NCBI RefSeq assembly: GCF_014644415.1
Contig: NZ_BMKQ01000001.1
Location: 1,106,861-1,170,860, forward strand
Length of the DNA stretch: 64,000 nt
Origin: Marmoricola endophyticus
Lineage (GTDB): Bacteria > Actinomycetota > Actinomycetes > Propionibacteriales > Nocardioidaceae
Reading direction: 5' to 3'
Made by a program: the position numbers and the translations under genes
Shown: piece by piece, positions 1-64,000 of the stretch
How the letters are laid out: each line of letters starts with the position of its first letter
How positions within the stretch are numbered: the first letter of the stretch is position 1
The notes under the pieces: generated by a model
The model's input: only the letters and a program-made list of their open reading frames with translations
What the model was told of the DNA's origin: nothing
Database searches by the model: none

Positions 1-1317
1 GATCGGCTCGCCGGCGACGCTGTGCTCGACCAGCCCACCCTTGCCGATGTCGTGCAGCAGTGCGGCCACCATCAAGACGTCCGGGCGTCGCGCACGGCGG
101 ATCAGGCCGGCCGCCTCGATGCAGGTCTGGACGAGGTGCCGGTCGACCGTCCACCGGTGCACGACGGAGGCGTGCGGCAGCAGGCGTACCTGCTCCCACT
201 CGGGGAGGAAGGTGTCGATGGCCCCGGTCTCGTCGAGCGTCTCCCACACCGGCAGCAGGCCCGGGCCGGCGGCGAGCAGCCGCACCAGCAGGTCCCGGGC
301 CTCGGCGGGCCAGGGGTCGGGCAGCGCGGGCGCCTCCCTCACCAGCCGGGCCGAGGTCGTCGGCGACAGGACCAGCCCTCGCTCGGCAGCCTCGGCGGCG
401 GCACGCAGCAGCAGCATCGGGTCGGCGGCGACGCGGGCGTCGCGCTGCAGCACCACCTCTCCTCGCGAGACGGCGACGCCGGGGGCGACACGCTGCAGGT
501 CGGGTCGTCGCACGGCCGAGGTCCGCGGGCGCGACAGGGCGGCCTCCGCACGGCTCCAGGTCAGCCGGGACAGGTGGGTGATCCGTCGTCCGGCGGCGCG
601 GGTCGAGCGCTGCAGCGTGGTGTCGTCCTCGAGACCGAGGACCTTCGCCATGTCGGACCAGTACTCCGGAGCCACCCGGTCGGTCGCACGACCGGCGACC
701 TCGTGCAGGGCGTCGCGGACGTCGAGCAGGCGGGTGCGCGCTCCCTCGAGCTCGGTGTGGGGCACGTCGACCAGCCAGCTCGCGACCAACGCCTTGAGCA
801 CGGTCGCGTCGCGGAGCCCGCCGGTCGACTCCTTGAGGTCGGGGACGGCCGCGTGGGCCAGCTCCCCGGTCACCGAGACCCGGTCGCCGACCACCTCGCG
901 CAGCTGGGGCAGCCGCGCGCGCGCCTCCTTGCGCCAGTCGTTGTGCAGCGCCGTGCGCAGCCGCAGCGTGATCGTCGGGTCACCGGCGAGGTGCCGTGCG
1001 TCCAGCAGGCCGAGCGCGACGCGGACGTCGCCGACCGCCGCGGTCGACATCTCGCTCAGCGTCCGGACCGAGTGGTCGATCGCGGCGCCGGAGTCCCACA
1101 GCGGGTACCACACGTCGCCGGCCCACTGACCTGGTTCGACCCCGTCGTCGAGGACGAGGACCACGTCGAGGTCGGAGTACGTCGCCAGCTCACCGCGGCC
1201 GTAGCCACCCACCGCCACGAGGGCGACCCCGGTCTCGGGGACGCCGGTGCCGTCGTACGCCTTCGTGCAGAGCTCGTCGGCCCACCGGGTGCGCTCGGCC
1301 CGCTGCTCCGCGGTCAC
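1..1317 (-). CDS. glnD: [Protein-PII] nucleotidyltransferase/hydrolase GlnD, N-terminal part (gene runs off the window)
   Basis: GlnD modifies and demodifies PII proteins in response to glutamine; in actinobacteria the modification of PII is usually adenylylation at Tyr51. The 439 visible codons start at GTG 1317 and show the nucleotidyltransferase motif GGYGRGEL...SDLD at residues 37-51. The HD-domain motif LLHDIGKG (about residues 420-427) lies just before the window edge, so the rest of the HD domain and the C-terminal ACT domains lie outside. It is the last visible gene of the amt-glnB-amt-glnB-glnD cluster, 25 nt after glnB, so it is probably cotranscribed with its own substrates. The identification is secure; only the 3' part is missing because of the window boundary. 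Confidence 0.95.
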   Translation of the reverse strand, partial: MTAEQRAERTRWADELCTKAYDGTGVPETGVALVAVGGYGRGELATYSDLDVVLVLDDGVEPGQWAGDVWYPLWDSGAAIDHSVRTLSEMSTAAVGDVRVALGLLDARHLAGDPTITLRLRTALHNDWRKEARARLPQLREVVGDRVSVTGELAHAAVPDLKESTGGLRDATVLKALVASWLVDVPHTELEGARTRLLDVRDALHEVAGRATDRVAPEYWSDMAKVLGLEDDTTLQRSTRAAGRRITHLSRLTWSRAEAALSRPRTSAVRRPDLQRVAPGVAVSRGEVVLQRDARVAADPMLLLRAAAEAAERGLVLSPTTSARLVREAPALPDPWPAEARDLLVRLLAAGPGLLPVWETLDETGAIDTFLPEWEQVRLLPHASVVHRWTVDRHLVQTCIEAAGLIRRARRPDVLMVAALLHDIGKGGLVEHSVAGEPI

Positions 1318-1342
1318 CCGCGCTCACCCACCGGGCGTGCGG

Positions 1343-3027
<1,685 letters not shown>

Positions 3028-3035
3028 GACCCGGC

Positions 3036-3052
3036 ACCCTAGGACATGTCCT
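3036..3052 (-). promoter_or_regulatory. Leaderless promoter and palindrome before amt copy 1
   Basis: On the minus strand the -10-like hexamer TAGGGT (3036-3041) ends 8 nt before the GTG start. It abuts a perfect 12-bp palindrome AGGACATGTCCT (3041-3052). This lies in the 58-nt gap after glnB copy 2, so the second amt-glnB pair may have its own regulated promoter. The palindrome does not resemble a GlnR site. The regulator is unknown. Confidence 0.5.
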
Positions 3053-3085
3053 GGGGCACCGGGTCGTGAGCAGCCGAGCCGGGTG

Positions 3086-4758
<1,673 letters not shown>

Positions 4759-4881
4759 GAAACCTCCTGGGTCTTGACCTCCCACGGGCCTGGCGGGGCG
4801 TGGATCGCCCCTGCTGTCAGCCGGGCCCGCCGGTCTGCGCAGTAGCGTGCGCAACCGGTGTTTCGCCCGACGAGCACCGAT

Positions 4882-4928
4882 GTGTCAGGCAGGTGACGTC
4901 TCTCGCCCCCCGGTTACGAGAGTGTTTC
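4882..4928 (-). promoter_or_regulatory. Candidate GlnR-type operator upstream of amt copy 2
   Basis: On the minus strand GAAAC (4924-4928), six bases, GTAAC (4913-4917), then 15 bases, GTCAC (4893-4897), six bases, GACAC (4882-4886). The actinobacterial GlnR consensus is built from GTnAC and GAAAC half sites spaced six bases apart. Two such pairs with one mismatch lie about 125-170 nt before the amt start, where nitrogen control is expected. The 15-base gap and the reversed order of the first pair are imperfect, so this is a candidate only. Confidence 0.45.
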
Positions 4929-4947
4929 GAGCCGCGGTCCTGAGGGC

Positions 4948-6114
4948 TCAGTCCGTCTCGCCGAGCAGCGCGGCGACGAAGCCGTCGGGGTCGAACGGCG
5001 CGAGGTCGTCGGGGCCCTCCCCGAGCCCGACCAGCTTCACCGGGACGCCCAGCTCGCGCTGCACCGCGACCACGATGCCGCCCTTCGCGGATCCGTCGAG
5101 CTTGGTGAGCACGATCCCGGTGACGTCGACGACCTCGGCGAACACCCGTGCCTGGGTCATGCCGTTCTGGCCGGTGGTCGCGTCGAGCACCAGCAGCACC
5201 TCCGTCACGGGCGCCTGCTTCTCCACGACCCGCTTGACCTTGCCCAGCTCGTCCATCAGGCCGGCCTTGTTCTGCAGGCGGCCGGCGGTGTCGACGAGGA
5301 CGACGTCGGCGCCGTCCTCGGCGCCGCGGCGTACGGCGTCGAACGCCACGCTCGCCGGGTCCCCGCCCTCGGGGCCGGTGACGACCTCGACACCCACGCG
5401 CTCGCCCCACGTGCTGAGCTGCTCGGTGGCGGCGGCGCGGAACGTGTCGGCCGCACCGAGCAGGACGCGACGGTCCTCGGCGACGAGCATCCGGGCGAGC
5501 TTGCCCACCGTGGTGGTCTTGCCGGTGCCGTTGACCCCGACGACCAGCACGACGCCGGGCCCGCCGTCGGCGCCGGTGGTGCCCAGGCTGCGGTCGGCGT
5601 CACGCCCGACGAGCGTGGTCAGCTCCTCGCGCAGCACGTCGGCCACCGACGCGGTCGAGCCGCCCTCGACCCGCAGCCGCTCGCGCAGCCGGGCGACCAG
5701 CTCCTGGGTCGGCCCGACCCCGACGTCGGCGGTGATGAGGGTGTCCTCGATCTCCTCCCAGGTGTCCTCGTCGACGCGGTCCCGGGAGAGCAGGGCGAGC
5801 AGCCCGCGACCCAGACCTCCCTGCGACCCGGCCAGCCGGCGCCGCAGCCGGACCAGCCGGCTCTCGGTGCCCTCGGGTCGCTCGATGGTGGTGGTGGGCG
5901 CCGGGCTCTCGACCTCCGGCGGGACGCCGTCCAACGTGCCCGGGTCCTCGGGCTCCGTGGTGGTCGGCGGCTCGTCCGCGGTGAGGACCGGCGCGTCCGG
6001 AGCCTGGACCGGCGGCTTGGGGCGGCGGCGGGAGCGGACGAGCAGCCCGACGCCGCCTCCGACGACGAGGACGGCGACGACGGCAAGGACGATGATCAGG
6101 GCGAGCACGGTCAC
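4948..6114 (-). CDS. ftsY: Signal recognition particle receptor FtsY
   Basis: A 388-residue SRP GTPase that docks ribosome-SRP complexes at the membrane. Residues 1-26 form a hydrophobic membrane anchor followed by a basic stretch and an acidic/proline-rich linker to about residue 85; then come the N domain and the GTPase domain with G1 GVNGTGKT (193-200), DTFRAAA (about 223), DTAGR (275-279) and TKLD (337-340). It starts with GTG four bases after the stop of a glycosyltransferase gene, so it probably shares that transcript. In most actinobacteria ftsY directly follows smc; here five genes intervene. Identification is certain. Confidence 0.97.
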   Translation of the reverse strand: MTVLALIIVLAVVAVLVVGGGVGLLVRSRRRPKPPVQAPDAPVLTADEPPTTTEPEDPGTLDGVPPEVESPAPTTTIERPEGTESRLVRLRRRLAGSQGGLGRGLLALLSRDRVDEDTWEEIEDTLITADVGVGPTQELVARLRERLRVEGGSTASVADVLREELTTLVGRDADRSLGTTGADGGPGVVLVVGVNGTGKTTTVGKLARMLVAEDRRVLLGAADTFRAAATEQLSTWGERVGVEVVTGPEGGDPASVAFDAVRRGAEDGADVVLVDTAGRLQNKAGLMDELGKVKRVVEKQAPVTEVLLVLDATTGQNGMTQARVFAEVVDVTGIVLTKLDGSAKGGIVVAVQRELGVPVKLVGLGEGPDDLAPFDPDGFVAALLGETD

Positions 6115-6118
6115 GTGC

Positions 6119-7840
6119 TCATCCCACCACGAGCGACCCGATCATCTCCGCCAGCCCGTCGGCCATCCGGTCCGGGTGCAGGCGCAGCGAGGCCGCCCGC
6201 GCCGCCTCGTGGGCCCGAGCGGCGCGGGTCTCGTCGACCACCAGGTCCGTCACCGCGGTACGCAGCGTCTCCTCGAGCGACCCGTCGTCCGCGGGGTCGA
6301 AGAGCCGGACGTGGTCGACGTGGTCCCACTCCAGCAGTCCACCGGCCGCCGGTCCGACCACCGGCAGTCCGAAGGTGTGGGCGAGGGTGAACGCAGCCGA
6401 GTTGAGGATCGCGCGGTAGGGCAGGACCGCCAGGTCGGCGGCATGCATCCACACCTGCAGGTCGGCGTCGGCGACGAACCCGAACCGGGCCACCACCCGG
6501 GGGTCGGCCTCGCACCGCTCGCGCAGCTCCTCGATCCCGTCGCCCGAGGGCTGGCCGGCGACCAGCAGTCGAAGGTCGGGGTCCTCCGCCGCCATCGCGG
6601 CGAACACGTCGAGCATCCGGTTCAGGCCCTTGTACGCCCGTATCCCGCCGACCGCCGTCAGCACCCGGTGGTGCGGCTCGAGCCCGAGCCGACGGCGAGC
6701 CTCCTGGCGCCCGATCCAGCGCGGGTACACGCCCTCGTAGCTCGACAGGTCGACCTGGACCACTCGCGCAGGATCCACGACGTAGAAGGGCCGGGCCTCG
6801 CGCACGGTCACGGGCGCCATGACGTGGACCCGCTCGGCGTGGTCGGCCAGCCACTGGGCCAGCTCGAGCTCGGCCCAGCGCCACTTCACGTCGTGGGGCA
6901 GCACGTTGTGGATGGTCCATGCCATCCGACCGCCCGCACCGACGTACCCCTCGAGGGCGGTGAGCGTCCGGCGCAGCGCGACGAGCGCGTCGACGGCCGA
7001 GCGGCAGTTCTGCAGGATCGGCGCCGTCCAGTGCAGGTGCAGCACGAGGCCCTGTGCCCGCGGGGTGCGACGCTCCAGCCAGTCGGCCAGCGTCCCGGGC
7101 ACCGCGACGGGATAGGCGTCGACGTCGCCCAGCGCGGCGTACATCATCGACTGGATCGGGTTGCCCGAGGTGTAGTCGGGCCAGAAGTGCACCGGGTGGC
7201 GCGGTGCCGGCCCTCGCCCCCGGCCGGCCTCGACGAGGCGGACGATCTCCTCTGCACGTCGCGCCCACGCGTGCCGCTCGCGCACCGTCCGCCGGCGCTC
7301 GTCCGCGTCGAGACCCAGCAGTCCCGCGGCACGCAGCCCGAGCCGGCCGGCGGTCTCGGGGGTCTCCCCCGCCGCGACCGAGGCGAGCCACGCGCAGGAC
7401 AGGTGACCCGTCCCGCGGGCGGCGTCCTCGTCCGGTGCCGGGTCCGCCGGGCCCGCACCCGTCGCACCGGGGTCGCAGCCGCGCATCAGCACCTCGCCGG
7501 CACGGTCGGTAGCCCGGCGCAACCTCTCCGCGGACAGCGGACTGGTCGCGAGCACCTGGTCGTATGCCGGGAGGTGGGGAGCGGCAGCCCAGCGCTCGAC
7601 CTGCTCGCCGACCCAGGCGATCCTCCAGGCGTTCGCTGCGTACGACGGTTCCGCCGCCGGCGTCGTGACCACCACGACGTCAGCGCCGTCCGCCTCGAGC
7701 CAGCGCGCCGGCTCCAGCACCCGCACCGTGTGGCCGCGCGCGACGAGCGCGTCGGCCAGGCCGTGCGCGGCGCGGACGTCGTCGACGCTCCGGTCGTCTC
7801 CGGAGCAGAGCAGGACCCACTGCCCGGTGACCGAGGTCAC
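6119..7840 (-). CDS. GT4-type glycosyltransferase
   Basis: A 573-residue protein. The C-terminal half has the nucleotide-sugar-binding fold of GT-B family 4 enzymes: a strand-loop AVGGIRAYKGLNRM where the donor domain begins (about residue 390), a LRLLVAGQP segment, and a final FGLPVVGPAAGGLLEW loop where the donor sugar is normally held. The N-terminal half is weakly conserved. No membrane span is seen, so it is probably cytoplasmic. Its GTG overlaps the stop of the upstream coiled-coil gene by four bases (GTGA), and ftsY begins four bases after its own stop. Together with the GT2 gene it probably builds a surface polysaccharide or glycoconjugate; donor and acceptor are unknown. Confidence 0.85.
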   Translation of the reverse strand: MTSVTGQWVLLCSGDDRSVDDVRAAHGLADALVARGHTVRVLEPARWLEADGADVVVVTTPAAEPSYAANAWRIAWVGEQVERWAAAPHLPAYDQVLATSPLSAERLRRATDRAGEVLMRGCDPGATGAGPADPAPDEDAARGTGHLSCAWLASVAAGETPETAGRLGLRAAGLLGLDADERRRTVRERHAWARRAEEIVRLVEAGRGRGPAPRHPVHFWPDYTSGNPIQSMMYAALGDVDAYPVAVPGTLADWLERRTPRAQGLVLHLHWTAPILQNCRSAVDALVALRRTLTALEGYVGAGGRMAWTIHNVLPHDVKWRWAELELAQWLADHAERVHVMAPVTVREARPFYVVDPARVVQVDLSSYEGVYPRWIGRQEARRRLGLEPHHRVLTAVGGIRAYKGLNRMLDVFAAMAAEDPDLRLLVAGQPSGDGIEELRERCEADPRVVARFGFVADADLQVWMHAADLAVLPYRAILNSAAFTLAHTFGLPVVGPAAGGLLEWDHVDHVRLFDPADDGSLEETLRTAVTDLVVDETRAARAHEAARAASLRLHPDRMADGLAEMIGSLVVG

Positions 7841-8196
7841 CGCCTGACCCTGCGCACGCGGCGCACCAGCCGCGCCGTCAGGCGCACGGCGCGGCTGTCG
7901 CGGACCATGCTCTCGGCGAGCTCGGCCTCAAGCGCGTCACGCCTCCTGCGCAGCCGGTCCCGCTGGGCGAGCAGACGCCTGACCCGGGCCTGCGCGCGGT
8001 CGCGCTGCTCCCGGGCGTCGGCCCTCCCCTGTGCCAGGCCGTCGCGCTCGGCACGGACGCGGGCCAGCTCCGCACGGGTGTCCTCGACCAGCACCACCGA
8101 GTCCTCGAGGTCGGTCATGAACTGGTGGCGCTCCTCTGCCAGCAGCCGCCGCAGCTCGGCCACCTCGTCCGGCGAGTGCTCGGGTGCCCCGCTCAC
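7837..8196 (-). CDS. Small coiled-coil protein between two glycosyltransferases
   Basis: A 119-residue, highly charged protein, almost all of it predicted helix with heptad-like Leu/Arg/Glu spacing from about residue 8 to 95, ending in a very basic Arg/Val tail (RLVRRVRRVRR). There is no signal peptide or membrane span. Start GTG overlaps the stop of the GT2 gene and its own stop overlaps the next start, so all three proteins are made in step. A scaffold joining the two transferases or tethering them to membrane lipids through the basic tail is plausible but inferred; I do not recognise a family. Confidence 0.75.
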   Translation of the reverse strand: MSGAPEHSPDEVAELRRLLAEERHQFMTDLEDSVVLVEDTRAELARVRAERDGLAQGRADAREQRDRAQARVRRLLAQRDRLRRRRDALEAELAESMVRDSRAVRLTARLVRRVRRVRR

Positions 8197-9140
8197 GACG
8201 CCGCCGCCGCGATGCCGTCGACGCCGCCGGTCACCCCGGCACGCGCGTCACGAAGGGCCCGGCGTACGAGCTCCTCGAAGGTCTCCAGCCAGTGCGGTGC
8301 GTGCGCGGCGACCCGCGCACGCCAGGGCACGAGGAGATCGCGCTCGAAGGTCTCGAGCACGGGTCCGAAGACCTCGTCGCGGTCGATCCCCAGCACCCGC
8401 TCGGCGAAGAGCAGCCGGTTGCGGGTCATGTAGTAAACGTAGTACGCCGTCGGCACCGCCGAGCCCGACCGCTTGAGGTGCAGCATCCGTGCCTCGGGGA
8501 GCACCATCACCCGCCAGCCGAGGTCCGCGGCGGACAGGCACCAGGTGGTCTCCTCGAAGTACAGGAAGAAGTCCTCGGGCAGCATGCCGACGTCGCGCAG
8601 CGCCGCGGCCCGCAGCAGCATCCCCGCCCCGGCGACGTAGTCGGTGTCCCGCGCCGGCCCCGGCGGGCACTCGGCCTCGGTGCGGTTGAGGTGGTCGGGA
8701 CGGATCGCCGCCGTGCCGCGGTCGACCTCCGCGCTCTCGAACCAGATCCGTGGCGGGTCGCCCGGCAGGAGGAACCGGGGCGCGACCACGGCGCAGTCGG
8801 GAACCGCGTCGAGATGGGCGCCCAGCTGTCCCAGCGTCGACGGCTCGGCCCGGGTGTCGGGGTTGAGCACCCAGACCCGGTCGACGCCGGCGTCGAGCAG
8901 CCGGGAGATGCCGACGTTGTTGCCTGCTGCGTAGCCGAGGTTGGCGCCGGTCGCCACCAGCTCAGCACGGCCGGCGATCCCCTCGGCCAGCGCGTGGTGC
9001 TGGTCCCCCGACTCCGGACCGTTGTCGACCACCACGATGCGCAGGTCGAGGTCCTCGGACCGCTCGAGGGAGTCCAGGCAGGCGAGCGTGTCGTCGGGCG
9101 GGCCGAAGTTGAGCACCACGGCCCCGGTGCGCTCGGTCAC
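8193..9140 (-). CDS. GT2-family glycosyltransferase (rhamnosyltransferase-like)
   Basis: A 315-residue GT-A fold enzyme. It begins with a VVLNFGPPDDT strand-loop, then LRIVVVDNG near residue 35-45 and the metal/donor motif NPDTRAEP (near residue 100), followed by a TAxx-type aromatic acceptor region and EETTWCLSAADLGWRV, the ED-type catalytic segment of GT2 enzymes. Such proteins transfer rhamnose or other deoxysugars. The start GTG 9140 is preferred over GTG 9158 because TACGGT (9147-9152) lies six bases upstream, the leaderless pattern seen elsewhere in the window. It is the first gene of the cassette that leads into ftsY. Confidence 0.85.
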   Translation of the reverse strand: MTERTGAVVLNFGPPDDTLACLDSLERSEDLDLRIVVVDNGPESGDQHHALAEGIAGRAELVATGANLGYAAGNNVGISRLLDAGVDRVWVLNPDTRAEPSTLGQLGAHLDAVPDCAVVAPRFLLPGDPPRIWFESAEVDRGTAAIRPDHLNRTEAECPPGPARDTDYVAGAGMLLRAAALRDVGMLPEDFFLYFEETTWCLSAADLGWRVMVLPEARMLHLKRSGSAVPTAYYVYYMTRNRLLFAERVLGIDRDEVFGPVLETFERDLLVPWRARVAAHAPHWLETFEELVRRALRDARAGVTGGVDGIAAAAS

Positions 9141-9146
9141 GGACGG

Positions 9147-9152
9147 ACCGTA
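9147..9152 (-). promoter_or_regulatory. -10 element for the glycosyltransferase cassette
   Basis: TACGGT on the minus strand, six bases before GTG 9140, with no Shine-Dalgarno. It fits a leaderless actinobacterial promoter and would drive GT2, the coiled-coil gene, GT4 and possibly ftsY. Confidence 0.5.
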
Positions 9153-9168
9153 GCCCACACCGGACGGG

Positions 9169-9366
9169 TCAGCGGCGCTGCAGTCGCTGCAGGCGTTCGC
9201 CCTGGTCCTCGTCGAGGGTCTGCAGTCGGCTGCGGGCCTGCTTCATCGCCTTGCCGAGGCCGGGGGCGTACGGCATGTCCTCGCCGCGGTGCGGGAAGGC
9301 GACGTACAGCGCGACCAGTCCGGCGAGGACGAGGACGGCGAACATCAGCAGCAGGGTCCAGATCAT
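9169..9366 (-). CDS. Small single-span membrane protein
   Basis: A 65-residue protein starting MIWTLLLMFAVLVL: one membrane helix (about residues 2-24) followed by a charged cytoplasmic tail rich in Arg, Gln and Leu (KQARSRLQTL...ERLQRLQRR) that could form a short helix. ATG 9366 is preferred over an upstream start four codons earlier because the hydrophobic segment then begins at the N-terminus. It sits between the MFS transporter gene and the GT2 gene on the same strand. No family recognised; similar small anchored proteins are common in actinobacteria. Confidence 0.6.
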   Translation of the reverse strand: MIWTLLLMFAVLVLAGLVALYVAFPHRGEDMPYAPGLGKAMKQARSRLQTLDEDQGERLQRLQRR

Positions 9367-9432
9367 GGGGAAGCACAACCTCGAGACGAGCAGGTGGGGA
9401 AGGAGTCGCGCGGAGCTCGCGACACCTTCATG

Positions 9433-10749
9433 CTATCCGCTCGAGGGCCTGGTCTCCGGCAGGGCGCGCGCGCAGATCAGGCTCGTCGCCGCGACCACGA
9501 CGGCGTACGTCGCCACCAGCCACAGGCTCCCGTCACCGCGCACGACCAGCCACGCCGCGATGACCGGCGTCAGGCCGGAGGCGAGGACGCCGGAGAGCTG
9601 GTACATCGTGTTCAGCGCGGTGAACCGGTAGCGGGTCTCGAACAGCTCCGCCCAGAACGCGGCGAGTGGACCGTAGATCGCGCCGTACAGCACGCCGAGG
9701 CCGCCGACGAACACGATCGCCAGCGCCCAGCGCTCCCCCGTCTGCGCCAGCCACGCCGCCGGGAACGCGAACAGCAGCGCTCCCCACGCGCCCGCCCGGT
9801 AGACCGGCTTGCGGCCGACCCGGTCGCTGAGCCGGCCGCAGACGAGCACCAGGACCACCCCCACTCCGGCCCCGACCAGGATCGGGGTGAGGGCCCAGGA
9901 CCGCGGCCTGCCCAGCTCGCCGACGACGTAGGCCAGCAGGTAGACCGAGAACAGGTTGTACGTGAAGCCCTCGACCAGCCGGGTCCCCATCGCCAGCACC
10001 AGGGTCCGTGGCTGGGCGCGGAGCAGCTCAGCCAGCGGGACGCTCGCCACCTCCTTGCGCTCCTGCACCTGCGCGAAGGCCGGGGTCTCCATGACCCGCG
10101 AGCGCACGAGCGCGCCGATCGCGAGGAGCACCACGCTGGCCAGGAAGCAGGCCCGCCAGCCCCAGGCGAGGAATGCGTCGTCGGGGAGCAGCGCCGCCAG
10201 CGAGAACGCCCCGCTCGCGAGCAGGAGCCCACCGGGGACGCCGATGTGCGCCCACGAGCCGTACCACCCGCGCCGCTGCGGGGGCGAGAACTCGGTGCAC
10301 AGCAGCACCGCTCCGCCGTACTCCCCGCCGACGCCGATGCCCTGCAGGACCCGCAGCACGACCAGCAGGACGGGAGCCCAGACCCCGATCGAGTCGTACG
10401 TCGGCAGCAGCCCGATCAGGGCCGTGCCCAGGCCCATCACGACGAGCGTCCAGATCAGCATCGTCGTGCGCCCGACCCGGTCACCCCAGTGCCCGAAGAG
10501 CACCCCGCCGACCGGCCGGGCGACGAACCCGACGGCGAACGTGCCGAAGGCGGCGAGCTGGGCCGCCGCACCGTCGAGGCCGGAGAAGTACAGCGGTCCG
10601 AACACCAGGCTCGCGGCCGAGCCGTAGAGGAAGAAGTCGTACCACTCCACGGTGGCGCCGATCGACGCGGCGAGCGCGACGCGGGAGGTGGGGACGACCG
10701 AGGTGTCGAGCGACTCTGTCTGCTTAATGTCAATAGACACAGCAGACAT
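9433..10749 (-). CDS. MFS transporter, metabolite:H+ symporter (MHS) type
   Basis: A 438-residue twelve-span transporter. The MHS family signature is clear: GATVEWYDFFLYG in TM1 (about residues 32-44), GHWGDRVGRTTML in the TM2-3 loop (about 107-119) and GIGVGGEYGGAVLL in TM4-5. Members import osmoprotectants, dicarboxylates, shikimate or aromatic acids with protons; the substrate here cannot be told. It begins 18 nt after the smc stop on the same strand. The start codon lies inside a cluster of overlapping inverted repeats (10717-10751), which suggests transcriptional or translational control. A lack of a clear Shine-Dalgarno makes the exact start uncertain. Confidence 0.9.
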   Translation of the reverse strand: MSAVSIDIKQTESLDTSVVPTSRVALAASIGATVEWYDFFLYGSAASLVFGPLYFSGLDGAAAQLAAFGTFAVGFVARPVGGVLFGHWGDRVGRTTMLIWTLVVMGLGTALIGLLPTYDSIGVWAPVLLVVLRVLQGIGVGGEYGGAVLLCTEFSPPQRRGWYGSWAHIGVPGGLLLASGAFSLAALLPDDAFLAWGWRACFLASVVLLAIGALVRSRVMETPAFAQVQERKEVASVPLAELLRAQPRTLVLAMGTRLVEGFTYNLFSVYLLAYVVGELGRPRSWALTPILVGAGVGVVLVLVCGRLSDRVGRKPVYRAGAWGALLFAFPAAWLAQTGERWALAIVFVGGLGVLYGAIYGPLAAFWAELFETRYRFTALNTMYQLSGVLASGLTPVIAAWLVVRGDGSLWLVATYAVVVAATSLICARALPETRPSSG

Positions 10750-10751
10750 TA
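10717..10751. repeat. Overlapping inverted repeats covering the MFS start codon
   Basis: TGTCTGCT (10717-10724) pairs with AGCAGACA (10741-10748); TAATGTC (10725-10731) pairs with GACATTA (10745-10751); and TGTC-AATA-GACA lies inside (10728-10739). The first two share bases 10745-10748 and so are mutually exclusive as hairpins. The block is AT-rich compared with its surroundings and contains the ATG of the MHS transporter. Confidence 0.6.
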
Positions 10752-10767
10752 GACCAGACGGTGAGGG

Positions 10768-13700
10768 CTACTCCTCACGCAGCCGCTGGCTGATCACCGC
10801 CGAGACGCCGTCGCCGCGCATGGTGACCCCGTAGAGCGCGTCGCCGACCTCCATCGTCCGCTTCTGGTGGGTGATCACCAGCAGCTGGGAGCTCTCGCGC
10901 AGCTCCTCGTAGATCTCCAGCAGCCGGCCGAGGTTGGTGTCGTCGAGCGCCGCCTCGACCTCGTCGAGGATGTAGAACGGCGAGGGCCGTGCCTTGAACA
11001 GCGCCACGAGGAACGCCACCGCGACCAGCGACCGCTCACCACCGGAGAGCAGCGAGAGGCGCTTGACCTTCTTGCCCGCCGGGCGCGCCTCGACCTCGAC
11101 ACCCGACGCGAGCATGTCGTCGGGGTCGGTGAGCACCAGTCGCCCCTCCCCTCCGGGGAAGAGCCGGGCGAAGGTGGCGTCGAACGCCTTCGTGACGTCC
11201 GCGTACGCCTCGGTGAAGACCTGCTGCACCCGGGCGTCGACCTCGCGGACGATGTCGAGCAGGTCGCGGCGGGTGCCGCGCAGGTCCTCGAGCTGCTCGG
11301 TGATGAACTTGTGCCGGTCCTCCAGCGCCGAGAACTCCTCCAGCGCCAGCGGGTTGATCCGGCCGAGCTGGGCGAGGGCGCGTTCCGCCTTCTGCAGCCG
11401 CGCCTGCTGCTCGTCCCGGTCGTACGGCGCGGGTGGCGGTGGCTCCTGCCCCTCCTCGAGGTCGCCCTCGGCGAGCACCACCGGCACCGGCTGGTCCGGC
11501 CCGTAGTCGGCGACGAGCCCGGCCGGGTCGAGCCCCAGCTCGGCCAGGGCGCGCTCCTCGAGCTGCTCGATCCGCATCCGCTGCTGGGCGCGGGCCATCT
11601 CGTCGCGGTGCTGGGACCCGGTCAGCTCGTCGAGCTCCTTGGCCAGAGCGCGCAGCCGGTCGCGGACCTCGCGCAGGTCGCGCTCGCGACCGGACCGGCC
11701 CGCCTCGACCGACTGCCGCTCGGCGGCAGCCGCCTCGACCGACAGCTCGAGCCGGACGAGCACCTGCTCCGCGGCGGCGGCGACCGCCCGACCGACCTCG
11801 GCCTGCCGGCCCAGACGCTCGCGCCGGCGCACCTCCCGCTCACGGGACTCGCGCTCCTCGGTCGCCTGCCGGCGCAGTGCCTCGGCGCGTCCCTGCAGGG
11901 CCCGGCCGCGCTCCTCGGCGGTGCGTAGCGCGAGCCGCGCGTCCATCTCCTTCTGCCGGGCCTCCCGGGCGGCCTGGGCGAGCTCCTCGCGGTGAGTCGT
12001 GTCCGGCTCCTCCTCGGGGGCGTCCTCGGCCTGCGCGAGTCGCTGCTCGAGGTCGGCGAGCCCGCTGACGGCCGACTCCCGAGCCTCCTCGGCAGCCCGC
12101 ATCTGGGCCGCCAGCCGGTCCGCCTCGGCGTGCGCCGACCGCGCCGCGGACCCGTGCTGCCCCAGCCGCTCGGCGACCGCGGCCAGCGTCGCATCGGACT
12201 CGTGCAGCTTCGACAGCGCGACCTGCACCCGGTGCTCGGCGTCGAGCCGCTGCTGGTCGAGCGACTGCGTCTCGAAGGACAGCCGCTCGACCGTGTGGGC
12301 GGACGTGGCGAGCTTCTGGCTCGCCTCCTCGACCGCCGCCTGCACCTCGATCAGGCTCGGGGCCGAGGTGGACCCGCCCGAGGCGTAGTGCGCGCCGAGC
12401 ACATCGCCGTCGACCGTCACCGCGGTGACGTCGGACGAGGCGGCGACCAGGGCGCGCGCCTCGTCGAGGTCCTGGACGACCGCGATCTTGAACAGCATCC
12501 GGGCCAGGGCCGGACGCAGGTCCGCCTCGACGTCCGCGGGGCACTCGACGAGGTCGACGGCGTACGTCGCCGTCCCCGGCAGCCCCGGCCAGTCCCGGTC
12601 GTCGGGCGCCGGGGCGCCCGGCCCGCCGAGCAGGATCCCGGCCCGGCCGAGGTCCTCGTCCTTCAGCCGCCGGATGGCGCCGACGGCGGACTCCGCGTCC
12701 CGCACCGCCACGGCGTCGGCGGCGTCCCCGAGGGCCGCGGCGACGGCCACCTCGTAGCCCGCGCGCACCGAGAGCAGCGCCGCCACCGAGCCGAGCATCC
12801 CGGACACGGTGTCGCTCGCGGCCAGCAGTGCTCCCGCCCCGTCCTTGCGGTTGAGACCGACCTGCAGGGCGTCGTGCCGCGCCTCGAGCGCGGCCCGCTC
12901 ACGCTCGGCGTCGGTGAGCCGGGCTCGTACGTCCGTCTGCTGCGCCTCCACCGACGCCAGCTGCTCGGTCGCCTGCTCGTGCTCGGCGTCCAGGCCCTCC
13001 TCGCCCTCGTCGAGCCCGGTGATCTGGGTCTCCAGCGCGGTGAAGTCGCGCTGCGCCTGCTCGGCGCGCTCCTGCGCCGCGTCCCGGGCGGTGCCGAGCC
13101 GGCCCACCTCGTCCTCGGCGGCCGCGGCGCGGTTGCGCAGCCCGTTGACCTGGCCGTGCAGCCGCGCGAGCCCCTCGCGACGGTCGGCGGCCGCACGCTG
13201 CAGACCCGCGACGCGCTGCTCCTCCGCGGTGTATGAGGACTCCGCCTCGCCCCGTGCCCTCTCGGCTCCGCCCAGCGCCTCCTGCCCGGCCTCGACCTCG
13301 GCACGGATGGCGTGCTCCTGGCCGGCGACCTCCTCGGCCTCGGCGTCGAGCCGGTCGGGGTCGCGACGCCCCTCGCCCATCGCTGCAGCCGACTGCGCGG
13401 AGTTCTCGACGGCGCTGCGGACACGTTCCCGGGCCAGCCCCTCGGTGCCGCGCACCCGCTCGCGGAGCCCCGAGAGGGCGAACCAGGTCTCCTGCGCCCT
13501 CGCGAGCTGGGGAAGGTCCTCGCGCAGCGCGGCCTCCAGGGCCGACTCCTGCTCACGGGCCTGGGTGATGAGCTGCTCGACCTCTGCCTTGCGCTCGACC
13601 AGCACCGAGTGGTCGGCGACCTCCTGCTCGAGGGCCTCTCGCGCACCGGCCAGGTCGTCGGCCAGCAGCCGGGCCCGCGCGTCGCGCGCGTCGGCCTGGA

Positions 13701-14352
13701 CGACGGCAGCCCGACGGGCGACCTCGGCCTGCCGGCCCAGCGGCTTGAGCTGCCGGCGGATCTCGGTGGTGAGGTCGGCCAGCCGGTGCAGGTTGGCCTC
13801 GGTCGCGTCCAGCTTCCGCAGCGCCTTCTCCTTGCGCTTGCGGTGCTTGAGGACGCCGGCCGCCTCCTCGATGAACCCGCGCCGGTCCTCCGGTGTCGCG
13901 TGCAGGATCGAGTCGAGCTGCCCCTGCCCGACGATCACGTGCATCTCGCGCCCGATGCCGGAGTCGCTGAGCAGCTCCTGGACGTCGAGCAGCCGGCAGC
14001 CCTGGCCGTTGATGGCGTACTCGGACCCGCCGTTGCGGAACATCGTCCGGCTGATCGTGACCTCGGCGTACTCGATGGGCAGCGCCCCGTCGGCGTTGTC
14101 GATGGTCAGCTGCACCTCGGCCCGGCCCAGCGGCGAGCGGCCGGAGGTGCCGGCGAAGATGACGTCCTCCATCTTTCCGCCGCGCAGGGACTTCACGCCC
14201 TGCTCACCCATCACCCAGGCGAGCGCGTCGACGACGTTGGACTTGCCCGACCCGTTGGGGCCGACGATGCAGGTGATGCCCGGCTCGAGCTGCAGGGTCG
14301 TCGCCGACGCGAACGACTTGAACCCCCGCATCGTGAGCGTCTTGAGGTACAC
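10768..14352 (-). CDS. smc: Chromosome segregation ATPase SMC
   Basis: A 1194-residue SMC protein of normal length. The N-terminal ATPase half has Walker A GPNGSGKS (31-38) and a Q-loop; two long coiled-coil arms flank a hinge around residues 510-650; the C-terminal half carries the LSGGE signature and Walker B FYILDEVEAALDD. It forms the condensin that with ScpA/ScpB organises the chromosome. Start GTG 14352 encodes MYLKTLTMRGFKSF, the canonical beginning. Upstream TAGGGT (about 14390) could be a -10. Downstream the usual neighbour ftsY is displaced by an MFS gene and the glycosyltransferase cassette. Confidence 0.98.
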   Translation of the reverse strand: MYLKTLTMRGFKSFASATTLQLEPGITCIVGPNGSGKSNVVDALAWVMGEQGVKSLRGGKMEDVIFAGTSGRSPLGRAEVQLTIDNADGALPIEYAEVTISRTMFRNGGSEYAINGQGCRLLDVQELLSDSGIGREMHVIVGQGQLDSILHATPEDRRGFIEEAAGVLKHRKRKEKALRKLDATEANLHRLADLTTEIRRQLKPLGRQAEVARRAAVVQADARDARARLLADDLAGAREALEQEVADHSVLVERKAEVEQLITQAREQESALEAALREDLPQLARAQETWFALSGLRERVRGTEGLARERVRSAVENSAQSAAAMGEGRRDPDRLDAEAEEVAGQEHAIRAEVEAGQEALGGAERARGEAESSYTAEEQRVAGLQRAAADRREGLARLHGQVNGLRNRAAAAEDEVGRLGTARDAAQERAEQAQRDFTALETQITGLDEGEEGLDAEHEQATEQLASVEAQQTDVRARLTDAERERAALEARHDALQVGLNRKDGAGALLAASDTVSGMLGSVAALLSVRAGYEVAVAAALGDAADAVAVRDAESAVGAIRRLKDEDLGRAGILLGGPGAPAPDDRDWPGLPGTATYAVDLVECPADVEADLRPALARMLFKIAVVQDLDEARALVAASSDVTAVTVDGDVLGAHYASGGSTSAPSLIEVQAAVEEASQKLATSAHTVERLSFETQSLDQQRLDAEHRVQVALSKLHESDATLAAVAERLGQHGSAARSAHAEADRLAAQMRAAEEARESAVSGLADLEQRLAQAEDAPEEEPDTTHREELAQAAREARQKEMDARLALRTAEERGRALQGRAEALRRQATEERESREREVRRRERLGRQAEVGRAVAAAAEQVLVRLELSVEAAAAERQSVEAGRSGRERDLREVRDRLRALAKELDELTGSQHRDEMARAQQRMRIEQLEERALAELGLDPAGLVADYGPDQPVPVVLAEGDLEEGQEPPPPAPYDRDEQQARLQKAERALAQLGRINPLALEEFSALEDRHKFITEQLEDLRGTRRDLLDIVREVDARVQQVFTEAYADVTKAFDATFARLFPGGEGRLVLTDPDDMLASGVEVEARPAGKKVKRLSLLSGGERSLVAVAFLVALFKARPSPFYILDEVEAALDDTNLGRLLEIYEELRESSQLLVITHQKRTMEVGDALYGVTMRGDGVSAVISQRLREE

Positions 14353-14400
14353 GTGCAGGGGCCTTCCGGACGGGTGAGGGAGCGCCTCACCCTATCCGGG

Positions 14401-14589
14401 TCACAGGGGCAGGAGAGCCTCGTCGTCGGCGCGCGCGGCGGCCGCGAGCTGGTCGTTCTCGGCCTGCAGACGCAGGACGTACGCCTCGAGGTCCGCGACG
14501 CGCTGGCGCAGGAGCCGGTTGTCGGCGGCCAGGCGAGCGGTCACGCGGGGGTCCGCGGCACCGGTGTGCCCGAGGAGTGCCTTGGCCAT
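14401..14589 (-). CDS. Small leucine-zipper-like protein
   Basis: A 62-residue protein, MAKALLGHTG..., followed by one predicted helix (ADNRLLRQRVADLEAYVLRL, about residues 22-41 and onward) with leucines in heptad spacing and an acidic, Ala-rich end. ATG 14589 is preceded by GAAAGG at a good distance, so this start is well supported over an upstream in-frame one. It lies just upstream of smc on the same strand but about 50 nt away. Family not recognised; probably a short dimeric coiled coil. Confidence 0.6.
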   Translation of the reverse strand: MAKALLGHTGAADPRVTARLAADNRLLRQRVADLEAYVLRLQAENDQLAAAARADDEALLPL

Positions 14590-14752
14590 GGGGGACCTTT
14601 CGGTGGTGTGAGGTGGACCGTCGTCCAATGTCTCACGGCCGCGGGCGGGGTGTCGAACGCCGCGCGAGCCCACCTGCCGGGCCGATCTCGGCGAAGCCGC
14701 GTCCTCGCGTCGGCACGGCGGACCGGTCACGCCGGCTGGCAGACTCCCCGCC

Positions 14753-15157
14753 GTGCCACACGTCCCGAACGAGCTGCTCGGTCGACTGGTCGGGATGAGA
14801 CTCTTCTCGGTCGAGTTCGTCCTCGACTACGTCGTGGTCCGGTTCGACGACGCGGCCGACCAGGCCGCGCTGACCTGTCAGGCGATGCCGCTCGTCGAGC
14901 TCCCGGCCCGCGGGCCCGTTCGTGACGGAGCACCGGGCTACGCCGATGCGCTGCGCTCGCTCGTCGGGTACGAGGTGGTCGGCACGGCAGAGGCGAGCGG
15001 CCTCGGACTCCGCATCGGGGTCGGCACCGGCACGATCGTGATCAACCCGAGCCGCGAGGAGCTGACCGGCCCCGAGATCGCTCTGCTCGGCGGCTTCGCC
15101 GACGCGGCCTGGATGTGCTGGCGCCCCGGAGAGGACTGCTTCACGGAACTCGGCTGA
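14753..15157 (+). CDS. Conserved hypothetical protein
   Basis: A 134-residue soluble protein of alternating strands ([26 protein letters not shown]) and a Trp/Cys-containing end ([14 protein letters not shown]), with no signal peptide or membrane span. Start GTG 14753 fits a leaderless transcript: CAGACT (14740-14745) lies seven bases upstream. It runs convergently with mutM and overlaps its 3' end by 17 bases. Function unknown; actinobacterial genomes often hold single small genes of this kind beside mutM. Confidence 0.65.
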
Positions 15158-16019
15158 CCGGTCGGCGGCTGCGCGGCGGCTTCTGACAGGTCGGGCAGAA
15201 GTACGACGACCGGTTCATGAACGCCACCCGCCGGATCGGGGTGCCGCACCGCGCGCACGGCTCGCCCTCCTGGCCGTACGCGTGCAGCGAGCGGTCGAAG
15301 TAGCCGCTCTCGCCGTTGACGTTGACGTACAGCGCGTCGAAGGACGTCCCGCCCTGGTCGAGCGCGCTGGTCATCACCGCGCGCACCGCGTCGAGCACCT
15401 CGGCGACGTCGGCACGGCGCAGCCGGTCGCCACGACGCTCGCCATGCAGCCGGGCGCGCCACAGCGCCTCGTCGGCGTAGATGTTGCCCACCCCCGAGAC
15501 CAACCCCTGGTCCAGGAGCAGCCGCTTGATGCCGGACGTGCGGCGCCGGACGCGCGCGATCACGTCCGCCTCGTCGAAGTCGGTGTCCAGCGGGTCGCGG
15601 GCGATGTGCGCGATCTCGTGCGGCAGCGTGGCGCCGCCCTCGGCGTACGACAGCCCCCCGAACATGCGCTGGTCGACGAAGCGCAGCTCGGGGCCCCCTG
15701 CGTCGCTGTCCACGAACCGGACCCGCACCCGCAGGTGCCGCTCGTCGGGCGCGTCCGCGGGCTGGACCAGCATCTGCCCGCTCATCCCGAGGTGGGCGAG
15801 CAGGGCGTCGCCGGTGTCCAGCGGCAGCCAGAGGTACTTCCCCCGTCGCCGAGCAGCGGTGAACCGTCTCCCCGTCAGCCGGGCGGCGAAGTCGGCGGGA
15901 CCGGCGAGGTGACGGCGAACGGGCCGGGGGTGCAGCACCTCGACGCCTGCGACCGCGCGGTCGAGCACGTGCGCCTCGAGACCGCGCCGGACGACCTCGA
16001 CCTCGGGCAGCTCGGGCAC
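15141..16019 (-). CDS. mutM: Formamidopyrimidine-DNA glycosylase (Fpg/MutM)
   Basis: A 292-residue bifunctional glycosylase/AP lyase that removes 8-oxoguanine and formamidopyrimidines. The catalytic N-terminus (M)PELPEVE is intact with Pro2 and Glu3, the RGKYLWL strand carries the conserved lysine, and the C-terminal zinc finger has CARC and CPTC pairs (CARCG...YFCPTCQK). The helix-two-turn-helix region ([16 protein letters not shown]) is also present. It begins three bases after the rnc stop, so rnc and mutM are cotranscribed. Some 16 residues follow the finger, a small extension. Confidence 0.97.
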
Positions 16020-16022
16020 TGC

Positions 16023-16835
16023 TCAGTCCTCGGGGACGGTCGCGGCCTCGGCGCTGAGGGTCTCGTACGCCGACGCGGCGGCCTGCTGCTCGGCCTCCTT
16101 CTTCGACCGGCCGACGCCGTGGCCGTGCAGGCGGTCCTCGATGCGGACCCGCGCGGTGAAGGTCTTGTCGTGGTCGGGGCCCTCGTCGGTGACGACGTAC
16201 TCGGGCACGCCGAGGCTCAGCGAGGAGGACAGCTCCTGCAGGCTGGTCTTCCAGTCCAGCCCGGCCCCGAGCCGCGCGGCGTCGGCGAGCAGCGGGTCGA
16301 AGAGCAGGTGGACCAGCGGTGTGGCGGCGTCGGCGCCGCCGGAGAGGTACGTCGCACCGATCACCGCCTCGACGGTGTCGGAGAGGATCGAGGCCTTCTC
16401 CCGACCGCCGGTGGACTCCTCACCACGGCCGAGGTGGATGTGCTCGCCGAGGCCGATCGTGCGCGCGACGCCGGCCAGCGCCCGCGCGTTGACCACGGCT
16501 GCACGCAGCTTGGCCAGCACCCCCTCCGGCAGGTCGGGGTGGGTGCGGTAGAGCGTCTCGGTCACCACGACGCCGAGCACCGAGTCCCCGAGGAACTCCA
16601 GGCGCTCGTTGGTCGGCAGGTTGCCGTTCTCGTACGCGTAGGACCGGTGGGTCAGCGCGAGCTCGAGCAGGTCGGGGTCGAGGTCGGGCTCACCCAGGTG
16701 GGCACGCAGATCTGCCCGGTCGCCGTGCTCGGCGACCGGGTCGGGACTGCTCTGCTCGCCCAGGACCGGGAGGTGTTCAGATGACCTGGCGGCGGTCGCC
16801 CTTGGCGCCGTACTGGCCGCACTCGGGGCACGCAC
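16023..16835 (-). CDS. rnc: Ribonuclease III
   Basis: Double-strand-specific RNase that processes rRNA and mRNA. The RNase III signature [14 protein letters not shown] is intact with the catalytic carboxylates, a second acidic site lies in [13 protein letters not shown], and a dsRNA-binding domain follows ([19 protein letters not shown]). The C-terminus ends at VPED. The start is uncertain: the only in-frame ATG/GTG upstream of the conserved [11 protein letters not shown] region is GTG 16835, which overlaps the 3' end of rpmF by 59 bases; a non-standard CTG start after the rpmF stop is the alternative. The N-terminal ~45 residues are not conserved. Confidence 0.9.
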
Positions 16836-16962
16836 GGTGCGGCAGGTGCTTCTGGCCGCAGGCCGGGTTGCTGCAGGTCACCAGCGACGGCGCGGTGGTC
16901 TTCCAGGCAGAACGGCGGTGGCGCGTGTTGCTGCGCGACATCTTCCGCTTCGGGACAGCCAC
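16777..16962 (-). CDS. rpmF: 50S ribosomal protein L32
   Basis: A 61-residue L32 beginning [17 protein letters not shown], the universal N-terminus. Two cysteine pairs (CSNPAC and CPECG) make this the zinc-binding form. GTG start; the Shine-Dalgarno AAGGAG is formed by the last codons of the upstream DUF177 gene, two bases separate the reading frames, and the yceD-rpmF pair is a widely conserved operon. Confidence 0.97.
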
Positions 16963-16964
16963 GG

Positions 16965-17633
16965 TTACTCCTTGGGTGAGGACGAGGGTCGGGAATTCGG
17001 GTCTGCGGGTGGTTCCGGGCTTTCGTCCGTCGCCACACCGGCCTCCTTGAGCCGGTCACCGAGCTGCTGCAAGCCCGACCACCGAGGGTCGATCGGGTCC
17101 TCGTGGGCCCGCTCGACGTGGTCCGGGTCGTCTGCCAGGCGTGCCCCGCACTCGGGGCACAGCCCGGGACAGTCGTCCCGGCACAGCGGTTGGAACGGCA
17201 GTGCGAGCACCACCGCGTCGCGCAGCACCGGTTCGAGGTCGAGCAGGTCGTCCTCGAGCCGGCGGACATCGTCCTCGACGTCGGCGTCCTCGACCTCCCG
17301 GCGCGCGCTGCGTCGGGTGTCGGGGTCGTCGTACTCGAAGAGCTCTGTGAAGTCGATCGTGACGGTGTCCTCGATCGGCTCCAGACAGCGCACGCACTCG
17401 CCCTCCAGGTCGGCGCGAGCCTCCCCGGTGACGAGCACCCCCTCCATGACCGCCTCCAGGCGCAGGTCGATCTCGACCGGCGCACCTTCGGGGACACTGA
17501 GGACCTCGATGCCCAGCTCTGGCGGCGCCTCGGCACGGAAGCTCATCGTGCGCTGGTTGCCGGGACGCCGACCGAGCTCACGGGTGTCGAGCACGAGCGG
17601 CGACCGCGGGTCCAGACCTTGCTGGGTGCTCAA
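16965..17633 (-). CDS. DUF177 (YceD-like) protein
   Basis: A 222-residue member of the DUF177/YceD family, which accompanies rpmF in most bacteria and is linked to 23S rRNA/large-subunit assembly. The family core is visible: [10 protein letters not shown] around residue 78, and CPECG (about residue 161) in the C-terminal half, giving potential zinc ligands. The C-terminal ~25 residues are Pro/Ser-rich and disordered. Start is TTG 17633, with GAAG upstream; an internal GTG (17594) is a less likely alternative. A promoter with TACGAT lies about 45 nt upstream. Confidence 0.9.
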
Positions 17634-17702
17634 GGCTTCACTTCCGGACGAGTTGCAGACAGAACTGTCGAATCGTATCGGCGTGTCACGGCACGGCCAA
17701 AC

Positions 17703-18212
17703 TCACGCCCGCTCGGCCAGCCGGGCGGTCAGTGCCTCGAGCACGAGCGGCGGCACCAGACCGGAGACGTCGCCACCGAACCGGGCCACCTCCTTGACCA
17801 GGCTGGAGGCCAGGAAGGAGTACTCCGGGCTGGTCGGCACGAAGACCGTCTCGACCTCGGTCAGCGAGGCGTTCATCTGCGCCATCTGCAGCTCGTAGTC
17901 GAAGTCGGTGACCGCCCGCAGGCCCTTCACGATGGCGGCCACGTCGTTCTCGGCGCAGAAGTCGGTGAGGAGACCCTCGAAGCCGGCGACCCGGACGTTG
18001 TCGAGGTGTCCGCAGGCCTGCTCCAGCATCGCCATCCGCTCCTCGGGGGTGAACAGCCGCGAGGAGGACTTCGAGCGGTTGACCCCGACCGCGACGAAGA
18101 CCTCGTCGAACAGGCCCGCGGCCCGCTGGACGATGTCGACGTGGCCGTTGGTCACCGGGTCGAAGGAGCCCGGGCAGACGGCGCGGCGCACGGCACGGTG
18201 AGAGGTGCTCAT
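17703..18212 (-). CDS. coaD: Phosphopantetheine adenylyltransferase
   Basis: A 169-residue nucleotidyltransferase making dephospho-CoA from 4'-phosphopantetheine and ATP. The family motif AVCPGSFDPVTNGH (about residues 11-24) and the ISSxxVR-like segment (FLASSLVKEVARFGGDVS) are present. Three starts are possible: ATG 18221 (overlapping the rsmD stop as ATGA), ATG 18212 and an internal GTG giving MRRAVCPGSFDP. I give 18212. The coaD-rsmD-recG order is conserved across actinobacteria. Confidence 0.95.
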   Translation of the reverse strand: MSTSHRAVRRAVCPGSFDPVTNGHVDIVQRAAGLFDEVFVAVGVNRSKSSSRLFTPEERMAMLEQACGHLDNVRVAGFEGLLTDFCAENDVAAIVKGLRAVTDFDYELQMAQMNASLTEVETVFVPTSPEYSFLASSLVKEVARFGGDVSGLVPPLVLEALTARLAERA

Positions 18213-18217
18213 GCGTG

Positions 18218-18784
18218 TCATCGTGCCGGATCGGGCGCCAGCCACCACAGCACGGTCTCGCCGTACTCCTTCGCGCGCTCGCGCTGCAGGCCCTCGGGCC
18301 AGTCCGGCTCCCGGTCCCGTGCGGACCGCTCGAGCACCACCACCGCGTCCGGAGCGAGCCAGCCGCGCTCGAGGAGCAGGCCCAGGACGGCGACCACGTC
18401 GTCGTTGCCGAGCGGGTACGGCGGGTCCGCCAGCACCAGGTGCACGGGGACCGGGTCGGCGTCGGCGAGGTAGCGCTCGACCGGGCGCGACTGGACCGAC
18501 GCGCTCAGCCCGACGTCGGCGGCGTTGCGGCGGGCGATCCCCGCCGTACGCCGGTCGGACTCGACGAGCACCACGTCCGCGGCCCCGCGCGAGGCGGCCT
18601 CGAGCCCCAGGGCACCGGAGCCGGCGTACAGGTCGAGGACCCGCAGGCCGGCCAGCCCCCCGAGCCGGGACTCCAGCGCGGAGAACAGCGCCTCGCGGAC
18701 GCGGTCGGAGGTCGGGCGGGTGCGGTCCCCTGGCGGCGTACGGAGCCGGCGGCCACCGTGCGTGCCGCCGATCAGCCGCGTCAC
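18218..18784 (-). CDS. rsmD: 16S rRNA (guanine-N2-)-methyltransferase RsmD
   Basis: A 188-residue SAM-dependent enzyme that methylates G966 of 16S rRNA. It begins MTRLIGGTHGGRRLRTP, and shows RPTSDRVREALFS, the SAM loop LDLYAGSGALGLE (about residues 49-61) and the catalytic DPPY tetrad. Its start overlaps the recG stop by four bases, so it is translationally coupled to recG, and coaD follows immediately. Confidence 0.96.
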   Translation of the reverse strand: MTRLIGGTHGGRRLRTPPGDRTRPTSDRVREALFSALESRLGGLAGLRVLDLYAGSGALGLEAASRGAADVVLVESDRRTAGIARRNAADVGLSASVQSRPVERYLADADPVPVHLVLADPPYPLGNDDVVAVLGLLLERGWLAPDAVVVLERSARDREPDWPEGLQRERAKEYGETVLWWLAPDPAR

Positions 18785-20964
18785 GTCTTGCCCAGGAAGT
18801 CGGCGCGGCTGGACTCCTCCAGGGCGCCGACCTCGGCACGGAGGTCGGGCGCGGTCGCCAGCTCGGGGTCGGTGGCGACCAGCTCCTCTGCCAGCTCACG
18901 GGCCTGCACGATGACGTCGGCGTCGTCGAGGACCGACAGCAGCCGGAGGGTACGGCGACGGCCCGACTGGTCCGCGCCGAGCACGTCGCCCTCGCGGCGC
19001 AGCCGGAGGTCCACCTCGGAGAGCTCGAACCCGTCCCTGGTCGCCGCGACGGCGGAGAGCCGTTCCAGCGAGGTGGACCCCGGGTCGGCGCCGGTCACCA
19101 GCAGGCACAGCCCGGCGTGCCCGCCACGGCCGATCCGGCCGCGCAGCTGGTGCAGCTGGGAGACCCCGAACCGCTCGGCGTCGAGGATCACCATCACCGT
19201 GGCGTTGGGCACGTCGACGCCGACCTCGATCACGGTGGTCGAGACCAGCACGTCGATCTCGCCCGCGGCGAAGGCGGTCATCACGGCGTCCTTGGCGTCC
19301 GCGGGCATCCGTCCGTGCATGCGCTCGACCCGCAGCCCCGAGAGCGGACCGACGGCCAGCAGCTCCGCCTGCTCCTCGACCGACGCCAGCTCGACGTCGT
19401 CCTCGGCGGGGAGCTCGTCACCGATGCGCGGGCAGACGACGTACGCCTGCCGGCCGGCGGCGACCTCCTCGCGGACCCGCTCCCAGGCGCGGTCCAGCCA
19501 GGCGGGGTTGGCCCGCGGGACCAGCGTCGTCTGCACCTCGCCGCGCCCCTTCGGCAGCTCCGAGAGCACCAGGGTGTCGAGGTCCCCGAAGACGGTCATC
19601 GCGACCGTGCGCGGGATGGGTGTCGCCGTCATCACCAGCACGTGCGGCGGTCGAGCCGACTTCGCGCCGAGCGCGGCCCGCTGCTCGACCCCGAAGCGGT
19701 GCTGCTCGTCGACCACCACCAGACCGAGGTCGGCGAAGCTCACCTCGTCCTCGAGCAGCGCGTGGGTGCCGATCACGATCCCCGCCTCGCCGGAGGCCGC
19801 GTCGAGCATCGCCTGGCGCCGCTGCCCCGTGCGCATCGAACCGGTGAGCAGGGCGACCCGGGTGCCGTCCTCGCTGCCGAGCAGCCCACCGCGGCTCATC
19901 TCGTCCAGCGCGAGATCGCCGAGGAGCGCGGTGACCGAGCGCGCGTGCTGCTGCGCGAGCACCTCCGTCGGCGCCAGCAGCACCGCCTGACCGCCCGCGT
20001 CGACCACCCGCAGCATCGCCCGCAGCGCGACCACGGTCTTGCCCGACCCGACCTCGCCCTGGAGCAGCCGGTGCATCGGGTGGCTGCCGGCGAGGTCGTC
20101 GAGCAGGGTGTCGCTGACCTGGCGCTGTCCGTCGGTGAGCGTGAACGGCAGCCGCTCGTCGAAGCGTTCCAGCAGACCGCCGGGCAGCGCCGGCCGGGCG
20201 GTCGTGGTGCGCTCCGCGCTCTCCCGGCGGCGCAGCGCGAGGGTCACCTGGGTGACGAACGCCTCGTCGAGCTTGAGTCGCTTGCGCGCGGCACCCAGCT
20301 CCCGGTGGTCGGCCGGACGGTGGATGCGCCGCAGCGCGCCCCGGGCATCGAGCAGACCCAGCCGCTCGCGCAGCCCGTCGGGCAGCGGGTCGGGGACGTG
20401 GTCGACCAGGTCCAGCGCGAGCGCCACCGCGTCCTGGACGTGCCAGGTGTCGACGTTGCCGGCCGCGGGGTAGATCGGGACGAGGTCGGGGACGTCGTCG
20501 TACGCCGCAGACGCGTCGCCCTCGGCCTTGAACGTCTTCGACCTCGGGTTGGTCAGCTCCCACTGGCCGTTGAACCAGTTCAGCTTGCCGGAGAAGAGAC
20601 CGTAGGAGCCGATGGCGTACTCCTCCAGCCGCCACGTGGCCACGCTGCGCTTGCGGTCGAAGAAGGTCATCGCCAGCGCCCCGTCGCTGCCCTTGACGGT
20701 GACGAGGACCCGGTAGGCCTCACGGTGGGTGCGCCGGTCGGTGTACGGCTTGAGGTCGCACCGCGTGACCTGTCCGAAGATGCTGATGAAGTCCCCCTGC
20801 GACAGGTCGGAGAGGTCCGAGAGCGTGCCCTTGGCGACGTAGCTGCGCGGGTAGTGCAGCAGCAGGTCGCCGACGGTGTGGAGGCCGAGGGCCTTCTCGA
20901 CCTTGGCCGCGTCCTTGCCGGCCACCGACGCGATCGGCGCCTGCCAGGTGATCCGTTCGGGCAC
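18781..20964 (-). CDS. recG: ATP-dependent DNA helicase RecG
   Basis: A 727-residue branch-migration helicase for stalled forks and Holliday junctions. The N-terminal wedge/OB domain (about 60-160) precedes the two helicase domains: Walker A GEVGSGKT, a DEQHR box (VVDEQHRFGV), TATPIPRT, and the TRG-like end QLRGRIGRGG. GTG start at 20964. It is preceded 23 nt upstream by the DAK2-type kinase gene. Length and order match actinobacterial RecG. Confidence 0.97.
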   Translation of the reverse strand: MPERITWQAPIASVAGKDAAKVEKALGLHTVGDLLLHYPRSYVAKGTLSDLSDLSQGDFISIFGQVTRCDLKPYTDRRTHREAYRVLVTVKGSDGALAMTFFDRKRSVATWRLEEYAIGSYGLFSGKLNWFNGQWELTNPRSKTFKAEGDASAAYDDVPDLVPIYPAAGNVDTWHVQDAVALALDLVDHVPDPLPDGLRERLGLLDARGALRRIHRPADHRELGAARKRLKLDEAFVTQVTLALRRRESAERTTTARPALPGGLLERFDERLPFTLTDGQRQVSDTLLDDLAGSHPMHRLLQGEVGSGKTVVALRAMLRVVDAGGQAVLLAPTEVLAQQHARSVTALLGDLALDEMSRGGLLGSEDGTRVALLTGSMRTGQRRQAMLDAASGEAGIVIGTHALLEDEVSFADLGLVVVDEQHRFGVEQRAALGAKSARPPHVLVMTATPIPRTVAMTVFGDLDTLVLSELPKGRGEVQTTLVPRANPAWLDRAWERVREEVAAGRQAYVVCPRIGDELPAEDDVELASVEEQAELLAVGPLSGLRVERMHGRMPADAKDAVMTAFAAGEIDVLVSTTVIEVGVDVPNATVMVILDAERFGVSQLHQLRGRIGRGGHAGLCLLVTGADPGSTSLERLSAVAATRDGFELSEVDLRLRREGDVLGADQSGRRRTLRLLSVLDDADVIVQARELAEELVATDPELATAPDLRAEVGALEESSRADFLGKT

Positions 20965-20987
20965 TGCTGTCCTCTCCGCCTACGCGC

Positions 20988-22634
20988 TCACTCGACGCCC
21001 AGCAGGAGCGGGTAGCGCTCCTGCCCGCCCTCGTGGACGCACACGTCGACGCCGGGGTGGGCGTGAGACACCCAGGCCTCGACGCGGGCGGTCAGGCCAC
21101 CCGGGCCGTCGACCCCCGGCACCAGGGTCACCAGCTCACCGCCGTTGTCGAGCAGACGACCCAGCAGGTCGCGGGTGACGCCCTCCACGTCGTGCCCCAC
21201 GACGACGAAGTCGTGCTCGATCGCACCCAGCACGTCGCCGGGCTCGCACGGCCCGACGGAGGTCATCGCCCGGCGCGACGCCACGGTCACCGCCCCGTGG
21301 CGGGTGTGGCGGGCCGCGGAGGTCATCGCGACGACGTCGGCCTCCAGCCTCCTGCTGGGGTCGTGGACAGCCAGCGCCGCGATCCCCTGCACCTGCGCGC
21401 TGGTCGGCACCACGACGGCCTTCACCCCGAGGTCGACCGCCTCCCGGGCGGCGGCCTCGGCCAGCACCTGCGTCTGCGGGTCGTTGGGCAGCAGCACCAC
21501 CTCGGCCCCGCCGCACCCGGCCACGGCGTCGAGGAGCTCGGCGGTCCCGGGCCGACGACCGGGGCCGCCCTCGACCACGACGGCGCCGGCCTCCGCGAAC
21601 ACCTCCGCCAACCCGGGCCCGGCGGAGACGGCGAGGACCCTGCGGCCCTGGCGCGAGGCCCGCACCGCCTGCACGGCTGTGCCGCGGCCGAGGTGGGTGA
21701 TCCGGATCCTGCGCGGAGTGCCTGCGGCGATGCCCGCCTCGACGGCCGCACCGGCGTCGTCGACGTGGACGTGGACGTGCCACAGGCCGTCCCCGACCTG
21801 GTCGTCGTCGCCGACGACGACCAGCGAGTCGCCCAGCGCCGCGAGGGACGAGCGCAGCTCCTCGACGGCACGCGGAGTCGCCTCGAGGAGGTACATCACC
21901 TCGTACGCCGGGCCCTCCCGGGTGTCCCCCGCACCCTCAGGACACGGCGGCGCCGGCCGGCGGACCGTGGGCCGCGTCGAGCGCCGACCCGTCACCGCCC
22001 GCTCGGCCGCGGCGAGGACCAGGCACAGCCCGAGCGCGCCCGCGTCGACGACCCCGGCCTCCCGCAGCGCCGGCAGCTGGCCGGTGGTCCGCTCCAGCGC
22101 CTCCTCCGCCGCGGTCACGGCGGCACGCAGGACGGAGGCCAGGGTGGCCCCGCTCGCACGATCGGCAGCGACCGAGGCCGCGGCACGGGCCACGGTCAGG
22201 ACGGTCCCCTCGACGGGCGTGCCCACGGCGGCGTACGCCTTGTCGGCGGCGGTGCGCAGCGCCTCGGCGAGGACGTCCGCGGGTCGGTCGTCGGCTCCGG
22301 CCGCGCCCAGCGCCCGGAGCGCCCCGCCGAGCAGCTGGCTGAGGATCACCCCGGAGTTGCCGCGAGCGCCGAGGAGGGCGGCGCGGGAGTACGTCGCGAA
22401 CGCGTCGTGGCGCGCGCAGGAGCGGTCCGCGGCCAGCCGCTCGTCCAGCGCGTCACGAGCCGCCTCGAGGGTCAGGAACATGTTGGTGCCGGTGTCGGCG
22501 TCGGCGACCGGGAAGACGTTGAGCGCGTCGACCTGCTCGCGCGCCTCCCCCAGCGCGTCGACGGCCAGGTCAGCGAAGCGCGCGAGAGTGGCGACCGCGG
22601 GATCCACGGGCATCTCCTGCTGCTCCTCGCCCAC
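20988..22634 (-). CDS. DAK2-domain (FakA-like) kinase family protein
   Basis: A 548-residue protein with an N-terminal DAK2 domain: LNVFPVADADTGTNM (about residues 39-53) carries the aspartates that bind Mg-ATP, followed by RGNSGVILSQLLGG, and a C-terminal FakA-like region (about 240-548). FakA phosphorylates fatty acids bound by FakB/DegV proteins. In actinobacteria this gene regularly precedes recG, as here. GTG 22634 has GGGGAGG upstream; ATG 22613 is an alternative. No fakB is seen in the window. Confidence 0.88.
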   Translation of the reverse strand: MGEEQQEMPVDPAVATLARFADLAVDALGEAREQVDALNVFPVADADTGTNMFLTLEAARDALDERLAADRSCARHDAFATYSRAALLGARGNSGVILSQLLGGALRALGAAGADDRPADVLAEALRTAADKAYAAVGTPVEGTVLTVARAAASVAADRASGATLASVLRAAVTAAEEALERTTGQLPALREAGVVDAGALGLCLVLAAAERAVTGRRSTRPTVRRPAPPCPEGAGDTREGPAYEVMYLLEATPRAVEELRSSLAALGDSLVVVGDDDQVGDGLWHVHVHVDDAGAAVEAGIAAGTPRRIRITHLGRGTAVQAVRASRQGRRVLAVSAGPGLAEVFAEAGAVVVEGGPGRRPGTAELLDAVAGCGGAEVVLLPNDPQTQVLAEAAAREAVDLGVKAVVVPTSAQVQGIAALAVHDPSRRLEADVVAMTSAARHTRHGAVTVASRRAMTSVGPCEPGDVLGAIEHDFVVVGHDVEGVTRDLLGRLLDNGGELVTLVPGVDGPGGLTARVEAWVSHAHPGVDVCVHEGGQERYPLLLGVE

Positions 22635-22796
22635 GTGCTGCCTCCCCTTCCCGCTCTCGGACCGCCGGGCGAGACTACCGGCAGGGTCGGACGATTTCGT
22701 CGGGCGCGGCCGGGGCGTTAGTCTTGTGCGGTTGCCCGAGCACGGTCGTGCCGTCGGGCCCTTCGACCCGATCGTCTTTCACCCGAGGAGTGCACG

Positions 22797-22982
22797 GTGG
22801 CTGCCGTCTGCGACATCTGCGCCAAGAAGCCCGGCTTCGGTCACAACCGGCCGTGGTCGCGCAAGATCACCAAGCGCCGGTTCAACCCCAACATCCAGCG
22901 CGTCCGCGCCGTCGTCAACGGCGCACCCAAGCGGATGAACGTCTGCACCGGCTGCCTGCGCGCCGGCAAGGTCTCGCGCTGA
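22797..22982 (+). CDS. rpmB: 50S ribosomal protein L28
   Basis: A 61-residue L28. Cysteine pairs CDIC near the start and CTGC near the end make it the zinc-binding form, and SRKITKRRFNPNIQ is the conserved core. GTG start with GAGGAG upstream. It is divergent from the DAK2 gene with 162 bases between them, which must hold both promoters. Actinobacteria with two L28 genes use zinc and non-zinc forms; this is the C+ form. Confidence 0.96.
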   Translation: MAAVCDICAKKPGFGHNRPWSRKITKRRFNPNIQRVRAVVNGAPKRMNVCTGCLRAGKVSR

Positions 22983-22997
22983 CGCTCTGAACCCCGC

Positions 22998-23029
22998 GGC
23001 CCGGCCGGACCTCCTGGTCCGCCCGGGCC
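22998..23029 (+). terminator. Hairpin terminator after rpmB
   Basis: A 14-bp stem with one mismatch (arms 22998-23011 and 23016-23029, loop TCCT) lies between the convergent rpmB and thiL genes. There is no long T-run, as often in high-GC actinobacteria. It may act on both strands. Confidence 0.55.
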
Positions 23030-23053
23030 GTCGTCATGCCCGTCGGAGCCCGG

Positions 23054-24052
23054 TCACTGCGCGAAGTGGTCCCAGCCGCGGTCACCGTCGTAGTCCTGGC
23101 CGTCGACGGTGACGCCCTCCCCCGCCAGCACCGAGCCGATCACGCGCCAGCCGTCCGGCACGGCGTCGAGGGAGTCGTACGTCGCGACCAGCGCGTGGTC
23201 GTCTCCGCCGCCGAGGACGAAGCGCATCGGGTCGACCCCGAGGGCGGCGGCGACGGCGTGGAAGGGCTCGGCGAGCTCGAAGGCGGAGGTCTGCACGTCG
23301 ATGCGGACCCCGGAGTCGGTGGCGATGTGACCGACGTCGGCGACCAGTCCGTCGGAGACGTCGATCATCGCCGTCGCGCCGGCCTTCGCCGCCTGCGGCC
23401 CTGCGTCGTACGGCGGCGCCGGTCGCCAGAAGGCCTCCACCAGCGCCCGTGGCGAGCGGAAGCCGCGCCCGAGCACGGCAAGCCCGCCGGCCGCCCAGCC
23501 CTGCCGCCCCGCCAGCGCGAGCACCTGACCGGGTCGCGCGCCCGTGCGCAGGACCGGTGCGACCTCGCACGCGCCGATCACGGTGAGCGCGATCATCACC
23601 TGGTCGGCCCGGGTCAGGTCACCGCCGACCACACTGGCGCCGACCTGCGCGCACTCCTCGGCGATGCCGTCGGCGAGGTCCAGCGCCCACTGCGCCTCGA
23701 GGTCGCCGGGCGTGGCCAGGCCGACGGTGACGGAGTGGGTGCGACCGCCCATCGCCGTGACGTCCGCCAGTGCCTGGGCGGCCGCCTTGTGGCCGATGTC
23801 GCGGGCCGTGGCCCACTCGCGACGGAAGTGGCGTCCCTCGACCTGCAGGTCGGTGGAGACCACCACGTGCCCCTGCGGCGTACGCAGCAGCGCGGCGTCG
23901 TCCCCGGGCCCCACGAAGACGTGCGCCCCCTGGGCGAACCGCGGGCCGAGATGCCCGATCAGGCCGAACTCGCCGAGCTGGGCGACGGTCGTGCCGCGAG
24001 GGGGGTCGGGCGGAGGGTCGGGTACGCGGTCGGGCGGGCTCACGCCCGCCAT
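23054..24052 (-). CDS. thiL: Thiamine-monophosphate kinase
   Basis: A 332-residue kinase converting thiamine phosphate to the diphosphate. Motifs: GEFGLI near the N-terminus, GPGDDAALL (ATP/Mg site), STDLQVEGRHF, KAAAQALADVTAMGG and a late MIDVSDGLVADVGHIA. ATG 24052 is used; GTG 24043 is possible. It is divergent from the Lrp-type small gene at 24158. Other thiamine genes in the window (tenA, thiD end) are 40 kb away. Confidence 0.95.
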   Translation of the reverse strand: MAGVSPPDRVPDPPPDPPRGTTVAQLGEFGLIGHLGPRFAQGAHVFVGPGDDAALLRTPQGHVVVSTDLQVEGRHFRREWATARDIGHKAAAQALADVTAMGGRTHSVTVGLATPGDLEAQWALDLADGIAEECAQVGASVVGGDLTRADQVMIALTVIGACEVAPVLRTGARPGQVLALAGRQGWAAGGLAVLGRGFRSPRALVEAFWRPAPPYDAGPQAAKAGATAMIDVSDGLVADVGHIATDSGVRIDVQTSAFELAEPFHAVAAALGVDPMRFVLGGGDDHALVATYDSLDAVPDGWRVIGSVLAGEGVTVDGQDYDGDRGWDHFAQ

Positions 24053-24157
24053 CCAACCAGCCGGGCTGCGCACGAGGGGTGTGGCGGACGGCACCCCGCG
24101 AGCGTGTAGGTTGCGCGGGTCGGCCGCAGGCCGGCGTACGAGACGAAGGAGTCGCAC

Positions 24158-24394
24158 ATGGTGGTGCAGGCCTACATCCTGGTCCAGACCGACGTCGGCA
24201 AGGCCGCGGAGGTGGCCGCCGAGATCACGAACCTCAAGGGCGTCATCCTCGCCGAGGACGTGACCGGGCCCTACGACGTGATCGTGCGTGCGGAGGCCGG
24301 CAACGTCGACGAGCTCGGCAAGATGGTGGTCGCGAAGGTGCAGACCATGCCGGGCATCACCCGTACGCTCACCTGCCCCGTCGTCCACATCTGA
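24158..24394 (+). CDS. Stand-alone Lrp/AsnC ligand-binding (RAM) domain protein
   Basis: A 78-residue protein that is only the C-terminal effector domain of Lrp/AsnC regulators, with no helix-turn-helix. It shows the alpha-beta pattern: AYILVQTDVGKAAEVAAEI, then GVILAEDVTGPYDVIV with the ligand-binding glycine region, and a closing strand TCPVVHI. Such proteins oligomerise and may bind amino acids. Good Shine-Dalgarno GAAGGAG nine bases before ATG. The DUF3515 gene starts three bases after its stop, so they are cotranscribed. Confidence 0.9.
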   Translation: MVVQAYILVQTDVGKAAEVAAEITNLKGVILAEDVTGPYDVIVRAEAGNVDELGKMVVAKVQTMPGITRTLTCPVVHI

Positions 24395-24397
24395 GCG

Positions 24398-24901
24398 GTG
24401 CCCCGCAGGCGGAGGGTGAGCCCGGCCGCGGCCGTCCTCGCCGCCGTCGTCGCCGCCGCCGTCGTCCTCGCGGTCGTCCTGGTGCTCCGCGGCAGTGACG
24501 TCCGCATCGACGGCCCCTCCCTCTCGCCCGCAGCGAGGAAGGCGTGTGCATCCCTGACCGCCGCACTCCCGGAGCGGGTCGCCGACCGCGACCGCGTCGA
24601 GGTCGACACCCCGTCGCGCGGTGCGGCCTGGGGCGACCCCGCGACGGTGCTCACCTGCGGGGTCTCGACGCCGGCCGACTACGACCCCTTCGGGATGTGC
24701 CAGGAGACCGCGGGGATCGGCTGGTACGTCCCCCGCGACCAGATCGAGGACCAGTCCGCCGACGTCGTGATGACCACCATCGGGCGCTCGCCCCGGCTGC
24801 AGGTCACCGTGCCGGCGTCGCAGCGACCGCCGGTGGACGTGATGACCGACCTCGCCCCCGCGGTGCGCGCGCACACCCGCGAGGTCGGTCGCTGCCGCTG
24901 A
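24398..24901 (+). CDS. DUF3515 membrane-anchored protein
   Basis: A 167-residue actinobacterial protein with an Arg-rich start, one membrane helix (about residues 9-31), and an extracytoplasmic domain with conserved cysteines (KACASL, VLTCGV, GMCQET, GRCR) that could form two disulfides. The family sits between thiL and ddl in many actinobacteria, as here, hinting at an envelope role, but its function is not known. Start GTG/ATG-type codon follows the preceding stop by three bases. Confidence 0.85.
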   Translation: MPRRRRVSPAAAVLAAVVAAAVVLAVVLVLRGSDVRIDGPSLSPAARKACASLTAALPERVADRDRVEVDTPSRGAAWGDPATVLTCGVSTPADYDPFGMCQETAGIGWYVPRDQIEDQSADVVMTTIGRSPRLQVTVPASQRPPVDVMTDLAPAVRAHTREVGRCR

Positions 24902-24912
24902 CCGACGACGGC

Positions 24913-26043
24913 TCAGCGCAGGCCGGTCCCCCGGGCCAGCGCACGCGTCAGCAGGCGGCGTACGAGCGTCGGGTACTCGACTCCCGACGCGGCCCACATC
25001 CGCGGGAACATCGAGGTCGGGGTGAAGCCCGGCATCGTGTTCACCTCGTTGATCACCACGCGGCCGCCGTCCTGGACGAAGAAGTCGACCCGGGCGAGGC
25101 CCTCGATGCCCAGCGCGAGGAAGGCCTCGGCGGCGTACTGCCGGATCTCGGCCTCCGTGTCCTCCTCCAGGTCGGCCGGGACGTGGAGGTCGGTGGCCTC
25201 CTCGGGGAGGTACTTCGCGGCGAAGTCGTAGAACTCGTGCTCGCCCCCGACCAGGATCTCGGCGGCGACGCTGGTGCTCACGCCTCGACCGTCCTCGGTC
25301 TCGAGCACGCCGCACTCGATCTCACGGGCACCCGGCCCCGAGAAGCTCTCGACCAGCACCCGCGGGTCGTGCTCACGGGCCGTCTCGATCGCGGCGTCGA
25401 GGCCGGACTCGTCGCGCACCTTGCTGATCCCCATGCTCGACCCGCCGCGGCACGGCTTGACGAAGACCGGGTAGCCGAGCGCGCGCACGCTCTCGCGGCA
25501 CGCCTCGCGGTCCTGCTCCCAGCCGCGGGGGGTGACCAGCACGTGCGGGAGCACGGGCAGCCCGGCCGAGCGGAGCACGACCTTCATGTAGTGCTTGTCC
25601 ATCGAGACCGCGGAGGCCAGGACACCGGCGCCGACGTACGCCACGTCGGCGAGCTCGAGCAGCCCCTGCAGGGTGCCGTCCTCGCCGAAGGGCCCGTGCA
25701 GCAGCGGGAGGACGACGTCGACCTCTCCGAGCGCCCGCGGCACCTCGCCCGGCGGCTGGACGGTCAGGGCGCCGCCGTCCTGGTCGAGGCGTACGACGGG
25801 TCGCGCCGCGTCGACCTGCGGCAGCGCGCCGCCGGCACCGATCGCCAGGCGCTCGGGCTCACCGGCCTCCAGCACCCATCGGCCGTCGTGCGCGATGCCG
25901 ATCGGGACGACGTCGTACTCCTCGGGGTCGATCGCCGCGAGCACGCTCCCGGCGGTGACGCAGGAGATGCCGTGCTCGCTGGACCGACCGCCGAAGACGA
26001 CGGCGACGCGCGGCCGGACGCGGGGCGTGGGAGTCTCGCTCAT
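24913..26043 (-). CDS. ddl: D-alanine--D-alanine ligase
   Basis: A 376-residue ATP-grasp enzyme joining two D-Ala for peptidoglycan. Motifs: VVFGGRSSEHGISC at the N-terminus, LLHGPFGEDGTLQG (about 112-125), VKPCRGGSSMGISKV (ATP-binding), and a C-terminal ARVDFFVQDG...INEVNTMPGFTPTSM metal site. The ATG start has TAGGGT (26052-26057) eight bases upstream, suggesting a leaderless transcript. Its divergent neighbour at 26088 also looks leaderless; together they share a 44-bp intergenic region. Confidence 0.96.
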   Translation of the reverse strand: MSETPTPRVRPRVAVVFGGRSSEHGISCVTAGSVLAAIDPEEYDVVPIGIAHDGRWVLEAGEPERLAIGAGGALPQVDAARPVVRLDQDGGALTVQPPGEVPRALGEVDVVLPLLHGPFGEDGTLQGLLELADVAYVGAGVLASAVSMDKHYMKVVLRSAGLPVLPHVLVTPRGWEQDREACRESVRALGYPVFVKPCRGGSSMGISKVRDESGLDAAIETAREHDPRVLVESFSGPGAREIECGVLETEDGRGVSTSVAAEILVGGEHEFYDFAAKYLPEEATDLHVPADLEEDTEAEIRQYAAEAFLALGIEGLARVDFFVQDGGRVVINEVNTMPGFTPTSMFPRMWAASGVEYPTLVRRLLTRALARGTGLR

Positions 26044-26051
26044 CCCGGCCG

Positions 26052-26080
26052 ACCCTACCGGCGCGGGCGGTCCCTAGGCT
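26052..26080. promoter_or_regulatory. Divergent leaderless promoters between ddl and the Cys/Met PLP gene
   Basis: TAGGGT on the minus strand (26052-26057) lies eight bases before the ddl ATG. TAGGCT on the plus strand (26075-26080) lies seven bases before ATG 26088. Neither gene has a Shine-Dalgarno. The two -10 elements are only 17 bases apart, so the promoters overlap. Confidence 0.55.
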
Positions 26081-26087
26081 GACGCAC

Positions 26088-27179
26088 ATGCCCGAGGACC
26101 GAGCGCACGCGCCCCGTACCACCGTCGTCACCGCGGGCCGGCCGCCACGCGTGCCCGGTGCCCCGCTGAACACCCCGATCGAGCTGGCGTCGACCTACGT
26201 CGCGGGTGGCGAGGTCGAGTACGGCCGCGTCGGCAACACCAGCTGGACCGCCTTCGAGGATGCGCTGGGCGCCCTGGAGGGGGGCCGGGCGCTGGCCTTC
26301 GCCAGCGGGATGGCAGCGGTCTCGACCGTGCTGGACCTGGTCGCGGTCGGCGACCTCGTCGTCGTGCCGCAGCACGCCTACCAGGGCAGCCTGCAACGGC
26401 TGGACGACCTGGAGGCACGTGGTCGCCTCCGGGTCCGCCGGGTGGACGTCGAGGACACCGCCGCCGCGGCCGAGGCCTGCGCCGACGCCGCTCTCGTCTG
26501 GCTGGAGTCCCCGACGAACCCTGCTCTCGAGGTCGCCGACCTGCCGCGGCTGATCGAGGCCGCGCACGCCGCCGGCGCCTGGGTCGCGGTGGACAACACC
26601 TTCGCCACGCCGCTGCTGCAGCGTCCGCTGGAGCAGCGGGCCGACCTGGTGGTCCACTCGGCGACGAAGCTGATCGCGGGTCACTCCGACCTGCTGATGG
26701 GCGCGGTGGTCACCCGCGACGACGAGCTGTACGAGGCGCTCGCCCACGCACGCACGCTGGCCGGCGGGGTGCCGGGTGCCGTGGAGGCGTACCTCGCCCT
26801 GCGCGGGATGCGCACCCTCGCGCTCCGGGTCGAGCGCGCCGGGAGCAACGCCGCCGACCTGGTGCAGCGCATGGGCGCGCACCCGGCGGTCTCTCGGGTC
26901 CGGTACCCCGGGTTCGGCAGCATCGTGGCGATCGAGCTGCACGACGGCGCCGACGCGGCCGACCGGGTGGTCGCCGCGACCCGGCTGTGGATCCCGGCGA
27001 CCAGCCTGGGCGGTGTGGAGTCGACGCTGGAGCGGCGCCGCCGCTACGCGACCGAGGCGGCGAGCATCGACGAGTCGCTGATCCGGCTGTCGGTGGGCAT
27101 CGAGGACGTCGAGGACCTCTGGGCCGACCTGGCGCAGGCCCTGGACCACGCAGCCGACGGGGGTGCCGCGACCAGGTAG
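26088..27179 (+). CDS. Cys/Met metabolism PLP-dependent enzyme (cystathionine gamma-synthase/lyase family)
   Basis: A 363-residue fold-type I PLP enzyme. The family outline is clear: SxYxR-like YGRVGNTSW, FASGMAA, VWLESPTNP, VAVDNTFATPLLQ and the PLP lysine in VVHSATKLIAGHSD (about residue 192). It is slightly shorter than MetB/MetC (about 380-400). It may act in transsulfuration or sulfhydrylation; position alone does not tell which. The gene is probably leaderless (TAGGCT seven bases before ATG). It ends four bases before the convergent gpsA. Confidence 0.88.
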   Translation: MPEDRAHAPRTTVVTAGRPPRVPGAPLNTPIELASTYVAGGEVEYGRVGNTSWTAFEDALGALEGGRALAFASGMAAVSTVLDLVAVGDLVVVPQHAYQGSLQRLDDLEARGRLRVRRVDVEDTAAAAEACADAALVWLESPTNPALEVADLPRLIEAAHAAGAWVAVDNTFATPLLQRPLEQRADLVVHSATKLIAGHSDLLMGAVVTRDDELYEALAHARTLAGGVPGAVEAYLALRGMRTLALRVERAGSNAADLVQRMGAHPAVSRVRYPGFGSIVAIELHDGADAADRVVAATRLWIPATSLGGVESTLERRRRYATEAASIDESLIRLSVGIEDVEDLWADLAQALDHAADGGAATR

Positions 27180-27183
27180 GTCC

Positions 27184-28185
27184 TCAGTCGCGCTCGTGCT
27201 TCGTGGCGCGCTCGATGAACGCCTCGACCATGTCCTGGGCCTGCATCCGGCCCTGCACCACCTCGGTGACCGCCTCGGCGACGGGCGCGTCGACACCGAT
27301 CTGCCGCGCCAGGTCGCGGATCGAGGCACAGGACTTGGCGCCCTCGGCGACCTGTCGGGTGGAGGCGACCACCTCCTCGGTGGTCATCCCCCGGCCGAGC
27401 TTCTCGCCGAACGTGCGGTTGCGGGAGAGCGGCGAGGAGCACGTCGCCACCAGGTCGCCCAGTCCGGCCAGCCCCATCAGCGTGAGCGGGTCGGCACTGA
27501 GCGCCATCGCCATCCGTGCGGTCTCGGCGAGGCCGCGGGTGATCAGCGAGGCGGTCGTGTTGTCGCCGAACCCCAGTCCGACGGCCATCCCGACGCACAG
27601 CCCGACGACGTTCTTGTAGGCACCGCCGATCTCGCAGCCGACCACGTCGGTGGAGGTGTACGGCCGGAACGCGCGCGTGTGGACCAGGTCCTGCAGCCGC
27701 AGCGCGACCTCCTCGTCGGCACAGGCGACGACCGACGCGGCCGGCTCCCTCCCGGCGATCGGTGCCGCCAGGTTGGGGCCGCTGACCACGCTGATCCGCT
27801 CGGCGTCGACGCCGCCGACCTCGGCGATCACCTCGCTCATCCGCTTCAGCGAGCCCAGCTCGACGCCCTTCATCAACGAGACCAGGACGGTGTCGTCGGG
27901 GACGAGTGCCGACCACTGCGCGAGGTTCTCTCGCAGGCTCTGCGAGGGGACGGCGAGGACCATCCACTCCGCGCCGTCGAGCGCGCGGGCCGGGTCGGGG
28001 GTGGCGGTGACGGTGTCGGGCAGCCGGACGCCGGGGAGGTACTCGGTGTTCTCGTGCTTCTCGCGGATCGTCGTGCAGACCTCCTCACGGCGCCCCCAGA
28101 CGGTGACGTCGTGACCGGCGTCGGCGAGGACGACGGAGAACGCCGTCCCCCACGACCCCGCGCCGAAGACCGCGACCCGGCTCAC
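27184..28185 (-). CDS. gpsA: Glycerol-3-phosphate dehydrogenase [NAD(P)+]
   Basis: A 333-residue enzyme making glycerol 3-phosphate for phospholipids. It begins VAVFGAGSWGTAF, the Rossmann motif, and shows VSGPNLA, the catalytic lysine in CEIGGAYKNVVGLCVGMAVG and GLGDLVATCSS. GTG start overlaps the plsC-type stop (GTGA), so acyltransferase and dehydrogenase are made together; both serve phosphatidate synthesis. Confidence 0.96.
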   Translation of the reverse strand: MSRVAVFGAGSWGTAFSVVLADAGHDVTVWGRREEVCTTIREKHENTEYLPGVRLPDTVTATPDPARALDGAEWMVLAVPSQSLRENLAQWSALVPDDTVLVSLMKGVELGSLKRMSEVIAEVGGVDAERISVVSGPNLAAPIAGREPAASVVACADEEVALRLQDLVHTRAFRPYTSTDVVGCEIGGAYKNVVGLCVGMAVGLGFGDNTTASLITRGLAETARMAMALSADPLTLMGLAGLGDLVATCSSPLSRNRTFGEKLGRGMTTEEVVASTRQVAEGAKSCASIRDLARQIGVDAPVAEAVTEVVQGRMQAQDMVEAFIERATKHERD

Positions 28186-28961
28186 GCCCCGCCGTCCTGC
28201 GCGCGCTTGTTCGGGTTGCCGTACGCCCGCACCCCTGCCTTGCGGGGGTCGAAGCGCTCGGCGGGCGCCGTCTCGTCGCGCAGCTCGGCGACCAGCGCCG
28301 TGATGGCCGCCATGATCCGGTCGGTGGCCTCCTCGAGCACCTCGCGCGACGGCGTCTGGTCCCCGACGCGCTCGCGCAGGTCGTCGAGCTCGACCGGGTC
28401 GCCGGCCTTGACCCTGATCGTCTTGCGCGGCAGCAGGTCCGGCTTGCCGTACGGCGGCAGCAGCTCCTGCACTCCCCAGTGCCCGACCGGGACGACCGGG
28501 CACCCGGTCAGCAGGGCCACCCGGGCGGCACCGAGCTTGCCGCGCATCGGCCACAGGTCGGGGTCGCGCGTGATGGTGCCCTCGGGGTAGAACGCGACCA
28601 GCTCGCCGGACTCGACCGCTCGGACCGCGGCGTCGAAGGAGTGCAGCGCGTCGTGGCTGGCGCGCGCGACCGGGATCTGTCCCGCGTCGGTGGCGACGCG
28701 TCCGACGAACGGCACCGTGAACAGCTCCTGCTTGGTGAGGTAGCGGACGATCCGGCCGTGGTCGTAGAAGAAGTGCGCGAGGGTCAGCGGGTCGACGTGG
28801 GAGAGGTGGTTGACCGCGACCACGCAGCCCCCGGTCGCGGGGACCTTCATCCCGTCGCGCCAGTCCCGCTTGGTCAGCGCCAGCAGGACCGGCTTCACCA
28901 CGAAGGCGGCCAACCCGAAGGCCCAGCCGCGCTTCTGGTCCAGACGGCGCTGACGAGCCAT
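28182..28961 (-). CDS. 1-acyl-sn-glycerol-3-phosphate acyltransferase (PlsC family)
   Basis: A 259-residue membrane-associated acyltransferase. The HX4D motif is NHLSHVDP (about residues 55-62) and the glycerol-phosphate site is FYPEGTITRD (about 127-136); an N-terminal hydrophobic stretch (FGLAAFVVKPVLLAL) would anchor it. ATG 28961 is the first good start. It precedes gpsA in one transcript, consistent with phosphatidic acid formation. The C-terminal tail is basic. Confidence 0.92.
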   Translation of the reverse strand: MARQRRLDQKRGWAFGLAAFVVKPVLLALTKRDWRDGMKVPATGGCVVAVNHLSHVDPLTLAHFFYDHGRIVRYLTKQELFTVPFVGRVATDAGQIPVARASHDALHSFDAAVRAVESGELVAFYPEGTITRDPDLWPMRGKLGAARVALLTGCPVVPVGHWGVQELLPPYGKPDLLPRKTIRVKAGDPVELDDLRERVGDQTPSREVLEEATDRIMAAITALVAELRDETAPAERFDPRKAGVRAYGNPNKRAQDGGA

Positions 28962-29028
28962 GGTGCGCGGGTCTCCTCGGGGGTGGGCGGGACGTGCAGG
29001 ACTCACCCTAACTGGCACGATCGGGCCG

Positions 29029-29655
29029 GTGGAGGCGACGACGGGCCCGGTGAGTGATCCGGGCATCGGGTACGCCCTGCTCGTCCCGGTCAAGGACCCC
29101 GGCCTCGCCAAGACCCGGCTGGCCGCCGAGGGTCGGCCCGCGCTGGTGCGCGCGTTCGCGCTGGACGCGATGGCAGCGGCGCGCGAGAGCGCGCTCGTAC
29201 GTCGGGTGCACCTGGTCGGTGACGACGAGGAGCTGACCTCGGCCGCCCGGCTGCTGGGAGTGACGCCCCTGCCCGACGAGGGGGAGGGGGACCTGAACCG
29301 CGCCCTGCACCGTGCGGCCGCTGCGGTGGGCGAGGGCGGTCCGGTGGCCGCCATGCTCGGCGACCTCCCGTGCCTGATCCCCTCGGACCTGGACCGGGCG
29401 CTCTCGGCGGCGCTCGGCGCGGGCGAGGCGTTCGTCCCCGACGCCGAGGGCACGGGCACCACGCTCGTGGCGTGCGCCGGCCCGTTCCGCAGCGCGTTCG
29501 GCCCGGGCTCCCGCGCGGCCCACGCGGCTCTCGGGCTGGCCGAGGTCGGGATCCAGGCACCCACGCTGCGCCGCGACGTCGACACCCTCGCGGACCTCGA
29601 CGCGGCTCGGGCGCTGGGGCTGGGCCCCCGCACCCGGGCCGCGCTGGAGGCCTGA
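29029..29655 (+). CDS. cofC: 2-phospho-L-lactate/phosphoenolpyruvate guanylyltransferase (CofC/FbiD)
   Basis: A 208-residue nucleotidyltransferase that activates phosphoenolpyruvate (or phospholactate) with GTP in coenzyme F420 synthesis. Landmarks: LLVPVKDPGLAKTRLA near the N-terminus (nucleotide-binding), VGDDEELTSAA, MLGDLPCLIPSDL with the metal-binding Asp, and GTGTTLVACAGP. GTG 29029 is preferred because CACGAT (29016-29021) lies seven bases upstream; GTG 29050 is also possible. It points towards hupB. F420 is a typical actinobacterial cofactor. Confidence 0.88.
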   Translation: MEATTGPVSDPGIGYALLVPVKDPGLAKTRLAAEGRPALVRAFALDAMAAARESALVRRVHLVGDDEELTSAARLLGVTPLPDEGEGDLNRALHRAAAAVGEGGPVAAMLGDLPCLIPSDLDRALSAALGAGEAFVPDAEGTGTTLVACAGPFRSAFGPGSRAAHAALGLAEVGIQAPTLRRDVDTLADLDAARALGLGPRTRAALEA

Positions 29656-29657
29656 GG

Positions 29658-30296
29658 TCAGGAGGACTTCGTCGCGGGCGTCGACGTCGTGGCCGAGGTC
29701 GTCTTCTTCGCCGGCGACGTCTTCTTCGCCGCCGTCGACTTCTTCGCGGTGGTCGACTTCTTCGCCGGCGACGACTTCTTCGCGGTGGTCGACTTCTTCG
29801 CCGGCGACGACTTCTTCGCCGCGGGCGACTTCTTCGCCGCGGACGACTTCTTCGCCGCGGGCGACGACTTCTTGGCCGCGGACGACTTCTTCGCGGGCGA
29901 CGACGCCGTGGCGGACGACGTGGTCTTCTTCGCGGTCGACTTCTTCGCCGGGAGCCGGTCGCTGATCGCGCCCGGCAGCAGGTCCGAGGCGGCGGCGATG
30001 GCGTTCTCGGGCAGCTTGCGGGCCCCCGAGACGACGCCCATCAGCTCGGCGCCCGGCTTGAACTTCGCGATGGCGGTCGCCTGCGCCTTGATCCGCTCGC
30101 CGGTGGCGGGATTGCGTACCCACCGGGCGTCGCGCACCCGCTTCTCGAACGACCCGAACCCCGTGATCGCCACCTTCTCCCCGCGAGCGACCTCGCGCGT
30201 GATGGTGTCGAGGACCGACTCCAGCGCATGGGCGGCTGCCTTGCGGTTGCCCTCGAAGCGGGCGGCCAAGGTGTCGATGAGCTCTGACTTGTTCAC
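29658..30296 (-). CDS. hupB: HU-family nucleoid protein with lysine-rich C-terminal tail
   Basis: A 212-residue nucleoid protein. Residues 1-90 are a normal HU domain (MNKSELIDTLAARFEGNR, GFGSFEKRVRDARWVRNPATGE). The second half is a low-complexity tail of about 100 residues made of repeated KKSS, KKST and KKSP with Ala and Thr, like mycobacterial and streptomycete HupB/HupS, which bind and compact DNA and resemble histone H1. The tail is encoded by tandem GACTTCTTCGCCG-type units. Upstream lies a 14-bp palindrome (30339-30352). Confidence 0.95.
   Translation of the reverse strand: MNKSELIDTLAARFEGNRKAAAHALESVLDTITREVARGEKVAITGFGSFEKRVRDARWVRNPATGERIKAQATAIAKFKPGAELMGVVSGARKLPENAIAAASDLLPGAISDRLPAKKSTAKKTTSSATASSPAKKSSAAKKSSPAAKKSSAAKKSPAAKKSSPAKKSTTAKKSSPAKKSTTAKKSTAAKKTSPAKKTTSATTSTPATKSS
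29695..29945 (-). repeat. Low-complexity repeats encoding the HupB tail
   Basis: About 250 bases consist of imperfect units such as GACTTCTTCGCCGCGGAC, encoding runs of KKSS/KKST/KKSP on the minus strand. Copy number is likely to vary between strains because such arrays slip. Confidence 0.8.
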
Positions 30297-30338
30297 GATG
30301 ACTCCTCGTGGATGATGCTCAGCCGAGCGCGGCCGCGC

Positions 30339-30352
30339 CCGTCGTACGACGG
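30339..30352. promoter_or_regulatory. 14-bp palindrome upstream of hupB
   Basis: CCGTCGTACGACGG is a perfect palindrome in the 68-base gap between the leuD stop and the hupB start. It may be an operator or part of the leuD terminator. There is no T-run beside it. Confidence 0.35.
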
Positions 30353-30364
30353 CACGCTAGCGGG

Positions 30365-30964
30365 TCAGAGCGTCGCAGGCTTCCATGTCGGCCGCGTGGC
30401 CTCGAAGGCTGCGATGTCGTCCTCGTGGCCCAGCGTGATGCCGATGTCGTCGAGACCCTCCATCAGGCGCCACCGGGTGTAGTCGTCGATGTCGAAGGAG
30501 TCCTCGATCGCCTCGACGCCCTCGCCGGCCCGTACGGTGCGCGACTCGAGGTCGACGGTGACGCTCGCGCCCGGGTGCTCGGCGAGGTGGTCCCAGATCC
30601 GCTGCACGACCTTCTGGTCGACCTGCGCGGCGAGCAGCCCGGCCTTGCCGGAGTTCGTGCGGAAGATGTCACCGAACCGGCTGCTGATCACGACCCGGAA
30701 GCCGTAGTCCATCAGCGCCCACACCGCGTGCTCGCGCGAGGACCCCGTACCGAAGTCGGGGCCGGCGACGAGCACGGTCGAGCCGGCGTACTCGGGCTGG
30801 TTGAGGACGAAGTCGGGGTCGTCGCGCCAGGCCGCGAACAGCGCGTCCTCGAACCCGGTCCGGGCGACCCGCTTGAGGTAGACCGCCGGGATGATCTGGT
30901 CGGTGTCGACGTTGCTCGAGCGCAGCGGCGCGGCGACACCGGTGTGGGTGGTGAACTTCTCCAT
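30365..30964 (-). CDS. leuD: 3-isopropylmalate dehydratase small subunit
   Basis: A 199-residue small subunit of isopropylmalate isomerase (leucine synthesis). It begins [14 protein letters not shown], then [24 protein letters not shown] and the closing [17 protein letters not shown] 30964 with a GGAGCAT-like signal just before. It follows leuC by 59 bases on the same strand, and the two subunits form the enzyme. Confidence 0.97.
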
Positions 30965-31023
30965 CAGATGCTCCTTCGAGAGTGCCGAGGTGTCGACTCG
31001 CGCCTGCTGATCGAGCTCGTACC

Positions 31024-32433
31024 TCACTCGACCGGCGCGAGGTCCGCGGGAGACGAGAGCGTGCCCCGCACCGCGGTGGCGGCGGCGACCAGCGGCGACA
31101 CGAGGTGGGTGCGCCCGCCCTTGCCCTGGCGACCCTCGAAGTTGCGGTTCGAGGTCGACGCGCAGCGCTCCCCGGGCTCGAGCGTGTCGGCGTTCATGCC
31201 CAGGCACATCGAGCAGCCGGCACCGCGCCACTCGGCCCCCGCGTCCTTGAACACGACGTCGAGCCCCTCGTCCTCGGCCTGCAGCCGGACCCGGACGGAG
31301 CCGGGGACGACGAGCATCCGGGTGTCCTCGGCGACCGACCGGCCGCGGAGCACGTCGGCAGCCGCGCGCAGGTCCTCGATCCGGGCGTTGGTGCAGGAGC
31401 CGAGGAAGACGGTGTCGACCGCGACGTCGCGCATCGGGGTACCGGCCTGGAGGTCCATGTACGACAGCGCCTTGCGGCAGGCGACCTGGTCGTTCTCCTC
31501 CTCGAAGTCCTCGGGCGCGGGCACCGACGCGCCGAGCGGCACACCCTGGCCCGGGTTGGTGCCCCAGGTGACGAACGGCGTCATCGTCGAGGCGTCGAGG
31601 ACGACCTCCTCGTCGAACACCGCGTCGTCATCGGTGCGCAGGGTCCGCCAGTGCTCGACCGCGGCGTCCCACTCCGCGCCGGTCGGTGCGCTGGGCCGGC
31701 CCTGCACGTAGTCGAAGGTGGTCTGGTCCGGAGCGACCATCCCCGCCTTGGCGCCCCACTCGATGCTCATGTTGCAGATCGTCATGCGGCCCTCCATCGA
31801 GAGCTCGCGGATGGCCTGCCCGCGGTACTCGACGATGTACCCCTGCCCTCCCCCGGTGCCGACCTGCGCGATCAGCGTGAGGACGAGGTCCTTGGCGGTG
31901 ACGCCCTCGGGCAGCGAGCCGTCGACCGTGACCGCCATCGTCTTCGGCTTGGCCTGCGGGAGCGTCTGCGTGGCGAGCACGTGCTCGACCTCGGAGGTGC
32001 CGATCCCGAACGCGATCGCCCCGAAGGCGCCGTGGGTCGAGGTGTGGGAGTCGCCGCACACGATGGTGGCGCCGGGCTGGGTCAGCCCGAGCTGGGGGCC
32101 GATGATGTGCACGATCCCCTGGTCGTCGTCGCCCAGCGCGTGCAGGCGTACGCCGAACTCCTCGGCGTTCCTGCGCAGGGTCTCGACCTGGGTACGACTC
32201 ACCGGGTCCGCGATCGGCTTGTCGAGGTCGACCGTGGGGATGTTGTGGTCCTCGGTGGCGATCGTGAGGTCGGGTCGGCGTACCCGCCGACCGGCGAGCC
32301 GCAGACCCTCGAAGGCCTGCGGCGAGGTCACCTCGTGGACGAGGTGGAGGTCGATGAAGAGCAGGTCCGGCTCGTTCGCCGCCGAGCGGACGACGTGCTC
32401 GTCCCACACCTTCTCTGCCAGGGTCTTGCCCAC
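31024..32433 (-). CDS. leuC: 3-isopropylmalate dehydratase large subunit
   Basis: A 469-residue aconitase-family subunit carrying the [4Fe-4S] cluster. Cluster cysteines are in [10 protein letters not shown] and GCSMCLGMN; substrate-binding [12 protein letters not shown] and [11 protein letters not shown] are present. Start GTG 32433 has GAGGAGG seven bases upstream. The promoter (TAGAGT, 32485-32490, minus strand) and a palindromic operator (32500-32514) lie in the 96-base gap to the divergent IclR regulator. Confidence 0.97.
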
Positions 32434-32484
32434 TGCTGCCCTCCTCGACGGTCCGTGCGTGCGACGCTGTGACGCACGCAGGTC

Positions 32485-32523
32485 ACTCTAGTGGTTGCGT
32501 CCCATTTCCTGAGACGGCAGTAT
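32485..32523. promoter_or_regulatory. Operator/promoters between leuC and the IclR regulator
   Basis: Imperfect palindrome TCCCA-TTTCC-TGAGA (32500-32514, 4 of 5 half-site positions symmetric) covers the -35 region expected for the leuC -10 TAGAGT (32485-32490, minus strand) and lies just upstream of the regulator's own -10 CAGTAT (32518-32523, plus strand, six bases before its ATG). This layout fits control of leuCD and autoregulation by an LtbR/NdgR-type protein. The site assignment is inferred. Confidence 0.5.
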
Positions 32524-32529
32524 TGCCAT

Positions 32530-33252
32530 ATGGACAAGGGCAGCGGCGTCGGCGTACTCGACAAGGCGGCGCTGGTGCTCACCGCCCTGGAGTCCGGACC
32601 AGCAACCCTCGCCGGCCTGGTCGCCGGCACCGGCCTGGCACGTCCCACCGCCCACCGCCTCGCGGTCGCCCTGGAGCACCACCGGCTCGTCGCCCGCGAC
32701 CTCCAGGGTCGCTTCGTCCTCGGCCCCCGCCTCTCCGAGCTCTCCGCCGCCGCGGGCGAGGACCGGCTGCTGGCCACCGCCGGGCCCGTGCTCGCCCGGC
32801 TGCGCGACATCACCGGCGAGTCCGCACAGCTCTGGCGCCGGCAGGGCGACCACCGCATCTGCGTGGCGGCCGTCGAGCGTCCGTCGGGCCTGCGCGACAC
32901 CATCCCGATCGGCTCCCAGCTGACCATGCGCGCCGGGTCCGCCGCCCAGGTGCTGCTGGCCTGGGAGGAGCCGGACCGGATGCAGCGCGGGCTGGAGAAC
33001 GCCGCGTACTCCGCCACCGCGCTGTCCGGCATCCGCCGCCGCGGCTGGGCGCAGTCGGTCGGCGAGCGCGAGCAGGGCGTGGGGTCCGTGTCCGCGCCTG
33101 TCCGCTCCCCCTCCGGCAAGGTGATCGCCGCCGTGTCGGTCTCCGGGCCGCTGGAGCGGCTCTCGCGCCAGCCCGGCCGGATGCACGCACCGGCCGTTCT
33201 CGCCGCCGCCGAGCGGCTCTCCGAGTCGCTGCGCCGCGCCGCGGCCGACTGA
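32530..33252 (+). CDS. IclR-family regulator of leucine genes (LtbR/NdgR-like)
   Basis: A 240-residue regulator. Winged helix-turn-helix at the N-terminus (VLDKAALVLTALESGPATLAGLVAGTGLARPTAHRLA in two stretches, about residues 9-45) and an IclR effector domain from about 70 (RLRDITGESAQLWRRQGD...VSAPVRSPSGKVIAAVSVSGP). Its place, divergent from leuCD, is the hallmark of LtbR (Corynebacterium) and NdgR (Streptomyces), which control leucine, methionine or tryptophan genes. ATG 32530 is leaderless by the CAGTAT six bases upstream. Confidence 0.9.
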   Translation: MDKGSGVGVLDKAALVLTALESGPATLAGLVAGTGLARPTAHRLAVALEHHRLVARDLQGRFVLGPRLSELSAAAGEDRLLATAGPVLARLRDITGESAQLWRRQGDHRICVAAVERPSGLRDTIPIGSQLTMRAGSAAQVLLAWEEPDRMQRGLENAAYSATALSGIRRRGWAQSVGEREQGVGSVSAPVRSPSGKVIAAVSVSGPLERLSRQPGRMHAPAVLAAAERLSESLRRAAAD

Positions 33253-33289
33253 GCAACCCCCACGAGCGCCGGGCCGGCAGCCGTCTGGG

Positions 33290-34012
33290 CTACCCCTGGG
33301 CCGCGAGCGCCGGGTCCTGGCCGGTGTCGGCGAGGATCTGCGTGACCCGGCCCGAGCCGAGCACCTCGGCAAGAAAGGCGCTGACGTAGGACAGCGCGGC
33401 GTCGCGCCCGCGCGGCACGGCCATCGCCTGCCCGATCGCGGTGAACCGGTCCGCGAGCACCCGGTGACCCGCGTGGGCCGCGGCCGCGCGGTCGAGCGGC
33501 TGGCGCACGCCGGCGACCACATCCGTCTCCCCGGCGAGGTACGCGTCCACGGCCGCGGGCGACGTGTCGTACCGGACCAGCTCGACGTGCTCGGCGGTGC
33601 GGCTCAGCGCGAGGTCGTACGCCGTCCCCTGCCCCACCGCGACCCGGACACCCGGGGCGTCGACCTCCGCGCAGGCGGCGCAGGAGGAGGCCTGCGGCAC
33701 CAGGTAGGTGCCCTCGATCTCGACGTACGGCGCGGTGAAGGCGATGGTCTCCGCGCGCTTGGGGTCGACGGCGAGGAAGGCGAGGTCCCAGGGTGCGTCG
33801 GCGAGGGCGGCGGTGACCTGACCCGCCGAGGAGTACGTCGCGAAGTCGATCTCCGCCCCGAGCCGCTCGGCCAGCTCGCGGGCCAGCACGGCCGAGATGC
33901 CGCCGGGCGTGCCGTCAGCCTGCTCCTGGGCGAGCACGATGTTGCCGTAGTTGATCGCCACGCGCAGCCGCCCGGTCGGGGCGATCTCGGCCAGCAGGTC
34001 GGGGTCCGTCAC
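33290..34012 (-). CDS. Solute-binding-protein-like protein (family 3) without signal peptide
   Basis: A 240-residue protein with the two-lobed fold of amino-acid-binding proteins: GRLRVAINYGNIVLAQ (lobe 1 start), GGISAVLARELAERLGAEIDF, DLAFLAVDPKRAETIAFTAPYVEIEGTYLV in pieces, and GVRVAVGQGTAYDLALSRT crossing to lobe 2. Unlike transporter partners it has no signal peptide or lipobox: GTG 34012 gives VTDPDLLAEIAPTGRLRV. No permease or ATPase gene is nearby. It follows ogt by 11 bases on the same strand, so it belongs to the alkA-ogt transcript. Role unknown, perhaps a cytoplasmic ligand sensor or enzyme. Confidence 0.8.
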   Translation of the reverse strand: MTDPDLLAEIAPTGRLRVAINYGNIVLAQEQADGTPGGISAVLARELAERLGAEIDFATYSSAGQVTAALADAPWDLAFLAVDPKRAETIAFTAPYVEIEGTYLVPQASSCAACAEVDAPGVRVAVGQGTAYDLALSRTAEHVELVRYDTSPAAVDAYLAGETDVVAGVRQPLDRAAAAHAGHRVLADRFTAIGQAMAVPRGRDAALSYVSAFLAEVLGSGRVTQILADTGQDPALAAQG

Positions 34013-34023
34013 GGCGAGTCTCC

Positions 34024-34512
34024 TCAGAAGAGCGCGTGCTGCTCGTGGGCGAGCAGCCACTGCTTGCGGTCGAGGCCGCCGGCGTAGCCGGTCAGCCGAC
34101 CGTCCGCGCCGACGACGCGGTGGCAGGGCACCACGACCGGGATCGGGTTGCGGCCGTTGGCCAGCCCGACCGCACGGGCGCCGTGGCCGGTGAGGCCGAG
34201 GGTGAGCGCGAGGGCACCGTACGACGTGGTCTCGCCGAACGGGATCCTCGCCAGCGCGGCCCAGACCCGCTCCTGGAACGCGGTGCCACCGGCCGCCAGC
34301 GGCAGGTCGAAGGCGTCCAGCGTGCCGGCGAAGTAGGCGTCGAGCTGCTCGCGCGCCCTGCCCAGCACGCCGTACCCGTCGGCACGGTCACCGACCGGGC
34401 GTCCGACGGCGTTGGTCCACGGGTCGAACTCGATCGCGGCGACCGCCTCGCCGGCGCCGGGCGAGGTGACCACGCGCAGCGGCCCGACGGGCGAGTCCAC
34501 GCTGGTCCACAC
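34024..34512 (-). CDS. ogt: Methylated-DNA--[protein]-cysteine S-methyltransferase
   Basis: A 162-residue suicide repair protein for O6-methylguanine. The active-site motif VVVPCHRVVG is present with the acceptor Cys (about residue 129), followed by GYAGGLDRKQWLLAHE. GTG 34512 is chosen: only 10 bases separate it from the alkA stop. Combined with AlkA it forms an alkylation-damage pair, but no Ada-type regulator is fused or adjacent. Confidence 0.95.
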   Translation of the reverse strand: MWTSVDSPVGPLRVVTSPGAGEAVAAIEFDPWTNAVGRPVGDRADGYGVLGRAREQLDAYFAGTLDAFDLPLAAGGTAFQERVWAALARIPFGETTSYGALALTLGLTGHGARAVGLANGRNPIPVVVPCHRVVGADGRLTGYAGGLDRKQWLLAHEQHALF

Positions 34513-34522
34513 GGCCGCGACC

Positions 34523-35353
34523 CTACGTCGTCGCGACCAGCCAGAGGTGGGTGAGTGCGAGCGACCGGTACGGCCGCCACCCGGGGGACGCCGCGACCAC
34601 GGCGGGAAGGTCGGTGCCCAGCCGTTCGGCGGCGCGTCGTACGCCGATGTCGGTCGGCAGGAACGCGTCGGGGTCCCCGAGCGCGCGCAGGGCGAGGTGC
34701 GCGACCGTCCAGGGCCCGATGCCCGGCTGGGCGAGGAGGTCCGCACGCAGCGTCGGCGAGTCCAGGTCGAGCTCGCCGTCGGCGACCGCGCGAGCGAGCC
34801 CGACCAGCGCCCGGCCGCGGGCCCGGGGCATGGCGAAGTCCTCGGGCGTCAGCCGGGCGACCGCCTCGGGCGAGGGGAAAGCGTGCGTCACCGGGCCCTC
34901 GCGGGCGATCTCCTCCCCCACCGCGGCGACCATCCGCGCCGTCAGGGTGCGCGCCCCCTTCACCGACACCTGCTGGCCGAGGACCGAGCGGACCAGCACC
35001 CCGAAGACGTCGTCGTCGACGTGCACCCGCAGCCCGGGCGTCGCCCTCACCAGCGGCGCCAGCAGGGGGTGGGCGCCGAGCGCCGCGTCCGCCGGCGCCG
35101 GGTCGTCGTCGGCCCCGGCCATGCCCCGCGCCCAGTCCAGTGCGCGGCCCTCGTCGCGCGGGTCGCCCTGCCAGTCGACCGCGACGTGGTCGTCGTGGGC
35201 CGTCAGCGCGACGACGCCGGGACCGTGCGGCCCCCGCAGGCTGCGGTGGTACGTCGCGCCCACCATCGCCTCGACGCCCTCGACGCAGCCCATGGCCCAG
35301 AAGTGGGTCAGCGCACCGGCCGCGAACGGCCGCGTGACCTCGAGCCGGGGCAT
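34523..35353 (-). CDS. alkA: DNA-3-methyladenine glycosylase II (AlkA-like)
   Basis: A 276-residue HhH-GPD glycosylase. After an N-terminal AlkA beta domain (about residues 1-100), the core shows VFGVLVRSVLGQQVSVKGAR and the hairpin LAQPGIGPWTVAHLALRAL, then DAFLPTDIGVRRAA with the catalytic Asp (about residue 239). It removes 3-methylpurines. ATG 35353 is seven bases after TAGTTT (35361-35366), a leaderless -10 that sits in the T-tract of the tRNA terminator, so the end of one unit doubles as the promoter of the next. Confidence 0.93.
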   Translation of the reverse strand: MPRLEVTRPFAAGALTHFWAMGCVEGVEAMVGATYHRSLRGPHGPGVVALTAHDDHVAVDWQGDPRDEGRALDWARGMAGADDDPAPADAALGAHPLLAPLVRATPGLRVHVDDDVFGVLVRSVLGQQVSVKGARTLTARMVAAVGEEIAREGPVTHAFPSPEAVARLTPEDFAMPRARGRALVGLARAVADGELDLDSPTLRADLLAQPGIGPWTVAHLALRALGDPDAFLPTDIGVRRAAERLGTDLPAVVAASPGWRPYRSLALTHLWLVATT

Positions 35354-35360
35354 GGGACCA

Positions 35361-35403
35361 AAACTAGCCAGGCGGCCGGTCCGCGCGGGACCGGCCGCCT
35401 GGC
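35361..35403 (-). terminator. Intrinsic terminator after tRNA-Glu, overlapping the alkA promoter
   Basis: A perfect 16-bp GC-rich stem (arms 35367-35382 and 35388-35403, loop GCGCG) followed on the minus strand by TAGTTTTGG, a short T-tract. It ends the gltX/CPBP/tRNA side. The same T-tract supplies TAGTTT (35361-35366), the -10 of alkA seven bases before its ATG. Confidence 0.85.
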
Positions 35404-35421
35404 CTGAGCTGATCTGCTGCG

Positions 35422-35494
35422 TACCCCCGACCGGATTCGAACCGGCGCTACCGCCGTGAGAGGGCGGCGTGCTAGGCCACTACACAACGGGGGC
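35422..35494 (-). tRNA. tRNA-Glu (anticodon CTC)
   Basis: 73 bases fold as a cloverleaf: acceptor GCCCCCG with CGGGGGT, a D-arm starting TGTGTAGTGG, anticodon stem CCGCC/GGCGG around loop CTCTCAC (anticodon CTC, reading GAG), and the T-arm GGTTCGAATCC. No CCA is encoded (TA then CGCA). It lies on the minus strand just downstream of tRNA-Gln. Confidence 0.95.
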
Positions 35495-35571
35495 CCGATG
35501 GTGATGCTGTGTTGCTGAGCAACCGTTGAACCGTACCGTCGCAGCGACGGAGCGGCCAAATCGGCTTCTCG

Positions 35572-35643
35572 CTGGGGTACTAGGACTCGAACCTAGACTA
35601 ACTGGACCAGAACCAGTCGGGCTGCCAATTACCCCATACCCCA
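35572..35643 (-). tRNA. tRNA-Gln (anticodon CTG)
   Basis: 72 bases: acceptor TGGGGTA/TACCCCA with discriminator G, D-loop GGTAATTGG, anticodon stem ACTGG/CCAGT around TTCTGGT (anticodon CTG, reading CAG), T-arm GGTTCGAGTCC. CCA is not encoded. In actinobacteria without GlnRS this tRNA is first charged with Glu by GluRS, whose gene lies upstream on the same strand. Confidence 0.95.
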
Positions 35644-35732
35644 TGGGATCTCGGCCCCTCGGTCACGCTCGGCGACCATCAGGACCGGGAGCAGACGTTA
35701 CACGTCCACGCACGTCGCCACCAATCGCCCGA

Positions 35733-36701
35733 TCACGCCGTCACGGTGGCGGCGCGCGTGGTCCGGTCGACCAGGCCGAGCCGCCGGAAGACCGCGAGGA
35801 CGAGGACCAGGTAGAGGCCGTTCTGCACCACCGTGACGACGATGTTCGACCACGGCACGGAGCTCACGGTGAGCGACTCGGTGACGTCGCCGACGGCCAG
35901 GGCGAGCCCGAAGGCGACGATGTTGTTCAGCACGTGCAGCGCGATGCCGGCCTCCAGCCCGCCGGTGCGGACGACGAGGTAGCCGGCGAGCAGACCGAAG
36001 GCGAACCGGTCGACGAACAGCGGCGGGTTCTGGGCGCCGTGGGCCAGCGCGAAGACCAGCGCCGTACCGACCACGGCCACGGCGCTGCCGAACCGCGTTC
36101 CCGTGACCGCCCCGATCGCCTGCATCAGGTAGCCCCGGAAGACGAGCTCCTCCCCCACCGCCTGCAGCGGGGTCGTGAGCAGGATGACCAGCGCCAGGGC
36201 GACCTTCGTGCCGTCCCAGGCGCCGCCGTCGGCCGTCGCCGACGGGGTCGTCTCGTTCGCGCCCGGAAGCAGCGCGCCGACGAGCAGCGAGACGAGGAGG
36301 ACGACCACCGAGAGCCCGACGCACGCCCCGAGCAGCCGCCACCGCACGCGCCCGGCCACCGAGGTGAGGAACCCCGGCCGCAGCCGGTGCACCCAGGCCG
36401 TCAGCGCGATCGCGACGAGCGTGCCGGAGGCCAGCGTCAGGTTGAGGTAGAGCATGCCCGCGGGCGTGACCGGGTCGAGCGAGGCGGCGTCGGAGTACGC
36501 CGCCACGAAGCCCTGCCCCGTGAACGCCGTCTGCACGAGCACGGCCAGTGGCAGCAGGGTGATCCCGAGCACCAGCGACGCCACCACGAACACCGCGAGG
36601 AGCAGGGCGACGGCACCGAGCACCGGCTGCCAGACGGCGTACGACGGCGTCCGCTGCAGCTGTGCGTAGCCGGTGCCGGGAGCCGGCTCCTGCGTGCTCA
36701 C
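35733..36701 (-). CDS. CPBP-family intramembrane metalloprotease
   Basis: A 322-residue membrane protein with about eight spans. The CPBP (Abi) motifs are present: EELVFRGYL (Glu-Glu-x-x-x-Arg, about residue 194), FALAHGAQNPP (about 232) and HVLNNIVAF (about 273), giving the zinc site of Rce1-like proteases. Start GTG 36701 overlaps the gltX stop by four bases, so it is cotranscribed with gltX. Substrate unknown; the link to gltX is probably only genomic. Confidence 0.9.
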   Translation of the reverse strand: MSTQEPAPGTGYAQLQRTPSYAVWQPVLGAVALLLAVFVVASLVLGITLLPLAVLVQTAFTGQGFVAAYSDAASLDPVTPAGMLYLNLTLASGTLVAIALTAWVHRLRPGFLTSVAGRVRWRLLGACVGLSVVVLLVSLLVGALLPGANETTPSATADGGAWDGTKVALALVILLTTPLQAVGEELVFRGYLMQAIGAVTGTRFGSAVAVVGTALVFALAHGAQNPPLFVDRFAFGLLAGYLVVRTGGLEAGIALHVLNNIVAFGLALAVGDVTESLTVSSVPWSNIVVTVVQNGLYLVLVLAVFRRLGLVDRTTRAATVTA

Positions 36702-38170
36702 CCGGCGGCGACCTCGAGCGCACCGTCGAGCCGGGCCAGGGACTCGTCGCGACCGAGCAGCTCGAGGCTCTCGAACAGCGGCGGGGAGACCCGGCGTCCG
36801 GTGACGGCGACGCGCACGGGACCGAACGCGTTGCGTGGCTTCAGCCCGAGGCCCTCGACCAGCCGCTCGCGCAGCGCGGCCTCGATCGCCTCGGTGGTCC
36901 ACTCCCCCAGCGCGGCGAGCGCCTCCCGCGAGGCACGCACCACCTCCTGGCCGGCCTCGTCGAGCAGCTTGGCGACGTCGGCGTCGTCGTACTCGACCGT
37001 GTCGGCGAACAGGAAGCCCAGCATCGGCGCGGCCTCGGTCAGCTTGTTGATGCGCTCGTGCACCAGCGGGACCGCCGCGGCCAGCAGCGCGGACTGCTCG
37101 TCGGTGACGGGATCGGCGAGCACGCCGGCGCCCTGGAGGTACGGCACGATCCGCCCGGTCAGCTCCTCGGTCGAGAGCATCCGCATGTGGTCACCGTTGA
37201 TCGCCTCGGCCTTCTTGAGGTCGAAGCGGGCGGGGTTGGGGTTGACCCGAGCGATGTCGAAGGCCTCCACCATCTCGGCGACCGTGAAGACGTCGCGGTC
37301 CTCGGCGATCGCCCAGCCCAGCAGCGCGAGGTAGTTCAGCAGCCCCTCGGGCAGGAACCCGTCGTCGCGGTACATGAACAGGTGGGCCTCGGGGTCGCGC
37401 TTGGAGAGCTTCTTGTTGCCCTCGCCCGTCACCAGCGGCAGGTGGCCGAAGGCCGGCACCGCCGCGGAGAGCCCGAGATCGACCAGCGCCCGGTGCAGCG
37501 GGATCTGGCGCGGCGTGCTGGAGAGGAGGTCCTCGCCGCGGATCACGTGGGTGATCCCCATGGTGGCGTCGTCGACGGGGTTCACGAGGGTGTAGAGCGG
37601 GTCGCCGTTGGCTCGGCAGAGCGCGAAGTCGGGCACGTGCGCGGTCTCGAAGGTGACCTCGCCGCGCACCAGGTCGTCCCAGGTGACCGACCCGTCGGGC
37701 ATCCGGAACCGCACGACCGGCCGCCGCCCCTCGGCCTCGAAGCGGCTCACCTGCTCCGGGCTCAGGTCGCGGCAGAAGCCGTCGTACCCCTGGATCTTCG
37801 AGCCGCTGGCTTTGCGCCGCTCGTCGACCTCCTGCGTGGTGCAGTAGCAGTCGTAGGTGTACGACGACTCGCGCAGCCGCCGCAGCGCGTCGGTGTAGAC
37901 CTCGCCGCGCTCGCTCTGCCGGTACGGCGCGTGCGGCCCACCGACCTCCGGCCCCTCGTCCCAGTCCAGCCCGAGCCAGCGCATCGCGCCGAGCATCCCG
38001 TCGTACGACTCCTGGGTGCTGCGCTCCTTGTCGGTGTCCTCGACGCGGAACACGAACGTGCCCCCGTGCTGGCGGGCGAAGACCCAGTTGTAGAGCGCGG
38101 TGCGCGCGAAGCCGACGTGCGGCGACCCGGTCGGGCTGGGGCAGAATCGGACGCGGACTCCCTCAGCCAC
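36698..38170 (-). CDS. gltX: Glutamate--tRNA ligase
   Basis: A 490-residue class I aminoacyl-tRNA synthetase. HIGH-like motif SPTGSPHVG (about residues 12-20) and KMSKS-like KKLSKRD (about 257-263) are present. The four-cysteine zinc site of some GltX forms is not obvious. Actinobacteria mostly lack GlnRS, so this enzyme probably charges both tRNA-Glu and tRNA-Gln, with GatCAB converting Glu-tRNA-Gln; genes for both tRNAs lie 1.1 kb downstream. It overlaps the FAH-family gene upstream by eight bases. Confidence 0.96.
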   Translation of the reverse strand: MAEGVRVRFCPSPTGSPHVGFARTALYNWVFARQHGGTFVFRVEDTDKERSTQESYDGMLGAMRWLGLDWDEGPEVGGPHAPYRQSERGEVYTDALRRLRESSYTYDCYCTTQEVDERRKASGSKIQGYDGFCRDLSPEQVSRFEAEGRRPVVRFRMPDGSVTWDDLVRGEVTFETAHVPDFALCRANGDPLYTLVNPVDDATMGITHVIRGEDLLSSTPRQIPLHRALVDLGLSAAVPAFGHLPLVTGEGNKKLSKRDPEAHLFMYRDDGFLPEGLLNYLALLGWAIAEDRDVFTVAEMVEAFDIARVNPNPARFDLKKAEAINGDHMRMLSTEELTGRIVPYLQGAGVLADPVTDEQSALLAAAVPLVHERINKLTEAAPMLGFLFADTVEYDDADVAKLLDEAGQEVVRASREALAALGEWTTEAIEAALRERLVEGLGLKPRNAFGPVRVAVTGRRVSPPLFESLELLGRDESLARLDGALEVAAG

Positions 38171-38987
38171 GGCTCACCACCGTGTTCACCAGGTTGCCGA
38201 TGCCCTCGACGGAGATCTCGACCTCGTCGCCGACCTCCATCGGGCCGACACCGGCCGGCGTGCCGGTGAGGATCACGTCGCCGGGCAGCAGGGTCATCAC
38301 CGAGGAGACGTAGGAGAGCAGCGTCGGGACGTCGTGGATCAGGTCCGCCGTGGACCCGTCCTGCTTGAGCTCGCCGTTGAGCCAGGTCCGCACGCGGCGC
38401 CCCTCGGCGAAGTCGTTCGGGTCCAGGTCGGTCTCGATCCAGGGACCGAGGGGGCAGAAGGAGTCGAAGCCCTTGCCGCGGGTGAACTGCACGTCGCTGC
38501 GCTGCAGGTCGCGCGCCGTGACGTCGTTGCCGACGGTGTAGCCGTGGATCACGTCCGTGGCCTTCTCCGGCGGGACGTCGCGGCAGATCCGCCCGATCAC
38601 GACGGCCAGCTCGCCCTCGAAGTGCACGTTGCTGGACTGGGTCGGGTAGAAGACCGGGTCGCCGGGACCGACCACCGAGGTGTTCGGCTTGAGGAAGAGC
38701 AGCGGCTCCTTCGGCGGCTCCGGGTCGTCGCCCGTGGCCATCTCGGCGGCGTGCGCCGCGTAGTTCTTGCCGATCCCGACGACCTTGCTGCGCGGCAGCA
38801 CCGGCGCGAGGAGGCGTACGTCCTCGAGCTTCAGCTGCTGCTCCAGCGGCTTGACGCCGACGTAGAGCGGGTCGCCGGCCAGCGGCACGACCACGCTCTC
38901 GGGATCGGGGACGCCGTTCTCGTCGACCTCGCCGGTCACGACGGCGTACTGCGGGTCCTCTCCGGTGGTGAATCTCGCGATGCGCAC
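38163..38987 (-). CDS. Fumarylacetoacetate hydrolase family protein
   Basis: A 274-residue FAH-fold protein, probably a small acylpyruvase/oxaloacetate-decarboxylase-type enzyme. The metal site is EGELAVVIGR (about residue 116) and EKATDVIHGYTVGNDVTARD in two parts; VVGIGKNYAAHAAEM is the usual entry motif. The gene pair FAH-gltX is common in actinobacteria. GTG 38987 is taken because TAGGGT (38995-39000) lies seven bases upstream. Confidence 0.92.
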   Translation of the reverse strand: MRIARFTTGEDPQYAVVTGEVDENGVPDPESVVVPLAGDPLYVGVKPLEQQLKLEDVRLLAPVLPRSKVVGIGKNYAAHAAEMATGDDPEPPKEPLLFLKPNTSVVGPGDPVFYPTQSSNVHFEGELAVVIGRICRDVPPEKATDVIHGYTVGNDVTARDLQRSDVQFTRGKGFDSFCPLGPWIETDLDPNDFAEGRRVRTWLNGELKQDGSTADLIHDVPTLLSYVSSVMTLLPGDVILTGTPAGVGPMEVGDEVEISVEGIGNLVNTVVSRG

Positions 38988-39000
38988 GTGCTCGACCCTA

Positions 39001-39214
39001 GCCAGTGGCCGTCCGCGCGAGCGACGAGGCGGTCGAGCACGGGTGGTTGAGCAGCGAGCGCGTCGAAACCACCCCACCCACCGACCTGCCGTTGGTCTCG
39101 ACGTCCTCCCTCGCTAGCGCTCGGTCAGGCTCGACCACCTCCCGCGCGGCGAGCGCCAGCGCGATGTCCTGAGCCTGTCGAAGGGAGCGCGTCGACACCA
39201 CCCTCGACGCACGC
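39001..39214. repeat. Intergenic region with dispersed REP-like sequences
   Basis: No gene is seen. The 214 bases are built from short fragments related to GTCTCGACAGGCTCGACC and its inverse, such as GAGCGCGTCGAAACCACC, a copy of a 45-base element at 39095-39139 and CCTGAGCCTGTCGAAGG near 39169. The 45-base element recurs at 57245-57289. The ALDH gene ends at 39215. Confidence 0.7.
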
Positions 39215-40708
39215 TCAGCCGAGGGCGAACGGGTCCCGGGTGCCCCCGGTCAGCTCCACCATCACCGACTTCGTCAGGAGGTACTCGTCGACCGCCTCGA
39301 TGCCGTTCTCGCGTCCGATCCCGGACTTCCCGAAGCCCCCGAAGGGCATGTTCGGCGCGACCACGCGGTAGGCGTTGACCCACACCGTGCCGGCGTTGAT
39401 CCGCGCGGCCACCCGGTGCGCGCGGTGCACGTCCTTGGTCCACACGGCGCCGGCGAGGCCGTAGTCGGTGTCGTTGGCCAGTCGGATCGCGTCGTCCTCG
39501 TCGGTGAAGGTGTACGCCGAGAGCACCGGCCCGAAGACCTCCTCCTTGACGATCGTCGCCTCGGGGTCGGCGACCACGACGGTGGGTCGTACGAACAGCC
39601 CACCGAGCTCCTCGTTGGGCCCACCGCCGGCGGCGATCGTCCAGCCCTCGTCCCGAGCGCCCTGGAGGTAGCCGAGCACCTTCTCGTACTGCGGCTGGTT
39701 GGCCACCGGGCCCATCTCGGTCTCGGCCTCGGTCGGGTCGCCCTGGACGATCGTGTCGGCCCGCTCGGCGACCTTGGTCACCAGCTCGTCCTTGACCGAC
39801 TCGTGCACGATCAGCCGCGACCCGGCCATGCACGTCTGGCCGGTGGCCGCGAAGACGCCGGCGACCAGCCCGTTGGCCGCGGCGTCGAGATCGGCGTCGG
39901 CGAAGACCACCTGCGGCGACTTCCCACCCAGCTCGAGGGTGACCTTGTTGATGTTGGCCGCCGCCGCCTTGGCGACGGCCGCACCGGTCGCTGTCGAGCC
40001 GGTGAACGCGACCTTGTCCACGCCCTCGTGGCCGGCCAGCCGTTCCCCGGTCGAGCGGTCCCAGCCGGTGACGACGTTCAGCACGCCGGCGGGCAGACCG
40101 GCCTCGTGCAGCACCTGCGCGAAGGCGACCGTCGAGGCCGGGGAGTGCTCCGACGGCTTGCACACGCAGGTGCAGCCGGCGGCCAGGAGCGGGGCGAGCT
40201 TGAACGTGAGCAGCAGCAGCGGGGAGTTCCACGGCGTGATCGCGCCGACGACGCCGACCGGCTGGCGCAGCGTGTAGCCGAAGTATGTCTGCGGCGCGAG
40301 CTGCGGCACGACTCGACCCTCGAGCTTGTCGGCCAGGCCGGAGAAATAGGTGTACCAGTTGGCCAGGCCGGTGAGCTGCCCGCGCATCTCTCGCATCAGC
40401 TTCCCCGAGTCGCGGACCTCCAGCAGCGCGAGGCGCTCGGCGTTCTCGGTGATCGCGGTGGCGACGTCGCGCATGATCGTGGCGCGCTCGAAGCCGCTCT
40501 TCGCACCCCACTCGCCCTCGAAGGCGGCGCGGGCCGAGGCGACCGCGCGGTCGACGTCCTCGGGGCCACCGTCGGCGAGCGTGGCCCATGGCTGCCCGGT
40601 GTAGGGGTTCTGCGAGGTGAAGGTGCGCCCCGACCGCGCGTCGACGACCTTCCCGTCGATGAACAGGCCGAAGGTCTCCAGGTCGGTGCGCTCGCTGGTG
40701 GTGGTCAC
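39215..40708 (-). CDS. Aldehyde dehydrogenase family protein
   Basis: A 497-residue NAD(P)-dependent ALDH. Motifs: GAITPWNSPLLLLTFK (cofactor), VAFTGSTATG, the general-base ELGGKSPQVVF (Glu about residue 253) and the nucleophile in ATGQTCMAGSR (Cys about 287). Start GTG has GAGGAG upstream. A promoter with TAACGT (40742-40747) and a GCGGATATCCGC palindrome lies ahead of it. It follows the AraC-type regulator, so it may be one of its targets; the substrate is unknown. Confidence 0.93.
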   Translation of the reverse strand: MTTTSERTDLETFGLFIDGKVVDARSGRTFTSQNPYTGQPWATLADGGPEDVDRAVASARAAFEGEWGAKSGFERATIMRDVATAITENAERLALLEVRDSGKLMREMRGQLTGLANWYTYFSGLADKLEGRVVPQLAPQTYFGYTLRQPVGVVGAITPWNSPLLLLTFKLAPLLAAGCTCVCKPSEHSPASTVAFAQVLHEAGLPAGVLNVVTGWDRSTGERLAGHEGVDKVAFTGSTATGAAVAKAAAANINKVTLELGGKSPQVVFADADLDAAANGLVAGVFAATGQTCMAGSRLIVHESVKDELVTKVAERADTIVQGDPTEAETEMGPVANQPQYEKVLGYLQGARDEGWTIAAGGGPNEELGGLFVRPTVVVADPEATIVKEEVFGPVLSAYTFTDEDDAIRLANDTDYGLAGAVWTKDVHRAHRVAARINAGTVWVNAYRVVAPNMPFGGFGKSGIGRENGIEAVDEYLLTKSVMVELTGGTRDPFALG

Positions 40709-40741
40709 AAGATCTCCTCGGGTCCGGGACTGACCCGATCG

Positions 40742-40775
40742 ACGTTAGGCACTGATCCGGGCGGCGGATATCCGC
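40742..40775 (-). promoter_or_regulatory. Promoter and palindrome upstream of the aldehyde dehydrogenase gene
   Basis: TAACGT on the minus strand (40742-40747) fits a -10. A perfect 12-bp palindrome GCGGATATCCGC (40764-40775) covers the expected -35. The gap between ALDH and the AraC gene (40709-40870) holds no other gene. Confidence 0.4.
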
Positions 40776-40870
40776 TCGGCGCCCGCCGCGGTCACCTCAG
40801 CGCAGCAGCCCGGCCCAGGTGTCAGCCCAGGTGTCCGCCGAGAGACCTGCCACCGGGCCGGCCCGGCAGG

Positions 40871-41839
40871 TCAGCGCAGCAGCGTGCGGCTGGGCAGCTC
40901 GCCGGTGTGGCGGCGGTACTGCTGGGCGAAGCGGGACTGGTGGAAGAACCCCCACCGGGTGGCGACCTCGGTGACCCGGGTCGTCGCGGGATCACCCTCC
41001 AGGAGCTCGGCGCGCACCTTCTCCAGGCGTACCCGGCGCACGTAGCTCATCGGGGACTCCCCCAGCCGCTCTTGGAACGCGGCGTGCAGGGTGCGCACGC
41101 TGACGCACGCCACCCGGGCCAGCACGGCCGGCGTGAGCTCGGTGTCGGCGTGCTCGTCGACGTATGCCACCACGGGCGCGAGCCGCCCCAGCCGCGTGCT
41201 GTCGTCGTGGCCCCGCAGGGCGTCGCTGAACTGGTGGTGCCCGGCCATCAGCAACCGGGTGAGGACGTACGACTCCAGCTGGGTGCGGGCCAGGGTCGCC
41301 TCCAGGGCACCCGGGCGGTCCAGCTCGGCGGCGAGGAACGCGACGCTGCGCAGCAGGGCCTGCCCCTCCTCGCCCGTGAGGTCCAGGGCCAGGTCGAAGC
41401 GGACGGGCTCGGAGACCGGGCGCCCGAGCAGGTCGCAGAGGTGGCTCTCCATCCGCGCGCGCGAGACCTTGAGGATCAGCTGCTCGGCGTCACCGGACCA
41501 GCGGACCGTGGTGTCCTCGGTCGGGGTGAGCACCGTGCCGCCCTGGTGCGGCCGGGTGTGCGCCACCGCGCCGTCGCTGCGGTCGGCCCAGGTCTGGCCC
41601 GCGACGTCGAGGTTGACGTGGTAGCAGGACTCCGTGGCGGGCATGTGCAGCGCCGTCTCGCCGCCGTACGTCAGGTAGCCCAGGGTCAGCACGGGGTCGC
41701 TGACCGCGTTGAGTCGCATGTCGATCTCGTCGCGGCGCCCGTCGAGGCGGTGCGGGAGGTAGACGCGCGTGACCGCCTCCCGCGCCTCCTCCAGGCTGTG
41801 GGTGTGCACCACCGGTGAGCCGGCCAGTGCTTCGATCAC
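40871..41839 (-). CDS. AraC-family transcriptional regulator
   Basis: A 322-residue regulator with an AraC-binding-type N-terminal domain (about residues 1-200) and two C-terminal helix-turn-helix units (LTPAVLARVACVSVRTLH, about residues 233-250, and the second around VTEVATRWGFFHQSRFAQQY in parts). GTG 41839 has GGAGGTGGAG immediately upstream. It is downstream of the E1/CoA-transferase/lyase operon on the same strand and upstream of ALDH, so it may control both. The inducer is not known. Confidence 0.92.
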   Translation of the reverse strand: MIEALAGSPVVHTHSLEEAREAVTRVYLPHRLDGRRDEIDMRLNAVSDPVLTLGYLTYGGETALHMPATESCYHVNLDVAGQTWADRSDGAVAHTRPHQGGTVLTPTEDTTVRWSGDAEQLILKVSRARMESHLCDLLGRPVSEPVRFDLALDLTGEEGQALLRSVAFLAAELDRPGALEATLARTQLESYVLTRLLMAGHHQFSDALRGHDDSTRLGRLAPVVAYVDEHADTELTPAVLARVACVSVRTLHAAFQERLGESPMSYVRRVRLEKVRAELLEGDPATTRVTEVATRWGFFHQSRFAQQYRRHTGELPSRTLLR

Positions 41840-41891
41840 GCTCCACCTCCGCCGTGTGACTCCGCTCACGCACGATGCTATCGGGCGGGTC

Positions 41892-44200
41892 TCACCGGCC
41901 GAGCAGGTCCAGCGCCGCCCCTGCGACGGCACCGGCGTCGAGCCGGTGGTGGGCGTACGCGTCGGCAAGCCCCGAGGAGTGGCCGAACTCGCTCACCCCG
42001 AGGCAGCGGATCCGGTCACCGCGCGCGCCGGCCAGGAAGGCCAGGGTGTGCGGGTGGCCGTCCTGCACCGTGACCAGCGGGGTGGGGTGGCCGGGCGGCA
42101 GCAGCAGGTCCAGCACCCCGGAGCCGTCACCCGCGTCGCGGCTGCCGCGCTGCTGGAAGGACCGGAACACCAGGTCCGGGCTGGTCAGGCAGATCACGCC
42201 GGCACGTACTCCACGCTCGCCGAGCAGGTCCGCCGCCGCCAGCACCTCCGGGAGCACCGCGCCGACCCCGACGAGGGTGACGTCGTCCTCCGCGGCCCGG
42301 TGTGCACTGAGGCGGTAGCCGCCCGCGACGACCTCCCGTCGCCGGCGCTCACGCAGCTCCGGCTCCTCGGGGACGCACGCGGCGGCCGGGTCCAGCGGGC
42401 GCGTGCTCAGCCGGAAGTACGACGACGTCCCCCCAGCCACCCCGACCCGATCCATCGCGTGCAGCAGGCACCACTCCAGGTCCTGGGCGAAGGCCGGCTC
42501 CCAGGCCACGCAGCACGGCTGCTCCAGCCCGATCGACGGCGTGGTGACCGACTGGTGGGCGCCGCCCTCCGGAGCCAGCGTCACCCCCGACGGGGTGCCG
42601 ACGACGATGGACTGGCCTCCGGCGTACATCCCGAACGACCAGGGCTCCAGCGCTCGGGCGAGGAACGGGTCGTAGAGCGTGGCGACCGGGATCAGCCGCT
42701 GGTCCCAGCGCGACCAGGTCGCGCCGAGCTCGGCGGCCAGGCCGACCAGGTTGACCTCGGCGATGCCCAGCTCCACGTGCCGGCCGGTGCTGCCCTCGGC
42801 CCAGCGCAGCAGCCGCTCGTCGTCGTCGGCGAACCAGTCCCGCCGGTCGGTCGTGGACCACACGCCGGACTTGTTGATCCAGCCGCCGAGGTTGGTCGAG
42901 GACGCGACGTCGGGGCTGCAGGTGACCACCCGTGCGGCCACCTCCGGCGCGTCGCGCACCAGGTCGGTCAGGAGCCGGCCCAGCGCGGTCTGGGTGGAGA
43001 CCGGCTTGCGGTGGGCGTGCCCGAGGTCGCGCGGGACGCGCAGCGTCGGGCGGCCGTCGCGGGCTCGCGCGCGAGCACTCGTCGCCGTACGTCGCACAGG
43101 TCCGCGGCGTCGCCGGGCTCCAGCGGCGCCCACGGGTCGTCGAGGTCGGTGCCGCAGTCGTGGGCCAGGGTGCGCATCTGCTCCTCGGAGAGCAGCGCCG
43201 AGTGGTTCTGCGGGTGCCCCTCCGTGGGCAGGCCGCGGCCCTTGACCGTGTACGCGAACACGACGGTCGGCCGGTCGTCGTCCACGTCGGCGGCGAAGGT
43301 GTCGACGAGCAGGCCGAGATCGTGTCCACCCAGGTCGCGCACCGCGGCGGCGAGCTGCTCGGCGGGCACGTCGAGCACCAGTCGGGTGAGCGCGGCTGCA
43401 CCGTCCTGGCCGGCCAGGAGTCGGTCGGCTACGTCGTCGGGCGCGACACGGAGCATCCGCTGGTACTCCTCGTTCGGCATCTCCTCCAGTCGCCGGCGCA
43501 GCTCCTCACCGCCCTCGCGCTCGAAGAGGGCCGAGACCAGACGCCCCCACTTCAGCGTCAGCACCTGCCAGCCGGCGGCCTCGAACATCGCCTCCAAGCG
43601 GGCGATCGCGATGTCGGGCACCACCCGGTCCAGCGACTGGCGGTTCATGTCGACGACCCAGAGCACCTCGCCGAGCCGTGCCACCTGCGGGTCGGCCACC
43701 GCCTCCCAGATCGCTCCCTCGTCGAGCTCGGCGTCGCCGAGCAGCGCGACGAACCGACCGGCCGGCTCGACCTCCGGGACGTGGGAACGCAGGTAGCGGT
43801 GCGCGATCGCGGCCCACACCGTCGCCGTCGCACCGATGCCGACCGACCCGGTGGAGAAGTCGACGGTGTCGGGATCCTTGGAGCGCGACGGGTACGACTG
43901 CAGCCCGCCTTCGGCGCGCAGGGTGGGCAGGTACGTCGCGTCCAGGTCGCCGAGCAGGTGGTTGACCGCGTGCAGCACCGGCGACGCGTGCGGCTTGACC
44001 GAGATCCGGTCGCGCGAGGACAGCTGGTCGAACCACAGCGCGACCGCGATGTCGACCATCGACGCCGACGAGGCCTGGTGGCCGCCGGTCTTGACGCCGC
44101 TGTCGTCGGGCCGGCCGCGGTTGGCGGCGTCGACGATCGCCGCGGAGAGCCAGCGCACCTGACGCGAGATCAAGCGCAGGACGTCGATGCGGTCGGTCAT
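41892..44200 (-). pseudogene. AceE/transketolase-like E1 component, frameshifted
   Basis: Two overlapping frames together encode one ThDP enzyme of about 768 residues. The 5' part (ATG 44200) has the AceE-type sequence GGHQASSASMVDIAVAL, KPHASPVLHAV, the ThDP/Mg loop LLGDAELDEGAIWEA and VVDMNRQSLD; the 3' part continues with a PYR domain (ASSTNLGGWINKSGVW) and a transketolase-type C-terminal domain. The change of frame falls at a (CG)4 tract, 43066-43073; removing one CG unit joins the two frames exactly. Either an inactivating slip or a sequencing error. The ATG overlaps the upstream CoA-transferase stop. A homodimeric 2-oxoacid dehydrogenase E1 or a transketolase-like enzyme is likely; no E2 is nearby. 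Confidence 0.8.
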
Positions 44201-45423
44201 CGGCACTCCGCGCACGGGCACACCGCAGCCGGCAGCGCACCGAGCACGGCATGGGTGTCGGCGCCGAGGTCCGGACCGACGTGGCTAACGGGCAGCGACC
44301 GGTCACCGAGCAGCGGCACGATGCCGGGGAAGGCGACGTCCCGGGTCTCCCCGGCTACCTCGACGGGCAGCTGCTGCACCATGTCGCGGGCGGCGTACTG
44401 CGGGTCGGTGACGATGTCGGCGGCGGTGTAGATCGGCCCGGCCGGCACGTCGGCCTCCTCCAGCACGCCGAGCACCTCCTCCCGGTCGTGGGCCCGGGTC
44501 CACTGCCCGATCGCCTCGTCCAGTTCGTCGCGCCGCTTCCACCGCTCGTTGTTGTCGGCCAGCGTCGCGTCGGCTGCCAGGTCCTCGCGCCCGATCGCGG
44601 TCATGAACCGGCCAAAGATCGAGGCCCCGTTGCCGGCGATGACCACCGACTGCCCGTCCGCGCACACGTAGGCGTTGGAGGGGGCGATGCCCTCCATCCG
44701 GCCACCGGTCCGCTGCCGACTGACGTCGTACGCCGAGAGGTCGGGGACCAGAGACTCCATCATCGAGAAGACCGCCTCGTGCAGAGCGACGTCGACGTGT
44801 CGGGTCGCCGGACCGACGGTCTCCGCGCCCGCGCGGCGCCGCTGCTCGCGGTCGAAGAGCCCCATCACGATCCCGAAGCCGGCGTACAGGCCCGCGATCG
44901 AGTCGCCGATCGAGACCCCGACGCGAGACGGCGGACGGTCCGGCTCACCGACCAGCTCCCGCAGGCCGCCGTAACCCTCGGCGACGGCGGCGAAGCCGGG
45001 GCGGGAGGCCAGCGGGCCGCTCTGACCGAAGGCCGAGACGCGGGCGACGACCAGCTCCGGGTTCAGCTCGGTCAGGCGCGCGGCGTCCAGGCCCCACCTG
45101 TCCAGGGTGCCGGGACGAAAGTTCTCCAGCAGCGCGTCGGACCCGGCGATCAGCGCCTCGACCGCAGCCAGCCCCTCGGGGCTGCGCAGGTCCAGCTCGA
45201 CCGACTTCTTCCCCCGGTTGAGGGTGCGGTAGAGCATCGAGGTCTCGCCGGCGTACAACCGCCAGCGACGCACCTCGTCGCCGGTCCTCGGGCGCTCGAC
45301 CTTGACCACCTCGGCCCCGAAGTCGGCGAGCAGGCGCCCGGCGGTCGGCGCGGCGATGTAGTTGCCCAGCTCGACCACGCGCAGCCCGGCCAGCGGGCGG
45401 TAGGGGTCGAAGCCCTCGCTCAC
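44197..45423 (-). CDS. CaiB/BaiF (family III) CoA-transferase
   Basis: A 408-residue family III CoA-transferase. The family start PLAGLRVVELGNYIAAPTAG in pieces, FGAEVVKVERP, LDLRSPEGLAAV, and the region with the catalytic Asp, DVALHEAVFSMMES (about residue 182), are all present. Start GTG 45423 overlaps the lyase stop (GTGA). Relatives include the succinyl-CoA:3-hydroxy-3-methylglutarate transferase and itaconate CoA-transferases. With the HMG-CoA-lyase-like gene just upstream it suggests CoA activation of a branched hydroxy-acid before cleavage. Confidence 0.9.
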   Translation of the reverse strand: MSEGFDPYRPLAGLRVVELGNYIAAPTAGRLLADFGAEVVKVERPRTGDEVRRWRLYAGETSMLYRTLNRGKKSVELDLRSPEGLAAVEALIAGSDALLENFRPGTLDRWGLDAARLTELNPELVVARVSAFGQSGPLASRPGFAAVAEGYGGLRELVGEPDRPPSRVGVSIGDSIAGLYAGFGIVMGLFDREQRRRAGAETVGPATRHVDVALHEAVFSMMESLVPDLSAYDVSRQRTGGRMEGIAPSNAYVCADGQSVVIAGNGASIFGRFMTAIGREDLAADATLADNNERWKRRDELDEAIGQWTRAHDREEVLGVLEEADVPAGPIYTAADIVTDPQYAARDMVQQLPVEVAGETRDVAFPGIVPLLGDRSLPVSHVGPDLGADTHAVLGALPAAVCPCAECR

Positions 45424-46361
45424 GACGGCTCCTCCCCCACGCCGCCGAAGCCACCCGCGCGCCCGAGCAGCGCATCGACGCTGCTGTCCAGCTCCTTCGA
45501 GAGCCACGCCGAGACGTCGGTGAGGCCGAGGAGGTCCTGGACGGGCCCGGTCACGGGCACCTCGCCGCGGGTCAGCAGGTAGAGCAGGTCCTCGGTGGCG
45601 ATGTTGCCGGTCGCGGCCGGCGCGAAGGGGCAGCCGCCGAAGCCGCCGACCGAGGAGTCCAGCGCCACCGGTCGGCCGAGGGTGGCGGCGGTCCAGGCGT
45701 TCGCGTACCCCGTGTTCCGGGTGTTGTGGAAGTGGTAGCGCAGCCCGGGGGTCGAGGCGCCCGTCGGCAGCAGGGCAGCGTACGACGTGACCTGGCTGGG
45801 CACCCCGACGCCGATGGTGTCGGCGAAGGCGACCTCGTCCACACCCATCGCCAGCACCCGGTCCAGCACCTCGGCGACCCGGTCCACCCCTACCGTGCCG
45901 GAGAAGGGACAGCCGAAGGCCACCGCGAGCGTGACGCTCACCCCCATCTCGGCGGCGCGGGCCGTCTGGGTGGCGGCGGCCGCCTGCTCGAGCATCCCTT
46001 CGACCGACCGGCCCTGGTTGCGCCGGCAGAACTCGTCGGTGACCGGCACGACGACGTTGATCTCCCGGCACGAGGTGGCGGCGGCGCGCTGCGCACCGCG
46101 GTCGTTGAGCACGAGACCGATCAGACGGACGTCCTCCGCGACCACACCGGTCGCGGCCAGCCCGTCGAGCACCTCCTCCGCGCCGGCCATCTGCGGCACC
46201 CGGTCGGGGTGGACGAAGCTCACCGCCTCGACGCGGCGCGTCCCGCCGACGACCAGGCGCCGCAGCATCTTCACGCGCGTGGCGACCGGGAGCGTCCGGT
46301 CCTCGTTCTGGAGTCCGTCGCGCGGGCCCACCTCGACGATCTCGACGCCGGACTCGGACAC
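45420..46361 (-). CDS. Hydroxymethylglutaryl-CoA lyase family protein
   Basis: A 313-residue TIM-barrel enzyme of the HMGL/DRE-TIM family. VEVGPRDGLQNE (about residues 6-17) is the DRE-type signature that binds the metal, with FADTIGVG, HFHNTRNTGYANA and the GGFGGCPFAPAATGNIATED loop with its flexible Cys. Members cleave HMG-CoA or citramalyl-CoA. GTG 46361 has GAGGAG upstream. First gene of the three-gene cluster. Which acid is cleaved cannot be told. Confidence 0.9.
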   Translation of the reverse strand: MSESGVEIVEVGPRDGLQNEDRTLPVATRVKMLRRLVVGGTRRVEAVSFVHPDRVPQMAGAEEVLDGLAATGVVAEDVRLIGLVLNDRGAQRAAATSCREINVVVPVTDEFCRRNQGRSVEGMLEQAAAATQTARAAEMGVSVTLAVAFGCPFSGTVGVDRVAEVLDRVLAMGVDEVAFADTIGVGVPSQVTSYAALLPTGASTPGLRYHFHNTRNTGYANAWTAATLGRPVALDSSVGGFGGCPFAPAATGNIATEDLLYLLTRGEVPVTGPVQDLLGLTDVSAWLSKELDSSVDALLGRAGGFGGVGEEPS

Positions 46362-46524
46362 GTGCTGCTCCTCGATCGTCGGACTGCTGGCGGTGCCTCT
46401 CGATCCCAGGCTAGGTGCGGGCACACCCCACTCGCCCAGCCGGTGCGTGCGCCCCTGCATCCGCCTGACGCAGACTTCGGCCGCAGCCGTGGCGCTCCTC
46501 GCCTCACGGCACCACGATCGGGCC

Positions 46525-47427
46525 ATGGACTACACCGAGGCACGAGAGGCCTTCTTCGCGCCGCGCGAGGGTGAGGCGGCCGCGCTGACCTGGACCACCC
46601 CGGCGCGCCGGCTCCGCGACGCCGTCGAGCCGCTGGCCGGCATCGTCTACTGGAGCGAGCCGGCCTACGACGCGCTCGCGGCACAGGGCCTGGACTTTCT
46701 CTCCGGCTACGTCTGGGGCCGAGCCAGCGTCCTCGGCGAGCCCGACGCCGGGGTCGTGGCAGCGGCCTTCGGGGTCTTCGAGCCGAGCCTGGTCGCCGGG
46801 GCGTACGACGCCGGGCGGAGGGCCTGCACGCTGACCGAGGTCCGCGCCGCCCGTGTCGCGGGTGTGAGCGAGGCGCTGCGTACGGTCCTCGGGGAACCGA
46901 CGGACGACGTCGCGACCGTGGCGAGGACTCTGCGCTCGGCGGCGCTGACCGGCGACGGCACCGGACGTGCGCTGTTCTCCGGGCTCGCCGGACTCGAGGA
47001 GCCGGAGGACCCGTGGGCACAGCTGTGGCTCGCCTGCTCGCTGCTGCGCGAGCACCGCGGCGACAGCCACCTGGCCGCGCTCGTCGCGGCCGGCGTCGAC
47101 GGGATCCAGGCCAACCTGCTGACCGAGCGCTGGATCGGCTGGGAGCCCCAGGCGTACGCAGGTTCCCGAGGTTGGTCACCCGAGCAGATGGCCGCGGCCG
47201 ACTCCACGCTGCAGCGACACGGCCTGGTCGACGGGCCCGCGCTGACCGAGGCGGGCCTCGCCCTGCGCGAGCAGGTCGAGGCCGCCACCGACGCCGCCCA
47301 GCAGCCGGTGCTGGAAGCGCTCGCTGACGACCTCGACGCGCTCCTCGACCAGCTGGGCCGGTGGGCGGACCGGGTCGTCGAGCACGGCTGGTTCCCGCCC
47401 GACCCGTACAAGCGGGCGGCGGGCTGA
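46525..47427 (+). CDS. SCO6745-family helix-turn-helix-like protein
   Basis: A 300-residue protein, mostly alpha-helical, beginning MDYTEAREAFFAPREGEA. It resembles the actinobacterial SCO6745 family, which has a winged-helix-like C-terminus (SPEQMAAADSTLQRHGLVDGPALTEAG in two parts, about residues 217-243). The function is unknown; it may bind DNA or a small molecule. Start ATG 46525 fits the CACGAT (46513-46518) six bases upstream. It is divergent from the lyase operon with 163 bases between. Confidence 0.75.
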   Translation: MDYTEAREAFFAPREGEAAALTWTTPARRLRDAVEPLAGIVYWSEPAYDALAAQGLDFLSGYVWGRASVLGEPDAGVVAAAFGVFEPSLVAGAYDAGRRACTLTEVRAARVAGVSEALRTVLGEPTDDVATVARTLRSAALTGDGTGRALFSGLAGLEEPEDPWAQLWLACSLLREHRGDSHLAALVAAGVDGIQANLLTERWIGWEPQAYAGSRGWSPEQMAAADSTLQRHGLVDGPALTEAGLALREQVEAATDAAQQPVLEALADDLDALLDQLGRWADRVVEHGWFPPDPYKRAAG

Positions 47428-47436
47428 GCCGACGCG

Positions 47437-48459
47437 CTACGGCTCGACGATCACCTTGATCGCGCCATCGGTCTTGGCGTGGGCAGTGGCGAACGCGTCG
47501 GCGACGTCCTCGAGCGCGTAGCGGTGGGTGACCAGGGGCTCCAGGTCGAACCGGCCGCTGCGCACCAGCTCCAGCGCGCGCTCGTACTGGCCGCGCCCGC
47601 CGTTGCCGCCGATGCCGAAGACGGTCAGCGTCTTGGCCATCAGCGGGACCACCGGCAGCGGAGGCAGGTCGTTGGCCCAGCCGATGTGGGCGACCTTGCC
47701 CTCCTTGCGGACCAGGTCCAGCATCATCTCCGAGGACGACGGGAAACCACTGGTCTCGATGACGATGTCGGCGCCCGCTCCACCGGTGAGGTCGAGGATC
47801 GCCTGCTTCGCGTCGTCGACCTCGGCGACGTTCACGCAGTCGCTGGCCCCGTACGTCCGAGCGATCTCGAACGGCGCCTCGCGCGCGTCGGTGACGATCA
47901 ACCGCCCCGCCCCCGACAGCGCACACAGCCGGGTCAGCGCCAGCCCGATCGGACCCTGGCCGAGCACGACGACCGTCTCGCCCAGCAGGATCCGCAGCCG
48001 GTCGACGGTGTTCAGCCCGACGGCGAGCGGCTCCAGCAGGGATGCCTGCCAGGCTTCGACGCCCTCGGGACGCGGAATCAGGTTGACGGCCGGCACCGCG
48101 ATCCGCTCGCGCATGCAGCCGTCGGACCACAGTCCGATCAGCTTCTTCCTCGTGCAGTCCGCCGGCTTGCCCTTGCCGCACTGGTCGCACTCACCGCACG
48201 GCAGCGAGGGCTTGACCGCGACGGCCGCGCCGACCAGCGACTCGTCCACGCCCTCGCCGACCCGCTCCACGCGACCGGCGAAATCGTGGCCGGGAACCCT
48301 GGGGAAGGGGGTGTCGATGCGCCCGTCGTACTGGTGGGAGTCGGTGCCGCACAGCGATGCCGCCTCCACGGTGACGACGACCCAGCCGGGCGCCGCCTCG
48401 GCCTCGGGGAAGTCCTGGACCTCGACCTGCTCGATGCCGGTCAGCACGGCCGCCCGCAT
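47437..48459 (-). CDS. Zinc-dependent alcohol dehydrogenase (MDR family)
   Basis: A 340-residue medium-chain dehydrogenase/reductase. Catalytic zinc: SLCGTDSHQ with Cys37 and PGHDFAGRVE; structural zinc: CGECDQCGKGKPADC (about 92-106). The Rossmann motif is VVLGQGPIGLALTRLCALSG (about 162-181). Its ATG shares one base with the stop of the DinB-like gene (TGATG), so they are coupled. Probable oxidation of a sugar or polyol alcohol; the substrate is unknown. Confidence 0.93.
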   Translation of the reverse strand: MRAAVLTGIEQVEVQDFPEAEAAPGWVVVTVEAASLCGTDSHQYDGRIDTPFPRVPGHDFAGRVERVGEGVDESLVGAAVAVKPSLPCGECDQCGKGKPADCTRKKLIGLWSDGCMRERIAVPAVNLIPRPEGVEAWQASLLEPLAVGLNTVDRLRILLGETVVVLGQGPIGLALTRLCALSGAGRLIVTDAREAPFEIARTYGASDCVNVAEVDDAKQAILDLTGGAGADIVIETSGFPSSSEMMLDLVRKEGKVAHIGWANDLPPLPVVPLMAKTLTVFGIGGNGGRGQYERALELVRSGRFDLEPLVTHRYALEDVADAFATAHAKTDGAIKVIVEP

Positions 48460-49007
48460 CACTGGCCCGCCTCGGCGCTGCTCGCGGCGAAGTCGCCCGC
48501 GACCTCCGCGGTCACGACCTCGCGGTTGAGCAGGATGTCGAAGGCCTGCTGCACGTGGTGGGTCGAAGCATGGCCGACGATGAGCGGCAGCCACTCCTTG
48601 ACGCTCATCGTGCCGAGGTCGGGGATCTCCACCTGGCGCGCGAGCACGTCGGTTCCGATGGCGGAGAAGGCGGTCGCCAATGTGCGCCGGGTGGCGGCCA
48701 GCTGCCGCCTGGCGACGTCGACCGTCGGCGGGGGGTAGCCGAGCAGGTCGTGCCCGATCTCCTCGCGGAAGAAGAACCGCAGCCCGGGGTCCGCCTCGAG
48801 CCGCGCGAGGTTGCCCAGCCACGCCACGACGCACATGTTCATGTGCGACAGCGTCTGGGCGACCGTCCACCCGCCGTCGTAGTGCGCGCGGTGCAGATCG
48901 CCGTCGCCCATCGTCGCCAGCGCCTCGTCCAGGCGGGCGTACGACGCGTCCGCCTCCGCGAGCTGCCCGGCGGCCGGGGACGAAGCGCTCTCTGTCTGGT
49001 CACTCAT
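48459..49007 (-). CDS. DinB-superfamily protein
   Basis: A 182-residue four-helix-bundle protein of the DinB/YfiT type. The family metal-binding histidines are in WTVAQTLSHMNMCV (His about 58) and in HASTHHVQQAFD (about residues 150-154). Such proteins are often thiol transferases using bacillithiol or mycothiol, or have no known activity. ATG 49007 fits CACGAT six bases upstream. Coupled to the alcohol dehydrogenase, which may mean shared thiol-linked metabolism. Confidence 0.8.
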   Translation of the reverse strand: MSDQTESASSPAAGQLAEADASYARLDEALATMGDGDLHRAHYDGGWTVAQTLSHMNMCVVAWLGNLARLEADPGLRFFFREEIGHDLLGYPPPTVDVARRQLAATRRTLATAFSAIGTDVLARQVEIPDLGTMSVKEWLPLIVGHASTHHVQQAFDILLNREVVTAEVAGDFAASSAEAGQ

Positions 49008-49086
49008 GCGTCGATCGTGCTCAGGCGCCGGGCGGGCCACAAGGCCGCTGAGCGCAGCGCCCGCGCACACCAGCGCCGAGCCCACC

Positions 49087-49092
49087 TAGAGT
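49087..49092 (+). promoter_or_regulatory. Leaderless -10 for the coupled genes at 49099 and 49299
   Basis: TAGAGT six bases before GTG 49099, with no Shine-Dalgarno. It would drive the 67-residue gene and the 256-residue gene coupled to it. Confidence 0.5.
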
Positions 49093-49098
49093 CGCTGC

Positions 49099-49302
49099 GT
49101 GGTCGGATACGAGCAGCGCTGGGTGAGCCTCGTCCTCGAGTCCGGCTCCGACGTCCGCCACGGGCGCGACCCGGAGAACCTCGGCCGGACGCTCTGCGGA
49201 ACCGTCGAGGCGGTCCCCACCACCGTCATGAGGGCACCCTTCGACGGCACGGAAGCAGACGCGTGCGCCGAGTGCGCCGACGCCGTCAGGCGACCCCGGT
49301 GA
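49099..49302 (+). CDS. 67-residue Cys-containing small protein
   Basis: A 67-residue protein with TLCGTVEAV and DACAECADAV, giving three or four Cys that could hold a zinc. GTG start; TAGAGT (49087-49092) lies six bases upstream. The stop overlaps the GTG of the next gene (GTGA), so it is translated in step with the 256-residue protein, which is the main support that it is a real gene. No family recognised. Confidence 0.65.
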   Translation: MVGYEQRWVSLVLESGSDVRHGRDPENLGRTLCGTVEAVPTTVMRAPFDGTEADACAECADAVRRPR

Positions 49303-50069
49303 CGGCGCAGGATCCGGCGGCGCGCCACGCGGCACGGCTCGCGCCGTACGTCGAGCCGCACCTGGCCCGTCGGCGCCAGCAGGAGAAGCACGCCGTCCAC
49401 GACTTCCTGTTCACGTACTACTCCTTCCGGCCCGCTCAGCTGCTGCGGTGGCTGCCTCCCGGCCCCGTGCCGGAGGCCAGGCGGCCGCTGGCCGAGGCGA
49501 CGACGAGGCTGCTGCGGGCGACCGCCGGCCGCGAGGGCAACTTCGGCTGCTTCGGGATGCACGAGTGGGCGATGGTCTACCGCGCACCGCAGACCCGGCA
49601 CCCGCAGCCGCTGCGCCTCGGCCCTCAGGGCACCGACCAGGTGGTGGAGGGGCACCGGCTGGGGTGCAGCCACTGGGACGCGGTCCGCTTCTTCACCCCT
49701 CCCGCGCTGCCGCGGAACACGCTGCGCCCCTTCAAGGACGACCGCGCCGACTTCGAGCAGCCGGGGTGCCTGCACGCGACGATGGACCTCTACAAGCACG
49801 CCTACCGGTTGGTCGAGGTGGTGGGCTCGGACCTCGTGGCCGACGCCTTCGAGCTCGCCTGGGACGTCCGCGTCGTCGACATGCGAGCCGCGCCGTACGA
49901 CCTCACCGGGGTCGTCCTCGACCCGTACGGGACCGAGTGGACCCCGATCGCCGTCGAGACGCCCGCGGGCAAGAGGGAGTACGCCGACCTGCAGCGCGGC
50001 TTCGCCGAGCGCGCCGCACCGATCCGTCGGCGCCTCGCCGACCGGCTCGAGGAGGCGCTCGCCGGCTGA
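49299..50069 (+). CDS. Conserved actinobacterial protein (family sometimes labelled 3-methyladenine DNA glycosylase)
   Basis: A 256-residue soluble protein. Its sequence (EPHLARRRQQEKHAVHDFLF, TYYSFRPAQLLRWLPPGP, GMHEWAMVYRAP, FFTPPALPRNTLRP, GCLHATMDLYKHAYR) is that of an actinobacterial family commonly labelled 3-methyladenine DNA glycosylase. I see no HhH-GPD or AAG motif, so that label is doubtful. The conserved Trp/Tyr/His/Asp blocks suggest an enzyme. GTG start overlaps the preceding gene (GTGA). Confidence 0.75.
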   Translation: MTAQDPAARHAARLAPYVEPHLARRRQQEKHAVHDFLFTYYSFRPAQLLRWLPPGPVPEARRPLAEATTRLLRATAGREGNFGCFGMHEWAMVYRAPQTRHPQPLRLGPQGTDQVVEGHRLGCSHWDAVRFFTPPALPRNTLRPFKDDRADFEQPGCLHATMDLYKHAYRLVEVVGSDLVADAFELAWDVRVVDMRAAPYDLTGVVLDPYGTEWTPIAVETPAGKREYADLQRGFAERAAPIRRRLADRLEEALAG

Positions 50070-50086
50070 ACTCGTGCGGGCCGGTG

Positions 50087-50342
50087 GTCTCGACAGGCTC
50101 GACCTCCGGTGGTCGCGGCCGGCGGCGACCTCGGGCGCGCGGTGGGTGGTCTCGACGGGCTCGACCTCCGGTGGTCGCGGCCGGCGGCGATCTCGGGCGC
50201 GCGGTGGGTGGTCTCGACAGGCTCGACCTCCGCTGGTCGCGCCACCGCCCGACCTGCGGACGGCGGTGGTGGTCTCGACAAGCTCGACCTCCGACGGTCG
50301 CGGTCGGTGGGCGACCTCGGGTGCGCGGTGGCCGGTCTCGAC
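50087..50342. repeat. 62-bp tandem repeat array (four units plus a truncated fifth)
   Basis: GTCTCGAC begins at 50087, 50149, 50211, 50272 and 50335, a period of 61-63 bases. Each unit runs GTCTCGACAGGCTCGACC, TCCGGTGGTCGCGGCC and a GC-rich stretch ending CGCGCGGTGG(GTG). The core matches the dispersed REP-like element at 39 and 57 kb. Unit 3 diverges in its second half and the fifth breaks off after GTCTCGACATG. It lies in a 590-base stretch after the 256-residue gene. Confidence 0.9.
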
Positions 50343-50368
50343 ATGTCGGACCGGTCCGCTTGTTGCGC

Positions 50369-50386
50369 CTAGTCACAAATGACTAG
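50369..50386. promoter_or_regulatory. Palindrome CTAGTCA-CAAA-TGACTAG
   Basis: A perfect 7-bp inverted repeat with a four-base AAA-containing spacer, lying just after the tandem array in an AT-richer patch. Such symmetry and spacing fit an operator for a dimeric MarR- or TetR-type repressor, but no such gene is adjacent. Confidence 0.4.
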
Positions 50387-50458
50387 ACCAGGAATCGCAC
50401 CGGTTGCATCTGTCGCTGACCACTCCCGCAGCCTCGTAGCGGCGGTTTGACTACTCAC

Positions 50459-50501
50459 CAGTCCGCGTCGTGCCGCACGGGGGTCGGTACGACGCGGACT
50501 G
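50459..50501. repeat. 13-bp inverted repeat (hairpin)
   Basis: CAGTCCGCGTCGT (50459-50471) and its exact complement ACGACGCGGACTG (50489-50501) flank a 17-base loop. The stem is strong. It may end transcription from either side; no T-run follows. 50502-50661 otherwise holds nothing recognisable before the small zinc-finger gene. Confidence 0.5.
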
Positions 50502-50661
50502 ACTGTCGTCACCCTCGCAGCACCGGTCGAGATCCTCCGAAGTGACTACCCCGACGGGCCGTCCGGATCATGTCGGACCCGTTCTCGGCGTTTCGCCCGT
50601 CACCCGGGCGGGTGAGGGGTTCTCCTTGGTGCACGCAGTCCCACCGCACCTGGAGCACGTC

Positions 50662-50814
50662 ATGTCCCCCTCGGTCCTCGACCAGACCACGTCCGCCTCT
50701 ACGCTCGTCCCCCCGCCGCGTACCGCGAGCGTCCACGCCTGCGACTGCGGCCAGGACCTCGACGTCTGCCACGCGGGACACTGCCCGCGCTGCGGTCGCA
50801 CCCTGCGCGCCTGA
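50662..50814 (+). CDS. 50-residue Cys-rich (zinc-ribbon-like) protein
   Basis: ATG 50662, with GGAG eight bases upstream, opens a 50-residue protein ending HACDCGQDLDVCHAGHCPRC followed by GRTLRA. The five cysteines and two histidines in 20 residues suggest a small zinc site. A longer in-frame version from 50542 exists but its N-terminal part is unlikely coding. It precedes the convergent kinase gene by 22 bases. Family not recognised. Confidence 0.45.
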   Translation: MSPSVLDQTTSASTLVPPPRTASVHACDCGQDLDVCHAGHCPRCGRTLRA

Positions 50815-50836
50815 CCCGGGCGCGGGGCGGCTCGGC

Positions 50837-52441
50837 TCAGACGAGACCGGCGACCCACCCGAGCACCCCGCCCGACCACGGTGCGCTCGACGCGGGAGCC
50901 CAGACCGGCCCCGACGCGACGACCGCGCCGACGAGAGCGGCTGCGAGGACCAACGACGCCACCACGACGAAGACACCGGCGTACTCGCGCTCCGCCGCGC
51001 GAGCGACACCGGCGTGCACCGTCTCGCGCACCCGGCCACCGCCGGGTCCCCACCACAGACAGGTCGCCAGCACGGCACCGGCCAGCAGCAGCCCGACCGG
51101 GAGCGACGGGCCGAACAGCGCCTCCACCAGGCCGAAGACCAGTGCCGCGGTCACCCCGCAGGCGACCAGCAGCACCGAGCCGAAGGCCGCAACGAACGCG
51201 TGCAGCGGCAGACCGATCGCCGCTCTCGGCAGGTCGTGCCAGGCCCGACGACCACCGCGCACCACCCGGCGGACGTTCATCCGCTCCCTCACCACCGAGG
51301 TCGTGCGCAGCACCCAGACGACGCCGAGCAGCACCAGCACGCCGGCGTACGGCGCGTACGCGACGACCCCCGCGACGACGGCGAGCAGCGCGACGACCTG
51401 GGCGCGCACCAGCAGACCGGATCCGCGGGACGCGGTGACCGGGGCCGGTAGCGGCGGCGGCTCCTCGGCCGGCCGCCGGGCGGGGACGTACACCCCGGCC
51501 GGTTGCGGCGTGCTCCGTGCCGGCACGACCCGCGAGTCGGTGCCGACGTACGTGGGCGCCTCTCCCCCGTTCACCGGCGCCGGCACCGAGCGCACGGGCT
51601 CGGTCCACCGGCTCTCCTGCCGGCTCGCGCGCGCCACGCCGGTCCGCTCCGCGAGCCACGACAGCAGCTCCGCCAGGCTCGGTCGCCGGTGAGGCTCCGG
51701 GTCCAGCGCACGCTCGACCAGCGAGCGGACGGGTTCGGGGACGCCGGTGAGGTCGTGCTCACCGTTGCGGATCCGGTCGAGGACGGCCATCGCCGGGCCG
51801 GTGCCGTAGGGCGCCCGGCCGGTCGCCGCGAACGCGACCGTCGCGGCCCAGGCGTGCACGTCGGAGGCTGTCGTCGCGGGGTCGCCGTACAGGATCTCGG
51901 GCGAGAGGTAGCCGGGCGTGCCGAGCAGCCAGCCGGTGCGGGTCAGGCGGACGTCGTCGGCGACCCGGGCCAGCCCGAAGTCGATGAGGACCGGGTTGCG
52001 ACCCTCCATGAGCACGTTGGACGGCTTGATGTCGCGGTGCACCACACCGACGTCGTGGACCGCGCGCAGGCCCTCGGCGAGACCGACCGCGAAGTGCAGC
52101 AGGTCCGGTCCGCTCAGCGGGCCCTCCTCGCGCACGTGCTCGTGCAGCGGGAGGCCGGGCACGTAGCGGGTGGCGACGTACGGCGTCGGGCCCTGGCTGT
52201 CGGCGTCGACGATCTCGGCCACCCGGAAGCTGTGGACACGACGCAGCGAGGAGACCTCGCGGGCCAGCCGGTCGCGGGCCTCCTGGTCGCCGACGACGTG
52301 CGGCCGCAGCACCTTCAGGGCGACCCGCCGGCCGTCCGGGGCCTGGGCCAGGTGCACGATGCCCATGCCGCCCTCGCCGAGCCGGGTCATCAGGCGGTAG
52401 CCGCCGACCTGGCTCGCGGGCTCGTGGGCAGTACTGGTCAC
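50837..52441 (-). CDS. Membrane-anchored Ser/Thr protein kinase (PknB-like)
   Basis: A 534-residue Hanks-type kinase. Kinase domain at about residues 12-275: GEGGMGIVHLA (ATP loop), VALKVLR (Lys), VVHRDIKPSNVLM (catalytic loop), LIDFGLARV (DFG) and LGTPGYLSPE. A Pro-rich linker is followed by about five membrane spans, with no PASTA domains. GTG 52441 is chosen because TACCAT (52448-52453) lies six bases upstream. No phosphatase or target gene is adjacent. Confidence 0.93.
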   Translation of the reverse strand: MTSTAHEPASQVGGYRLMTRLGEGGMGIVHLAQAPDGRRVALKVLRPHVVGDQEARDRLAREVSSLRRVHSFRVAEIVDADSQGPTPYVATRYVPGLPLHEHVREEGPLSGPDLLHFAVGLAEGLRAVHDVGVVHRDIKPSNVLMEGRNPVLIDFGLARVADDVRLTRTGWLLGTPGYLSPEILYGDPATTASDVHAWAATVAFAATGRAPYGTGPAMAVLDRIRNGEHDLTGVPEPVRSLVERALDPEPHRRPSLAELLSWLAERTGVARASRQESRWTEPVRSVPAPVNGGEAPTYVGTDSRVVPARSTPQPAGVYVPARRPAEEPPPLPAPVTASRGSGLLVRAQVVALLAVVAGVVAYAPYAGVLVLLGVVWVLRTTSVVRERMNVRRVVRGGRRAWHDLPRAAIGLPLHAFVAAFGSVLLVACGVTAALVFGLVEALFGPSLPVGLLLAGAVLATCLWWGPGGGRVRETVHAGVARAAEREYAGVFVVVASLVLAAALVGAVVASGPVWAPASSAPWSGGVLGWVAGLV

Positions 52442-52447
52442 CGCAGA

Positions 52448-52453
52448 ATGGTA
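52448..52453 (-). promoter_or_regulatory. Leaderless -10 of the kinase gene
   Basis: TACCAT on the minus strand, six bases before GTG 52441 and without a Shine-Dalgarno. It supports this start over two longer alternatives. Confidence 0.55.
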
Positions 52454-52538
52454 TCGGGCGGGGCCCGGCGGACCGGTCATCCACGTGGTCCCCACGAGCC
52501 GGGGGAAGATCGCCTCGACCCGCTCGGTTGGGCGGACC

Positions 52539-53315
52539 ATGACCCACAACAGCTACGCAGTCTCCGGCAAGGTCGTCCTCGTCACCGGCGGTGGCTCCGG
52601 CATCGGCCGCGCCATCACCCGTGCCTTCCTCGACAACGGCGCGACCGTCGCGGTCGTCGGCCGACGTGCGGAGGCGCTCGAGGAGACCCTGGCCGGGTAC
52701 GACGACGACCGCGCGCTGGCCGTGCAGGGCGACCTGTCCACGGCGGCGGGTGTCCGCGAGGTCGTGGAGACCGTCGTCGGCAAGCTGGGCCGGCTCGACG
52801 TGCTGGTCAACAACGCCGCGACGTACTCCGCGCAGGACATCACCGAGCTCTCCGACGAGGAGTGGGACGGCTTCCGCAGCACGAACATCGACGCGTTCGT
52901 CCACCTGGCGCGGGCCGTGCTGCCCGAGCTGGAGAAGACCGGCGGCAACGTCGTGGTCACCGGGTCGGTGTCGGGGATGCGCGGCGACTGGGGCCAGGCG
53001 GCGTACAACGCGACCAAGGCCGCCGTGATGAACCTCGTGCAGTCCCTCGCCCTGGACTGGGGCGGTCGCGGCGTGCGGCTGAACTCGGTCGCGCCCGCCT
53101 TCACCCTCACCGACGCCACCGCGGGGGTCGGGCGCGACGAGGAGTCGCTGGCGCCGTTCGTCAACCGGATCGCGCTGGGGCGTCCGGGCACGCCGGAGGA
53201 CATCGCCCCGGCCGTGCTGTTCCTCGCCAGCGACGACGCGGCGTACGTCACGGGCGCCACGCTCACCGTCGACGGGGGCACGACCGCCTCCACCGGGCAG
53301 CCGCACGTGGAGTGA
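52539..53315 (+). CDS. SDR-family oxidoreductase
   Basis: A 258-residue classical short-chain dehydrogenase. TGGGSGIGRAI (about residues 17-27), VNNAAT, the catalytic Ser in VTGSVSGMRG, and YNATK (Tyr about 157, Lys about 161) are in place. The C-terminus FLASDDAAYVTGATLTVDGG is typical. Probably uses NADP(H); the substrate is unknown. It converges on the secreted-protein gene by three bases. Confidence 0.93.
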   Translation: MTHNSYAVSGKVVLVTGGGSGIGRAITRAFLDNGATVAVVGRRAEALEETLAGYDDDRALAVQGDLSTAAGVREVVETVVGKLGRLDVLVNNAATYSAQDITELSDEEWDGFRSTNIDAFVHLARAVLPELEKTGGNVVVTGSVSGMRGDWGQAAYNATKAAVMNLVQSLALDWGGRGVRLNSVAPAFTLTDATAGVGRDEESLAPFVNRIALGRPGTPEDIAPAVLFLASDDAAYVTGATLTVDGGTTASTGQPHVE

Positions 53316-53318
53316 GGC

Positions 53319-53879
53319 TCAGGCGGGGCTGCGCGCCAGGTTGGTGATCGTGATGTCGTCACCCGTCGTCGAGCTCTCGTTGCCGTAGACGAAGGACAGG
53401 GCGACGGGATAGCACCCCGACGTGGTCGCCTGGTAGGTCGCGTTGGACACCGAGCCGTTGCCGGTCGCGGTGCCGACCGTGGTGACCGTGCTGTTCGTGA
53501 CCGTCGTGCCGTTGACCACCAGTGTGAACACGACCGACCTCGGGTTGTCGACGTAGCGGTAGAAGTTGAAGCTGAAGGTGTAGGTCGTGCCGGCGAGGAA
53601 GCGGACCCGCTGGTTCGCGGTCACGGTGACCGACGCCGCGCCCGTGGACCCGGGGTCCTGGACGACCTTGTAGCCACCGGTCTGGAACCCGTCGGTCCCA
53701 CCCGCGGCCGAGATGTTCTGGTTGGTCACCGTCCAGGCGGAGGCGCTCGGCGTCACGAAGTTGTTGCACTGCGACGCGGCGAACGCCGGCGCCGCGGTCG
53801 CGGTGAGCACGACCGGCGTCGTCCACACGCCGGCGCGCACCAGCTGACGCCGGCGAGGTCGGGGGTCGATCTCGGAAAT
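53319..53879 (-). CDS. Secreted Tat-type protein, probable ATT start
   Basis: A secreted protein of 186 residues if translated from ATT 53877-53879. That start gives ISEIDPRPRRRQLVRAGVW, a twin-arginine-type N-region, then a hydrophobic stretch and AAPAFA-AS cleavage; TGAGGA lies six bases before the ATT. GTG 53840 would cut off the arginines. The mature part (CNNFV...GCYPVALSFVYGNES) is Thr/Ser/Asn-rich with two Cys, likely a beta-sandwich. Base composition is lower in GC than its neighbours. Function unknown, perhaps an extracellular binding protein. Confidence 0.7.
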   Translation of the reverse strand: MSEIDPRPRRRQLVRAGVWTTPVVLTATAAPAFAASQCNNFVTPSASAWTVTNQNISAAGGTDGFQTGGYKVVQDPGSTGAASVTVTANQRVRFLAGTTYTFSFNFYRYVDNPRSVVFTLVVNGTTVTNSTVTTVGTATGNGSVSNATYQATTSGCYPVALSFVYGNESSTTGDDITITNLARSPA

Positions 53880-53951
53880 AGCGCGTCCTCAGCCTCGGGA
53901 AATGGCCGAGCCAGAGCCTAACAATGACTTGGATCGAGGCGCAGCAGATCC

Positions 53952-55043
53952 TCAGATCACCCGGCGCATCCACCCGAAGGTGTCGTCCACACGGCCGAAC
54001 TGGATGCCGACGAGCTGCTCGCGGATGGCCATCGTCAGCTCGCCGGGCTCGGTCGCGCCCTCGACCGAGCCGCCGTCCCAGTGCAGCGTGCCGACCGGGG
54101 TGACGACGGCGGCGGTGCCGCACGCGAACACCTCGGTGATCTCGCCCGACGCGACACCCTCGCGCCACTCGTCGATGCCGAACGGCCGCTCCTCGACCGG
54201 GTGCCCCATCTTGCCGGCGAGCTCGATGATCGCCGAGCGGGTGATTCCCTCCAGGATCGTGCCGAGCGCGGGGGTGACGATCCGGCCGTCGGCGTAGAGG
54301 AAGTAGAGGTTCATCCCGCCGAGCTCCTCGACGTACTTCCCCTCGGCGCCGTCGAGGAAGACCACCTGGTCGCAGCCGTGCGCGCTGGCCTCCTGCTGGG
54401 CGACCAGCGAGGAGGCGTAGTTGCCGCCGGTCTTGGCGGCGCCCATGCCACCGCGACCGGCGCGGGTGTACTCCTCGGTCAGCCACAGGCTGAGCGGCTT
54501 GATGCCGCCCTTGAAGTACGCCCCGGCGGGCGAGGCGATGACCATGAAGGTGACGTGCTGCGAGGGCCGCACCCCGAGGAACGCCTCGGAGGCGAACATG
54601 AACGGGCGCAGGTAGAGGCTGGCCTCGCCCGACGAGCCGCCGTACGGGGGCACCCAGCGCTCGTCGGCGGCGACGAGCGCGTCGACGGCGGCGAGGAAGT
54701 CCTCCTCGGGCAGCACCGGCAGCGCGAGTCGCCCGGAGGAGGTCGCCATCCGGCGGGCGTTCTCCTCGGCACGGAAGGTCCACACCGAGCCGTCCTCGTG
54801 CCGGTAGGCCTTCATGCCCTCGAAGATCTCCTGCGCGTAGTGCAGGACGGCCGTCGCCGGGTCGAGGCTGAGCGGTCCGTACGCCTCCACCCGCGCGTCG
54901 TGCCAGCCTCGCTCCGGCGTCCACTCGACGACGTACATGTGGTCGGTGAAGTACGTCCCGAACCCCGGCGCGGTGAGGATCTCGGCGACCTCGGCGTCGC
55001 TGCGCGGGGTGGTGGTCGGGGTGGTGGTGATCTCGAGGGGCAT
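53952..55043 (-). CDS. ilvE: Branched-chain amino acid aminotransferase
   Basis: A 363-residue class IV PLP aminotransferase for leucine, isoleucine and valine. The PLP lysine is in GMGAAKTGGNYASSL (about residue 200), with LYLRPFMFASEAFLGVRPS before it and VVFLDGAEGKYVEELGGMN after. ATG 55043 is leaderless: TAGGAT (55051-55056) lies seven bases upstream. It follows leuB by 27 bases on the same strand and acts in the same pathway. Confidence 0.97.
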   Translation of the reverse strand: MPLEITTTPTTTPRSDAEVAEILTAPGFGTYFTDHMYVVEWTPERGWHDARVEAYGPLSLDPATAVLHYAQEIFEGMKAYRHEDGSVWTFRAEENARRMATSSGRLALPVLPEEDFLAAVDALVAADERWVPPYGGSSGEASLYLRPFMFASEAFLGVRPSQHVTFMVIASPAGAYFKGGIKPLSLWLTEEYTRAGRGGMGAAKTGGNYASSLVAQQEASAHGCDQVVFLDGAEGKYVEELGGMNLYFLYADGRIVTPALGTILEGITRSAIIELAGKMGHPVEERPFGIDEWREGVASGEITEVFACGTAAVVTPVGTLHWDGGSVEGATEPGELTMAIREQLVGIQFGRVDDTFGWMRRVI

Positions 55044-55070
55044 GAGTCGGATCCTAGGTCGCGGTGTGGG

Positions 55071-56147
55071 TCAGAGTCGGGCGGCGATCGCGTCGCCCAC
55101 CTCGGGGGTACGTCGTCTCGCCGCCCCCGCCTGCTCGGCGAGGTCCTCGAGCACCGCCTGCTCCACGGCGGCCGCCTGGGCGGCGAGCCCGACGTGCTCG
55201 AGGAGGAGTGCAGCGGACAGGATCGCCGCCGTCGGGTCGGCGACCTGCTGACCGGCGATGTCGGGGGCCGATCCGTGGACCGGCTCGAACATCGACGGGG
55301 TGGTGCGGTCGGCGTTGATGTTGCCGCTGGCGGCCAGACCGATGCCGCCGGTCACGGCGCCGGCGAGGTCGGTGACGATGTCGCCGAAGAGGTTGTCGGT
55401 GACGATCACGTCGAAGCGCTGCGGGTCGGTGACCAGGTGGATCATCGTCGCGTCGACGTGCATGTAGTCGACCTCCACCTCGGGGAACTCGGCGGCCACC
55501 TCCTGGGTGAGCCGCCACCACACCGCCCCGGCGTGGGTGAGGACGTTGGTCTTGTGGACCAGCGTCAGCCGCTTGCGCCGTCCCGCGGCGCGGGCGAAGG
55601 CGTGGCGGACCACGCGCTCCACCCCGTACGCCGTGTTCACCGAGACCTCGGTGGCCACCTCGGCCGGCGTGCCGACCCGCAGGGCCCCACCGTTGCCGGT
55701 GTACGGCCCCTCGGTGCCCTCGCGGACGACGACGAAGTCGACGTCACCCCTGGCCAGCACCGCGTCCGAGAGCGGCGAGGTCACGCCGGGGAGGATCCGG
55801 GACGGCCGGAGGTTGACGTAGTGGTCGAGCTCGAACCGCAGCCGCAGCAGCAGCCCGCGCTCGAGCAGGCCGGGCGGGAGGTTGGGGTCACCGGGCTTCC
55901 CACCCACCGCGCCGAGGAGGATCGCGTCGTGTCCACGGATCTCCTCGAGCACGGGGTCCGGCAGCACCTCGCCGGTCGCGAGGTAGTGCTCGGCGCCGAG
56001 GTCGTAGCGGGTCGTGGCCAGAGCGACCTCGGCGGGCACCACCGCCTGCAGCACCTTGAGCGCCTCGGCCGTGACCTCCGGCCCGATCCCGTCGCCGGGG
56101 AGGACGGCGAGACGAAGGGCGGCCGGGTCTGCTGCGGTGGTGGACAT
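55071..56147 (-). CDS. leuB: 3-isopropylmalate dehydrogenase
   Basis: A 358-residue NAD-dependent beta-decarboxylating dehydrogenase of leucine synthesis. It begins with [20 protein letters not shown] in parts, then [19 protein letters not shown], the substrate-binding [24 protein letters not shown] and [17 protein letters not shown] 56147 is chosen because TAGGTT (56155-56160) lies seven bases upstream. A 44-residue gene and a BCAA leader lie 28 bases and more upstream on the same strand. Confidence 0.97.
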
Positions 56148-56154
56148 GCGAGCG

Positions 56155-56160
56155 AACCTA
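56155..56160 (-). promoter_or_regulatory. Leaderless -10 of leuB
   Basis: TAGGTT on the minus strand, seven bases before the leuB ATG. With the leader upstream this gives leuB two possible promoters. Confidence 0.5.
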
Positions 56161-56175
56161 GTTCGCGGGTGCGCC

Positions 56176-56310
56176 CTAGTTGTCGTCGGGTCGCTCACCG
56201 CTCCAGGCGCCGCCGCCGTCGCGCAGGTCGAGCGCGCGCTGGACGGCATGGCTGGTCGGGCTGTCGGGGTCGTACTTGCTGGGGCCCCACTCGGGGTACA
56301 TGTCGTACAT
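56176..56310 (-). CDS. 44-residue small protein downstream of a BCAA leader
   Basis: ATG 56308-56310 with GAGGAG nine bases upstream opens [18 protein letters not shown] and ends RPDDN-TAG (44 residues). It is rich in Tyr, Asp, Pro and Trp, very soluble and without a membrane span. Translation signals are clearly better than chance. It follows the BCAA leader peptide and hairpin and precedes leuB by 28 bases. Such a small protein under amino-acid attenuation may bind an enzyme of the pathway, but nothing in the sequence proves it. Confidence 0.65.
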
Positions 56311-56473
56311 CTGATTCTCCTCAGAAGATCTCACGGGGAAGGAACAACAGGGGTTCCGAGGAGCCGGTGACGAACCGGTCGTGGGTGGGCCGGCTCGCAG
56401 ACGCCGGAGGTTCCTGGTCGAGGTGACCGGAGCGGCTCGCTGCGGAGGCGGCAGACCAGGGGATGCAGAGACT

Positions 56474-56512
56474 CCGCGGCGAGGGGGCCTGCCTTAAGAG
56501 GCCTCGCCGCGG
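56474..56512 (-). promoter_or_regulatory. Attenuator-like hairpin after the BCAA leader peptide
   Basis: CCGCGGCGAGG (56474-56484) and its complement CCTCGCCGCGG (56502-56512) form an 11-bp perfect stem; an inner GCCT/AGGC pair adds to it. On the minus strand the first arm is made of the last codons of the leader (Arg-Gly-Glu-Ala), so ribosome position decides whether the hairpin forms. No T-run follows directly, so it may act as pause or anti-antiterminator. Confidence 0.6.
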
Positions 56513-56541
56513 CGCGCGATAAGTACGAGCACGTTCCGCAT
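56494..56541 (-). CDS. Branched-chain amino acid leader peptide
   Basis: ATG 56541 encodes MRNVLVLIARRGEAS then TAA (15 residues). Codons 4-8 are Val-Leu-Val-Leu-Ile, just what an attenuator sensing all three branched-chain amino acids needs. A strong hairpin overlaps its 3' end. It lies about 350 bases upstream of leuB on the same strand, ahead of a 44-residue gene. Actinobacterial leader peptides of this type are known at ilv and leu genes. The Shine-Dalgarno is weak (GAGCC). Confidence 0.7.
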   Translation of the reverse strand: MRNVLVLIARRGEAS

Positions 56542-56643
56542 GACAGGCTCGAACGTACGCCCGCCCACCCCGCGCCGGTACCGGTTTCGGTGACACGTCT
56601 CTCATCGTGAGACCGCGGTCCAGCATCCGGCAGACTCGGCGAG

Positions 56644-57210
56644 GTGAGTGCCCCGCCCGACCTCCCGCCGATCGTCTCCCGCGCGTTCGACGTCTCCCGC
56701 CGGGCGGGCTACGTCTCCTTCTGCCGCAACGAGACCGGTCGGCTGCTCGCCGTGCTCGCGGCCACGCGCGGCGGCACGATGGCGGAGTTCGGCACCGGCT
56801 GCGGCGTGGGCACCGCCTGGCTGCGGTCGGGACTCACCGGCCCCGCGCACATCCTGACCGCGGAGCGCGACCAGGCGCTGGCCGGCGCCGCGGCGGAGAT
56901 CTTCGAGGGCGACGACCAGGTCGAGGTGGTCGCGGCGGACTGGTCGACGCTGCGCGACCGTGCCCCGTTCTCCCTGCTGTTCCTGGACGCCAACGCCACC
57001 GACCACGCCAGCGTGGACGCCGTCGCCGACCTCGTCGAGCCCGGCGGGGTCGTCGTCCTCGACGACATCTCCCCGTGCGAGTCCTGGCCGCCGGTGACGT
57101 ACGGGCGCGTCGACGGCCTGCGCGAGGGGTGGCTGCTCGACGAGCGGTTCGCCGCCGCCGAGGTGCTCGTCGCCTCCGACTCCGCGGCACTGCTGGCGAC
57201 GCGGCGCTGA
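56644..57210 (+). CDS. Class I SAM-dependent methyltransferase (O-methyltransferase-like)
   Basis: A 188-residue Rossmann methyltransferase. The SAM loop is EFGTGCGVGTAWL (about residues 49-61), acidic residue after strand 2 in ILTAERD, and LLFLDANATDH near the active site, followed by VVLDDISPCESW, resembling catechol-type O-methyltransferases. GTG start; CAGACT (56631-56636) seven bases upstream suggests a leaderless transcript. Divergent from the leuB leader. The substrate is unknown. Confidence 0.85.
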   Translation: MSAPPDLPPIVSRAFDVSRRAGYVSFCRNETGRLLAVLAATRGGTMAEFGTGCGVGTAWLRSGLTGPAHILTAERDQALAGAAAEIFEGDDQVEVVAADWSTLRDRAPFSLLFLDANATDHASVDAVADLVEPGGVVVLDDISPCESWPPVTYGRVDGLREGWLLDERFAAAEVLVASDSAALLATRR

Positions 57211-57240
57211 CCGTCGCTGGTCACCTCCCTGGGCACCTCA

Positions 57241-57341
57241 CCGGGTCTCGACGTCCTCCTCGCCTAGCGGCTCGTCAGGCTCGACCACCGTGGTCACCGC
57301 AGGCACCGCAACCACCGGAGGTTGAGCTTGTCGAGACCCGG
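57241..57341. repeat. REP-like element with 12-bp inverted ends and a 45-base dispersed repeat
   Basis: CCGGGTCTCGAC (57241-57252) and GTCGAGACCCGG (57330-57341) are exact inverted repeats flanking the space between two convergent genes. Inside, 57245-57289 matches 39095-39139 closely (GTCTCGACGTCCTCC... to ...CAGGCTCGACCACC). The same core builds the 50-kb tandem array. It may also end transcription. Confidence 0.8.
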
Positions 57342-57343
57342 GG

Positions 57344-58120
57344 TCAGCGGGTGAGGAACGTACGCGCGGCGGCGACCAGCGCGCGGGCGTAGCGGTCCCG
57401 GCCGCCGGCGGAGCTCATCGCAGCGGCGTCACCGGAGTTGCGCATGTTGCCCAGCTCGACCATCACCGCGGGCGGCTGCGCCCAGTTCAGGGTGCCGAGG
57501 TCGGAGCGGAAGGACAGCGCGGACCCGGAGCCGACGTACGAGGAGCGGGCGAAGCCGGCGCGCTGCAGTGCGGCACGCGTGTCCTCGGCGTACGTCGTCG
57601 AGCGCGCCCGCAGCCGTGCGGGCTCACCCGCGCGGTCCGAGACGATGACGTGGAAGCCGTGGGCGCCCGGCGAGGACCCGTCGCCGTGCAGGCTGAGCAG
57701 CAGGTCGGCCCCGTTCGCGGCCTTGCCGCGCGCATCCACGCACGGCCCCCAGGCCGCGGCGGAGTTCGTCGACCGGGTCAGCACCACCCGCGCGCCGAGC
57801 GCCCGCAGCCGGTCGCGGACCCGGGTGCCCACCTCCCACGTGAAGGTCGCCTCGGGATAGCCGGCGTTCGTCGCCGTCCCCGTGGAGTTGCAGGGCTTGC
57901 GCAGCCCACGGGCGTCGACCAGCCGACCGATCTGCGCCGGGTGCCGCCCGTTGCCGAGCTGGTGCCCGGGGTCGATCACGACCGTCCGGCCGGCAAGCGG
58001 ACGGGCAGCGGCAGCCGCAGCCGCGGCGGCACGCTCGCGCTCGCGTGCGGGCTGCTGGCCGAACGCACCCGCCAGCTGCGCGGCCACCAGCGCGGTGGCC
58101 AGGCCCTTCGCGATCAGCAC
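57344..58120 (-). CDS. N-acetylmuramoyl-L-alanine amidase (Amidase_3)
   Basis: A 258-residue cell-wall hydrolase cleaving the lactyl-peptide bond. Signal sequence (IAKGLATALVAAQLAGAFG) and an Ala-rich linker precede the catalytic domain: zinc ligands in VVIDPGHQ (His) and LLSLHGDG (His), glutamates in GYPEATFTW and VMVELGN. GTG 58120 has GGAGGG nine bases upstream; TTG 58129 is too close to it. Likely acts outside the cell in division or remodelling. Confidence 0.9.
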   Translation of the reverse strand: MLIAKGLATALVAAQLAGAFGQQPARERERAAAAAAAAARPLAGRTVVIDPGHQLGNGRHPAQIGRLVDARGLRKPCNSTGTATNAGYPEATFTWEVGTRVRDRLRALGARVVLTRSTNSAAAWGPCVDARGKAANGADLLLSLHGDGSSPGAHGFHVIVSDRAGEPARLRARSTTYAEDTRAALQRAGFARSSYVGSGSALSFRSDLGTLNWAQPPAVMVELGNMRNSGDAAAMSSAGGRDRYARALVAAARTFLTR

Positions 58121-58204
58121 CGGGCTCAACCCTCCCGGAGGGCCGCCACGTCGGCACGGCGATCCGGCTCGTGGTCGTCGCTCATGGCCGGGACCCTACG
58201 CGGC

Positions 58205-58210
58205 TAGCCT
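58205..58210 (+). promoter_or_regulatory. Leaderless -10 of the MFS gene at 58218
   Basis: TAGCCT seven bases before GTG 58218, with no Shine-Dalgarno. Confidence 0.5.
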
Positions 58211-58217
58211 GCGTCCG

Positions 58218-59585
58218 GTGACGTCGTCAACCAGTTCTCCGACCCGCACCCCCTCGGTCGCCGCCCGCCTGGACCGGCTCCCGGTCACCCGTACCCACGT
58301 GCTGGCCACGATGGTGATCGGGCTGGGGCTGTTCTTCGACGCGTACGAGAACTTCCTCGCCGGGACGATCGGCAAGGTCCTCCAGATCGACCTCGACCTG
58401 TCGCAGACCGAGCTGAGCGCGCTCCTCGGGTCGGCGTTCGTCGGCCAGTTCCTCGGCGCCGTCGTGATGGGCCGTTTCGCCGACCGCTTCGGGCGCCGCC
58501 GCGCGTTCATGATCAACCTGGCCGTCTACTCGGTGTTCTCGCTGATCGGCGCGTTCAGCCCGAACGCGATCTTCCTCGTCGTGACCCGGTTCGTCGCCGG
58601 CGTCGGCATCGGCGCGGAGTACGCGCTGGCCGACACGTACCTCTCGGACCTGATGCCCTCCGACGAGCGCGGCCGCTTCATCTCCTGGGCGTACACCGTC
58701 TCCTTCCTCGGCGTGCCCGTCGTCGGGCTGATGGCGCGCTTCCTGGTGCCGCTGGAGCCGTGGGGCGTCGACGGCTGGCGCTACCTCTTCGTCTTCGGTG
58801 CGCTCGGCTCGTTCCTCGTGTGGCTGGTGCGCCGCAACCTGCCGGAGTCCCCGCGCTGGCTCGAGCTCGAGGGCCGCCACGAGGAGGCCGAGGAGCTGGT
58901 CTCGGCGATGGAGCAGGAGGCGGTCGCCGCGGGGCACACGCTCCGTGAGCCGGACCTCTCGCTGCAGCCCGGCCGCCGCGAGCCGCTGCGCGTCTCGACG
59001 CTCTTCAGGGCGCCGTACACCCGCCGCACGATCATGCTCTGGCTGCTCAGCGCGCTGGAGGTCTTCGGCTACTACGGCTTCGGCACCCTGGCGCCGCTGG
59101 TGCTGGTCGCCAAGGGGTACGACGTCGTCAACTCGCTCGGCTACATCGCCGCGACGTACGCCGGCTACCCGCTCGGTGCCCTGCTCGCGGTGCCGATCGT
59201 GGAGCGCATCGAGCGCAAGTACCTGGTCATGGTCACCGCGGCCCTGATGGCGGTGTTCGGGCTCGCCTTCGGCCTGGCCGGCACCGGGCTGCTGGTGATC
59301 GTCTTCGGGCTCGCCTACACGGTGTCGAGCAACGTGTTCTCGAACGCGTACCACGTCTACCTCGCCGAGTCGTACCCGACGAAGGTCCGTGCGACCGCGG
59401 CCGGCGCGGCGTACTCGCTGTCCAAGCTGGTCACCGGCGGCCTGCCGTTCCTGCTGCTGCCGGTCCTCGACGCGAGCGGAGCGACGCCGGTCTTCAGCGT
59501 CGTCGCCGTGGCGATGGCGCTGCTGGTGCTCAACGTCGGCGTGCTCGGGCAGCGGACGATGGGGCGGTCCGCGGACGCGACGTAG
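58218..59585 (+). CDS. MFS transporter (sugar/aromatic-acid type)
   Basis: A 455-residue twelve-span transporter. It has GRFADRFGRRRAFM in the TM2-3 loop (about 87-100), GVGIGAEYALADTYLSDLMP near TM4-5 and RRNLPESPRWLELEGR in the central loop (about 198-213), the PESPRW motif of sugar-porter and aromatic-acid MFS proteins. The second-half signature SNAYHVYLAESYPTKVRATA is also typical. The substrate is not known; neighbours give no clue. Confidence 0.9.
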   Translation: MTSSTSSPTRTPSVAARLDRLPVTRTHVLATMVIGLGLFFDAYENFLAGTIGKVLQIDLDLSQTELSALLGSAFVGQFLGAVVMGRFADRFGRRRAFMINLAVYSVFSLIGAFSPNAIFLVVTRFVAGVGIGAEYALADTYLSDLMPSDERGRFISWAYTVSFLGVPVVGLMARFLVPLEPWGVDGWRYLFVFGALGSFLVWLVRRNLPESPRWLELEGRHEEAEELVSAMEQEAVAAGHTLREPDLSLQPGRREPLRVSTLFRAPYTRRTIMLWLLSALEVFGYYGFGTLAPLVLVAKGYDVVNSLGYIAATYAGYPLGALLAVPIVERIERKYLVMVTAALMAVFGLAFGLAGTGLLVIVFGLAYTVSSNVFSNAYHVYLAESYPTKVRATAAGAAYSLSKLVTGGLPFLLLPVLDASGATPVFSVVAVAMALLVLNVGVLGQRTMGRSADAT

Positions 59586-59595
59586 CGCGCGTCTC

Positions 59596-59601
59596 TAGAG
59601 T
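59596..59601 (+). promoter_or_regulatory. Leaderless -10 of the lipase gene at 59608
   Basis: TAGAGT six bases before ATG 59608, with no Shine-Dalgarno. Confidence 0.5.
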
Positions 59602-59607
59602 CGGCCC

Positions 59608-60417
59608 ATGAGCACCCTCGAGTGGGACGTGGCCGGGACGCACGGGCGGGTCGCCGTGCGCGAGTGGAACGGCTCGGCACCCACCTGGCTGTGCCTGGTC
59701 GCGCACGGGTACGGCGAGCACATGGGCCGCTACGAGCGGCTCGCCGCAGAGCTGGTCGCCGACGGTGCTGTGGTCGTCGGGCCGGACCACACGGGGCACG
59801 GCGAGAGCGACGGCGAGCGCGTGCTGGTCGAGTCGTACGACGACGTCGTCGCCGACCTGCACGCCGTCGCCAGGCGCACGCTCGCCGACCACCCGGGGCT
59901 TCCGGTGGTGCTGCTCGGGCACTCGATGGGCGGGATGATCGCCGCGCGCTACGTGCAGCTGCACGCCCGCGTGGTCGACGTGCTCGTGCTCTCCAGCCCG
60001 GTGCTGGGTCGCTGGGCGCCGGTGACCGACCTGCTCGGCCTCCCCGAGATCCCGGACGGCCCGCTGGACACCTCGACGCTCTCGCGCGACCCCGAGGTCG
60101 GGGCGGCGTACGAGGCGGACCCGCTGGTCTGGCACGGCCCCTTCAAGCGCCCGACCATCGCCGCGATGGCGAGGACGATGAAGGACATCACCGACGGCCC
60201 CGACCTCGGCTCCCTGCCGACCCTGTGGATCCACGGCGACGCCGACACGCTGGTGCCGATCGACGGCACCCGGGTGGGGATCCCCGAGCTCGGCGCGAGC
60301 GCCCTGACCGAGCGCACCTACCCCGGCGGCCGGCACGAGCTGTTCAACGAGACGAACCGCGACGAGGTGGTCGCGGACGTACGGGCCTTCGTGCGGGAGA
60401 ACCTGCCGGCAGGCTGA
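59608..60417 (+). CDS. Alpha/beta hydrolase (monoacylglycerol lipase-like)
   Basis: A 269-residue serine hydrolase. The oxyanion HGYGEHMGRY (about residues 33-42), nucleophile elbow GHSMGG (about 111-116), Asp in LWIHGDADTLVP and His in GGRHELFNE make a complete triad, all in the style of monoglyceride lipases. ATG start is leaderless. It converges on the YczE-like gene and overlaps its 3' end by 74 bases. Confidence 0.92.
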   Translation: MSTLEWDVAGTHGRVAVREWNGSAPTWLCLVAHGYGEHMGRYERLAAELVADGAVVVGPDHTGHGESDGERVLVESYDDVVADLHAVARRTLADHPGLPVVLLGHSMGGMIAARYVQLHARVVDVLVLSSPVLGRWAPVTDLLGLPEIPDGPLDTSTLSRDPEVGAAYEADPLVWHGPFKRPTIAAMARTMKDITDGPDLGSLPTLWIHGDADTLVPIDGTRVGIPELGASALTERTYPGGRHELFNETNRDEVVADVRAFVRENLPAG

Positions 60418-61045
60418 CCAGGAACCGCGGCAGCAGCAGCTGCACCAGTGGTCCGATCACGAGCGCGTAGGCGACGGTGGCCACGCCGAAGGTGCCGCCG
60501 AGCAGCCAGCCGGCGACCACGACGGTGACCTCGATCGAGGTCCGCACGAGCCGCAGCGAGAGACCCGTGCGGCGGTGGAGGCCGGTCATCAGGCCGTCGC
60601 GCGGGCCCGGGCCGAGCTGCGCACCGACGTAGCAGGCCGTCGCCGCGGCGTTGAGCACGATGCCGCCCGCCGCGAGCGCGGCACGGCCCCACCACGTGCC
60701 CGGGTCGGACAGGACGGCGAGCCCGAGGTCGGCGAAGAGCCCGACCAGCACGGCGTTGAGCACGGTGCCCAGGCCGGGCAGCTCCCGGATCGGGACCCAC
60801 AGCGCGAGCACGAGCACGCTGACCGCGATCACGATCGCGCCGAAGTCCCACGGCAGGTGCCGGGCGATCCCCTGGTGCAGCACGTCCCACGGCATCGCCC
60901 CGACGTGGGCGCGCAGCATCATGGCCGCACTGACCCCGTACGCCGCCAGCCCGACCAGCAGCTGCGGGAGGCGGCGTCCCAAGCGGCCGGCGCGCACCTG
61001 CGCCACGGGCCCGAGGCGGTCCAGCGTCGTCGTCACGGTGTCCAT
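60344..61045 (-). CDS. YczE-like membrane protein
   Basis: A 233-residue membrane protein with about five spans. The pattern LLVGLAAYGVSAAMMLRAHVG, PWDVLHQGI and GAQLGPGPRDGLMTGLHRRTG is that of the YczE/YitT-like family. In many genomes yczE is divergent from a MocR-type regulator (YczR) that controls it, as here (52 bases between). ATG 61045. The Arg/Pro-rich tail beyond about residue 215 overlaps the lipase gene and may be dispensable. Confidence 0.88.
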   Translation of the reverse strand: MDTVTTTLDRLGPVAQVRAGRLGRRLPQLLVGLAAYGVSAAMMLRAHVGAMPWDVLHQGIARHLPWDFGAIVIAVSVLVLALWVPIRELPGLGTVLNAVLVGLFADLGLAVLSDPGTWWGRAALAAGGIVLNAAATACYVGAQLGPGPRDGLMTGLHRRTGLSLRLVRTSIEVTVVVAGWLLGGTFGVATVAYALVIGPLVQLLLPRFLVSLPAGSPARRPVRPRPPRRGSSR

Positions 61046-61097
61046 CTCACGCGGAAGTGGCCTGCACGGGAATAGCCAATCGGTGTTCACTGGTCCG
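61046..61097. promoter_or_regulatory. Intergenic region between yczE-like and MocR genes
   Basis: 52 bases holding inverted TGGC (61057-61060)...GCCA (61073-61076) and a near-palindrome TCACTGG-T-CCGGTGA that runs into the regulator start. Plausible operator for the MocR-type protein. Exact site not determined. Confidence 0.35.
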
Positions 61098-62528
61098 GTG
61101 ACCCGCACCGTCTCCGCCCGCCGCGTGGCCGACCTCGTCGGCGACTTCGACCGCGAGCCCGCCTACCGCGGGCTGGCCGAGGGACTGCGGGTGCTGATCA
61201 CCGACGGGCGGGTCGCCACCGGGACGCGGCTGCCCAGCGAGCGCGACCTGACCGCGGCGCTGGACGTCAGCCGGACGACGGTGACCCGGGCGTACGCCGA
61301 GCTCCGCGAGCACGGCTACCTCGTCTCCCGCCAGGGCTCCGGCAGCCTCGCCGCACTGCCCGGGCCGAGCACCCGCTCGGACCACCTGCTCCACCCCAGC
61401 TCCGTGACCCCGGACGAGATCGACCTGACGATCGCCGCCGGGCCGCCGGGGCCGGGCGTCGCCGCGGCGTACGACGCGGCCGTCGCGGCGCTGCCGGCGT
61501 ACCTCTCGGGGAGCGGCTACCACCCCTCCGGCCTGCCGGTGCTGCGCGAGGCGGTCGCGCAGTCGTACGCCGACCGCGGCCTACCGACGTCGCCGGACCA
61601 GGTCCTCGTCGTCCCCGGGGCCCTGGCCGGGGTCGCCGTCGCCGCGCGGGCGCTGCTCGGTACCGGCGACCGGGTGCTGCTGCAGAGCCCGACGTACCCC
61701 AACGCGATCGCGGCGCTGCGCGGCTCCCGCCTCGCCGGGGTCGACACCTCCCTCGACGGTGCGGACCAGCACGCCGCAGACCTGGTCGCCGCGGTGCGGC
61801 AGGTGGCGCCGCGGGTCGGCTACCTCGTCCCGGACTTCCACAACCCGACCGGCCTCCTGCTCGACGAGGACGGTCGGGCCCGCGTGGCCGCCGCGCTCGG
61901 TGTGACCGGCACGACCGCCGTGGTGGACGAGTCGCTCGCCGCGCTGCGCCTCGACGGTGACGCGATGCCGGTGCCGTTGGCGGCGCACGCGACGTCGGCG
62001 TGGTCGATCGGCAGCCTGTCGAAGACGCACTGGGGCGGCCTGCGTGTGGGGTGGCTGCGCGTGCCTCGTGCCGACGTCGACCGGGCCTTCCGCGCCCGAC
62101 TCGCCCTCGACCTCGGCTGCCCCGTCGTGGAGCAGCTGGCCGCCGCCCACCTGATTGGCACGCCCGGCCTGCTGGAGCACCGCCGCGAGCAGCTCGCGGC
62201 GTCCCAGGCCGCGGCGTACGACACCCTGCGCAGGCACCTGCCCGACTGGCGCGTCCCGCGACCGCTCGGCGGGCTCAGCCTGTGGTGCGAGCTGCCCGAG
62301 CCGCTGTCGACGACCCTGGTCGCCCGGGCCGCCGACCACGGCGTGCTGCTCGCGCCGGGCCCGGCCTTCGCACCCGAGGGCGGGCTGGCGCGCTTCGTCC
62401 GCGTCCCGTACGGGCTGCCGCCACACCTGCTGACCGAGGCCGGCGCACGCCTCGGGGCGGCGTGGCAGGACACGCTGGCCGCCCCGGGGCGGATCGGTCG
62501 ACCGACGGACCCGACGCTGGTCGCCTGA
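61098..62528 (+). CDS. MocR/GntR-type PLP-dependent regulator (YczR-like)
   Basis: A 476-residue fusion of a GntR winged helix (RGLAEGLRVLITDGRVATGTRLPSERDLTA in pieces, about residues 25-55) and an aspartate-aminotransferase-like domain. The PLP lysine is in SIGSLSKTHWGG (about residue 311); VPDFHNPTGLLLDE and DES (about 275-277) hold the cofactor. It is divergent from a YczE-like gene, the pattern reported for YczR. GTG start. Ligand unknown, possibly a PLP adduct. Confidence 0.92.
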   Translation: MTRTVSARRVADLVGDFDREPAYRGLAEGLRVLITDGRVATGTRLPSERDLTAALDVSRTTVTRAYAELREHGYLVSRQGSGSLAALPGPSTRSDHLLHPSSVTPDEIDLTIAAGPPGPGVAAAYDAAVAALPAYLSGSGYHPSGLPVLREAVAQSYADRGLPTSPDQVLVVPGALAGVAVAARALLGTGDRVLLQSPTYPNAIAALRGSRLAGVDTSLDGADQHAADLVAAVRQVAPRVGYLVPDFHNPTGLLLDEDGRARVAAALGVTGTTAVVDESLAALRLDGDAMPVPLAAHATSAWSIGSLSKTHWGGLRVGWLRVPRADVDRAFRARLALDLGCPVVEQLAAAHLIGTPGLLEHRREQLAASQAAAYDTLRRHLPDWRVPRPLGGLSLWCELPEPLSTTLVARAADHGVLLAPGPAFAPEGGLARFVRVPYGLPPHLLTEAGARLGAAWQDTLAAPGRIGRPTDPTLVA

Positions 62529-63306
62529 TCAGAGGAGCGCGAGCAGCGGCTCGTACGGCGCCGGGTCGGGGTCGCTCAGCCACCGGAAGGCGAGGGCCCT
62601 CAGCATCGCCTGACGTCGATCGCCGGCGCCCCACTCCACGACCGCCCGCTCGGGCACGTCGAAGCGGACCACCGCGTCCAGCACGCACACCGCCTCGGCC
62701 CACCGCACCGGCCGCCAGGCCGGCGAGACGTCGATGACGACGGCCGACCCGCGCGCGTCGAGCAGGACGTTGCCGGCCAGGTCCGCGTGGACCAGCTGGT
62801 CGGGACCGAGCGGAGTGTCGTCGAGCCGGTCGGCGATCGAGGCGAGGCCGGCGGCGCGCAGGTCCTCGTACGGAACCGAAGGCGAGCCGCTCGGCGAGCG
62901 CCCAGCGGTCGGTACGCGCGTCGAGGACGTCCGGCCTGACGGGGACGACCGAGGCCAGCCGCGCGTGCAGCAGCCGTCCGGCCGCGAGGACGACCCGGAG
63001 GTCGCGGCACGGCGACGTGCCCGGCTCGAACCGGGACGCACCCCAGCCCTCGACCACCCAGGAGCCGTCCCTGGCCGGGACCGGCATCGCGACCCGCAGC
63101 CCGCCGCCCTCCTCGTCCAGGCGCACCGCGAGCCTGGCCAGGACGGGGTTCAGCCACTCCGACACCACGGGGTCGCGACCCGGCGCCAGCGCGAGGTCGC
63201 CCGCGCTGAACGCCCCGCCCCCGATCGCCGCCGGGTCGTCGGGGACGGCGAAGAGGTCCAGCACGCGCGCCGGCGGGCCGCTCAGGTGCTCAGAGGGTCT
63301 CGCCAC
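62529..63306 (-). pseudogene. Phosphotransferase-fold protein (TIGR02569-like), frameshifted
   Basis: Two frames give one protein of about 258 residues. The 5' part (GTG 63306) runs to RWALAERLAFGS, then the frame changes at GGTTCC (plus 62872-62877) and continues VPYEDLRAAGLASIADRL, LVHADLAGNVLL (the phosphotransferase catalytic HxDxxxxN) and VIDVSPAWRPVRW. Dropping one T restores one frame. The order matches an actinobacterial APH-like family known as TIGR02569. The start overlaps the tenA 3' end by 17 bases. A real mutation or a sequencing error. Confidence 0.75.
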
Positions 63307-63952
63307 ACCACGAAGCGTCCCAGAAGCGCCACTCCAGGCGGGTGGCCGTGGCGTACGCCGCGTGCATCTCGCGCAGGTGCTCCGACGACGTCGTCGAGGC
63401 GAGGGCGTCGGCCGCGTCCTGCACCGCGACGACGGAGGCCTCGAAGTCGGGGTCGGAGTACGCCGCGATCCACGCGGCGTACGGGTGGTCCTCGAGCGCG
63501 ACCGAGCCGGCGATGGCCCGGCCCACCTCGGCGTACACCCGGAAGCAGGGCAGCACCGCCGCCAGCCCGACCTCGACCGGCGACGTGGCCGCGTGGGTGA
63601 GCAGGAAGCCCGTGTAGGCCAGGCAGGTGGGCGTCGGGGCGGGGGCGTCCGGGGCGTCGGGGTCGATGCCGCGCGGGACCAGGAAGGCCCGGTGCAGCTC
63701 CCGCTCGGCGACGACCGCGCCGGCGGCGGACCCGGCGAGCAGCCCGATGCCCTCGGGGTCCGGCATCCGCGCGGCGAGCGCGGCCAGGGTGCGGGCGTAG
63801 CCGGTCAGGTAGTGCGCGTCGTCGAGCAGGTAGCGCGCGAACACGTCCTCGCCCAGCGTTCCCTCGCGCAGCGCGCTGACGAACGGGTGGTCGAGGATCT
63901 CGGCGTACGTCGGCGCGACCGCGCGCCACGCGCTCTCGCTGAAGCCGGTCAT
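63290..63952 (-). CDS. tenA: TenA-family thiaminase/aminopyrimidine aminohydrolase
   Basis: A 220-residue helical enzyme that salvages thiamine pyrimidine. Family marks: FVSALREGTLGEDVFARYLL in parts, DDAHYLTGYAR, the catalytic Cys in AAVLPCFRVYAEVG (about residue 136) and the C-terminal ATRLEWRFWDASW with its Glu. ATG overlaps the thiD stop by ATGA, so pyrimidine salvage and phosphorylation are coupled. Confidence 0.94.
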   Translation of the reverse strand: MTGFSESAWRAVAPTYAEILDHPFVSALREGTLGEDVFARYLLDDAHYLTGYARTLAALAARMPDPEGIGLLAGSAAGAVVAERELHRAFLVPRGIDPDAPDAPAPTPTCLAYTGFLLTHAATSPVEVGLAAVLPCFRVYAEVGRAIAGSVALEDHPYAAWIAAYSDPDFEASVVAVQDAADALASTTSSEHLREMHAAYATATRLEWRFWDASWCGETL

Positions 63953-64000
63953 CGCAGTCCCTCCAGGTGGTCGACGGGTCCGTGGCCGGCGCCGTACACC
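63949..64000 (-). CDS. thiD: C-terminal end of a hydroxymethylpyrimidine (phosphate) kinase, cut by the window
   Basis: Only the last 16 codons are visible: VYGAGHGPVDHLEGLR then TGA. GHGPVDH resembles the GHGPxxHF end of ThiD. It is fused by ATGA to tenA. The identification rests on this end and on context. Confidence 0.6.
   Translation of the reverse strand, partial: VYGAGHGPVDHLEGLR

Follow-up and report, generated by a model that had tools for sequence, protein, structure and literature searches.

What does a leader peptide rich in branched-chain amino acid (BCAA) codons control when it stands ahead of leuB, and the first gene behind it encodes a protein of 44 residues? The question arises from a stretch of 64,000 nucleotides of Marmoricola endophyticus DNA (hereafter the window). 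A preliminary description of it, made from the letters alone, had reported a leader with Val-Leu-Val-Leu-Ile codons, a perfect 11-bp stem, a 44-residue ORF bearing GAGGAG, and leuB with its own -10. The coordinates for the leader, the stem, the ORF and leuB were correct, and all four features were recovered when the region was reread on the minus strand: 56541-56494 encodes MRNVLVLIARRGEAS, the stem arms lie at 56512-56502 and 56484-56474 with the first inside the leader codons, the small ORF runs over 56310-56176, and TAGGTT stands 7 nt before the leuB ATG. The features are listed below in window coordinates, in the direction of transcription.

56597..56613 (-): perfect dyad GTCTC-N7-GAGAC, candidate operator upstream of the leader promoter
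56552..56557 (-): candidate -10 box of the leader transcript, TACGTT, 10 nt 5' of the leader ATG
56494..56541 (-): leader peptide ORF MRNVLVLIARRGEAS, 15 codons, probably leaderless or nearly so
56518..56532 (-): Val-Leu-Val-Leu-Ile codons GTG CTC GTA CTT ATC, of which GTA and CTT are rare
56502..56512 (-): 5' arm of helix S1, within the leader codons
56486..56493 (-): 5' strand of helix S2, GGCAGGCC, in the S1 loop (pseudoknot)
56474..56484 (-): 3' arm of S1
56450..56457 (-): 3' strand of S2, GGTCTGCC
56436..56447 (-): S3, weak candidate for an alternative partner of the S1 3' arm, 11/12 pairs by eye
56311..56449 (-): spacer between pseudoknot and microprotein, 139 nt, 56 C vs 37 G, candidate Rho-entry region
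56322-56317 (-): GAGGAG (Shine-Dalgarno), 7-12 nt 5' of the ATG of the 44-codon ORF
56176..56310 (-): microprotein ORF, 44 residues
56155..56160 (-): leuB -10 box TAGGTT, leaderless-type promoter, exactly 7 nt 5' of the ATG
55071..56147 (-): leuB, 3-isopropylmalate dehydrogenase (NCBIfam NF002898)

Behind leuB sits ilvE, both genes being named by NCBIfam. On the other side, an ORF at 56644-57210 (+), methyltransferase-like by eye, is divergent and shares its intergenic region with the leader promoter.

Conservation of the leader and its promoter

Via the microprotein we fetched 131 loci, 115 of which were paired directly with a leuB start and 16 of which were left unpaired by the automatic procedure. 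In ten of these 16 (including L118) leuB lies within about 0.5 kb; it is farther away in L127 (~0.8 kb), L113 (~1.6 kb), L059 and L071 (~1.3-1.4 kb), it is broken in L103, and L131 is probably a false match. A leader and stem of the kind seen in the window were parsed in 98 of the 115 paired loci. Comparison of these loci indicates that leader, stem, 44-residue ORF and leuB are kept together across Nocardioidaceae and several other actinobacterial families. Chance is outweighed as an explanation for the leader, stem and ORF, judged by the recovery of the 44-residue ORF in 172/245 family genomes (microprotein profile, E<=0.001, own genome included), of the leader in 98/115 loci, and by the near-complete pairing of S1 described below. 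Both the leader codons and the stem, whose conservation in relatives the preliminary description had left to be checked, are thus conserved, and its BCAA leader peptide ahead of the small gene and leuB stands.

Val, Leu and Ile are all present in 95 of the 98 leuB leaders, with a strong share of rare codons: GTA accounts for 105/168 Val codons, CTT for 52/124 Leu codons and ATT for 39/106 Ile codons, as against 0/69, 1/68 and 0/27 for the same codons in the window's leuB and ilvE. Such a choice of rare Val, Leu and Ile codons may represent a tuning to tRNA charging. A TANNNT motif stands 9 or 10 nt 5' of the leader ATG in 88/98 leaders (TACGTT at 10 nt here), and at other spacings between 3 and 30 nt from the ATG in six cases only. 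This phasing suggests that the leader ORF has little or no 5' untranslated sequence, which is also reported for leuL1 of Streptomyces lividans, a leaderless leader.

Seventeen of the 115 loci had no leader by the parsing pattern. The RNA model described below was run on 24 loci, including 16 of these 17 (the last one, L041, is the same place as L020), and found the element in L020, L058, L060 and, weakly, L065; matches in L123 (E 0.005), L066 (0.23) and L117 (0.37) were excluded from the element count. No credible element accompanies the microprotein and leuB in 7/7 loci examined of family f22 (L117, L118, L119, L125, L126, L128, L130), and the same holds for some f20 and f23 loci. The f22 family appears to be Streptomyces-like, because its leuA leader is identical to S. 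lividans leuL1. Several f22 loci, L125, L126 and L128 among them, share another upstream stretch, around TTTGTAGGAGCCGAACGTCTCGC.

The dyad GTCTC-N7-GAGAC, which lies 55 nt 5' of the leader ATG in the window, recurs in 51/97 loci, perfect or with a single mismatch, in the 130 nt that precede the leader, vs 0.6 by shuffling. NdgR, a regulator of the IclR type, binds upstream of leuB in S. coelicolor, according to PMC4340878, but the sites given there (GTCC...GGAC) differ from the dyad. We dropped the dyad as a mark of a BCAA regulon: GTYTC-N7-GAGAC occurs at eight places in the own genome, and the surrounding ORFs were listed without identities.

A pseudoknot and its kinship with the LEU element of leuA

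In an alignment of 46 of the 98 leuB leaders (A2), the 11 pairs of S1 show standard pairing in 98.8% of 506 cells. Four pairs are altered on both sides, as many as in 4/500 shuffles, and the covariation score is 0.210 vs 0.154, with 0/500 shuffles as good; further pair types are no more numerous than expected by chance (376/500 shuffles), and the S1 sequence is strongly conserved among leuB leaders. A stem arisen by chance is ruled out by this conservation and covariation. Taken by itself, the window sequence shows no unusual folding energy (z -1.25, 19/200 shuffles as good).

A second helix, S2, which like the candidate -10 box of the leader had not been reported in the preliminary description, joins the loop of S1 to a stretch that lies no more than about 40 nt 3' of the stem. 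It pairs GGCAGGCC (56493-56486) with GGTCTGCC (56457-56450) in the window, and it is built elsewhere from strands such as GTAAGGCC/GGTCTTAC, GAGAGGCC/GGCCTCTC, TCGTAGGCC/GGCCTACGA or GGTCGGC/GCCGACC. At least 7 contiguous pairs were found in 83/98 loci, with 56 distinct strand pairs. The mean helix score is 19.87 vs 14.93 (sd 0.25) with swapped partners, reached in 0/200 swaps, a comparison uncorrected for kinship. The loci are related and include a few near duplicates (L005/L006, L003/L010, L020/L041), which applies to all swap tests reported here. S1 and S2 cross, and the element is therefore an H-type pseudoknot of which S1 is one half. The covariation that the preliminary description had proposed to look for among leuB upstream regions was found for both helices. 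Rfam gave no match at E<=1 for positions 50000-64000 of the window, and across 14 loci it returned three matches to miRNA models alone, below the gathering score and away from the element.

S3 repeats the 5' arm of S1 farther downstream and could compete with it for the 3' arm. Its duplex energy is -19.03 vs -14.36 with shuffled downstream sequence and -18.46 with swapped partners, the lowest of 60 swaps reaching -19.02. In 11 loci with an unusual S1 there was no matching change in S3, the own downstream strand giving -17.03 and foreign strands -17.61. We keep S3 as a weak candidate for an alternative helix.

A covariance model (R1) built from 46 leuB leaders only was then informative about relatives of the element. 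In the own genome it matches leuB with E 1.0e-14 and a second place with E 1.9e-7, the third best match being at 0.026. The second match has the leader MRHLSLLLRCRSEA and lies directly before leuA, named by NCBIfam. R1 matched 141/148 genomes of the class sample at E<=0.1 and 111/117 of the order sample at E<=0.001. Sorted by the next gene, 85 matches, which were the strongest or chosen ones rather than a random sample and do not include the own leuA and leuB, fall into 53 at leuA, 27 at leuB, 2 at leuC and 3 at another gene or a contig end. Leaders of the CRGEA/CRGGA type are recovered at leuA and leuB alike. The leuA elements have the corresponding helices in 39 parsed of 43, with an S2 score of 17.86 vs 15.85 swapped (0/300, kinship uncorrected).

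At leuA, a LEU element made of a Leu-rich leader ORF and a pseudoknot has been described in Actinobacteria (PMC1262725). Judged by its sequence, the leuB leader is a LEU-type RNA leader, a relative of this leuA element: both have a short leader ORF with branched-chain codons and a pseudoknot, and both answer to one covariance model. We write LEU-type rather than the LEU element because it stands at the microprotein and leuB, a difference of position and not of structure. As far as the accessible text of PMC1262725 goes, the two differ in the gene (microprotein and leuB here vs leuA) and in the codons, a mix of Val, Leu and Ile here (VLVLI in the window) vs a Leu run at leuA; the leuA leaders that we saw mostly carry such runs, e.g. 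LLL or LLLL. The leuB leader differs from the LEU element at leuA in three traits, namely the gene leuB, the codon mix, and a microprotein as next cistron. The leuA leader of S. lividans, leuL1 (MRFGLLLLSCRGEGL), is reported to be leaderless and without a typical terminator (PMC8079986), and it resembles the leuB leader in both respects and in its peptide plan; of the 8 leaders covered here from this source, none is at leuB. No LEU element at leuB was described among the literature matches listed, which cover mainly open-access papers.

LEU-type elements also precede leuC in L168 (leader MRRVVLLLSSRDETSF) and L204, in family f39. The L168 gene is the large subunit of 3-isopropylmalate dehydratase by NCBIfam, the L204 gene was assigned by tblastn with it, and the accessible text of PMC1262725 makes no mention of such an element before leuC. 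In L208 and L209 the element precedes a short ORF, whose product in L208 matches the LeuA allosteric domain alone (PF08502, E 2.4e-6), the match in L209 being weak (E 0.065).

The switch proposed for leuA is a base stem formed by the run of regulatory codons and the next gene's Shine-Dalgarno sequence (PMC1262725). Between pseudoknot and next gene there are 100-300 nt in 79/98 leuB loci, so that such a base stem is impossible in the same form at those loci; in the window, S2 and the Shine-Dalgarno sequence of the microprotein are ~127 nt apart. At leuB, pairing of this kind looked persuasive by eye in single loci, but the swap test in the ten compact loci gave it no support (13.45 vs 12.93 swapped, 80/500 as good). 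Pairing of the codons with the segment behind S2 scored 13.31 vs 12.52 over 98 loci, with 0/200 swaps as good (kinship uncorrected), and for the base stem at leuA itself 18/300 swaps were as good.

The microprotein and the leuB promoter

With the 44-residue sequence as the sole query, 80/98 related genomes had a match at E<=1, a threshold that admits weak matches. Besides the family genomes mentioned above, the microprotein profile matched 87/296 class genomes at E<=0.01, but only 13/296 genomes of the phylum sample, two of these matches being borderline; the profiles overlook divergent members, which bears on all these counts. Families f3 and f4 have the microprotein although the single-sequence search gave nothing significant there, and one genus of the family (g19) has a shortened form (L150, L152, L159). 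A microprotein-family ORF lies between element and leuB in all 27 leuB-linked elements examined (22/22 and 5/5), six of these ORFs being divergent and recognized by their ends (L150, L152, L154, L159, L161, L172). In L316 (G024), an intact microprotein ORF is followed by a broken leuB in a draft genome, or by an assembly error.

The usual class-wide core of the protein is A(L/V)Qx(A/S)(L/M)DxRDNGG, in its usual form ALQxALDxRDNGG; Nocardioidaceae-type members add MYxMYPxWGP before the core and RPDDN after it. The microprotein alignment A1 comprises 20 of the first 30 sequences. The ratio pN/pS in the core is 0.31 in Nocardioidaceae-type members and 0.21 in the others. The N-terminus (0.16 vs 0.83) and the tail (0.26 vs 1.10) differ between the groups, and the middle is at 1.10 in both. 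The whole-protein median dN/dS is 0.53 (6453 pairs). This regional pattern shows clear constraint on the core of the protein in both groups, and on its ends in Nocardioidaceae-type members only. The window microprotein and five other members matched 0 Pfam or NCBIfam families, and there was no sequence match in PDB. The AlphaFold model suggests a single helix, 18-32, but its confidence is low (mean pLDDT 60.7, pTM 0.27). The family is without a name in the libraries searched and seems new to description as far as the literature matches listed go, a scope that includes PMC10654065 and PMC6585502 and covers mainly open-access papers; no description of the microprotein was among them. The preliminary description had found it unusual that the first gene behind an attenuator should encode a small unknown protein: the small gene is indeed unnamed, but it is no oddity of one genome, being a conserved microprotein that accompanies leuB.

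The sequences suggest that leuB has a leaderless-type promoter of its own. TANNNT stands 6-8 nt 5' of the assigned leuB start in 97/114 loci, which extends to relatives the -10 that had been noticed in the window; the start was unassignable in 1/115 loci, and the automatic one is plainly wrong in a few (L014, L047, L081, L122, L124). In S. lividans, the -10 motif is TAnnnT and 17% of transcripts are reported to be leaderless (PMC8079986). Given this promoter, the leader may matter little for leuB.

The hexamer that begins with the microprotein stop codon reads TANNNT in 72/114 loci, nearly all of them Nocardioidaceae-type; in the window, 15 nt separate the stop codon from TAGGTT. Where a -10-like box opens with the stop codon TAG or TAA itself, as in L002, L003 and L009, the gap to leuB is 9-11 nt, a gap found in 63/106 loci. 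In Actinobacteria, a peak of 10-11 bp between leader genes and structural genes was reported and explained by re-initiation, the strongest such peak in four other groups being with UAG and the weakest with UGA (PMC4833913). Leaderless -10 boxes could contribute to this peak. In two lineages (L173, L321, L323, L333), the microprotein stop overlaps the leuB start by reading of the sequences, which is the usual sign of translational coupling.

A putative switch, its alternatives and their meaning

On balance, we consider it probable that the LEU-type leader at leuB reads the charging of BCAA tRNAs and that the state of its pseudoknot sets the expression of the microprotein and leuB. This reading draws on sequence comparison, namely the kinship with leuA, S1, S2, the phased -10 boxes, the rare-codon bias, the partial constraint on the microprotein and the steady gene order. 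The transcript would begin at or just before the leader ATG, and ribosomes on the 15-codon leader would report, through its partly rare Val, Leu and Ile codons, how well each of the three branched-chain tRNAs is charged. One arm of S1 consists of the final leader codons, and the S1 loop would pair with the segment 3' of S1 (S2) into the H-type pseudoknot, so that the position of the ribosome while the RNA folds would decide whether the pseudoknot stands. The state of the pseudoknot would then set the expression of the next cistron, the microprotein, and via the microprotein that of leuB, reached by translational coupling in some families and here by read-through, which would add to the basal output of a leaderless promoter. 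Stalling of the ribosome, a response that would switch on in starvation, and a platform of Rho-dependent termination or blocked initiation are the presumed parts of this scheme, as is whatever the microprotein may do. Of the possible platforms, Rho-dependent control over the long spacer, paired with direct control of initiation in compact families, would be the likeliest.

The preliminary description had spoken of an attenuator. In a classical one, the 11-bp stem would be an intrinsic terminator, formed whenever ribosomes pass along the leader without a stall. The actinobacterial ilvB leaders, in which a BCAA-rich leader overlaps a GC-rich stem (PMC1262725), speak for this reading, and S3 offers a candidate alternative partner. 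The ilvB leaders and the ilvB1 attenuator of Mycobacterium tuberculosis (PMC13236596) do resemble the leuB leader in their mixed BCAA codons, short leader and BCAA pathway gene, but by these sources they have a Rho-independent terminator with a U-run. At the leuB leader none was found: 56100-56700 contains 0 terminator-like sites, and no T run follows the stem. The stem loop moreover belongs to the covarying pseudoknot, and for its relative at leuA in S. lividans, too, no typical terminator is reported (PMC8079986). Because the stem is half of a covarying pseudoknot and no intrinsic terminator was found, we call the element a LEU-type leader and not a classical attenuator, a reading that we hold to be very improbable. 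Termination could instead depend on Rho, which in the absence of a stalled ribosome and pseudoknot would load on the C-rich spacer and halt transcription before the microprotein. The C-over-G skew of the spacer, measured to the first Met of the microprotein (median 170.5 nt), averages +0.168, vs -0.059 for the 150 nt that precede the leader, and is higher in 86/86 loci with a spacer of at least 60 nt; a C-rich, G-poor spacer fits Rho entry. The microprotein ORF has a skew of +0.090 itself, however, 15/86 spacers do not exceed their own ORF, and spacers below 60 nt leave little room in 12/98 loci. Rho-dependent attenuation is rather doubtful as an explanation, and it is a possible platform of the LEU-type switch, with which it is compatible.

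Two further readings concern what is translated. The pseudoknot might be a protein-binding site, as was proposed for leuA (PMC1262725), with translation of the leader being incidental. Codon mutations in S. coelicolor reportedly had no effect at ilvB and had effects inconsistent with attenuation at leuA (Craster et al. 1999, cited in PMC1262725), which weighs against the main reading and favors a switch without stalling; the strong conservation of the S1 sequence also favors such a switch. Rare Val, Leu and Ile codons at leuB and Leu runs at leuA are, however, hard to explain if the speed of translation is irrelevant, and we hold this reading to be improbable. The other reading, which has a real but minority claim, takes the 44-residue ORF for a second regulatory uORF with an inert product, whose translation hands ribosomes to leuB. 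The stop-start overlaps and the short gaps to leuB fit it, as do the lack of a confident fold and the unconstrained middle (and, outside Nocardioidaceae, N-terminus), and the RPDDN tail may be constrained as promoter DNA. Against an inert product stand the low pN/pS values, seen for the core in both groups and for the N-terminus in Nocardioidaceae-type members, the synonymous codons that vary at most conserved residues, and the retention of the core where leuB is at least 70 nt away.

For the LEU-type switch, a tentative extension, which we would rather doubt than expect, joins the pseudoknot to this undescribed actinobacterial microprotein as its direct output: low levels of charged BCAA tRNA would lead to a protein of ~27-45 residues that acts on LeuB or BCAA flux, next to a basal leaderless leuB promoter often built into the microprotein stop codon.

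An RNA class predicted at leuA in 2005 is extended here to leuB, with side findings at leuC and at a gene for a LeuA domain, and it gains a covarying pseudoknot together with a model that matches 141/148 genomes of the class sample. The leuB and leuA leaders of one genome, the former with mixed Val/Leu/Ile codons and the latter rich in Leu, form a natural pair for comparing how the element may read tRNA charging, a point on which the reported codon mutants leave room. Finally, a conserved, unnamed microprotein tied to leuB is brought to light.
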